DNA from: an uncultured Bacteroides sp.
GTDB lineage: Bacteria > Bacteroidota > Bacteroidia > Bacteroidales > Bacteroidaceae
NCBI GenBank assembly: GCA_945607605.1
Contig: CALYZE010000020.1
Location: 1-37,726, forward strand
Direction of reading: 5' to 3'
Length of the DNA: 37,726 nucleotides
Below, piece after piece: positions 1 to 37,726 of this stretch. Below the pieces are notes generated by a model. The model saw nothing but the letters and a program-made list of their open reading frames with translations, had not been told where the DNA came from and made no database searches. The first letter of the stretch is position 1; each line of letters opens with the position of its first letter. The translations under genes and the position numbers were made by a program.

Positions 1-26
1 CCTGTCACAAGCCTATATCTTGGTTA

Positions 27-175
27 GATAATCTGTTCCTTCAGTTTAAAACAATCTGTTCCTTTAGTTTAAAACAATTTGTTCTTCTACTTTGAAACAA
101 AGTGTTCCATTAGCTTGGAACGAAGTGTTCTTTATATTGAAACAGTGTGTTCTTCACGTTGAAACAGGTGATTCG
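27..175. repeat. Array of about 23-bp degenerate repeats, each with an AACA-N3-TGTT dyad
   Basis: Dyads of the form AACA-N3-TGTT begin at 50, 73, 96, 119 (AACG variant) and 141, giving spacings of 23, 23, 23 and 22 bp. Degenerate half-copies flank them near 27 and 163. Between dyads the sequence is T-rich and usually ends in TTGAAACA or TTTAAAACA. The array starts just past the stop codon of the minus-strand gene ending at 191. There are no unique spacers, so it is not a CRISPR. A period near two helical turns would place every dyad on one face of the DNA. Its function is unknown. Confidence 0.8.
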
Positions 176-190
176 GTTTATTGAGAGGGT

Positions 191-1732
191 TCAGTCTTTT
201 ACGATAGTAGGACCCGACAAAGAGAAAATAGCCTTTTGGGAAAGGCTCTGATGGGGAGTGAAGTCGCGAGTTTGCACGGCTTCACTTTCATTTCCACAGC
301 GATCGATAGCCGTTACGGCGAAATATCTCTTAGCTGTCCATGGGCGTATCGGGGCGTAGGTATATTCCGTTCCTTGTACACGTTGCATCAGGATGTTTTC
401 GGGGTTAGAGATATCTACCGGGTAGGTATCTGAGCCATAAACCACGTAAGTAGGCGCATTCCGCTTGTCATTATCGGTAGCGGGTTGCCAGCGTAGAAGA
501 GTGTAGCCATCGGTTTGTGATTCTATGCGGAGATTTGAAGGTGCTGTAGGGGGGACGTTATCAATCCAAGGCATGGCAGGCTGCAAAGCAGGAGCGGTGT
601 AGTAGCTCTCTTCCAGAATATCATACAGATTCTGAATATTATCCATCAGATGCTTTACACGATAGTGTGCCTCTCCGGACAATCCTTGCGCACGAATGAA
701 GTTGATCTGACGCTCTATCTCATCCACAGTCCAGTTGCCTTCATCGGGATGCAGGAAGTAGATGCCGAGCCCGGGAATAATTTGTCTTCCGTTACTCTGT
801 TCTTTCCAGTCGAGGGCGAAGGGGAAGAATCCATTTCCACGAAAATACATCATAGGATAGACTTGATCTTGAATGCCTTCTCCCAACCAGCCTTCTACAT
901 CTTGATAGACGGTATGGAAGGCGTTCCAGCCACGAGAAGAATACCGGGAGGTGTCGCGGTATTTTCCAACGGGACAAGTGCTTACCTTTACCCAAGGTTT
1001 CAAGGCTTTGACGCCTTTATATATATGGCGAACAATTTCTGTGATATTGTCTCGTCTCCATTGGGCAAGGCTGCGTCCATTGCTGTATTTCTTATAGTCG
1101 TAACTGTCTGGAAACTTGGGCGCATTTTCCGGATAACGCAAATAATCGAAATGTACTCCGTCAACGTCATAGCGGTCTACTACCTCGCGGACCAGGCTCA
1201 TAAGATATTCTTTGGTTTGCGGATGACCGGGATTCAGAAAATATTCTCGTTTATAAGGTACACAAATGGCCGGCTTTCTTTTCGTTACCGACTCTTTACC
1301 CAAAGATGCTACATGCTTGCGGTTGCCCAAAGGAATGGTTACCATCCAAGCATGGCATTCCATCCCTCGCTTATGACACTCTTGTACGGCAAAGGCAAGT
1401 GGATCGTAACCGGGATTACCACTCGTTTTGCCAGTCAATATGGAGTTGTAAGGTTCAATCGAAGAGTTATATAGTACATCTCCCCGAGTGCGGGTTTGAA
1501 ACAGTACGGTGTTGAAGTTGGCTTCTTTTAGCTTGTCTAATATTTCGATAAGTTCAGCTTGTTGCTTGCGTATACCTTCGGCAGAATTGGCACGTGTGCG
1601 AGGCCAGTCTAAACCATAAACAGCCGTAACCCATGCAGCGCGTACCTCATATTTGGGAGTCTTTGCAGTAATTTGTGCAGTAAGAGGTAATAGGAGAACG
1701 CTATATAATAAGGTGAGGAATATCCGTTTCAT
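191..1732 (-). CDS. GHL10-family (DigH/YddW-like) predicted secreted glycoside hydrolase with C-terminal fibronectin-III-like domain
   Basis: The product is 513 aa. Residues 1-20 are a signal peptide ending LTAQ, so it acts in the periplasm or at the cell surface. Residues about 28-366 match the GHL10 (DUF187) barrel: an RAAWVT opening, FQTRTRGDVLY, HAWMV, and HFDYLRYPE at about 194-202, which carries the likely acidic active-site residues. Residues about 394-491 resemble a fibronectin III domain (LRWQPATD, YFAVTAIDRCGNES). The E. coli relative DigH cleaves denuded peptidoglycan glycan strands, and a similar role here is inference. The frame is open up to 1834, but ATG 1732 is chosen because the signal peptide starts there and a -7-like box lies at 1769-1776. 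It is a paralogue of the gene at 5913-7424 and is divergent from the small-membrane-protein operon. Confidence 0.85.
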   Translation of the reverse strand: MKRIFLTLLYSVLLLPLTAQITAKTPKYEVRAAWVTAVYGLDWPRTRANSAEGIRKQQAELIEILDKLKEANFNTVLFQTRTRGDVLYNSSIEPYNSILTGKTSGNPGYDPLAFAVQECHKRGMECHAWMVTIPLGNRKHVASLGKESVTKRKPAICVPYKREYFLNPGHPQTKEYLMSLVREVVDRYDVDGVHFDYLRYPENAPKFPDSYDYKKYSNGRSLAQWRRDNITEIVRHIYKGVKALKPWVKVSTCPVGKYRDTSRYSSRGWNAFHTVYQDVEGWLGEGIQDQVYPMMYFRGNGFFPFALDWKEQSNGRQIIPGLGIYFLHPDEGNWTVDEIERQINFIRAQGLSGEAHYRVKHLMDNIQNLYDILEESYYTAPALQPAMPWIDNVPPTAPSNLRIESQTDGYTLLRWQPATDNDKRNAPTYVVYGSDTYPVDISNPENILMQRVQGTEYTYAPIRPWTAKRYFAVTAIDRCGNESEAVQTRDFTPHQSLSQKAIFSLSGPTIVKD

Positions 1733-1768
1733 TCTTATATTCTTCTTTTTTTCTGTTATATTTTGCTG

Positions 1769-1776
1769 CGAAGATA
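1769..1776 (-). promoter_or_regulatory. Possible -7 element for the GHL10 gene
   Basis: On the minus strand this reads TATCTTCG, one mismatch from the Bacteroides TAnnTTTG element, about 37 bp before ATG 1732. No clear -33 TTG is seen at 19-21 bp. The position supports the start at 1732 and not an upstream one. Confidence 0.4.
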
Positions 1777-1808
1777 AGTAAAACACTTGATTAATAGATG
1801 GAGTTTGC

Positions 1809-1843
1809 TTAGAAACTATTACATTTGCATACATAGTTTCTAA
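1809..1843. promoter_or_regulatory. 11-bp perfect inverted repeat bracketing a -7 element
   Basis: TTAGAAACTAT at 1809-1819 and ATAGTTTCTAA at 1833-1843 are perfect reverse complements separated by 13 bp. The spacer contains TACATTTG (1820-1827), an exact TAnnTTTG -7 match pointing toward the small membrane protein. No -33 TTG is found at the usual distance. The arrangement looks like an operator over a promoter in the divergent intergenic region. Confidence 0.6.
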
Positions 1844-1893
1844 ACAGAGTGGGTTTTAAGACCTATTTAAAGACGACTAAAAAAACTTTGGTA

Positions 1894-2136
1894 ATGAAAA
1901 TAAAGAAATCTACCGGGCTGGCTTTAGCCTTGCTTATTTATGTTTCTGCAACCGCTGCTTACTTTTTGCCGCGAAATACAGAAATCAGTAATACGGAAAA
2001 GTATGTTACCGTAGCCGCTTCATACGTTATTGTGTTTGTACTTTGGTTGGTGCTTCGTAAGAAGGAAGAACTACAGCGTAAACGACGTGAGGAAGGTAGA
2101 AAAGCTGATAGTATTGATAACTCATTCAAAAACTAA
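1894..2136 (+). CDS. Small hypothetical inner-membrane protein (two transmembrane segments)
   Basis: The product is 80 aa from ATG 1894 (MKIKKS). It has two hydrophobic segments, about residues 7-25 and 37-55, joined by a short polar loop. A highly charged tail rich in K, R and E follows (KKEELQRKRREE). Both ends are probably cytoplasmic. An in-frame GTG at 1849 would add 15 Lys/Thr-rich residues. ATG is preferred because it gives the usual short basic N-terminus before the first helix, but GTG cannot be excluded. I do not recognise the family. Its stop lies 5 bp before the next start, so it is co-transcribed with the beta-barrel gene, probably from the -7 box at 1820-1827. Confidence 0.75.
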   Translation: MKIKKSTGLALALLIYVSATAAYFLPRNTEISNTEKYVTVAASYVIVFVLWLVLRKKEELQRKRREEGRKADSIDNSFKN

Positions 2137-2141
2137 ACAAG

Positions 2142-2621
2142 ATGAAAAAACTAGCATTATTCGTTTGCTTGCTTGTTGTCACAGTGGCAGCTCAAGCACA
2201 GTTTGAAAAAGGGAAGTGGATTGTAAATCCATCTGTCACAGGACTTAATCTTTCATATAATACCGATTCTGATAAAGCGAGCTTTGGCCTTCAAGCGAAA
2301 GGTGGTGCATTCTTAGTGGACAATGTTGCCCTGTTGGTAGGCGTCGGCGCTAACTGGAGAGGCGGAGGTCGAGATTCTTATATGCTTGGTGTAGGCGGAC
2401 GTTACTATATTAGTAATGTGGGTATTTATTTGGGCGCAGACTTGAATGTACACCGCGAAGACTGGGGCGACGATGATAAAACTCGCTGTGGCTTTGGGTT
2501 GGAAGCAGGTTACGCTTACTTCTTGTCGCGTACGGTAACGATTGAGCCGGCAGTTTATTGGGATATAAACAAAGACCGTTCGGAATTTGGACTGAAAGTT
2601 GGTTTCGGTTTCTATTTCTAG
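2142..2621 (+). CDS. Small outer-membrane beta-barrel protein (OmpA/OmpX-like porin family)
   Basis: The product is 159 aa. Residues 1-19 are a signal peptide (MKKLALFVCLLVVTVAAQA, then Q). The rest alternates short amphipathic strands with Gly-rich turns: FGLQAKGGAFLVDN, YMLGVGGRYYI, CGFGLEAGYAYFLS. It ends in FGLKVGFGFYF, with the terminal aromatic typical of BAM-inserted barrels. The size fits an eight-stranded barrel without a peptidoglycan-binding domain. A function beyond outer-membrane structure cannot be assigned. It is the second gene of a two-gene unit and ends 65 bp before a strong terminator. Confidence 0.85.
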   Translation: MKKLALFVCLLVVTVAAQAQFEKGKWIVNPSVTGLNLSYNTDSDKASFGLQAKGGAFLVDNVALLVGVGANWRGGGRDSYMLGVGGRYYISNVGIYLGADLNVHREDWGDDDKTRCGFGLEAGYAYFLSRTVTIEPAVYWDINKDRSEFGLKVGFGFYF

Positions 2622-2686
2622 AAGATAATGATTCAAGAGGGAGATCTTTCTTTCTCTTCTAAAGGGTGTATCCAAACCTTCTTATA

Positions 2687-2727
2687 AAGAAAACTACCCT
2701 TGCTTATGTGGCAAGGGTAGTTTTCTT
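2687..2727. terminator. Bidirectional intrinsic terminator between the beta-barrel gene and uvrA
   Basis: A perfect 17-bp stem (2687-2703 with 2711-2727) has a 7-nt loop. The core is CTACCCTTGC/GCAAGGGTAG. The outer arms are A-rich on one side and T-rich on the other, giving a U-tract in both directions. It sits between convergent genes. Confidence 0.95.
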
Positions 2728-2758
2728 GTTTTAGGCGTTTGGGCACACCCGCATAATC

Positions 2759-5536
2759 TTAGTTTGTTGATAGCTTTTCTTTCAAAAACTGTCCTGTATA
2801 ACTGGCTGCGCACCCCGCTACTTCTTCGGGCGTACCTTTGGCAACGATATTGCCTCCTTTGTCTCCTCCTTCGGGACCGAGGTCTATGACGTAGTCCGCA
2901 CACTTCACTACATCCAGGTTATGTTCGATGATAACGATGGAATGTCCACGACGTATTAAAGCGTCGAATGCTTCGAGTAGCTGCTTGATGTCATGAAAAT
3001 GCAGTCCTGTGGTGGGTTCGTCAAAGATAAATAGAGTGGGGTCGGCCTTTTCCTGACTAAGGTAATAGGCTAGTTTTACGCGTTGGTTCTCACCGCCTGA
3101 AAGGGTAGAGGAGGTTTGACCTAACTTGATATATCCCAAACCTACATCTTGCAAAGGCTGTAGTTTCTTTACAATCTTTTTCTGGGTGTGTTGGGTGAAA
3201 AACTCAATGGCTTGGTTAATGGTCATATTCAATACGTCGTAAATACTGGCATCGTGGAATTTGACTTCCAATGTGTCTGCTTTGAAGCGTTTGCCATGAC
3301 AGGATTCGCATTCCAATACCAAGTCTGCCATAAATTGCATTTCGACAGTAATGGTACCTTCGCCCTTACATTCTTCGCAACGTCCCCCTTCGTTATTGAA
3401 ACTAAAGTATCCGGGGCTATAACCCATTTGTTTGGCAAGTGCTTGGTCTGCCCATAACTTGCGAATTTCATCGTAGGCCTTTATATACGTTACGGGATTG
3501 CTACGTGAGGACTTGCCGATAGGATTTTGATCGACAAACTCTACATTCCGCAGGTTGTGCAGTTCACCGCCAATGGAAGAAAATTCACCCGGACGGTCAC
3601 TGCATTCATCCAGCTCACGTTTTAGGGCGCGGTAGAAAATGTCACGTACGAGGGTGCTCTTGCCTGAACCACTGACACCGGTTACTACGGTCATCACATT
3701 GAGTGGAAAGCGTATATCTACCCCTTTCAAGTTGTTTTCGCGGGCTCCTTTGATCTCTATATAGTTATTCCAAGGGCGACGGTGCTCCGGTACCGGAATC
3801 GTTTCTTCTCCTAATAAGTATCGCACGGTATAGCTGTTACTGTTTCTTTGCAGGTCGTTCATATCACCTTGATAAACAACTTCTCCGCCTAGACGTCCGG
3901 CTTTGGGACCGATATCAATGATGTAATCGGCTGCACGGATAATCTCTTCATCATGTTCTACTACCACAACCGTATTGCCCAGTCCTTGCAGTTGGCGGAG
4001 CACGTGAATCAATTTGTCTGTATCGCGACTGTGCAAACCAATACTTGGCTCGTCAAGAATATAAAGACTGCCTACTAAGCTGCTACCCAGTGAGGTAGCA
4101 AGGTTGATACGTTGGCTTTCACCACCGGATAGTGAGTTGCTTAACCGATTGAGGGTGAGATATCCTAGACCTACATCCAATAGAAACTGAATGCGGCTGT
4201 TTAGCTCGGTGAGGATGCGGCGAGCAATGTTGGCATCTTGTTGTGACAGTTTCAAATGGTCGAAGAAGAGTTTCAACTCCGTGATCGGTAAGTTGACCAG
4301 TTGAGAAATGTTACGTTCACCTACGCGTACGTAGCCGGCCTCAGGTTTCAAACGGGTACCCTGGCATTTGGGACAAATCGTCTTACCCCGGTAACGTGCC
4401 AGCATAACCCGGTATTGTATCTTGTACTGGTTTTCTTGTACCATCTTGAAGAAAGCATGAATTCCTTCAAAATAAGGAGTACCTTCCCACAGCATCTGGC
4501 GTTGCTTATCAGTCAGTTCATAATAAGGAGTGAATATGGGGAAACCGGCTTTCTCTGCTCCGTGTATGACCATCTCCCGCCATTCACCCATCTTTTCACC
4601 TCGCCAACATACCACTGCACCATCATAAACCGACAAGGAACGATTGGGAATGACTAAGTGCTCGTCAATGCCGATGACTTGTCCGAAACCTTCGCATTCG
4701 GGGCAGGCGCCCATTGGAGAGTTGAAAGAAAACATCTGATCATTGGGCTCTTCAAACGTAAGGCCATCTGTTTCAAACTTAGTGCTGAAGCGGTAAAGAC
4801 ACGTGCTACCGTCGGTCTGATAGAAACGCAACAGACAAGCTCCGTCTCCTTCGTACATAGCAGTTTCTGCAGAATCAGTCAAGCGGCTGATGGAATCTTT
4901 TTCGGAAGAAGCAGCCATGCGGTCTATCAATAAGAAAACAACGTCTCCTGCTTTGGCTTTGTATTCATCGATACGTACCATTTCACCATTCACTTCTAGG
5001 CGGTTGAAACCTTGTTTCATGTCGATTTCCAATTGCTCTGTCAGGGTACGGTCATCGCGTAATAGAATGGGAGATAATACAGTATATCTTGTGCCTTCCG
5101 GATATTCCAGCATACATTTTACAATGTCTTCTGTCGAATGTTTTTTCACCTCTTGTCCACTGATCGGGCTGAACGTTTTTCCTACACGGGCATAAAGTAA
5201 TCGAAGGTATTCATAGATTTCTGTAGAGGTGCCAACTGTAGAACGAGGGTTGCGGCTACTCACTTTCTGCTCGATAGCAATGGCAGGTGGGATGCCCTTG
5301 ATAAAGTCACATTCGGGTTTACTCATTCGTCCGAGGAACTGCCGGGCATAACTGCTGAGGCTTTCCACGTAGCGGCGTTGCCCTTCGGCATAAAGGGTAT
5401 CGAATGCAAGTGAAGATTTGCCGGAACCGGATAATCCGGTGATGACTACTAATTTGTTGCGGGGAATCTCTACATCAATATTCTTGAGGTTGTTGACGCG
5501 AGCTCCTTTTATGATAATTGATTTGCTTTCTGTCAT
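2759..5536 (-). CDS. uvrA: UvrABC excinuclease subunit A (UvrA)
   Basis: The product is 925 aa. It is the DNA-damage-recognition ATPase of nucleotide excision repair: dimers scan DNA and load UvrB. Two ABC modules are visible, with Walker [10 protein letters not shown] at about 34-42 and GVSGSGKST in the second half, and signatures LSGGESQR and LSGGENQR. The second zinc finger is intact (CEEC, 19 residues, CESC). In the first, only the distal pair CPEC (about 278-281) is present. The position of the proximal pair reads [10 protein letters not shown] with no cysteine, which I recall as common in Bacteroidetes UvrA. The frame extends to 5590, but ATG 5536 (MTESKS) is chosen because a -7 box lies at 5566-5573, inside the extension. 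It appears monocistronic, between the two GHL10 genes. Confidence 0.97.
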
Positions 5537-5565
5537 ATCAAGGCCACTTAAGTGATTTGGATTTG

Positions 5566-5573
5566 CAAAGATA
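5566..5573 (-). promoter_or_regulatory. uvrA -7 element
   Basis: The minus strand reads TATCTTTG, an exact TAnnTTTG, 30 bp before ATG 5536. No good -33 TTG is seen at 19-21 bp. No LexA-like site was recognised here. Confidence 0.6.
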
Positions 5574-5912
5574 ATGTAAACCAAGAGCAAAATAAAATGA
5601 ACTTGTTTCTTTTTTATGCCGTGGTGCAGCTTATCTTTGTGTTTTGGGCAAAGATAACGACAACTATGAAAAACCTCATCAGAATAGTAAGGTTAAGATA
5701 TGTTATACTTTCAGATGGGCACTAATTTACTTTAAATAAAAGCGTTATTTTCGCCCCACTCTTCATCCATAATTCAGAGAGGATAAAGTATCTTGAGAAG
5801 TACTTCTTCATCGGGAAGTGTTTGCTAGATCGAGAGTCGGTTTTGATGAAAGGCTTTGTCAGGATAAGCCTTGAGTATGAATGATTTTAAGAATAAAAGC
5901 TACCAATAAAAA
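5574..5912. other. Divergent intergenic region between uvrA and the second GHL10 gene, with face-to-face -7 boxes
   Basis: About 340 bp without a gene. TTATCTTTG (5631-5639) and CAAAGATAA (5649-5657) form a perfect 9-bp inverted repeat with a 9-bp spacer. Each arm contains a TAnnTTTG element, one per strand, and they point at each other. TATTTTCG at 5746-5753 is a one-mismatch -7 candidate for the downstream GHL10 gene. A 10-bp palindrome GAAGTACTTC and a short AGGCTT/AAGCCT hairpin lie further right in the leader. No open frame looks real. Confidence 0.5.
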
Positions 5913-7424
5913 ATGAGAGTAAAATCCCTATTATGTGCTTTCCTATTGTCTTTGATGACAGGAGGAGTGTTTGCGCAAGTGCAGAAGACATCTGCTTACC
6001 CCAAACGTGAATTTCGTGCTGCATGGATACAGGCGGTAAACGGACAGTTTCGTGGAGTACCCACTGAAAAATTGCAGCAAACTTTGATCACCCAGTTGAA
6101 TTCTTTGAAAGAAGCAGGTATCAACGCTATTATTTTTCAAGTACGTCCGGAAGCGGATGCATTGTATGCTTCGAAGTTGGAGCCTTGGAGCCGTTTCCTT
6201 ACGGGAGTACAAGGCAAAGCACCCAATCCTTATTGGGATCCGATGCAGTTTATGATTGAAGAGTGTCATAAGCGGGGTATGGAATTTCATGCATGGATCA
6301 ATCCGTATCGTGTGAAAACCTCGTTGAAAAATGAATTGGCACCCAACCATGTTTACAATATTCATCCTGAATGGTTTCTTACCTACGGTGATCAGTTGTT
6401 CTTTGATCCGGCTTTACCGGAAAGTCGTCGACATATCAGTTTGGTAGTAGGCGATATCGTTTCACGTTACGATGTGGATGCAATCCATATGGATGATTAC
6501 TTCTATCCTTATCCTACTAAGGGGAAAGACTTTCCGGATGATGCTAGTTTTGCCCGTTATGGGGGCGGATTCAGTAACAAGGGGGATTGGCGTCGCAGCA
6601 ATGTGAATCTTTTGATAAAGAAGGTATACGAAACGGTGCGTTCGGCAAAACCGTGGGTGAAATTTGGTGTTTCTCCATTTGGTATTTATCGTAATGAAAG
6701 CAGTGATCCGTTGGGTAGTAAAACAAAAGGATTGCAAAATTATGATGATTTGTATGCTGATGTTCTGTTGTGGGCACGCGAAGGTTGGATTGACTATAAC
6801 ATCCCTCAGGTATATTGGCAGATAGGCCATCCGGTTGCCGATTATGAAACTCTGGTGAAGTGGTGGGCTAAGAACACCGAAAACCGTCCTTTGTTTATTG
6901 GTCAGTCTGTGATGAATACCGTGCAGAATGCAGATCCTACTAATCCTTCCATCAATCAGCTTCCCCGAAAAATGGCGTTGCAACGTGCTTATCAGACGAT
7001 TGGTGGTAGTTGCCAATGGCCGGCAAGTGCGGTTGTAGAAAATGCAGGTAACTATCGTGATGCTTTGATTGCGGAATATCATAAATACCCGGCATTACCT
7101 CCCGTCTTTGATTTCATGGATCATGAAGCACCGAATGCAGTTCGTAAAGTGAAACCGGTCTGGACTGCTGATGGGTATTTCCTTTTTTGGACAGATCCTA
7201 AATATAAGGAGGAGATGAATCGTGCTGTGCAGTATGTAGTCTATCGCTTTGATGCGAAAGAAAAAGTGGATATCGATGACCCTTCACACATCGTCGCCGT
7301 TACTCGTGATAACTTCTATAAGTTGCCGTATGAGACTGGCAAAACAAAATATCGCTATGTAGTGACAGCCCTTGACCGTCTGCATAATGAGTCGAAGTCG
7401 GTGGGAAAGAAAGTGAAGCTTTAA
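5913..7424 (+). CDS. GHL10-family (DigH/YddW-like) predicted secreted glycoside hydrolase, second paralogue
   Basis: The product is 503 aa with a signal peptide at 1-21 (ending GGVFA). The GHL10 barrel opens with REFRAAWIQAV (about 32-42) and continues with FQVRPEADALY, HAWINPYRV, HMDDYFYPYP (192-201) and IPQVYWQIG. Asp194/Asp195 in that motif are the best candidates for catalytic acids. A fibronectin-III-like region covers about 404-503 (YFLFWTDP, YRYVVTALDRLHNES). Peptidoglycan glycan-strand hydrolysis, by analogy with DigH, is inference. This copy keeps the NPYRV motif, where the paralogue at 191-1732 has diverged after HAWMV, so the substrates may differ. It ends 25 bp from the convergent chromate-transporter gene. 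Confidence 0.88.
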   Translation: MRVKSLLCAFLLSLMTGGVFAQVQKTSAYPKREFRAAWIQAVNGQFRGVPTEKLQQTLITQLNSLKEAGINAIIFQVRPEADALYASKLEPWSRFLTGVQGKAPNPYWDPMQFMIEECHKRGMEFHAWINPYRVKTSLKNELAPNHVYNIHPEWFLTYGDQLFFDPALPESRRHISLVVGDIVSRYDVDAIHMDDYFYPYPTKGKDFPDDASFARYGGGFSNKGDWRRSNVNLLIKKVYETVRSAKPWVKFGVSPFGIYRNESSDPLGSKTKGLQNYDDLYADVLLWAREGWIDYNIPQVYWQIGHPVADYETLVKWWAKNTENRPLFIGQSVMNTVQNADPTNPSINQLPRKMALQRAYQTIGGSCQWPASAVVENAGNYRDALIAEYHKYPALPPVFDFMDHEAPNAVRKVKPVWTADGYFLFWTDPKYKEEMNRAVQYVVYRFDAKEKVDIDDPSHIVAVTRDNFYKLPYETGKTKYRYVVTALDRLHNESKSVGKKVKL

Positions 7425-7449
7425 CCAGTAAACATTCGATCGAGAATCG

Positions 7450-7998
7450 TTAATAGAGGATCAGTCCGGCCATCCCGCAGGCAATAATCATAAGTATCGG
7501 GTTGAGTTTGTACTTCTTGGTGCCCACAAATGCAACGAGGAAGATGAGGCAGCTGATGATAAAGGTGTACTTATCTTCTGTGGGCGAACTGAAGTTTTCT
7601 GTATTCATCAAAACCAGTGCAGCCGATGCTAATAAGCCGACTACAGCCGGACGAAGTCCACTGAATATAGCCTCTACGGTTGGGTGCTTTTGATATTTCA
7701 GAAAAAACTTACTGATGGTCAGCATCAGAATGAAAGAAGGAAGCACAACGGCAAAGGTGGCGATAACAGATCCCCAGACGCTACCTGTTGCCGAAAAGCC
7801 TACATAGGTGGCTGAATTGATGCCGATGGGGCCGGGAGTCATCTGGCTAACTGCCACGATATCTGTAAACTCTTGTGGAGTGAGCCAGTTGTAACGGGTG
7901 ACTACTTCTCCTTGTATCATTGAAAGCATGGCATACCCTCCGCCGAAACCGAATAAGCCGATATTAAAAAACGTATAGAATAATTGCAAATAAATCAT
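7450..7998 (-). CDS. chrA: Chromate-transporter-family (CHR) half-size membrane protein
   Basis: The product is 182 aa, a single CHR domain (short-chain type). It shows FGFGGGYAMLSMIQ near the N-terminus, then WLTPQEFTDIVAVSQMTPGP, then about five to six hydrophobic segments. Short-chain CHR proteins are usually encoded as tandem pairs that act together with opposite topology. This gene follows its partner (8031-8573) by 32 bp. Some ChrA proteins export chromate, but many family members have no known substrate and none can be inferred here. It is the last gene of the unit that starts with the hybrid two-component regulator. Confidence 0.88.
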   Translation of the reverse strand: MIYLQLFYTFFNIGLFGFGGGYAMLSMIQGEVVTRYNWLTPQEFTDIVAVSQMTPGPIGINSATYVGFSATGSVWGSVIATFAVVLPSFILMLTISKFFLKYQKHPTVEAIFSGLRPAVVGLLASAALVLMNTENFSSPTEDKYTFIISCLIFLVAFVGTKKYKLNPILMIIACGMAGLILY

Positions 7999-8030
7999 GT
8001 TGAACAGATGAATGTTTTACTGATGAATAC

Positions 8031-8573
8031 TTAGTTTTTCGAATGTCGGAAACATCCGAATAGATACCCTCCTATTCCGGCTGCGATAATAATCCAGATC
8101 GGAGAAAATCCTAATAACCAGATGAGCAGTGCTGAAACTATCGGAATCCAGATGTTATACCGATTGATTTTAGCCGATTTAGCCATGCTGAATGTGGGCG
8201 CGGCAATCAAAGCAACAACAGCCGGGCGAATTCCCTTGAATATACGTTCTACGAAAGTATTTTCTTTGAAATTGTGAAAAAATAGGGCAATGGCAAGGAT
8301 AATGAGAAAAGAAGGCAATATAGTGCCCAATGCAGTAATGATGCTTCCTCGGATTCCTCGTAAACGATAGCCAATGAAGATAGAAATATTAACAGCAAGG
8401 ATGCCCGGTGCAGATTGGGAGATAGCGAGCAAGTCAATGAAGTCTTCTTTACTTATCCAGTCTCTTTTCACCACAATTTCCTCTTCGATGAGCGGCACCA
8501 TGGCATAACCACCCCCTATTGTAAAGGCTCCGATTTTAAAAAAGATGGAGAACGCTTCGATATATACATTCAT
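8031..8573 (-). CDS. chrA: Chromate-transporter-family (CHR) half-size membrane protein, partner subunit
   Basis: The product is 180 aa with one CHR domain: FTIGGGYAMVPLIEEEIV, WISKEDFIDLLAISQSAPG, then hydrophobic helices ending IIIAAGIGGYLFG. It is clearly homologous to, but distinct from, the gene 32 bp downstream, as in other short-chain CHR pairs. Only 18 bp separate its start from the stop of the upstream hybrid sensor regulator, so the three genes are probably one transcript. The substrate is unknown; chromate or another oxyanion is the family default only. Confidence 0.88.
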   Translation of the reverse strand: MNVYIEAFSIFFKIGAFTIGGGYAMVPLIEEEIVVKRDWISKEDFIDLLAISQSAPGILAVNISIFIGYRLRGIRGSIITALGTILPSFLIILAIALFFHNFKENTFVERIFKGIRPAVVALIAAPTFSMAKSAKINRYNIWIPIVSALLIWLLGFSPIWIIIAAGIGGYLFGCFRHSKN

Positions 8574-8591
8574 ATTTATCGCTTTATAATT

Positions 8592-11500
8592 TTACTCTTT
8601 GGATACTTTCGGCTTTTTCTCATTGCTTTTGGTACCTTGTTTGGCATACTGACTGGGACTCATCTTGAAATGATCCTTGAAGACTTCGCGGAAGTATTTG
8701 GCATCGTTAAAACCCGTCATTTCAGCAATTTCCGTAATGGTATACTTGTGTTCTTTCAGCAATAGGGAAGCACGTTTTAGCTTGATTAAACGAATATAAT
8801 CTGCCGGTGCTTCATCGGTCAAAGCTGTTATTTTGTTGTAAAAGCTGGTACGGCTCATATTCAGTAAAGTACAGAGTACATCTACGTTGAAGCCGGGATT
8901 ATTCATGTTCTCTTCCACATTCTTCTTGACGGTTGCAATAAACTTCCAATCGCGGTCGGTGGAACAATTGATACATCCTACGTCATGCTTCTCATCATTC
9001 AGTTCGAGGTTGGCATACTTATGGCGCAGCAAGGCGCGATTATTAAGTAGGTTGGCTATGGTTGCACGCAGTATACCTATATTGAATGGTTTTACAATAT
9101 ACTCATCTGCTCCGTTCTCTAAACCTTCAATGATATTCCTATCGGTATTCAATGCTGTGAGTAAGATGATAGGAATGTGAGAGGTCTCGATATCATTTTT
9201 CAAAGCTTGGCATAACTCGTCACCTCGCATTTCAGGCATCATGATGTCTGAAATGATAAGGTTGGGAGCATATTCCTTTACAATGGTGAGCGCTATCTTT
9301 CCATTGGAGCATACTTGAACGTTGTATGTTTCCGATAAGGTGTTGCGCAAATATTCTCTCAACTCATCATTGTCTTCCACAATCAAGATTTTAGGAAGAT
9401 CTTCGTTGTTTGGCGGCAGTTGTTTCATCTTCTCGTAACTGGCGATAGGAGGAACTGTAGCATTGACCGGAACTCCGGAAGAGGTATAGATCACTCTCTC
9501 TGCGCTGGGCTGAGGCTGATGGATCGCTTTGCGATAATACTTTCCTCCTTTAGGGAATGTTACTTTGATGTTAGAGCCTTCTCCTTCCGTACTATTGAAG
9601 TTTAGTCTGCCTTTGTGGCGAGACACGAGCTTAGATACCAGCAACAAACCGATACCACTACCTACCACTTTCGAGTTGATGGCATTACTGCCTCGGAAGT
9701 GCATCTTGAATAGTTTCTTTTGTTCTGAAGAGGGGATGCCTATACCTGTATCTCTTACTTCAATGCTCCATGAATCTTCTGTTTCGGCAGCATAGATGTG
9801 TACTTTTCCTCCTTCAGGAGTATATTTCAGTGCATTGGATATGATATTCTTTAGAATGGAGTCCATTTTATCTTTGTCCATCCATACATTCAGATAGCGG
9901 AAATTGCTTTCATATGTAAGAGCAATGTGTTTGATTTCAGCGTACGAGCGGAAGGCATTGATGGTTTCTTCCATATAAGCGCTTAGTTCATTCTCCGAAA
10001 CATATAAATTGCTGGAGTAAGTATCTGCCCGTTCGAAATTGATGAGATTGGTGGTAAGGCGCAACAAAGCATTGACATTGCGCAAAGCGGTATTCATATT
10101 GTTATGACCGTTTTCACTGAGGGTTTCGCGTTCAAGAAGCTCTTCCAATGGCGCTTTTATCAGGGTCAAAGGAGTGCGGATGTCGTGTGCCGTATTTACA
10201 AAGAAACGAATCTTTTCATCAGAAACAATTCTCTGTTTCCGCATGACTATGATACGTAAAGTAACGCTAACGATAGATATAATGATGATGGCATAAAGCA
10301 CCAGGGCCCAGATGCTGAGCCAAATGGGTTTCTCAATAATAATTTGCATACTGCGTTCCTCAAGAACTACCCGACGATCTTCATTGGAGATGGCACGTAT
10401 GCGTAAGGTATATCGCCCCGGACTCAAGTTCGTGAAGCGAATCGTGTTTTCTTGGTCGGGACGACTCCAATCATCATAGGAATCTTCCAGTTTCCAAGAA
10501 TATAATATTTGTGAGGGGTCGTCATAGTTGATAGAAGAGACCTTTAATGAAAAAATATTCTGGTTGTACTTCAATCGCAGAGTTTCGGTCTCGTCAATGT
10601 CCATCGTTAATGGCGAACCTTGGTCTTTGGGATATACTGTTTGATAGAATACCCGTAAATCGCTGAATATCATCTTGAATTTATATTCACGGGAGAATCG
10701 ACTGTCTCTATTGAATTCAATAGCACCGTCTGTACTGCCAAATATGAGATCGCCATTTTTTCTCAAGGTACCAGAGGCAGCATTGAAGTGGCTTGATTTC
10801 AAACCTTGGTCTTTGGTCCAGTTACGGAAGGTTTTCTCTTTCGGATTGAAACGAGTCAAGCTTCCTTCTGTGCTTAGGAAGAGGTCTCTTTTGTCATCAT
10901 ACAGAATGGTATAGATGTTGTTGGACATCAGAGCGCTATTGTCCTTGTGGTAATGGACGAATGTATTTTGCGTTGCGTTGTATATCAATAAGCCTGCATT
11001 CTCTGTGCCGATATATAACAAACTGTCGGGTGTTTGGCATAATGAGTAAATATAATAAGAATCTACCGGCAACTGTATTTGATGATACTTACCAGTTTCC
11101 TTTTCCAGGATATAAAGCCCGGTGGAAGTGCCAATCCACAGATGTTCAGAGTCTTTCTCAACAATGGTTGTAATACCATTTAATCCGGGAAAGTTTCTCA
11201 TGTCCTTATGTACATAGTCTATTTCCTTCAGATTATAATACCCCCCTGACCAAATCTTACCGTCAGAGGCTTTCACCATGGCTCGGATGTATTTATCCGG
11301 ACGGATATTCAGCTTGTTATATAAGGTTGGAGTGAAATAGTTGACAGACAGTTTCTTCTTGTCTATCTGATAAATGCCGGAACTATGGCCTCCTGCCCAA
11401 ATGATGCCGGGAGATATTTCACACAAAGAGATAAACGTGTTGTTCTTGATGGGAACTGCATCGAACTCGCTGAAGAAGGAGTGCCATTGCTTTGTGTCGC

Positions 11501-12629
11501 TTTTATAAAGGCTTATACCGTTGTTGGTAGCAAACCATAAATCTCCGTCTGCATCTTCAATAACTGCGTTGATTTGATCGTTAATGAGTGATTGCTTGTT
11601 GCCTATGGAGTGTTTAATCCATTCGAAATCTGAGAACTTGTTGTTACGTACGGTGATTCCCATGGGGTAGTTAACCATCCAGATACGTTGTTCTTCATCA
11701 ATGTATAAGTTAGTTATGGTATTCCCATTCATGGCATTCTGCCGATTGTAGTCGGCAATAATGTAGGGGACGCATTGGTAGGATTTTGTATCCATCTTAT
11801 AAACGCCGGCACCATCCGTAGCTATAAGAATCTCTTGGTCGTCAAAAGCCTTTATGCTATTGATACTTACATCCATCAGCCCGGCATCCAAGTGAGTGGC
11901 CTTTTGCAGGTTCCTATCATACACATACATTCCTCGTTGGAAGGTTCCGATAAATACTTTATTGGAACGTTTGTGGTAATATAATTCGTTGATTTGGATG
12001 TTTAAATCGTCTAATTGAATAAAAGGTTTTATTGTCAAGGAATTGTTTTGTAACTCGGCACAGTGGATGCCTGCATCTGTTCCAATGAAATAGTGTGTGG
12101 AATCTATTTGTGCAATGCTCGTGATGCTTTCCTTGAATTCGTTTTTAATGAATGTGACTTTGTGTGTTTGGCTGTTGTATAGGTACAAAGTGTCTTCACT
12201 GCAAAGCCATACTCTATGATGGCTATCTACAAAACTATAGCTGATAGGTGTAGGGCGACCTTTTACTTCACTTTCGGGTATCTTGTAAACCAACTGGAAG
12301 CGGTCGTGTTTGGCATCATAACGAAACACTCGTCCTTTCTTTCCAATTTGCCATAATCCTCCTGTAGAATCGAGATAAAGCCAATTCAGATTCATAATCG
12401 CATTAATGCTCTCGTCGCCATCTGTCAGCTTATATTGCTTGAAATCTTTTCCGTCGTAGCGATCAATGCCATCATGGGTGAGAAACCACATATAGCCTTT
12501 GTTATCTTTCTGGATAGCATATACTCTTCGGTTGCTTAATCCATTTTCTACCCCGATATATTCGTATGTCTGAGCAATGCTTGTAAATGGAAGTAATAGT
12601 AGTATGCAGTATAATAAGTGTTTTCGCAT
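8592..12629 (-). CDS. Hybrid two-component system regulator (propeller sensor, histidine kinase, receiver, AraC-type HTH)
   Basis: The product is 1345 aa, the full length for Bacteroides HTCS proteins. Residues 1-19 are a signal peptide. About 25-690 are two-component propeller repeats (GLSNRRVYAIQKDNKGYMWF, DLWFATNNGI, HLWIGTSTGL). About 695-765 are a Y_Y_Y domain, and 771-793 a transmembrane helix. The kinase has the H-box NTAHDIRTP with His815, N-box Asn932 and DTGIGIP at 960-966. The receiver (about 1079-1195) has Glu1085/Asp1086, phospho-acceptor Asp1128 and Lys1180. About 1225-1330 is an AraC-type HTH. HTCS proteins normally sense oligosaccharides and switch on a polysaccharide-utilization locus. 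Here no SusC/D or glycoside hydrolase is adjacent in the unit, and the downstream genes are the CHR pair. All signalling residues look intact. Confidence 0.95.
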   Translation of the reverse strand: MRKHLLYCILLLLPFTSIAQTYEYIGVENGLSNRRVYAIQKDNKGYMWFLTHDGIDRYDGKDFKQYKLTDGDESINAIMNLNWLYLDSTGGLWQIGKKGRVFRYDAKHDRFQLVYKIPESEVKGRPTPISYSFVDSHHRVWLCSEDTLYLYNSQTHKVTFIKNEFKESITSIAQIDSTHYFIGTDAGIHCAELQNNSLTIKPFIQLDDLNIQINELYYHKRSNKVFIGTFQRGMYVYDRNLQKATHLDAGLMDVSINSIKAFDDQEILIATDGAGVYKMDTKSYQCVPYIIADYNRQNAMNGNTITNLYIDEEQRIWMVNYPMGITVRNNKFSDFEWIKHSIGNKQSLINDQINAVIEDADGDLWFATNNGISLYKSDTKQWHSFFSEFDAVPIKNNTFISLCEISPGIIWAGGHSSGIYQIDKKKLSVNYFTPTLYNKLNIRPDKYIRAMVKASDGKIWSGGYYNLKEIDYVHKDMRNFPGLNGITTIVEKDSEHLWIGTSTGLYILEKETGKYHQIQLPVDSYYIYSLCQTPDSLLYIGTENAGLLIYNATQNTFVHYHKDNSALMSNNIYTILYDDKRDLFLSTEGSLTRFNPKEKTFRNWTKDQGLKSSHFNAASGTLRKNGDLIFGSTDGAIEFNRDSRFSREYKFKMIFSDLRVFYQTVYPKDQGSPLTMDIDETETLRLKYNQNIFSLKVSSINYDDPSQILYSWKLEDSYDDWSRPDQENTIRFTNLSPGRYTLRIRAISNEDRRVVLEERSMQIIIEKPIWLSIWALVLYAIIIISIVSVTLRIIVMRKQRIVSDEKIRFFVNTAHDIRTPLTLIKAPLEELLERETLSENGHNNMNTALRNVNALLRLTTNLINFERADTYSSNLYVSENELSAYMEETINAFRSYAEIKHIALTYESNFRYLNVWMDKDKMDSILKNIISNALKYTPEGGKVHIYAAETEDSWSIEVRDTGIGIPSSEQKKLFKMHFRGSNAINSKVVGSGIGLLLVSKLVSRHKGRLNFNSTEGEGSNIKVTFPKGGKYYRKAIHQPQPSAERVIYTSSGVPVNATVPPIASYEKMKQLPPNNEDLPKILIVEDNDELREYLRNTLSETYNVQVCSNGKIALTIVKEYAPNLIISDIMMPEMRGDELCQALKNDIETSHIPIILLTALNTDRNIIEGLENGADEYIVKPFNIGILRATIANLLNNRALLRHKYANLELNDEKHDVGCINCSTDRDWKFIATVKKNVEENMNNPGFNVDVLCTLLNMSRTSFYNKITALTDEAPADYIRLIKLKRASLLLKEHKYTITEIAEMTGFNDAKYFREVFKDHFKMSPSQYAKQGTKSNEKKPKVSKE

Positions 12630-12680
12630 AATGGTTATGACGTTTGAGTGTTATATACCAATTGAACGAGATTATAAAAT

Positions 12681-12715
12681 CAAACAAAGGTAATCTTTTT
12701 GTTTGAATTAAGCAA
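12681..12715 (-). promoter_or_regulatory. Promoter of the hybrid two-component gene, overlapped by an inverted repeat
   Basis: On the minus strand TTG (12713-12715) is followed by exactly 20 bp and TACCTTTG (12685-12692), a textbook Bacteroides promoter, about 55 bp ahead of the start. An 8-bp perfect inverted repeat, CAAACAAA (12681-12688) and TTTGTTTG (12698-12705), overlaps the -7 element and could be an operator. Confidence 0.8.
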
Positions 12716-12768
12716 GAAAAGAGAATGAAGAATGGGGGCTGATACAACGATGAAAGGTCAGAATTAGA

Positions 12769-12842
12769 GTCATATACGAAAAGAGATGTGTCAAAGTCCT
12801 CGTGTGATTGAGCACCTTGACACATCTCGATTATCGTATGAC
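12769..12842 (-). terminator. purL terminator hairpin
   Basis: A 12-bp perfect stem, GAGATGTGTCAA (12783-12794) with TTGACACATCTC (12817-12828), is extended by a symmetric 8-nt internal loop and a further 6-bp stem (12769-12774 with 12837-12842). Read on the minus strand the inner stem is followed by CTTTTCG. It begins 9 bp after the purL stop. Confidence 0.8.
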
Positions 12843-12850
12843 TACTTTAT

Positions 12851-15800
12851 TTACTTTTTCGTCTTTCCTTCTACCCACTTGCGTGCGTTGACAAAAGCTT
12901 CCATCCAAGGAGTTGTCTGATCGCTTCCTATGCGATCTGCAGGATAGCAGCCATTCTGCCAAGGGAAGATAGAGCGTTCCAAGTGCGGCATGATCGCTAA
13001 ATGACGTCCGTCAGTACTTGACAATGCTGCTACAGAATAGTCCGATCCGTTAGGATTGGATGGGTATTCATCATAAGTATATTTGGCCACTACGTTGTAC
13101 TTGTCTTCTTCATACGGCAAAGAGAATTTCCCTTCTCCGTGAGCCACCCAAATACCCAGTTTGCTGCCACTTAACGAACCGAACATCACACTGCGGTTAG
13201 TCGGAATGGTAAGACTGAGGAAGCGAGATTCAAATTTGTTAGAATCGTTATGCAACATCTTACCGGACTTCTTAAGTTCGGGATTGATGAGGTTCAGCTC
13301 CATCATTAACTGGCAACCGTTGCAAACACCCAGTGAAAGGGTATCCTCACGTGCATAGTACTTGTCAAGTGTTTCCTTGGCTTTCGGATTGAAAAGGAAG
13401 GCGCCTGCCCAGCCTTTGGCTGAACCGAGAACGTCAGAGTTGGAGAACCCACCACAGTACACAATCAAGTTTACATCTTCCAAAGTTTCACGTCCGCTGA
13501 TTAGGTCGGTCATTGTGACGTCTTTCACATCGAAACCGGCAAGGTAGAGTGAGTAAGCCATCTCACGTTCACCATTCGTTCCTTTTTCACGGATGATGGC
13601 TGCACGGATACCACTTGGAGTACGACGGTCCGGATCAATGCCATATTGAGAGAACTTACCTTTAAATTGGGGCATGAAGGCAAACTCTACGGGTTGCATC
13701 TTGTAGTTTTCAAAACGTTTTTGGGCACAACCGTTCATAGATTGTTTACGGTCGAGCAAGTACGAAGAAGAATACCATACATCACGCATGTAGTCGATGC
13801 CAAACTGATAAGTGGCGTCGTCTTTGGATACGAGAATATGACGTTCATCTGTTGGCTTACCAAGCTTCACATATCCTACGCCTGCTTCTTCAAGTATTTT
13901 CTTCACTTCCTCTTTATGCTTGTCGTTTATCTGGATAACGATACCCGGATTTTCGGCAAAGAGAATTTTGATCAAATCTTGTTCCTTGATTTTATCAAGG
14001 TTGATTTCCATACCGCCTTCTACATTAGAGAAGCACATTTCAAGCAGGGTAGTGATCAGACCACCGGCTGAAATATCATGTCCGGCAAGGATTAATTTTT
14101 TATTAACCAATGTCTGAACGGCAAGGAATGCATCACGGAAATATTCGGTATCCAGCACAGAAGGCACTTCGTCACCTACTTTGCCTAAGGTTTGTGCAAA
14201 AGCTGAACCACCGAGTTTCAGCTTGTCGAAGCTGAAATCAATATGATAGATCGTTGTCTTTTCATCGTTGACAAGGACCGGAGAAACCACTTTCTTCACG
14301 TCAGATACTTCTCCGCCGGCAGAAACGATCACCGTACCCGGAGAAATCACCTTACTTCCGTCAGGATATTTTTGCGTCATGGAAAGAGAATCCTTACCTG
14401 TTGGTACATTGATTTGCAATGCACAACAGAAGTCGCTTAATGCCTTGACTGCGGTATAGAGACGGGTATCTTCCCCTTCTTGCGAGCGACAAGGCCACAT
14501 CCAGTTGGCGGAGAGAGAAACGCTATCCAGCCCTTCGGCAAGCGGTGCCCAAACCAGATTGGTTAAAGCTTCGCTGACAGAGAGAATAGAACCGGCAGCC
14601 GGGTCGGCAAGTGCCGCTTGCGGAGCATGACCGAGAGAGGTTGCGATACCCTTTTCGCCGCGGTAGTCCAAAGCTACGACACCACAGTCACTTAACGGTA
14701 ACTGAAGTTCGCCCTGACATTGTTGACGTGCCACTTTACCGGTTACAGAACGGTCCACCTTGTTGGTTAACCAGTCTTTACAAGCCACTGCTTCTAATTG
14801 GAGCACCTTTGTGAGATACTCATGCAATTGTGACAGTTCATATCGAGGCATTTCATACTGTCGTTCTACTGTTTTGTCCACCATATAGGTTTTGGGAGAC
14901 GAACCGAACATCTGTTCCACGGCAAGGTCGAAGGGGCGTACGCCGTCTGCTTGTTGAAAAGCAAAACGATGATCACCGGTGGTTTCACCCACTACATACA
15001 TCGGAGCACGTTCACGTTCGGCCACTTTGCGTACATGTTCAATGGCTTCTTCCCGAATCAACAGACCCATACGCTCCTGGCTCTCGTTGGCAATGATTTC
15101 TTTGGCAGACAAGGTTTTGTCACCGATAGGCAATTTGCTCATATCAATCAAACCACCGCTTTCTTCAACCAGCTCCGACAAACAGTTTACGTGTCCGGCA
15201 GAACCATGGTCATGAATGGAAACAACCGGGTTGGTCTCTTCTTCACAAAGTGCGCGCACCACATTGTATGCACGTTTTTGCATTTCAGCATTGGCACGCT
15301 GCACAGCGTTCAGTTCAATGCCGCTGCTGTAACGTCCGGTATCTACTGAAGATACGGAGCCACCGCCCAGACCGATACGGTAGTTATCACCACCAATGAC
15401 TACTACTTTATTTCCAGCTTCCGGAGTGCCTTTCAGGCAGTCACGTTGTGTACCGTAACCCACACCGCCGGCAAGCATAATTACTTTATCATATCCGTAA
15501 ACTTCCTCTTTCTCTTGGTGTTCAAATGTAAGCACTGAACCACAAATTAAGGGCTGACCGAACTTATTGCCAAAGTCACTGGCACCGTTGGAAGCTTTAA
15601 TCAGAATTTGTTCCGGTGTCTGGTATAACCAATCGCGTACCGGCAAAATATCTTCCCAAGGGCGTTCGTCGTCCGTGCGGGGATAAGAAGTCATATAAAC
15701 CGCTGTTCCGGCTATCGGCAAGGAACCCTTACCACCTCCCATACGGTCACGAATCTCACCACCGGTACCTGTAGATGCACCGTTAAATGGTTCTACGGTA

Positions 15801-16558
15801 GTGGGGAAGTTGTGTGTTTCTGCTTTCAGTGAAATCACACTTTTGATGTCCTTCACTTGGAAATAGTCGGGCTTAGAATGGTCTGCCGGAGCAAATTGTT
15901 CAATTACCGGTCCTTCGGCAAACGCTACATTATCTTTGTAAGCAGAAATAATCTTATTGGGATTTTCCTGTGTAGTCTTTTTAATCATTTGGAAGAGAGA
16001 AGACTCTTGTTCCACTCCATCAATAACGAAGGTTCCGCCAAAGATTTTATGGCGACAGTGTTCAGAGTTGATTTGTGCAAAACCGAATACTTCGGAGTCT
16101 GTCAGAGGACGTCCCAGGTCTTTTTCTACCTTTTCGAGATATTCCATCTCTTCTTTAGACAAGGCCAGACCTTCTTTTTCGTTGTAGGCTTCAAGGTCTT
16201 TGATGTGGACAATCGGTTCCGGTTGGCGGCTGGTTGTCAACACATTTTGGTCTAATCCTTTGTACATACGTTGCAGCATTGGGTCATAGTCTGCTTTTTC
16301 GTCTTTTACAGGGAAATATTCCTCGATGCGGGTGATACCGTTCAGCCCCATGTTTTGGGTGATTTCCACGGCGTTGGTACTCCAAGGGGTAATCATTTCG
16401 CGGCGTGGACCCACAAAATGTCCTTTCAGGTTGTCTTCACTTTCGGAGGTAGCTTCTCCAAAAAGCCAGCAGAGTTTATCGCTGTCTGCTTGGGTAAGTT
16501 CGTGGTCACACTCTACGGCAATCACGCTCTTGGATGGGGTTCTGAAAAAAAGAATCAT
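12851..16558 (-). CDS. purL: Phosphoribosylformylglycinamidine synthase (single-chain PurL)
   Basis: The product is 1235 aa, the long single-chain form. It converts FGAR, glutamine and ATP to FGAM in de novo purine synthesis. Visible parts are an N-terminal PurS-like region, a FGAM-synthase core with NSEHCRHKIFGG and AETHNFPTTVEPFNGASTG, the second AIR-synthase-like half (PTGKDSLSM), and a C-terminal class-I glutamine amidotransferase. The triad there is Cys1079 (LGVCNGCQ), His1192 and Glu1194 (MPHLERS). The frame is open to 16624, but ATG 16558 (MILFFRTPSK) matches the usual family start. The upstream part is repetitive (GATTTG repeats) and looks like leader. It is a stand-alone gene with its own promoter and terminator; no purine riboswitch was recognised in the leader. 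Confidence 0.97.
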   Translation of the reverse strand: MILFFRTPSKSVIAVECDHELTQADSDKLCWLFGEATSESEDNLKGHFVGPRREMITPWSTNAVEITQNMGLNGITRIEEYFPVKDEKADYDPMLQRMYKGLDQNVLTTSRQPEPIVHIKDLEAYNEKEGLALSKEEMEYLEKVEKDLGRPLTDSEVFGFAQINSEHCRHKIFGGTFVIDGVEQESSLFQMIKKTTQENPNKIISAYKDNVAFAEGPVIEQFAPADHSKPDYFQVKDIKSVISLKAETHNFPTTVEPFNGASTGTGGEIRDRMGGGKGSLPIAGTAVYMTSYPRTDDERPWEDILPVRDWLYQTPEQILIKASNGASDFGNKFGQPLICGSVLTFEHQEKEEVYGYDKVIMLAGGVGYGTQRDCLKGTPEAGNKVVVIGGDNYRIGLGGGSVSSVDTGRYSSGIELNAVQRANAEMQKRAYNVVRALCEEETNPVVSIHDHGSAGHVNCLSELVEESGGLIDMSKLPIGDKTLSAKEIIANESQERMGLLIREEAIEHVRKVAERERAPMYVVGETTGDHRFAFQQADGVRPFDLAVEQMFGSSPKTYMVDKTVERQYEMPRYELSQLHEYLTKVLQLEAVACKDWLTNKVDRSVTGKVARQQCQGELQLPLSDCGVVALDYRGEKGIATSLGHAPQAALADPAAGSILSVSEALTNLVWAPLAEGLDSVSLSANWMWPCRSQEGEDTRLYTAVKALSDFCCALQINVPTGKDSLSMTQKYPDGSKVISPGTVIVSAGGEVSDVKKVVSPVLVNDEKTTIYHIDFSFDKLKLGGSAFAQTLGKVGDEVPSVLDTEYFRDAFLAVQTLVNKKLILAGHDISAGGLITTLLEMCFSNVEGGMEINLDKIKEQDLIKILFAENPGIVIQINDKHKEEVKKILEEAGVGYVKLGKPTDERHILVSKDDATYQFGIDYMRDVWYSSSYLLDRKQSMNGCAQKRFENYKMQPVEFAFMPQFKGKFSQYGIDPDRRTPSGIRAAIIREKGTNGEREMAYSLYLAGFDVKDVTMTDLISGRETLEDVNLIVYCGGFSNSDVLGSAKGWAGAFLFNPKAKETLDKYYAREDTLSLGVCNGCQLMMELNLINPELKKSGKMLHNDSNKFESRFLSLTIPTNRSVMFGSLSGSKLGIWVAHGEGKFSLPYEEDKYNVVAKYTYDEYPSNPNGSDYSVAALSSTDGRHLAIMPHLERSIFPWQNGCYPADRIGSDQTTPWMEAFVNARKWVEGKTKK

Positions 16559-16644
16559 AGTTATATTTACGATTTGACGATTTGCGATTTGACGCTTGAA
16601 GTCACTACTCGTTAGTTTCTTCAAACTTATCTTCTTCTTGGGTG

Positions 16645-16652
16645 CAAAGATA
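16645..16652 (-). promoter_or_regulatory. purL -7 element
   Basis: The minus strand reads TATCTTTG, an exact TAnnTTTG, 87 bp before ATG 16558. No consensus -33 is seen. The gap 16559-16877 otherwise holds only short GATTTG-type repeats near 16565-16595 and no convincing gene. Confidence 0.6.
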
Positions 16653-16864
16653 TATAAAATAGGTGGGGAGTAGAAAAAATAGGAGATAAAAAACGTTCAA
16701 TCACTATAGGTTTAGGATGAAGCGGAAGTTTCGTTGTTGTCGACGATGCTTTTGCAGATCACGGATTGGGAATGATACTGAAATGAAAAGATAATCTTTA
16801 CTTCTTAAAATCTCTTTCAATCGAAAAAACGTTAACACTATTCGTTGGTCTCATAAAAAAGTAC

Positions 16865-16872
16865 GATATTTG
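16865..16872 (+). promoter_or_regulatory. Possible -7 element for the lysE-type operon
   Basis: GATATTTG is one mismatch from TAnnTTTG. TTG at 16845-16847 is 17 bp upstream, shorter than the usual 19-21. The element ends only 5 bp before ATG 16878, so if used the mRNA would be nearly leaderless. Confidence 0.4.
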
Positions 16873-16877
16873 CAGCC

Positions 16878-17531
16878 ATGATTCAGATAGAGACCATATT
16901 TGATATATTATGGAAGGGGTTCATAATCGGCGTTATTGTGTCCGCACCCTTGGGTCCTGTAGGCGTATTGTGTATCCAACGCACCTTAAATAAAGGGCGA
17001 TGGTACGGTTTGGTCACAGGCGTAGGAGCCTCTCTAAGCGATATTGCCTATGCTTTGTTGACTGGCTACGGTATGAGTTTCGTTTTTGATTATGTCAACA
17101 AAAACATTTTTTATCTTCAGCTTTTCGGTAGCATTTTATTGTTGGCTTTTGGTATTTATACTTTCCGTAGTAATCCTGTACAATCTATTCGCCCGATTTC
17201 AGCTAATAAAGGATCTTATTTCCACAATTTTATAACAGCTTTCGCTGTCACCCTCTCCAATCCACTGATTATTTTCTTATTTATAGGTCTCTTTGCCCGT
17301 TTTGCTTTTGTCAGTGAAGGGGTGCTTGTCTTTGAGGCAGTCACCGGATATCTGGCTATTGCATTAGGTGCTTTGGCTTGGTGGTTTGGCATCACTTTTT
17401 TTGTGAGTAAGGTGCGTAAACAATTCAATCTTCGCGGCATTTGGCTGTTAAATCGCGTCATCGGCAGCATTGTCGTGGTGGTGTCGGTGCTTGGACTGGT
17501 ATTTACGCTGATGGGTGAATCCTTGTATTAG
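16878..17531 (+). CDS. LysE/RhtB-family amino-acid exporter
   Basis: The product is 217 aa and hydrophobic, with about six transmembrane segments. The LysE family signature is near the N-terminus: SAPLGPVGVLCIQRTLNKGR, followed by GLVTGVGASLSDIAYALL. The mid-protein AVTLSNPLIIFLFIGLFARF also fits the family. Members export amino acids such as lysine, threonine or homoserine lactones across the inner membrane by proton exchange; the substrate here cannot be told. It is the first gene of a plus-strand run with DUF4924 (44-bp gap), rfbD (49 bp) and prfC (21 bp), probably one transcript ending at 20647-20694. Confidence 0.9.
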   Translation: MIQIETIFDILWKGFIIGVIVSAPLGPVGVLCIQRTLNKGRWYGLVTGVGASLSDIAYALLTGYGMSFVFDYVNKNIFYLQLFGSILLLAFGIYTFRSNPVQSIRPISANKGSYFHNFITAFAVTLSNPLIIFLFIGLFARFAFVSEGVLVFEAVTGYLAIALGALAWWFGITFFVSKVRKQFNLRGIWLLNRVIGSIVVVVSVLGLVFTLMGESLY

Positions 17532-17533
17532 CT

Positions 17534-17563
17534 CATAAATCTCAAAATCATAAACCTCAAAAT
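17534..17563 (+). repeat. 15-bp tandem duplication in the gap before DUF4924
   Basis: CATAAATCTCAAAAT (17534-17548) is followed directly by CATAAACCTCAAAAT (17549-17563), one mismatch. It occupies most of the 44-bp gap between the two genes. Confidence 0.75.
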
Positions 17564-17575
17564 ATTTGTCAGAAC

Positions 17576-18115
17576 GTGAAGATTGCCCAACAACTGAAAG
17601 AAAAAAATATAGCCGAATACCTTATATATATGTGGCAGGTAGAAGACTTGATTCGTGCCAACAAGTGCGATATCGATGAAATTTGTCGCAACCTTATCTC
17701 CCGTTATCCGGAGGAGGAACAGGCTGCCTTGAAAGAATGGTATGGCAATCTTGTTGAGATGATGCGTGTAGAAGGAGTGAAAGAGAAGGGACATCTGCAA
17801 ATTAACCGTAACGTAATCCAAAACTTGACGGAACTGCATGCCGACTTATTAGCTACGACCCAATATCCGTTTTACAATGCGGCTTACTTCAAGGCTCTGC
17901 CTTTTATTGTAGAATTGCGTCAGAAGAACGGTAAGGAACAAGAGTCTGAGTTAGAGAATTGCTTTGAAGCACTCTACGGAGTGTTACTGCTACGGTTGCA
18001 AAAGAAAGAACTCAGTGAAGGAACCGCCAAAGCGATAGAGGTTATCAGTAGTTTTATTTCGCTGCTTGCCAATTATTACGACAAGGAGAAGCGCGGAGAG
18101 CTGGACCTGGATTAA
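17576..18115 (+). CDS. DUF4924 family protein
   Basis: The product is 179 aa, soluble, mostly alpha-helical and acidic, with no signal peptide. The opening KIAQQLKEKNIAEYLIYMWQ, followed by VEDLIRA, is what I recall of the Bacteroidetes DUF4924 family. The start is GTG at 17576. The next in-frame ATG (MWQVEDL) is 18 residues in and would remove conserved sequence, so GTG is preferred. Function is unknown. The context, between a LysE exporter and rfbD in a conserved-looking run, gives no firm clue. Confidence 0.8.
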   Translation: MKIAQQLKEKNIAEYLIYMWQVEDLIRANKCDIDEICRNLISRYPEEEQAALKEWYGNLVEMMRVEGVKEKGHLQINRNVIQNLTELHADLLATTQYPFYNAAYFKALPFIVELRQKNGKEQESELENCFEALYGVLLLRLQKKELSEGTAKAIEVISSFISLLANYYDKEKRGELDLD

Positions 18116-18164
18116 AAAAAGAATTGTTCATCGTAACATCCAACTTTATAAGTGTAACTTTTAA

Positions 18165-19025
18165 ATGAATATTTTAATAACCGGTGCCAACGGTCAACTT
18201 GGCAATGAGATGCAAGTATTGTCGCAGGATCACTTGCAGCACACCTACTTCTTCACCGATGTAAAAGACTTGGATATTTGTGACGAGCAGGCAGTCCGTG
18301 CCTTCGTAGCAGATAACCGGGTGGATGTGATTGTGAACTGCGCTGCATATACTGCCGTTGATAAAGCGGAAGACAACTTAGAACTATGTAACCAACTGAA
18401 CCACCTCGCACCGGGCTACTTGGCTTCTGCTGCCGAAGCTTGCGGAGCAGCTTTGATACAAGTATCTACCGATTACGTGTTTGACGGTACAGCACATCTT
18501 CCTTATACAGAAGAGGTGGCTCCTTGTCCGAATTCCGTTTACGGATCTACCAAACTGGCGGGAGAGCAAATAGTGATGGAAAAATGCAGCCGCGCAATGA
18601 TTATACGTACGGCATGGTTGTATTCCATGTATGGAACTAACTTTGTGAAGACCATGCTCCGACTGGGGCGTGAACGTGAAACGCTGGGAGTGGTTTTCGA
18701 TCAAATAGGAAGCCCGACTTATGCCAATGACCTGGCACGTGCTATCTTTGCAGCGATCAATCAGGGCATTGTGCGCGGCATCTACCATTTCAGCGACGAA
18801 GGCGTCTGTTCTTGGTATGATTTTACTTTGGCCATCCATCGCTTGGCAGGCATTACCAGCTGTAAAGTGAGTCCGCTTCATACGGATGAGTTCCCTGCCA
18901 AAGCACCGCGCCCACACTATTCTGTGTTGGATAAGACAAAGATAAAAAAGACCTTTGGCATTGAAATTCCTCATTGGGAGGAGAGTCTTGCCAAGTGCCT
19001 TCAAAAAATGAAAGAGGAAAACTGA
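18165..19025 (+). CDS. rfbD: dTDP-4-dehydrorhamnose reductase (RmlD/RfbD)
   Basis: The product is 286 aa. It performs the last step of dTDP-L-rhamnose synthesis, NAD(P)H-dependent reduction of dTDP-6-deoxy-L-lyxo-4-hexulose, in the cytoplasm, for surface polysaccharide. It is an extended short-chain dehydrogenase: dinucleotide motif TGANGQLG at 6-13, STDYVFDG at 101-108, catalytic YxxxK with Tyr126 and Lys130 (VYGSTKLAGE), and a C-terminal sugar-nucleotide region with KAPRPHYSVLDKTK. The other rhamnose genes (rfbA, B, C) are not in the window, so it is an isolated copy within a housekeeping run, 21 bp before prfC. Confidence 0.95.
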   Translation: MNILITGANGQLGNEMQVLSQDHLQHTYFFTDVKDLDICDEQAVRAFVADNRVDVIVNCAAYTAVDKAEDNLELCNQLNHLAPGYLASAAEACGAALIQVSTDYVFDGTAHLPYTEEVAPCPNSVYGSTKLAGEQIVMEKCSRAMIIRTAWLYSMYGTNFVKTMLRLGRERETLGVVFDQIGSPTYANDLARAIFAAINQGIVRGIYHFSDEGVCSWYDFTLAIHRLAGITSCKVSPLHTDEFPAKAPRPHYSVLDKTKIKKTFGIEIPHWEESLAKCLQKMKEEN

Positions 19026-19046
19026 TTATTACTGATTAATTGACAT

Positions 19047-20621
19047 ATGGCCCATAACAACGAGATAGAAAGACGAAGAACATTTGCGATTATCGCGCAT
19101 CCGGATGCCGGTAAAACGTCGTTAACCGAGAAACTGCTGCTTTTCGGTGGACAAATTCAGGTAGCCGGTGCTGTAAAGAGCAACAAGATAAAGAAGACGG
19201 CTACATCCGACTGGATGGATATTGAGAAACAGCGTGGTATCTCTGTCACCACTTCTGTGATGGAGTTTGACTATCAGGATTACAAAGTGAATATCCTCGA
19301 TACTCCGGGTCACCAGGATTTTGCCGAAGATACCTTCCGTACACTGACTGCTGTGGACAGTGTAATCATTGTAGTGGACGGTGCAAAAGGGGTGGAGACG
19401 CAAACCCGCAAACTGATGGAAGTTTGCCGCATGCGTAACACTCCCGTCATTGTCTTCATCAATAAGATGGACCGTGAAGCAAAAGACCCCTTCGACTTGT
19501 TGGATGAGCTGGAAGAAGAACTTTCCATTCACGTACGTCCGTTGACTTGGCCCATTGAGAGCGGTATTCGCTTCAAAGGTGTGTATAATATCTATGAGCA
19601 AAATCTGAACCTTTACCAACCTTCCAAACAGGTGGTGACTGAGAAGATGAATATTGATATCAGCACGGAAGCGTTGGATCAACAAATCGGTGCTTCGTTG
19701 GCAGATAAACTGCGCAGCGAGTTAGAGCTGATAGACGGCGTTTACCCGGAATTTGACAAAGAGGCCTATCTGAGAGGTGAATTGGCACCTGTGTTTTTCG
19801 GTTCGGCATTGAATAATTTCGGTGTACAAGAACTGTTGGATTGTTTCGTGGAGATAGCTCCCAGTCCTCGTGCAGTAATAGCCGAAGAGCGCGAAGTGAA
19901 ACCGGATGAGCCTAAATTCACAGGTTTTGTCTTCAAGATTACGGCCAACATCGACCCGAATCATCGTTCATGTATTGCATTCTGCAAAATATGTTCAGGT
20001 AAATTCACCCGAAATGCTCCTTACCTGCATGTGCGTCATGGAAAGACCATGCGTTTTTCGTCGCCTACACAGTTTATGGCACAGCGCAAAACCACGGTTG
20101 ATGAAGCATGGGCGGGAGATATTATCGGCCTGCCCGATAATGGATCTTTCAAGATTGGTGATACCCTGACCGAAGGTGAACTGCTTCATTTCAAGGGACT
20201 TCCGAGCTTCTCTCCTGAGATGTTTAAATACATTGAGAACGCAGATCCCATGAAACAAAAACAGCTGGCCAAAGGCATTGATCAATTGATGGATGAAGGT
20301 GTGGCTCAGCTGTTTGTCAATCAATTCAACGGACGTAAGATTATCGGTACCGTCGGACAGTTGCAGTTTGAAGTAATCCAGTATCGTCTGGAGAACGAAT
20401 ACAGTGCAATGTGTCGTTGGGAGCCGCTTAGTCTTTACAAAGCGTGTTGGATTGAGAGCGATGATGCTGAAGAGTTGGAAGCTTTCAAAAAACGTAAGTA
20501 TCAATACATGGCAAAAGACCGTGAGGGTAGGGATGTCTTCCTTGCCGATAGTGGCTATGTGTTGCAGATGGCGCAGATGGACTTCAAAAAGATTCGATTC
20601 CACTTTACGAGTGAGTTTTGA
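19047..20621 (+). CDS. prfC: Peptide chain release factor 3 (RF3)
   Basis: The product is 524 aa, typical RF3 length. It is the translational GTPase that recycles RF1/RF2 from the ribosome after peptide release. The G domain has G1 AHPDAGKT (17-24), the switch-I region KQRGISV, G3 DTPGHQDF (from 85) and G4 NKMD (139-142). The C-terminal RF3 domain is present with [31 protein letters not shown] 19047 gives the usual N-terminus. It is the last gene of the lysE/DUF4924/rfbD/prfC run, closed by a strong terminator 25 bp downstream. Confidence 0.97.
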
Positions 20622-20646
20622 TTCTCCAAACGATAGAAAGAGTAAG

Positions 20647-20694
20647 ACGGGAGGTACAAGGTTGACAAAAACTTTGTACCTCCCGTTCTTTATT
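20647..20694 (+). terminator. Intrinsic terminator after prfC
   Basis: A 13-bp perfect stem pairs ACGGGAGGTACAA (20647-20659) with TTGTACCTCCCGT (20674-20686), followed by the T-rich TCTTTATT. Confidence 0.92.
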
Positions 20695-20748
20695 GTGGAA
20701 AGAATGCACTATCTTTACAACTTGTATTGAAAAAAGACAATCGTGGTC

Positions 20749-21726
20749 ATGAGAATCGTGCGTTTTTCCCTTATAGCCCTGCTTTTGGGGCTATTGTCCT
20801 GCTCCAGTCCTGCCGATAAGACTCTACTGAATTATGAACAATCCCTTACCCGTGCCGACTCGCTGGCGAAGATCGGCGCGGCTGACAGTGTAGAGGCCGT
20901 ACACCTATTGGCGGATTTGCATCGAGAGTATAACCAGGTAAAAGAACAATCCGGTGGAAAACGAGTCCGCCTGATGCCTGTCGATGGCAAGAAGCGATTT
21001 TTGTGGGGAACCTTTACCTTCTTGATGATCGGTTTGAATGTGTGGCTGTCTATCAGCCATATCAAGCTTACGAGCGATCGCAAGCACCGTCGCTATCTGA
21101 TTGATTTAAGCGAGAATGAACAACGCTTGCGCAACAATGAGCGAGAACGCGCTGAATTGGAAGCATGTCTGGAAGAAATGTCGTTGACGGATGAAGAACG
21201 GGAAGAGGTAAGCCAGTCATTGATTCATTTGATGGAGCACGGCAGTAGGCTGTTCGAAGAGAATGAATCGCTTCGTACCCGCCTCAAGGAGTATGAAAAA
21301 CACCCTTTGCCTCGCGAACTGGCATTGCTGGAGCAAGAAGGCGAGCGTGCCCGCATGCTGGACGAACAAGTACAGACGCTCACAGCTACTTTGATAGACA
21401 GCGACGAAACGATGCAAAGCCTGCATAACCGCCCTAAATTTCTCACGGATGCTCAAAGCTCTTATTTGCATACTCTTGCTGACCGGGTGTATGTGGGCTT
21501 TAGTCAGCATCTTGCCGAACGCTTTTCCCAACTTACACCTGCCGACCTTCAGCTTTGCCTGCTGATACGCTTGCGGTTTACGAATGCTGAGATTGCTACA
21601 ATGACGGCAGTATCCCCTGCTTCCGTCTCGCAACAGAAGTTCCGCTTGAAGAAGCGGATGATGCGGATGGAGGATGGATTGTTTGCAGAGGGAGAAACGG
21701 TGGAGGAGATTATTGGTAGCTGCTGA
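20749..21726 (+). CDS. Membrane-anchored regulator with coiled coil and C-terminal LuxR-type HTH
   Basis: The product is 325 aa from ATG 20749; an in-frame GTG at 20743 adds two residues. The N-terminus is lipoprotein-like (LLLGLLSCSS, Cys18), followed by about 65 predicted periplasmic residues. A transmembrane helix sits at about 84-104 (FLWGTFTFLMIGLNVWLSI), then a long charged coiled coil at about 115-215. The C-terminal part (about 260-303) reads LTPADLQLCLLIRLRFTNAE followed by IATMTAVSPASVSQQKFRLK, a LuxR-like HTH. Bacteroides has many larger membrane HTH proteins with periplasmic TPRs and the same ending; this one has no TPRs. It is probably a one-component sensor, but signal and targets are unknown. 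It lies between the prfC terminator and a repeat-rich gap before the HU gene. Confidence 0.75.
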   Translation: MRIVRFSLIALLLGLLSCSSPADKTLLNYEQSLTRADSLAKIGAADSVEAVHLLADLHREYNQVKEQSGGKRVRLMPVDGKKRFLWGTFTFLMIGLNVWLSISHIKLTSDRKHRRYLIDLSENEQRLRNNERERAELEACLEEMSLTDEEREEVSQSLIHLMEHGSRLFEENESLRTRLKEYEKHPLPRELALLEQEGERARMLDEQVQTLTATLIDSDETMQSLHNRPKFLTDAQSSYLHTLADRVYVGFSQHLAERFSQLTPADLQLCLLIRLRFTNAEIATMTAVSPASVSQQKFRLKKRMMRMEDGLFAEGETVEEIIGSC

Positions 21727-21938
21727 AAAGTTTCCTGCACAGTAGGAAGAAGTCGCTTTCCCGTTCTTTAAATTTTGATTCTTGTTGTTTTCTATGCTAT
21801 GCCTAAAAGCCCCTTTGAAAGAGGCGACGGTGATGAAGGGAACGAATGAATCGTTACTTGCCAATTTCTTTACAAGAAAGATGGGTCGTCTTCTTTTTCT
21901 GAAGAATGATTGCTGCACTTGCTGAAGGAAGGATATTC

Positions 21939-21993
21939 ACTCAAGGACTGAAAGCCTTTCATTCAGGAACTCAATGCCTTTCAGTCCCTGAGT
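21939..21993. repeat. 16-bp imperfect inverted repeat (hairpin) in the gap before the HU gene
   Basis: ACTCAAGGACTGAAAG (21939-21954) pairs with CTTTCAGTCCCTGAGT (21978-21993), 15 of 16 complementary, with a 23-nt loop. The interior also holds a direct repeat beginning GCCTTTCA. No T-tract follows on either strand, so it is not a typical terminator. It lies about 210 bp after the HTH gene. Confidence 0.75.
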
Positions 21994-22020
21994 CATTACC
22001 TCCTCTCTCAGATGGCGTTC

Positions 22021-22412
22021 TTGATGGATTGTGGAACGAATGATCGGTAAGTGACGATGATGGTAAAAAAAACGGATTCTGCTTGATGTAGAAATGAGAG
22101 AAAGCAATGCGTTGCCTGAAAAGCATGACATAGCCATGCTGTAGAGATTGGTGCAGACAGTAACCTTCATTATCAGCTGTTTAAGTGCAACGCTTGTAGA
22201 GATTCTCATAGCATTCCTCTTTTCTTAGATTTACCCTCTTTTTCTGCTTGTAGAGATATGACTTTTTTAATCGGCTGTTTATTAGTTGTTTATGTGAAAC
22301 GATTGTAGATGCCATTTCCTTGTTTTCCCTTGCATCCGACCCTAACTTTGCAACATCAAGCTTAGGGAAATCAGATAGCTGAATCGTTGAGGCCTCACGG
22401 TGAAAACTTCTG
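22021..22412. repeat. Degenerate tandem repeat, period about 54-55 bp, leading into the HU promoter
   Basis: A core resembling TGCTTGTAGAGAT recurs with GTAGA at 22088, 22141, 22196, 22250 and 22305 (spacings 53, 55, 54, 55). Weaker copies lie near 22031 (GATTGTGGAACGA) and 22359 (AGCTTAGGGAAAT). Every second unit is more alike: CTGTTTAAGTGCAACG near 22177 against TTGTTTATGTGAAACG near 22287, 109 bp apart. The last units contain the HU promoter and leader. The whole 21727-22473 gap has no convincing gene. Confidence 0.7.
22320..22350 (+). promoter_or_regulatory. Promoter of the HU-family gene
   Basis: TTG (22320-22322), 20 bp, then TAACTTTG (22343-22350) make an exact Bacteroides promoter. 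It is 123 bp before ATG 22474, leaving a leader of about 110 nt that includes the 10-bp palindrome TGAGGCCTCA (22388-22397). Confidence 0.85.
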
Positions 22413-22473
22413 TTTCTAAGGCGAGACAAGAGAAATTATAGATACATTATTCATTATTAAAAACATTATTATT

Positions 22474-22953
22474 ATGGCATTTTATAAGAAATTTCAATCG
22501 AAACTGAATGATTTGTGGTATCCGAAAGCAATTACCATAGGTGTGCCTATCACTACTGACAAAGTGGCTGATAAACTATCTTTACTTTCTACCGTTACTC
22601 GGGGTGATACGTATGCTGTACTGAAAAATCTGGGAGGTGTAATGGCTGACTATATGGGCATGGGACGTACCGTCAAAATTGAAGGTATAGGTACGTTCTA
22701 CTACACAGCAGCTGCCAATAAAAAGGGAGTGGCCACCTCTGATGAGGTAAATGCGGGGCAGATTAATGGCGTACGTGTGCGTTTCCTTCCTGAAGTGAAG
22801 CGAAGCAGTGGTAAGCAAATTACGACGCGTTCCATGGTGGAGTCGAGTGTTGACTGGACGGATATAGAAAAACTTATGAACGGCAGTATCGACGGTAACC
22901 CTGATGGGGGCGATGGAGGCAATGGTGGTGACGATGGCAATCCGTTAGGATAA
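22474..22953 (+). CDS. HU-family DNA-binding protein with Gly/Asp-rich tail (HU-HIG type)
   Basis: The product is 159 aa. Residues about 1-125 form an HU/IHF-like domain of the Bacteroidetes type: MAFYKKFQSKLNDLWYPKAI, RGDTYAVLKNLGGVMADYM, VKIEGIGTFYYTAAANKKGV and GVRVRFLPEVKR. The final 20 or so residues are almost only Gly, Asp and Asn, with Pro. HU domains followed by a Gly-rich tail are a recognised Bacteroidetes subgroup (HU-HIG). It presumably bends or wraps DNA as a minor nucleoid protein; the tail's role is unknown. It has its own consensus promoter, a long leader and a terminator, so it is monocistronic. Confidence 0.88.
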   Translation: MAFYKKFQSKLNDLWYPKAITIGVPITTDKVADKLSLLSTVTRGDTYAVLKNLGGVMADYMGMGRTVKIEGIGTFYYTAAANKKGVATSDEVNAGQINGVRVRFLPEVKRSSGKQITTRSMVESSVDWTDIEKLMNGSIDGNPDGGDGGNGGDDGNPLG

Positions 22954-22994
22954 TCACGTTCGCCAGCCCATTAACAGGCACTTGTTTAGTGGTA

Positions 22995-23044
22995 AATAGT
23001 TCTCGTATAACGGTTTTGTTATACGGGGACTATTGTCGTTTTAG
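22995..23044 (+). terminator. Intrinsic terminator after the HU gene
   Basis: A 17-bp stem (22995-23011 with 23018-23034, two G-U wobbles) has a 6-nt loop and is followed by GTCGTTTTAG. Confidence 0.88.
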
Positions 23045-23141
23045 CATCTTTTATAGATTTATGGCAATAATCTTTCGGAAAAAATCACTAATTTCGAGCG
23101 TTTTTTTATAAAAATAAATGAATAACTAATAACTTAATAAT

Positions 23142-23399
23142 ATGGAGAATTTGAATACAGCACTTCTGCTGATGGTCGTAGGCATGACAACGGTCTTTGC
23201 TATCCTTCTGATTGTAATCTACTTAGGGAAAGGTCTTACTGCATTGGTCAATAAATATGCACCTGAAGAGGTACTACCGGCGAAAGCGGGTGCTAAAGGT
23301 TCTGCACCTATCCCGGGAAATATATTGGCTGCTATCAATGCTGCTGTTACTGTGGTGACACAAAACAAGGGTAAAGTGGCAAAAATAGAGAAAATCTGA
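23142..23399 (+). CDS. oadG: Oxaloacetate decarboxylase gamma-chain-like small membrane subunit (OadG)
   Basis: The product is 85 aa. It has one transmembrane helix (about 6-29, LLLMVVGMTTVFAILLIVIY), then LGKGLTALVNKYAP, a Pro/Ala-containing linker and a short conserved end with AAINAAVTVV. This is the standard OadG layout: the subunit anchors the alpha chain to the beta membrane subunit of the sodium pump. The order oadG-oadA-oadB, with 41 bp to oadA, supports it. No clear promoter match was found; TAATTTCG at 23093-23100 is a one-mismatch -7 candidate. Confidence 0.9.
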   Translation: MENLNTALLLMVVGMTTVFAILLIVIYLGKGLTALVNKYAPEEVLPAKAGAKGSAPIPGNILAAINAAVTVVTQNKGKVAKIEKI

Positions 23400-23440
23400 G
23401 GTAATTAATCTTATAAAAAATACACACCGAATTATTTAGT

Positions 23441-25276
23441 ATGAAAAAAGAAATTAAATTCAGTTTGGTATTCAGGGATATGTGGCAAAGTGCCGGAAAA
23501 TATGTACCCCGTGTGGACCAACTGGTAAAAGTAGCTCCTGCCATTGTTGAAATGGGTTGTTTTGCCCGCGTAGAAACCAATGGTGGAGGATTTGAACAAG
23601 TGAATCTATTGTTTGGAGAAAATCCCAATAAGGCTGTTCGTGAATGGACGAAGCCATTCCATAAAGCAGGTATTCAAACCCATATGCTAGACCGTGCTCT
23701 TAATGGTCTTCGTATGAGTCCGGTTCCTGCCGACGTACGTAAGTTGTTTTATAAAGTGAAGAAAGCCCAAGGCACGGATATCACACGTACTTTCTGCGGA
23801 TTGAACGATGTACGCAATATTATCCCCTCCATCACCTATGCCAAAGAGGCAGGGATGATTTCGCAATGTTCGCTTTGTATTACTCATTCTCCTATCCATA
23901 CAGTGGAGTATTACACCAATATGGCGTTGAAACTCATCAAGGCAGGTGCCGATGAAATCTGTATCAAGGATATGGCAGGTATCGGACGTCCGGTGTCGCT
24001 CGGTAAGATTGTAGCCAATATAAAGGCTGCTCATCCCGACATTCCGGTTCAGTATCACAGTCATGCAGGTCCGGGTTTCAACATGGCCAGTATTCTGGAA
24101 GTGTGTGAAGCCGGTTGCGACTATATCGATGTGGGTATGGAACCTCTTTCTTGGGGTACGGGACATGCTGATTTACTCAGTGTGCAGGCTATGCTGAAAG
24201 ATGCCGGCTTCCAAGTTCCTGAAATCAATATGGAGGCGTATATGAAGGTACGTGCTCTCGTTCAGGAGTTTATGGATGATTTCCTCGGATTGTATATCAG
24301 CCCGAAAAACCGTCTGATGAACTCTTTGTTGATTGCACCGGGGCTTCCGGGAGGAATGATGGGTAGTTTGATGGCCGACTTGGAAACGAACCTTGAGTCT
24401 ATCAATAAATACAAGGCAAAACGCAATTTGCCGTTTATGACACAAGATCAGTTACTCATCAAACTCTTCAATGAAGTAGCTTACGTTTGGCCGCGTGTAG
24501 GATATCCTCCGTTGGTAACTCCGTTCAGCCAGTATGTGAAGAATCTCTCCATGATGAACGTCATTGCGATGGAAAAAGGCAAGGAACGCTGGGGAATGAT
24601 TGCCGATGATATCTGGGATATGTTGCTGGGCAAGGCCGGAAAACTGCCGGGTGAATTGGCCCCTGAAATCATTGAGAAAGCCGAACGCGAAGGTCGCAAG
24701 TTCTTTACAGGCAATCCACAGGAGAATTATCCGGATGCGCTGGATAAATACCGCAAGTTGATGAAGGAAAATAAATGGGAACTTGGTGAAGACGATGAAG
24801 AGCTCTTTGAATACGCCATGCATCCGGCACAATATGAGGCTTATCAAAGTGGCAAAGCAAAAGAAGACTTCCTGGAGGATGTTGAAAAACGTCGTGCAGA
24901 AAGAGATAAGTCTCCATTGGATGATGCCAAACCCAAAACCCTGACTGTACAGGTAGACGGACAGGCATACCGCGTAACGGTAGCTTACGGTGATATCGAT
25001 CTGCCGGCTTCGGCAACGGAAATGGTGACTGCGCCCGTAGGTGAAGGCCAAGATGTGCCTGCTCCATTGGAAGGCAAGTTCTTCCTGACCAAGAATGCAC
25101 AAGAAACTCCGTTGAAGGTAGGAGATAAGGTAGAAAAAGGGGATCTTCTCTGTTATATTGAAGCCATGAAGACGTACAATGCTATCCGTGCCGACTTTGG
25201 TGGAACGGTTACTGCCATTTGCGTGAACTCAGGTGACTCTATTTCTGAAGATGATGTATTAATGAAAATTGGATAA
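23441..25276 (+). CDS. oadA: Oxaloacetate decarboxylase alpha-like chain: carboxyltransferase plus biotin carrier domain
   Basis: The product is 611 aa. The carboxyltransferase barrel (about 5-300) has FRDMWQS with metal ligand Asp13, CIKDMAG with Lys176, and YHSHAGPG with zinc ligands His206 and His208. A conserved middle domain with LPGGMMGSLMADLE follows, then a linker and a C-terminal biotinyl domain with EAMKT, Lys577 being the biotin site. It moves CO2 from a 2-oxoacid to biotin for the OadB pump. The barrel is divergent: canonical chains read LRDAHQS...RMRT and HTHSTSG-like motifs. Oxaloacetate is therefore the likeliest, but not the only possible, substrate. Its stop overlaps the oadB start by one base (TAATG). 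Confidence 0.88.
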   Translation: MKKEIKFSLVFRDMWQSAGKYVPRVDQLVKVAPAIVEMGCFARVETNGGGFEQVNLLFGENPNKAVREWTKPFHKAGIQTHMLDRALNGLRMSPVPADVRKLFYKVKKAQGTDITRTFCGLNDVRNIIPSITYAKEAGMISQCSLCITHSPIHTVEYYTNMALKLIKAGADEICIKDMAGIGRPVSLGKIVANIKAAHPDIPVQYHSHAGPGFNMASILEVCEAGCDYIDVGMEPLSWGTGHADLLSVQAMLKDAGFQVPEINMEAYMKVRALVQEFMDDFLGLYISPKNRLMNSLLIAPGLPGGMMGSLMADLETNLESINKYKAKRNLPFMTQDQLLIKLFNEVAYVWPRVGYPPLVTPFSQYVKNLSMMNVIAMEKGKERWGMIADDIWDMLLGKAGKLPGELAPEIIEKAEREGRKFFTGNPQENYPDALDKYRKLMKENKWELGEDDEELFEYAMHPAQYEAYQSGKAKEDFLEDVEKRRAERDKSPLDDAKPKTLTVQVDGQAYRVTVAYGDIDLPASATEMVTAPVGEGQDVPAPLEGKFFLTKNAQETPLKVGDKVEKGDLLCYIEAMKTYNAIRADFGGTVTAICVNSGDSISEDDVLMKIG

Positions 25277-26511
25277 TGGAAGATATATTTGCAAAACTCT
25301 ATGAAATGACGGCTTTCAGCAACATCATTGCCGATCCGTCATTCCTCGTGATGTATGCCATTGCTTTCCTTTTGCTGTATTTAGGAATCAAGAAACATTA
25401 TGAACCACTGTTGTTGGTGCCCATCGCTTTTGGTGTGCTTATTGCCAACTTCCCCGGTGGTGAAATGGGTGTGATTCAAGCAGATGAAAATGGAATGGTT
25501 ATGGTAGGCGGGGCATTGAAGAACATTTGGGATATGCCGTTGCATGAGATTGCACACGACCTTGGACTGATGAACTTCATTTATTATATGTTGATTAAGA
25601 CCGGGTTCTTGCCGCCTATCATCTTTATGGGTGTGGGAGCGTTGACAGATTTCGGTCCGATGCTTCGTAATTTACGACTCTCTATCTTTGGCGCGGCTGC
25701 ACAGCTCGGCATCTTTACGGTATTGCTTTGTGCTGTGATGATAGGATTTACTCCACAAGAGGCTGGTGCTTTGGGTATTATTGGTGGTGCTGATGGCCCG
25801 ACAGCTATCTTTACGACCATAAAACTGGCTCCTCATTTGTTGGGTCCAATTGCCATTGCTGCTTACTCTTACATGGCTTTGGTTCCGGTCATCATTCCGC
25901 TGGTAGTAAAACTATTTTGCAGCAAGAAGGAGTTGATGATTAATATGAAGGAACAGGAGAAACTTTATCCTTCAAAGACTGAGATTAAGAATCTACGTGT
26001 ATTGAAGATTATTTTCCCAATTGCGGTTACCACGGTTGTGGCCTTGTTTGTACCTACGGCTGTGCCTTTGATTGGTATGCTGATGTTTGGTAACTTGATT
26101 AAGGAAATCGGTTCTGATACAAGCCGCCTGTTTGATGCGGCTGCCAACAGTATTATGAATGCAGCTACCATCTTCTTAGGCTTGAGTGTAGGGGCTACCA
26201 TGACCAGTGAGGCATTCTTGAACTGGACTACGATAGGCATTATAATCGGAGGTTTCTTGGCATTTGCTTTGTCCATTACGGGAGGCATCTTCTTTGTGAA
26301 ACTGTTCAACTTGTTTAGCAAGAAGAAGATTAATCCACTGATTGGGGCTACCGGACTAAGTGCGGTGCCTATGGCGAGTCGTGTTTGTAATGACATCGCT
26401 ACGAAGTATGATCCGAAGAATCATGTGTTGAATTATTGTATGTCTAGTAATATTTCCGGTGTGATCGGTTCTGCGGTAGCAGCGGGTGTACTGATCTCGT
26501 TCTTGGGATAA
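25276..26511 (+). CDS. oadB: Sodium-ion-translocating decarboxylase beta subunit (OadB)
   Basis: The product is 411 aa, an integral membrane protein with about nine to eleven helices. It decarboxylates carboxybiotin and pumps sodium out of the cell, conserving energy in anaerobic fermentation to succinate and propionate. The hallmark IIGGADGPTAIF includes Asp173, a candidate sodium ligand; GALTDFGPML and NISGVIGSAVAAGVL are also family motifs. The gene is translationally coupled to oadA by TAATG. The same family serves methylmalonyl-CoA decarboxylase, but the fused carboxyltransferase-biotin alpha chain favours the 2-oxoacid type. A terminator follows 20 bp downstream. Confidence 0.95.
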   Translation: MEDIFAKLYEMTAFSNIIADPSFLVMYAIAFLLLYLGIKKHYEPLLLVPIAFGVLIANFPGGEMGVIQADENGMVMVGGALKNIWDMPLHEIAHDLGLMNFIYYMLIKTGFLPPIIFMGVGALTDFGPMLRNLRLSIFGAAAQLGIFTVLLCAVMIGFTPQEAGALGIIGGADGPTAIFTTIKLAPHLLGPIAIAAYSYMALVPVIIPLVVKLFCSKKELMINMKEQEKLYPSKTEIKNLRVLKIIFPIAVTTVVALFVPTAVPLIGMLMFGNLIKEIGSDTSRLFDAAANSIMNAATIFLGLSVGATMTSEAFLNWTTIGIIIGGFLAFALSITGGIFFVKLFNLFSKKKINPLIGATGLSAVPMASRVCNDIATKYDPKNHVLNYCMSSNISGVIGSAVAAGVLISFLG

Positions 26512-26531
26512 TAGATTTTACGTAACTAAAG

Positions 26532-26573
26532 AAAAAGCTCCGGCCATACAAGGGTATGTCGGAGCTTTTTTTT
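26532..26573. terminator. Terminator between oadB and the convergent GH65 gene
   Basis: AAAAAGCTCCGGCCATA pairs with TATGTCGGAGCTTTTT with one bulge, and is followed by further T residues. The A-rich left flank allows use in both directions. Confidence 0.9.
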
Positions 26574-26625
26574 ATCGATATCCCGATCTTCGGGTTGATG
26601 GGTGAGGTTTGATGAAACAAGGATT

Positions 26626-28938
26626 TCAATCTGCCAAGGCTATTTTTAACTCTGCTCCTTGTTTGAGTGTGTATATGTCTTGATAGACTTGAATCTCTTG
26701 TTTGTTTCCTGCTGTAAGTGAGATCTTCATTTCTTTTCCTATTTGCATGTGGAAAGTGCTTCCTAAATAGTTTACTTTGAAGGAATAGCTGTTCCACTTC
26801 TTTGGCAACACCGGTGAAAAACTGATGATTCCGTTGCGTATCTGTAGTCCGGCAAAACCCTGTACTATTGCGAGCCAACTGCCTGGCATACTGGTGATAT
26901 GCAGACCTTGGGCGGCTTCATTGTTATAGTCGTCCAAATCGAGCCGAGTCGTGTGCAGAAAGTGCTCATACGCTTTATCTATCTTGCCGATGCGCGCTGC
27001 GAGAATGGAGTGTATGTGTGGAGAGAGAGAAGACTCATGAACGGTCATCGGTTCATAGAACTCAAAGTTTCGGCGGATAGTATCTGTGTCGAAGTCAAAG
27101 GAGTAGAGGTAAAGCCCTAATAACACGTCACTCTGCTTGATGTAGCAAGAACGAAGAATCCTGTCCCATGACCAATGTTGATTGATAGGACGTTGCTCTT
27201 TGGGGATGGCGTCTGTACTTTGCAGTTCTTTGTCCATGTAACCGTCATTTTGAATAAAGATGCCTTGTTCGGTATCTTCAGGCAGGTACATATGTTCTAT
27301 GATGTTTCTCCAACGTTCGGTTTCTTCAGCTTGATTGAAATTGGTAATACGACGCACACGGACGTATTCATCAGGACTCTTCTGGGCAATGATCTCAAGA
27401 TAGTTTAAAGTCATCTTCAAGCATTGTATGCAAGAATAATTCGTATACCAGTTATTGTCCACATTGTTTTGATATTCATCCGGCCCGGTAACCCCTAAGA
27501 TGACATATTTCTGTTTGGGGCGAGAGAAGGATACACGTTGACTCCAGAAACGGCTGATGGCTATCATCACTTCCAATCCGTATTTAGCGATGTATTCCAA
27601 TGAACCGGTCAAGGTAGCTTGTTGAGTGATGGCATAGACCATTATGTTGTTTCGGTGGATTTCTTCAAAAGTAATTTCCCACTCACTGTGACACTCCTCA
27701 CCGTTGTTCGTGACTTGTGGAAAAAGTGCCGCACCATTACTGAAACCTAATTTCTTGGCATTTTCTATGGCTTTCGGTAGTTGGTTATACCGATAGATCA
27801 ATAAATTCTTGACAATCTCCTTGGGAGTGGAAAGCAGAAAGTAAGGAACGCAACATAGTTCTGTATTCCAATACGTGTTCCCACCATACTTTTCTCCAGT
27901 GAAACCTTTGGGAGCAATGTTGAGACGGGGGTCGTCTCCTCGATACGTTTGATAGAGTTGGAATATGTTATACCGAATGCCTTGCTGAGCTTCCGGGTCA
28001 CCTTCAATAAGAACGTCGGCTTCGTCCCAAATGTCCTGCCAGGCTTGTTGATGATCTTTTAAGAGAGCATCCCAACCGCTCGTTTGGGCTTGTCGAGCTT
28101 GTGAAATGGATTCCTCAATCAAGTCTTGCCGTTCATAGTAGAGGGAGGAGACAATGGAGACATATTTGATCAGTGTTACGGTATCGCCGGGTTTTACATC
28201 TGCACCTACGCTGAATCCGGCTTGTTTCTCTTTCTCTATACGTATCGGGTTCGTCATGGGTTCTTGGTTGTTTTTAAAGAACTGATACGTCATGGCATAG
28301 CAGATTTGAGCATCCTCACGACGAGTCTGCGTCCATAGGTAGGCAGAATCGCTGGTGGCTCTGGAGCGCAGAATATTCCAGATCTTCTCATCGGAGTTTT
28401 TGGACTCATTGGCGATATCTCCATCAAGAAGAGGGACTAAAGATACTTTGCCGCTATAGTTGAGAGAGGTTACGCTATATTTGATAAGACAGAGATTGGG
28501 ATGGGCCATGTTTGTGAGATGTTCTACATGAAGGCTGAGCTGGTTGCCACTGGGCGAAGTCACTTCTACATCCCGATAAGAGACTCCTTCTTTCATGCTC
28601 AAGCATCTTTTGAAATGATTGACATACCATCCTGCTAAATCCAGCTCTTCGTCAATGAGTCGAAGGCTGATGTGGCTCCAGTCTATTGCATTGGGTACGC
28701 GGGTGTAAAAATGTGGGAATCCGTTCTTCCACCATTCCACCTTGGTTTTGTCTAAGAATGTGATGCCGGCTACGAAAGAACCGCGATAACTATCACTACT
28801 ATAAGGCTCCTCGAAATTCCCTCGTTGTCCGAAACGTCCGTTCCCGAGGCTGAATATACTTTCCGACATTCTCAAATAATCGGCGTGAAAGTTATCTTCA
28901 ATAATGTTCCATTCATCGGTCTTCAGATATTTCTTCAT
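26626..28938 (-). CDS. GH65-family disaccharide phosphorylase (maltose-phosphorylase-like)
   Basis: The product is 770 aa with no signal peptide, so cytoplasmic. Parts are an N-terminal beta-sandwich with SLGNGRFGQRGNFEE, an (alpha/alpha)6 barrel and a small C-terminal sheet. The catalytic acid is Glu488 in TGPDEYQNNVDNNWYTN. The phosphate-site motif HESSLSP is present, which favours phosphorylase over hydrolase. The family cleaves alpha-glucosides (maltose, kojibiose, nigerose, trehalose) to beta-glucose-1-phosphate. The usual YWDTE motif reads YWNTE, with Asn358 where Asp is normally found near the -1 subsite. It is third after lacI and the MFS gene, but a hairpin (29043-29094) and a weak -7 box (28966-28973) in the 216-bp gap allow independent expression. 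No beta-phosphoglucomutase is nearby. Confidence 0.9.
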   Translation of the reverse strand: MKKYLKTDEWNIIEDNFHADYLRMSESIFSLGNGRFGQRGNFEEPYSSDSYRGSFVAGITFLDKTKVEWWKNGFPHFYTRVPNAIDWSHISLRLIDEELDLAGWYVNHFKRCLSMKEGVSYRDVEVTSPSGNQLSLHVEHLTNMAHPNLCLIKYSVTSLNYSGKVSLVPLLDGDIANESKNSDEKIWNILRSRATSDSAYLWTQTRREDAQICYAMTYQFFKNNQEPMTNPIRIEKEKQAGFSVGADVKPGDTVTLIKYVSIVSSLYYERQDLIEESISQARQAQTSGWDALLKDHQQAWQDIWDEADVLIEGDPEAQQGIRYNIFQLYQTYRGDDPRLNIAPKGFTGEKYGGNTYWNTELCCVPYFLLSTPKEIVKNLLIYRYNQLPKAIENAKKLGFSNGAALFPQVTNNGEECHSEWEITFEEIHRNNIMVYAITQQATLTGSLEYIAKYGLEVMIAISRFWSQRVSFSRPKQKYVILGVTGPDEYQNNVDNNWYTNYSCIQCLKMTLNYLEIIAQKSPDEYVRVRRITNFNQAEETERWRNIIEHMYLPEDTEQGIFIQNDGYMDKELQSTDAIPKEQRPINQHWSWDRILRSCYIKQSDVLLGLYLYSFDFDTDTIRRNFEFYEPMTVHESSLSPHIHSILAARIGKIDKAYEHFLHTTRLDLDDYNNEAAQGLHITSMPGSWLAIVQGFAGLQIRNGIISFSPVLPKKWNSYSFKVNYLGSTFHMQIGKEMKISLTAGNKQEIQVYQDIYTLKQGAELKIALAD

Positions 28939-29042
28939 GGCAGGTGTTTTGTGTAGTTATGGCTGTAAAGATAAACAATCTACGGAAATAAAAAAGAAAA
29001 GAGGAAGACAAAAATAGGGGATGAATAGGGAATGAATCAAAA

Positions 29043-29094
29043 AAACACCGGAGAAAACGTCGTCTTTTCGTGTAAACGATGCTTCCTACGGTGT
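29043..29094 (-). terminator. Hairpin with T-tract after the MFS gene, before GH65
   Basis: Read on the minus strand, AACACCG (29094-29088) pairs with CGGTGTT (29049-29043), the latter running directly into TTTT. The inner 38 nt contain a further small GAAAA/TTTTC pairing. It could terminate or attenuate transcription between the transporter and phosphorylase genes. Confidence 0.6.
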
Positions 29095-29154
29095 TCAATA
29101 AAAGGATTCTCGGTATGAGTTAATGTTCTATTTTTAGTAGATTCCGAGAGTGGG

Positions 29155-30531
29155 TTATTTATCTGTTTTTTCTCCTTCGCTCTCTTTGATGAAATATACA
29201 CAAATGGCACCGATTATCAACATCACTCCGGCAGTAATCAACATATTGATTTCAGGGGGTAGTGCCCCTTCCGGAGTGAAATAGGCGAGTATTGTGCCAC
29301 CTAAAGTAGCTGCCACGATTTGTGGAATACAGATGGTTCCGTTGAAGAGGCCTAAATAAGTACCCATGTGTCCGCCCGACAAAGCATTGGTAAGGATGGT
29401 AAATGGCAATGCCAGCATGGCCGCCCATGCACAACCTATCAGCAGATAGGATATAAACAAGAGATACGGGTCGTGCATGAAATAGGTGGAAATGAATCCT
29501 ATACCTCCCAACACAAGGCTGAGGGAGTAGACGAAACGGCGGTCTTTAAACATCGGAATACAGATAGCCCAAAGTACGGAACCGATAGCCTGGACGGCGA
29601 AGAGCACACCTACCCAGTTGGCTGCTTCTTGATATTCTAAACTTTTGGTGTCGAGCACAATCCGGTTGATGCCGTTTACTGTATGTTCTACAGTCGGTGC
29701 ATCGAATGCATTGGCTGCGATACTGCCGTTTGTATAAGTCCACATGAACATAAATGCAAACCAGCAAAAAAACTGTACCAATCCTACTGTCCAGAAAGCC
29801 TTGGGAGCCTTGACGAGCAGTTTTAATAGATTGGTCTTTTCATGCTTTTGGTCTTCTGTGATGCCATGATATTCAGCATATTCGGCGGGGGGCATTTCTT
29901 TGACCTTCATCGAGGTATAGATTACACAGAATATAAGGATGGCAGCTCCAATATAGAAAGAATAGATCACAGAATCAGGAATAACACCCTGTGATGCTGT
30001 ATTACTGATGCCTATCCAGGCAAAGATAAACGGGAACAAGTATCCTACCAAACTACCTGCATTGCAAAGAAAACTTTGAATGGAGTAGGCGAGTCCTTTC
30101 TGTTTCTCATTGACCATATCTCCCACCATCATTTTGAAAGGCTGCATGGCCATATTGATGGAAGTATCGAGGAACATTAAAGATACTAATCCAAATATCA
30201 TAGCGGTACTTACTGCCATACCGAAACTACCGGCATTGGGCAATAGGCACATGACTAATACGGCTACCAAGGAACCGATAAAAAGATAGGGAATGCGACG
30301 TCCGAAGCGTGTCCATGTCTTGTCGCTGGCCACACCTACTATAGGTTGCACAATGATACCTGCCAACGGAGGCAATATCCAGAAGTAACTTAAATTATGT
30401 GGGTCGGCTCCAAGTGTGGAGAAAATACGGCTAATGTTTGCGCTTTGCAACGCATACGCAATCTGTACGCCGAAAAAACCGAAGCTGATGTTCCACAGCT
30501 TCCAGAAACTTAAATCGGGTTTTACTTTCAT
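29155..30531 (-). CDS. MFS sugar transporter (SLC45/GPH-like sugar:cation symporter)
   Basis: The product is 458 aa with twelve predicted membrane helices. The N-terminus FWKLWNISFGFFGVQIAYAL and the loop GVASDKTWTRFGRRIPYLF are characteristic of the sucrose/maltose proton-symporter-like branch of the major facilitator superfamily. It presumably imports a disaccharide across the inner membrane to the GH65 phosphorylase encoded next. It follows lacI by 23 bp, so the two are one transcript. Substrate is inferred from neighbours only: an alpha-glucoside would suit GH65, while a galacto-oligosaccharide would suit the divergent GH53/GH2 genes. Confidence 0.9.
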   Translation of the reverse strand: MKVKPDLSFWKLWNISFGFFGVQIAYALQSANISRIFSTLGADPHNLSYFWILPPLAGIIVQPIVGVASDKTWTRFGRRIPYLFIGSLVAVLVMCLLPNAGSFGMAVSTAMIFGLVSLMFLDTSINMAMQPFKMMVGDMVNEKQKGLAYSIQSFLCNAGSLVGYLFPFIFAWIGISNTASQGVIPDSVIYSFYIGAAILIFCVIYTSMKVKEMPPAEYAEYHGITEDQKHEKTNLLKLLVKAPKAFWTVGLVQFFCWFAFMFMWTYTNGSIAANAFDAPTVEHTVNGINRIVLDTKSLEYQEAANWVGVLFAVQAIGSVLWAICIPMFKDRRFVYSLSLVLGGIGFISTYFMHDPYLLFISYLLIGCAWAAMLALPFTILTNALSGGHMGTYLGLFNGTICIPQIVAATLGGTILAYFTPEGALPPEINMLITAGVMLIIGAICVYFIKESEGEKTDK

Positions 30532-30554
30532 TACTATAATAAGATGTTAGTTTG

Positions 30555-31559
30555 TTATTTCGTTGTTCCTCTCACTACCAAGTTAGTGCGTACAATTCGG
30601 TTAGGGCTCTTTTCTTTCCCTTCCAACTTGTTTATCAGGATGCTGAAGGCGCTTCTGCCTACTTCCTCACCATGTTGCTCTACGGTGGTCAGTTTGGGGT
30701 CAGTACTTTGTGCAATGGCTCCGTCGGTAAACCCGCAGATGGACACTTCGTCTGGAACTTTGAGCCCTACTAACTTACAAGCGTATAGAATGCCTGATGC
30801 TGTTTCATCGTTGATGGCAAAGAAACCGTCGGGACGATTGACCCCTTCCAGTAGATCGGGAGTCAATGCAATGGCACGTTCACGAGTGTCACAAAGTAGT
30901 ATCATACTGTCATCTACCGGGATTTTATATTTCTTCATGGCATCCAAATAACCGTTGCGGCGGTTCTTGGTGATTTCCAGATGAGGGGCAGCTCCATAGA
31001 AGAGGATGCGCTTACAGCCGGTTTGTATCATGTATTCTACGGCGGCAAAGGAGCCGGCATAGTCATCTACTACCACGCGTTCGGTCTTCAAACCTGTACA
31101 GATGCGGTCATAGAAAACGATGGGAATATTGTTGTGCAGTAATTCTTGGTAATGGTCGTATTGTGCTGTATCTTTCGCTAAAGAGGCAATCACTCCACAG
31201 ACACGGGCGGCAAAGAAAGAATGTACAATCTTTACTTCTTGCTCATACGACTCGTTGCTTTGTGCCACAATAATGTTGTAGCCGGCTTCGGCAGCCGATC
31301 TCTCTATTCCACTCAATACACAAGAGAAAAAATGATGTACTAATTGCGGGATAATGACTCCGATTGTATTGCTACGGCTGGCGCGGAGGTTTACGGCAAG
31401 TACGTTTGGCTTATAATTATGTTCACGCGCATAGGCATGGATCAGGTCGCGAGTCTCCTGACTGATGTCCGGATTGTCTTTCAGTGCCCTTGACACTGTG
31501 GAGGGTGAGACGCTTAACGCCCGGGCAATGTCCTTAATGGTTATCTGCGGTTTATTCAT
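30555..31559 (-). CDS. LacI-family transcriptional regulator
   Basis: The product is 334 aa. The N-terminal HTH ITIKDIARALSVSPSTVSRA is followed by the hinge YKPNVLAVNLRASRSNTIGV, then a periplasmic-binding-protein-like effector domain to residue 334, full family length. It is a cytoplasmic sugar-responsive DNA-binding protein and first gene of the lacI-MFS unit. The divergent region it shares with GH53 contains a 14-bp LacI-type site (31749-31762). The reverse complement of that site recurs upstream of susC (35676-35689), so its regulon probably includes both sides. Whether it represses or activates is not settled; site placement ahead of the promoters hints at activation. Confidence 0.95.
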   Translation of the reverse strand: MNKPQITIKDIARALSVSPSTVSRALKDNPDISQETRDLIHAYAREHNYKPNVLAVNLRASRSNTIGVIIPQLVHHFFSCVLSGIERSAAEAGYNIIVAQSNESYEQEVKIVHSFFAARVCGVIASLAKDTAQYDHYQELLHNNIPIVFYDRICTGLKTERVVVDDYAGSFAAVEYMIQTGCKRILFYGAAPHLEITKNRRNGYLDAMKKYKIPVDDSMILLCDTRERAIALTPDLLEGVNRPDGFFAINDETASGILYACKLVGLKVPDEVSICGFTDGAIAQSTDPKLTTVEQHGEEVGRSAFSILINKLEGKEKSPNRIVRTNLVVRGTTK

Positions 31560-31580
31560 AAGTATAATTTATTTTTCCGT

Positions 31581-31588
31581 CAAAGATA
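31581..31588 (-). promoter_or_regulatory. lacI -7 element
   Basis: The minus strand reads TATCTTTG, an exact TAnnTTTG, 22 bp before the lacI ATG. The nearest suitable TTG is 23 bp upstream, slightly too far. Confidence 0.6.
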
Positions 31589-31748
31589 ATGCAAATTGAA
31601 AACAGAGAGTCCAATTTACTTGAACTTTATGTTCAGATGCAACTTATCTCCTTTAAAATTAAAGGCGAACTTGGTTAATCTGATTGCAAAAATAACGGAA
31701 TATGGTAAAATGCACTTATTCATTGATATATATCGAAGCGTTAGTTCG

Positions 31749-31762
31749 TGCAAACGATTGCA
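31749..31762 (+). promoter_or_regulatory. LacI-family operator upstream of GH53
   Basis: TGCAAACGATTGCA has TGCAA/TTGCA arms around a centre containing CG. It fits the LacI-type cre pattern TGWAANCGNTNWCA at all but two symmetric positions. It starts 72 bp before the GH53 -7 box and about 160 bp from the lacI -7 box. The rest of 31560-31851 shows no gene. Confidence 0.75.
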
Positions 31763-31820
31763 TATGATTGTTCTTTTGATAATAGTGAATAGGATATTAG
31801 GCGTATCTAGTCTAATTTCT

Positions 31821-31828
31821 TATATTTG
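31821..31828 (+). promoter_or_regulatory. GH53 -7 element
   Basis: TATATTTG is an exact TAnnTTTG, 23 bp before ATG 31852. No TTG occurs 19-21 bp upstream, consistent with a promoter that needs an activator. Confidence 0.65.
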
Positions 31829-31851
31829 CGATTTACAAAATTAGAGTAATC

Positions 31852-33027
31852 ATGAGATACATTAAACTTTTAACTTTTCTTTTTCTTGTTGCTTTGGTAG
31901 CCATAGCATGTGGTAATCAAAATGAAAAAGATCCAAATGAGGATGGTCATCCGGATGATGGAAACACTTCTGTTGCTGGTTTTGCTCAAGGCGCAGATAT
32001 CAGTTGGGTAACAGAAATGGAGCAAAAAGGGATGAAGTTTTATAATACTGAAGGAAAAGCAACCGACTGCTTCCAATTGATGAAAGACCTTGGTTTGAAT
32101 GCTGTCCGCCTTCGGGTTTGGGTAAATCCTGACAAACATGGCAACTGGTGTGATAAGGATGACTTTTTAGTGAAAGCAAAGCGGGCTGCAAAACTGGGAA
32201 TGGATGTGATGGTTGACTTTCATTATAGTGATTGGTGGGCTGATCCGGGTCAGCAGCATAAACCGGCTGCTTGGAAAGGGAAGTCGCTTGTTGAACTGAA
32301 ACAAGCCATTGCCGATCATACCCAAGATGTGCTCAATGCATTGAAATCTGCAGGAATAACACCCAAGTGGGTACAAGTGGGCAATGAAATCCGTCCGGGC
32401 ATGTTGTGGGATGAAGATGTTGCTTTAAGCGGTGCTTCATACGATGTGAGAGAATGTGATGTGAAAGATTCCGGTAGTACTTCTACTAAAGTGAAATATC
32501 CTAAGAACTTTGCCAATCTGGCTACTTTTATCAATGCAGGCTATGATGCTGTGAAAGCTGTTTTCCCGAGTTCCATTGTCATTGTTCATTTGGATAACGG
32601 ATATGATCAATCCTTATATAATTGGTTCTTCGACGAGTTGAAAAAGAACAGTGGAAAGTGGGATATGATAGGTATGTCCATTTATCCTTACTGGACAATG
32701 CTTGAACATAAAGAGTATACACCTGAGAGAACCATTACCGAATGCATCGACAATATAAAGAAGGTGAGTACCAAGTATAATTGTGATGTGATGATAGTGG
32801 AAACAGGAATGGAATGTGCGGATACTAAAGGCCAGTTGGCTACTGCCTCTATTCTGCAAGAAGGAAAAAAACAACTGACTCGTCTTTTGAAGGAGTGTCG
32901 TGAGAACACGAATGACCGTTGTAAGGGGGTATTTTATTGGGAGCCTGAGTGCAGACCCAGTCAATACCGATTGGGAGCATTTACTGAAAACGGTTATCCT
33001 ACTGTGATAATGGATGCTTTTAAATAA
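31852..33027 (+). CDS. GH53 arabinogalactan endo-beta-1,4-galactanase, surface lipoprotein
   Basis: The product is 391 aa with a lipoprotein signal, lipid Cys20 (VAIAC). The following stretch is rich in Asp, Glu and Asn, as in surface-exported Bacteroidetes lipoproteins. The GH53 barrel shows GADISWVTEMEQKG, NAVRLRVWVNP, MVDFHYSDWWADPG, acid/base Glu179 in WVQVGNEIRPG, and nucleophile Glu317 in VETGMEC. It cuts internal beta-1,4-galactosyl bonds of pectic galactan outside the cell. It is first of a two-gene unit with GH2 (31 bp downstream), and the same pair occurs in the known B. thetaiotaomicron galactan locus. A LacI-type operator and a -7 box precede it. Confidence 0.95.
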   Translation: MRYIKLLTFLFLVALVAIACGNQNEKDPNEDGHPDDGNTSVAGFAQGADISWVTEMEQKGMKFYNTEGKATDCFQLMKDLGLNAVRLRVWVNPDKHGNWCDKDDFLVKAKRAAKLGMDVMVDFHYSDWWADPGQQHKPAAWKGKSLVELKQAIADHTQDVLNALKSAGITPKWVQVGNEIRPGMLWDEDVALSGASYDVRECDVKDSGSTSTKVKYPKNFANLATFINAGYDAVKAVFPSSIVIVHLDNGYDQSLYNWFFDELKKNSGKWDMIGMSIYPYWTMLEHKEYTPERTITECIDNIKKVSTKYNCDVMIVETGMECADTKGQLATASILQEGKKQLTRLLKECRENTNDRCKGVFYWEPECRPSQYRLGAFTENGYPTVIMDAFK

Positions 33028-33058
33028 TACATTTATTAAATAGAATTTGAAAAAAGAG

Positions 33059-35533
33059 ATGAAACGAATCATATTTATCTATGCCTATTGCTTCCTTTTT
33101 ACTTTGATGGGCATGGCGCAAAGACAAGAATGGGCACTGGAGAAAAACTGGAAGTTTACAAAAGGAGATGTTTCTGAAGCCTCACAGATAAGCTTTGATG
33201 ATCGTCAGTGGGAAACGGTAACGATTCCGCATGATTGGGCTATCTTTGGTCCTTTTGATCGTAACAACGATTTGCAAGAGGTGACGGTTACACAAAACTT
33301 TGAAAAGAAAGCAACGGTGAAGACCGGGCGTACCGGTGGGCTGCCTTATGTAGGGATTGGTTGGTACCGAACTAAATTTGATACGCCTGTAGGCAAACAG
33401 ATCACTTTGATTTTTGATGGTGCGATGAGTGAAGCACGTGTTTACGTGAATGGAAAAGAAGCTTGCTTTTGGCCTTTCGGTTATAATTCTTTCCATTGCG
33501 ATGTGACTGAGTTTCTGAATGCAGATGGCAAAGAGAATGTACTTGCTGTACGTTTGGAAAATAAGCCTCAGTCTTCACGTTGGTATCCGGGAGCGGGGCT
33601 ATATCGCAATGTACATGTCGTGGCTACAGAAGAAGTACACGTACCTGTTTGGGGTACGCAACTGACCACTCCACATGTTGCGGATGATTATGCGGCTGTA
33701 CGGCTGCTGACTACCGTTGAAGGTTCCGGTGATAAAGATATTCGTATTCTGACGCATATTATTTCTCCTGACGACAAGGTGGTGGCTACCAAAGATAACA
33801 CTCGTAAGATAAACCATGGACAGCCTTTTGAACAAAACTTCTTGGTCAATGCTCCTTCTTTATGGTCGCCAGAGACACCTTATTTATATAAGGCAGTTTC
33901 CAAAATATATATTGATGGCAAACAAGTTGATGAATATACTACTCGTTTTGGCATCCGTAGCATTGAAATTATAGCTGACAAAGGCTTTTACCTAAATGGC
34001 AAACATCGCAAATTCCAAGGCGTATGCAATCACCATGATCTCGGACCGTTAGGGGCTGCTGTTAACGTGGCTGCTCTTCGTCGTCAGCTCACTTTGTTGA
34101 AGGATATGGGATGTGACGCCATTCGTACGGCTCATAATATGCCAACTCCCGAATTGGTGGAACTGTGTGATGAGATGGGTTTTATGATGATGGTAGAGCC
34201 TTTTGATGAATGGGATATTGCCAAGTGTGCCAATGGTTATCATCGTTATTTCAATGACTGGGCCGAAAAAGACATGGTTAATATGTTGCGGCATTATCGC
34301 AACCATGCCAGCGTGGTCATGTGGAGCATTGGTAATGAAGTACCTACCCAATGCAGTCCCGTAGGTTATAAGGTCGCTTCTTTTCTGCAGGATATTTGTC
34401 ACCGCGAAGATCCTACTCGTCCTGTAACCTGTGGTATGGATCAGGTTTCTTGTGTACTGGCCAATGGCTTTGCTGCCATGATTGATGTGCCCGGTTTGAA
34501 TTACCGTGCGCATCGGTATGTAGAATCGTACGAAAAGTTGCCTCAGAATATAGTACTTGGCTCGGAAACGGCTTCTACAGTGAGCTCACGTGGAGTTTAT
34601 AAATTCCCGGTGGAACTAAAGAAGCAGGTGGTTTATGAAGATCATCAGAGTTCAGGTTATGATACAGAGGCTTGTTCATGGTCAAACGTGCCTGATGAAG
34701 ATTTTGCTTTAGCGGATGACTATAACTGGACTATTGGGCAGTTTGTTTGGACGGGCTTTGATTACCTGGGTGAACCTTCTCCGTATGATACAGATGCTTG
34801 GCCTAGTCATAGTTCTGTGTTTGGTATCATCGATTTGGCAAGTCTTCCGAAAGACCGCTACTATTTGTATCGCAGTGTGTGGAATAAAGATGCGAATACT
34901 TTGCATGTCCTGCCTCATTGGACTTGGCCGGGCAGAGAAGGAGAGAACACGCCTGTCTTTGTTTATACCAATCACCCCAGTGCTGAATTGTTTGTCAATG
35001 GCAAAAGCTTCGGTAAACAACGTAAACTTAGCATGGAAGAAAGCCGTGCTTTGGTAGGGAAAGATTCTCTTGCTCTACAACGCCGTTATCGTCTGATGTG
35101 GATGGATGTGCCCTATGAACCGGGTGAAATAAAAGTAGTAGCCTACGATAAAAATGGCAAATCAATAGAAGAGAAAGTGGTTCGTACCGCTGGTAAACCC
35201 CATCATTTGGAAGTAGTGACCGATCGTACTCAACTTTCTGCCGATGGAAAAGACTTGGCGTACATCACAGTCCGCGTAGTCGATAAAGAGGGCAATCTTT
35301 GCCCGGCAGATCATCGCATGATTCATTTTTCAGTGAAGGGGGCAGGGCAATATCGTGCAGCGGCCAATGGAGATGCAACCAGTCTTGATTTATTCCATTT
35401 ACCTAAAATGCCTGCTTTTAGTGGTCAGCTGACAGCCATTGTTCAAAGTAAAGAAGAGATAGGAGAGATTGTGTTTGAAGCTAAGGCTAAAGGAGTAAAA
35501 CCTGCTAAACTTATTCTTTCTTCTGCGAAATAG
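33059..35533 (+). CDS. GH2 beta-galactosidase
   Basis: The product is 824 aa from ATG 33059, which starts the signal peptide (MKRIIFIYAYCFLF, ending MGMA). A TTG four codons upstream is less likely. Order: N-terminal sugar-binding sandwich (WKF, IPHDWAI), immunoglobulin-like domain, catalytic barrel with acid/base about Glu427 (MWSIGNEVPTQ) and nucleophile about Glu503 (LGSETAST), then a DUF4982-like domain (VFVYTNHPSAELFVNGKSFG) and a C-terminal Ig-like domain (HHLEVVTDRTQLSADGKD). It probably removes terminal galactose from galacto-oligosaccharides in the periplasm, next to the GH53 enzyme. Strict substrate is inferred from context, since GH2 also includes mannosidases and glucuronidases. 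Confidence 0.93.
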   Translation: MKRIIFIYAYCFLFTLMGMAQRQEWALEKNWKFTKGDVSEASQISFDDRQWETVTIPHDWAIFGPFDRNNDLQEVTVTQNFEKKATVKTGRTGGLPYVGIGWYRTKFDTPVGKQITLIFDGAMSEARVYVNGKEACFWPFGYNSFHCDVTEFLNADGKENVLAVRLENKPQSSRWYPGAGLYRNVHVVATEEVHVPVWGTQLTTPHVADDYAAVRLLTTVEGSGDKDIRILTHIISPDDKVVATKDNTRKINHGQPFEQNFLVNAPSLWSPETPYLYKAVSKIYIDGKQVDEYTTRFGIRSIEIIADKGFYLNGKHRKFQGVCNHHDLGPLGAAVNVAALRRQLTLLKDMGCDAIRTAHNMPTPELVELCDEMGFMMMVEPFDEWDIAKCANGYHRYFNDWAEKDMVNMLRHYRNHASVVMWSIGNEVPTQCSPVGYKVASFLQDICHREDPTRPVTCGMDQVSCVLANGFAAMIDVPGLNYRAHRYVESYEKLPQNIVLGSETASTVSSRGVYKFPVELKKQVVYEDHQSSGYDTEACSWSNVPDEDFALADDYNWTIGQFVWTGFDYLGEPSPYDTDAWPSHSSVFGIIDLASLPKDRYYLYRSVWNKDANTLHVLPHWTWPGREGENTPVFVYTNHPSAELFVNGKSFGKQRKLSMEESRALVGKDSLALQRRYRLMWMDVPYEPGEIKVVAYDKNGKSIEEKVVRTAGKPHHLEVVTDRTQLSADGKDLAYITVRVVDKEGNLCPADHRMIHFSVKGAGQYRAAANGDATSLDLFHLPKMPAFSGQLTAIVQSKEEIGEIVFEAKAKGVKPAKLILSSAK

Positions 35534-35561
35534 ATATACGAAGAATAAGAAGACGTTTTTT

Positions 35562-35602
35562 CATCCCTATTCCATTGAATTTTGATTCATGGGGTAGGGA
35601 TG
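35562..35602 (+). terminator. Hairpin between GH2 and susC
   Basis: CATCCCTATTCCAT (35562-35575) pairs with ATGGGGTAGGGATG (35589-35602) through 14 bp with two G-U wobbles, 13-nt loop. No strong T-tract follows, so read-through is possible. It probably separates GH53-GH2 from susC. Confidence 0.6.
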
Positions 35603-35675
35603 AATGGTTATTGTTCATAATTATTTGTTTGATTACTTGGCTGATCCTTTTCTTTTCTTTTCCGAGGGAGTTTAG

Positions 35676-35689
35676 TGCAATCGTTTGCA
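35676..35689 (+). promoter_or_regulatory. LacI-family operator upstream of susC
   Basis: TGCAATCGTTTGCA is the exact reverse complement of the site at 31749-31762. The outer bases also match: both read GTGCAA-N4-TTGCAT on the plus strand. It starts 69 bp before the -7 box at 35745. The region 35534-35855 otherwise holds only the hairpin and promoter. Confidence 0.75.
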
Positions 35690-35717
35690 TTCCTGCAACT
35701 ACACATTTTACGTGTCC

Positions 35718-35752
35718 TTTGTTTTTTACTAAACTAATAAAACATATTTTTG
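35718..35752 (+). promoter_or_regulatory. Possible susC promoter
   Basis: TATTTTTG (35745-35752) is an exact TAnnTTTG. TTTG at 35718-35721 lies 23 bp upstream, a little far. It would leave a leader of about 95 nt. A second, poorer -7 candidate, TAACTTTA, lies at 35835-35842. Confidence 0.5.
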
Positions 35753-35855
35753 TTGCGCCATGCTGTCGGCCTTGAGGCTTTTAAGTGTCAGATAGTTGGT
35801 TTTTCAAATAGTATATATAGATAATTAATATTGTTAACTTTAATTTATTAAATGC

Positions 35856-37726
35856 ATGAAGCAAGTAAATCTTAGAGTCTATCAAACGATTCTTACCCTA
35901 GTTTTAGGGTTATTCTTGTCAGTTGGCGCTTATGCACAAGATATCACAGTGAAAGGGCATGTCAAAGATGCCTTTGGTGCCGTGATAGGCGCAAGTGTTG
36001 TAGAAAAAGGAAATGCTACCAATGGTACAATCACCGATCTGCATGGTAACTTTTCGTTGAAAGTCTCCAGAGGCTCTACTTTGGTTATTTCTTTCATAGG
36101 CTATAAAACCCAAGAAGTAGTCGCTGCTTCCAGCATTGATGTTACTTTGCAAGAAGATACTGAGATGTTGGACGAAGTGGTTGTGATTGGTTATGGTGTA
36201 GCCAAGAAGAATGACTTGACTGGTTCTGTTACTGCTATTAAACCAGACGAAATGAACAAAGGTTTAGTAACGAATGCACAAGACATGATGCAAGGTAAAA
36301 TTGCCGGTGTCAATGTGACAAGTGGTGGTGGTACGCCGGGTGGTGGTGCTACGATTCGTGTGCGTGGTGGATCTTCTCTGAATGCAAGTAATGAACCTCT
36401 GGTGGTAATTGATGGTTTGGCAATGGACAATCAAGGTGTAAAAGGCCTCGCCAATCCTTTGTCAATGGTAAATCCTGCAGATATTGAGACTTTCACCGTG
36501 TTGAAAGATGCTTCCGCTACAGCTATTTATGGTTCTCGCGGTTCTAACGGTGTGATCATTATTACTACAAAAAAAGGACGTAGCGGAGCTAAACCTGCTA
36601 TTACTTATAATGGAAATGTATCTGTGAGCACCAAGAAAAAAACAGTAGATGTGTTGAGCGGTCAAGAGTTTGGTGAATTTGTTGAAAACACGTATGGCAT
36701 AGGCAGTGATGCTTGGAAGTTTTTGACTATTCAAAGTGGAAAGGTCGGTTCTAGGCCGGTATCTTTGAAAAATGGAAACTTTCGGAAAGTAGACGATAAC
36801 GGTCTGCTTGCTGAATATGACAAAGATGATAACTTCTTGCATTACATGTATAACAACACCGATTGGCAAGATGAAATCTATCGTACAGCTCTGAGCCACG
36901 ATCATAACGTTACGGTTTCAGGTGGTTTGAAAAATATGCCTTATCGTCTTTCTTTAGGCTATACAAACCAGGAAGGTATTCTAAAAACTTCTAATTTTGA
37001 GCGTTATACAGCTTCTATCAATGTTTCTCCTAAATTCTTCGATGAACATTTAACTGTGAATTTGAATGCCAAAGGTATGATTGCTAACAATCGTTATGCA
37101 GATGGTGACGCTATCGGAGCAGCTATATACATGAATCCTACTTTCGCTGTTCGCAATTCCAGTGACATTCTAACTAAGTACTTTGGTGGATACACTCAGT
37201 GGGTATCAGATGGTTCTGCATTGAATGACCCTGCTTGGCCTTACACTTCTAACCGTAATGCTACCAAAAATCCGGTGGCTACATTGGATTTGAAAGATGA
37301 TACAGCTAATTCTAAATCATTCATTGGTAATGTTGAACTGGATTATAAAGTTCACGGCTTGGAAGATTTGCGTTTACACATGAATCTTGGCGGTGACTTC
37401 TCAACCGGTAAGCAAACTACAATGATTTCTCCTTATTCTGTTTCAAACAACTACTATGGTTGGAATGGCTGGGAAAAGATTTATAAGTATAACAAGATGT
37501 TGAATGCTTATGCCCAATATAATAAGGAATTCAACAAAATACATCATTTTGATATTATGGGTGGTTATGAGTGGCAACATTTTTATCACAGAGGTGAAAG
37601 AGATGGTTGGGGACTCTATCAAATGACGAATACAGAAAAACCTGGTGAAAAATACCAGCGTGATGCTAAGATATGGAAGAGTGAAAACTATTTGGTTTCC
37701 TTCTTTGGACGTGCGAACTATTCTTT
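35856..37726 (+). CDS. SusC-family TonB-dependent outer-membrane receptor, partial (runs off the window end)
   Basis: At least 623 codons are open from ATG 35856 to the window edge; full SusC proteins are about 1000 aa. The start is read directly from the sequence. Residues 1-27 are a signal peptide (ending GAYA), followed by a carboxypeptidase-regulatory-like domain (about 29-100), a TonB-box-like DEVVVIGYG (106-114), and a plug domain with MMQGKIAGVNVTSGGGTPGG, TIRVRGGSSLNAS and DASATAIYGSRGSNGVII. The barrel begins after about residue 240. It imports oligosaccharides over the outer membrane with a SusD partner, expected just beyond the window. With GH53 and GH2 upstream, galacto-oligosaccharides are the likely cargo (inference). 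Confidence 0.95.
   Translation, partial: MKQVNLRVYQTILTLVLGLFLSVGAYAQDITVKGHVKDAFGAVIGASVVEKGNATNGTITDLHGNFSLKVSRGSTLVISFIGYKTQEVVAASSIDVTLQEDTEMLDEVVVIGYGVAKKNDLTGSVTAIKPDEMNKGLVTNAQDMMQGKIAGVNVTSGGGTPGGGATIRVRGGSSLNASNEPLVVIDGLAMDNQGVKGLANPLSMVNPADIETFTVLKDASATAIYGSRGSNGVIIITTKKGRSGAKPAITYNGNVSVSTKKKTVDVLSGQEFGEFVENTYGIGSDAWKFLTIQSGKVGSRPVSLKNGNFRKVDDNGLLAEYDKDDNFLHYMYNNTDWQDEIYRTALSHDHNVTVSGGLKNMPYRLSLGYTNQEGILKTSNFERYTASINVSPKFFDEHLTVNLNAKGMIANNRYADGDAIGAAIYMNPTFAVRNSSDILTKYFGGYTQWVSDGSALNDPAWPYTSNRNATKNPVATLDLKDDTANSKSFIGNVELDYKVHGLEDLRLHMNLGGDFSTGKQTTMISPYSVSNNYYGWNGWEKIYKYNKMLNAYAQYNKEFNKIHHFDIMGGYEWQHFYHRGERDGWGLYQMTNTEKPGEKYQRDAKIWKSENYLVSFFGRANYS

Follow-up and report, generated by a model that had tools for sequence, protein, structure and literature searches.

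The window analysed here, a 37,726-nucleotide stretch of an uncultured Bacteroides sp. genome (contig CALYZE010000020.1 of assembly GCA_945607605.1), encodes a lacI-MFS-GH65 unit on its reverse strand and GH53, GH2 and susC genes on its forward strand. The lacI gene (30555–31559, reverse strand) encodes a 334 amino acid LacI-family regulator that is probably an activator. Its Pfam LacI (56.9 bits, cut-off 27) and Peripla_BP_3 (104.7 bits, cut-off 26.5) domains both scored above the cut-off, which places it in the LacI/GalR family by its helix-turn-helix and periplasmic-binding-like domains; its closest solved structure was CcpA. The MFS sugar transporter of the unit (29155–30531, reverse strand, Pfam MFS_1) scored far under the cut-off of the NCBIfam sucrose/proton symporter model. 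The GH65 gene (26626–28938, reverse strand, Pfam and structure match) probably encodes a maltose phosphorylase, as it showed 648 bits to the maltose phosphorylase 1h54 against 384 bits to kojibiose phosphorylase. Carboxylase/biotin carrier and Na+-transporting decarboxylase beta genes (23441–26511) adjoin GH65 in the window, and the decarboxylase beta gene was also found beside GH65 in a number of relatives.

GH53 (31852–33027, forward strand) was identified by Pfam and by 283 bits to 6gp5/6gpa as an endo-beta-1,4-galactanase; by eye, its translation has the look of a lipoprotein signal at the N-terminus. GH2 (33059–35533, forward strand) is a beta-galactosidase by Pfam, with 721 bits to 5t98 and 895 bits to the NCBIfam GalB model, just below the cut-off of 900. 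Its open reading frame was listed from a TTG at 33047, the ATG at 33059 being the preferred start, and its N-terminus looks exported. The window therefore carries both the GH53 and the GH2 enzymes of a pectic galactan PUL.

The susC gene (35856–37724, forward strand) is cut by the contig end. Its reading frame continues on contig C66 (locus L153), the start of which is an exact 55 bp copy of the window's last bases. Following susC on C66 were susD, susE, a 497 amino acid gene without a Pfam match and an 859 amino acid GH13 with a BACON domain. SusE and GH13 were above their Pfam cut-offs, and the best NCBIfam model for the susD product was starch SusD (515 bits, under the cut-off of 725). In the relative L070 this row closes with SusF and a CBM58-bearing SusG (SusCDEFG). 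As susC runs into susD, susE and GH13, it is of the starch type, and the SusC, SusD, SusE-like and GH13 row of a Sus locus is present; a galactan SusC was ruled out by this gene content and by the L070 row. The initial annotation had taken GH53, GH2 and susC for one galactan locus and had called the coupling of galactan use to GH65 unusual. Neither point was supported, because with a starch-type susC the pairing with MFS-GH65 is an ordinary maltose/starch set. The oddity that remains is the presence of GH53-GH2 within an alpha-glucan regulon, which is unusual. A search with PF20756 (CBM58) found no match in the window's own genome, nor in the control genomes, and the L070 SusG used as a query gave only partial GH13 matches in the own genome.

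Two exact matches to the operator motif were found in the window, at the positions initially reported. Operator 1, TGCAAACGATTGCA (31749–31762), lies between the divergent lacI and GH53 promoters, and operator 2 (35676–35689), ahead of susC, reads TGCAATCGTTTGCA on the forward strand, the reverse complement of TGCAAACGATTGCA. The excerpt of PMC7366714 gives TAnnTTTG as the published Bacteroides -7 element, with TTTG near -33. A GH53 promoter -7 box, TATATTTG (31821–31828, forward strand), begins 72 bp after the start of operator 1, and a susC promoter -7 box, TATTTTTG (35745–35752, forward strand), begins 69 bp after the start of operator 2, so the distances of 72 and 69 bp first proposed hold. 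A third promoter had been overlooked: that of lacI is built in the same way on the opposite strand via operator 1, its -7 box (31687–31694, reverse strand, TATTTTTG) lying 68 bp from that operator. The architecture is thus common to three promoters of the window (lacI, GH53 and susC) and not to two. In the window, the susC box is preceded by a TTTG at 23 bp and the GH53 box by one at 42 bp. An alignment of promoters of relatives, composed only of promoters chosen for an exact box at 66–74 bp, had no conserved -33 TTTG, which agrees with the earlier remark that a proper -33 is lacking.

The genome from which the window was taken comprises 2,654,578 bases in 116 contigs. Exact TGCAAACGWTTGCA occurred at two places in this 2.65-Mb genome, both in the window and 3.9 kb apart, and its reversed control pattern gave 0 matches. 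The looser TGCAAN4TTGCA was found at 10 places. A genome search for GTGCAA-N4-TTGCAT, which had been proposed as a check, returned one exact match, and allowing up to three mismatches in GTGCAA...TTGCAT gave 41 matches against 17 for the reversed control. Among 19 loci fetched from the latter search, a box at 60–79 bp was present at the window's two sites only. Within the window, the motif relaxed to at most three mismatches matched 7 times against 4.79 expected, and 27 of 100 shuffles reached 7; this count is at the level of chance, so significance rests on the exact matches. Relaxed matching was discarded as evidence on that count and on the failure of the genome matches to give a further box-bearing site among the fetched loci. 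A chance motif was ruled out by the exact-match, spacing and composite-pattern counts when set against reversed controls or background.

Conservation was examined in 158 genomes of the genus, with the LacI gene called at E<=1e-80 and present in 86 of them. Exact sites occurred in 77/158 genomes against 6/158 for the reversed control. An exact site was present in 73 of the 86 genomes with the LacI gene and in 4 of the 72 without it (Fisher 4e-26, not corrected for relatedness); in these four the sites precede a starch-type susC, and completeness is <90% for three of them. Without preselection by locus, each of the 108 exact sites in the genus listing was examined, and 107 had an exact TAnnTTTG at 67–73 bp on at least one side, mostly at 68 or 69 bp, where the background is 0.0046 per position. 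Boxes at 67–73 bp on both sides were seen at 31 of the 108, and the sole exact site without such a box was in L245.

Analysis of 85 lacI loci (84 fetched loci and the window, a partial LacI match in G048 being outside this set) revealed an operator with at most two mismatches near lacI in 75, and an exact lacI-side box at 67–69 bp in 71 of these 75. Half of the ten loci without an operator (L120–L124) encode the most divergent LacI proteins in the genus (60–69%). Where susC lay ahead, 47 of 49 relatives had the site and 41 of these had a box at 68 or 69 bp; adding the window itself and five loci whose box goes with a second site closer by brought the susC side to 47/50. Outside the first 84 loci, 33 of 38 had an exact site ahead of susC, SusG or GH13 by best BLAST match, L262 had the lacI side only, and L243, L245, L248 and L249 were without gene identification. 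In L116–L119, which encode LacI proteins 71–75% identical by BLAST, two operator-like sites 21–22 bp apart (about two helix turns) were found ahead of lacI.

The site was also followed to more distant LacI proteins. The named-locus set held the best 80 of 145 loci, 25 of which have a LacI protein 57–69% identical; these belong to Paludibacter, other Bacteroidales or Bacteroidota, and Hoylesella marshii. Every one of the 25 had a site (at most two mismatches) with a box at 68 or 69 bp on the side away from lacI, where genes were unannotated in this count, and 21 also had a lacI-side box at 66–68 bp. The CG-centred palindrome and its co-occurrence with LacI fit the pattern of the family, and the proposal that these are LacI-type operators is borne out to the extent that the motif is of the right kind and goes with a divergent LacI gene.

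The operator core and the box were then combined in one composite pattern (operator core, N53-60, TAnnTTTG), which was found in 93/158 genomes, the reversed control in 0/158. There were four composite matches in the own genome, three forward and one reverse, which fit the three promoters of the window (lacI, GH53, susC) plus a single site on contig C69. The C69 site was read from the contig itself, as the matches listed in the composite search did not include the own genome. On C69 (locus L277, 2830–2905), TGCAAACGTTTGCC stands 68 bp before TATATTTG, ahead of a susB/GH97 gene with 1193 bits to SusB 2d73. By operator type and spacing, the SusB (GH97) of a Sus system would thus belong to the regulon, its co-regulation being predicted. 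Twenty extra places were picked by hand, 19 among the matches listed and C69 from the mismatch search. Thirteen of the 20 precede GH97 at 68 or 69 bp; the other seven comprised one susC, one glycogen synthase, one other LacI gene and four without a clear gene. As the pattern finds susB without any starch input, this is the strongest evidence for a regulon. A GH13 frame on the own contig C108 was not explained by the four composite matches of the own genome.

Some composite sites lay in other settings. The glycogen synthase gene (L290, genome G065) was preceded by the operator core at a 70-bp spacing. In L291 (G011; similar in G012 and G041), a related site followed by GGGAACGTTCCC lies ahead of another LacI-family gene and probably belongs to a different LacI regulon. 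Additionally, L284 (G017) and L285 (B. fragilis Q1F2) had the operator core and 68-bp spacing with no alpha-glucan gene identified alongside; the next open reading frame in L285 was a glycerate kinase, 432 bp away.

The sites, their geometry, their conservation, their co-occurrence with lacI and the gene content were all observed directly. The sites very probably serve as operators in an alpha-glucan (maltose/starch) regulon with the LacI protein at 30555–31559 as its regulator, a reading in which binding, maltose as the ligand, activation and the expression of GH53 are predictions from sequence. Probably in response to maltose or a similar sugar, the LacI protein would bind TGCAAwCGwTTGCA and activate promoters whose sole clear core element is the TAnnTTTG -7 box, typically spaced 68–69 bp from the operator start. 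The operator centre would then lie roughly 70–75 bp upstream of the transcription start, a class-I-like position, and a single operator could drive two divergent promoters. Predicted targets in the own genome are lacI-MFS-GH65, susCDE-...-GH13 and susB (GH97). GH53-GH2, lodged between lacI and the starch susC, would have come under operator 1, with co-activation probable but perhaps weaker.

For GH53 there is another explanation, namely that operator 1 serves lacI only and that GH53-GH2 is a mere neighbour with its own or no specific regulation. The spacing in the window favours this explanation, being 72 bp where the norm is 68 or 69 bp and where B. fluxus GH53 has 69 bp; 3 bp is about a third of a helix turn. 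A box at 67–73 bp was also absent from 10 of 23 GH53/GH2-first loci with an operator, six of which have a box at 93–102 bp instead. Against it, such a box was present in 13 of the 23 (the window included) and in none of 19 loci in which an HTCS or another gene comes first after lacI (Fisher 4.6e-5; the comparison omits 30 susC-first loci, three at contig edges and ten without an operator, two of them GH2-first). Among relatives with GH53 and an operator, the box stood at 68–73 bp in 11/21. The idea that LacI controls GH53 is supported in that the geometry is right in 13 of 23 comparable loci, and weakened in that the window lies 3 bp off the norm. The 13/23 against 0/19 makes capture of GH53 by the starch regulator likely in this Bacteroides branch, as judged from promoter architecture.

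The search for a regulator specific to galactan bears on the same question. In L255, L264, L270 and L271, B. cellulosilyticus and B. timonensis being among the four relatives, a fuller set of susC-susD-SGBP-GH53-GH2 adjoins the operator-bearing starch-type susC, and from its neighbour genes the extra susCD is inferred to serve galactan. These genomes encode, on the lacI side, an HTCS 69–73% identical to that of L042. HTCS genes thus stand beside galactan genes in some relatives, in keeping with the background given initially that galactan loci of this type are HTCS-driven. The L042 HTCS had no match in the own genome at E<=1e-60, so a galactan-type HTCS, as represented by that protein, is lacking. 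No orthologue of the L255 galactan susD was found there either, the best match (38%) being the starch susD, and matches to the L255 galactan susC were no higher than 48% local identity; by comparison with the L255 versions only, GH53-GH2 has no SusC/SusD pair of its own. The window does encode an HTCS (8592–12629), which speaks for separate regulation of GH53-GH2. The distance to it is 19 kb, and its identity to the L042 HTCS is just 22%; this low identity, with the failure of the L042 protein to find a match, speaks against such regulation. This HTCS gene stands beside two chromate transporter genes, and no susCD was seen alongside. Service of lacI alone by operator 1 is accordingly a possibility we take seriously but hold to be the less probable, and co-activation of GH53 in this organism is, on its promoter geometry, moderately probable. 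GH53-GH2 is perhaps the remnant of a galactan locus. The fuller-set GH53 was ~48–49% identical and the GH2 84–85%, figures that bear on whether GH53-GH2 is a remnant or an arrival.

Most LacI-family proteins repress, and the LacI protein could likewise be a classical repressor that silences susC, lacI and GH53 in the absence of a releasing sugar, perhaps through a DNA loop joining the two sites, which are 3.9 kb apart. The operators, however, stop about 55 bp short of the -7 box at a near-invariant distance, a fixed phase that repression at such a distance would not need, and the -33 is not conserved. Looping between two near sites is countered by the 30 susC-first loci, 23 of which have a single operator near lacI and boxes at 67–69 bp on both sides. 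In the alignment of promoters, chosen for exact boxes, the spacing was constant within 1–2 bp while the intervening DNA varied. A class-I-like contact between regulator and polymerase needs fixed spacing and repression does not, so the fixed spacing from single sites and the absence of a conserved -33 argue for activation, as the initial annotation had suggested from the upstream distance; repression is unlikely. Between operator and box, the susC promoters of relatives had a conserved TTT tract with 1.67 bits at the centre, 37–39 bases ahead of the -7 box, and the lacI side had ATA where the susC side has this tract; these could be a contact of the polymerase alpha-subunit.

The reading first put forward, of one galactan locus with its own SusC under LacI control, draws on GH53, GH2 and susC being adjacent and co-directional and is highly improbable, as susC leads to a starch-type susD, susE and GH13, 30 relatives have susC directly beside lacI with no GH53 or GH2 between, and the L255 galactan susD has only the starch susD (38%) as its best match here.

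A wider form of the activator model is put forward tentatively, at a little less than even confidence. Across Bacteroidales, the LacI protein would be a dedicated class-I-type activator with a rigid architecture (operator start 66–70 bp before TAnnTTTG, no -33), acting bidirectionally from single sites as the starch/maltose counterpart of B. thetaiotaomicron SusR, and in one Bacteroides branch it would have captured the GH53/GH2 of a decaying galactan locus. If so, a starch cue would drive pectic-galactan digestion in that branch. The operator and promoter rule is testable for a regulator present in 86/158 genomes of the genus. On this reading, the locus would be a clear example of a LacI-family protein acting from a fixed activating position, and of regulatory capture where sugar genes have come to lie between a regulator and its operon.

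Among the closest known systems is Osu of B. fragilis. OsuR, reportedly described by Spence et al. in J Bacteriol in 2006, is said to activate in response to maltose and to be required for growth on starch and on maltose. In B. fragilis S82 and Q1F2 (L183 and L230), an orthologous lacI-MFS is divergent from susC-susD-susE/F-like-GH13, with a one-mismatch operator and boxes at 69 bp on both sides. The gene order is that of osuABCD/OsuR, and OsuR may be the orthologous LacI protein. The B. fragilis loci differ in having no GH53; in S82 GH65 is more distant, and no GH65 turned up within the 21 kb fetched of Q1F2.

CcpA is a LacI-family protein with an activating role. Cra is described as another in the excerpt of PMC4052901. 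Compared with these dual regulators, nearly every site examined here has one operator-to-box spacing. The Sus system of B. thetaiotaomicron with SusR and MalR, as outlined in part of PMC12632263, shares SusC, SusD, SusE, SusB (GH97), GH13 and a maltose-type cue, the difference being the LacI-family regulator in this genome. HTCS-driven pectic galactan loci (BT4667-4673, and the S. copri galactan PUL of the PMC11784079 excerpt) share GH53 and GH2; they differ in that the own genome has no L042 HTCS or L255 galactan susD orthologue. A literature search of titles and abstract openings found no prior description of the operator or its geometry, and none of a LacI starch regulon that includes GH53.

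In the summary given by PMC11633381 (mBio 2024), B. fragilis and B. uniformis have LacI, MFS and GH65 in sus loci that lack SusR. Gene content is shared with the present locus, and that description, as far as it goes, includes no operator, mechanism or GH53. The same source summarises B. cellulosilyticus as having four sus loci without LacI, MFS or GH65, and two SusR homologues. These homologues leave the dominant regulator in B. cellulosilyticus to be either one, and may count against control of starch genes by LacI alone. For each genome, the rule proposed here predicts targets, among them starch genes remote from lacI; B. cellulosilyticus is such a case. A 794,779-base contig of B. cellulosilyticus DSM 14838 (G006) carries an operator-bearing starch-type susC at 490.6 kb and a lacI-MFS-GH65 unit whose lacI lies at 515.0 kb. 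The published summary and this locus would agree if inserted genes hide the link, and galactan-type genes were indeed found between the lacI unit and susC, which are ~24 kb apart.
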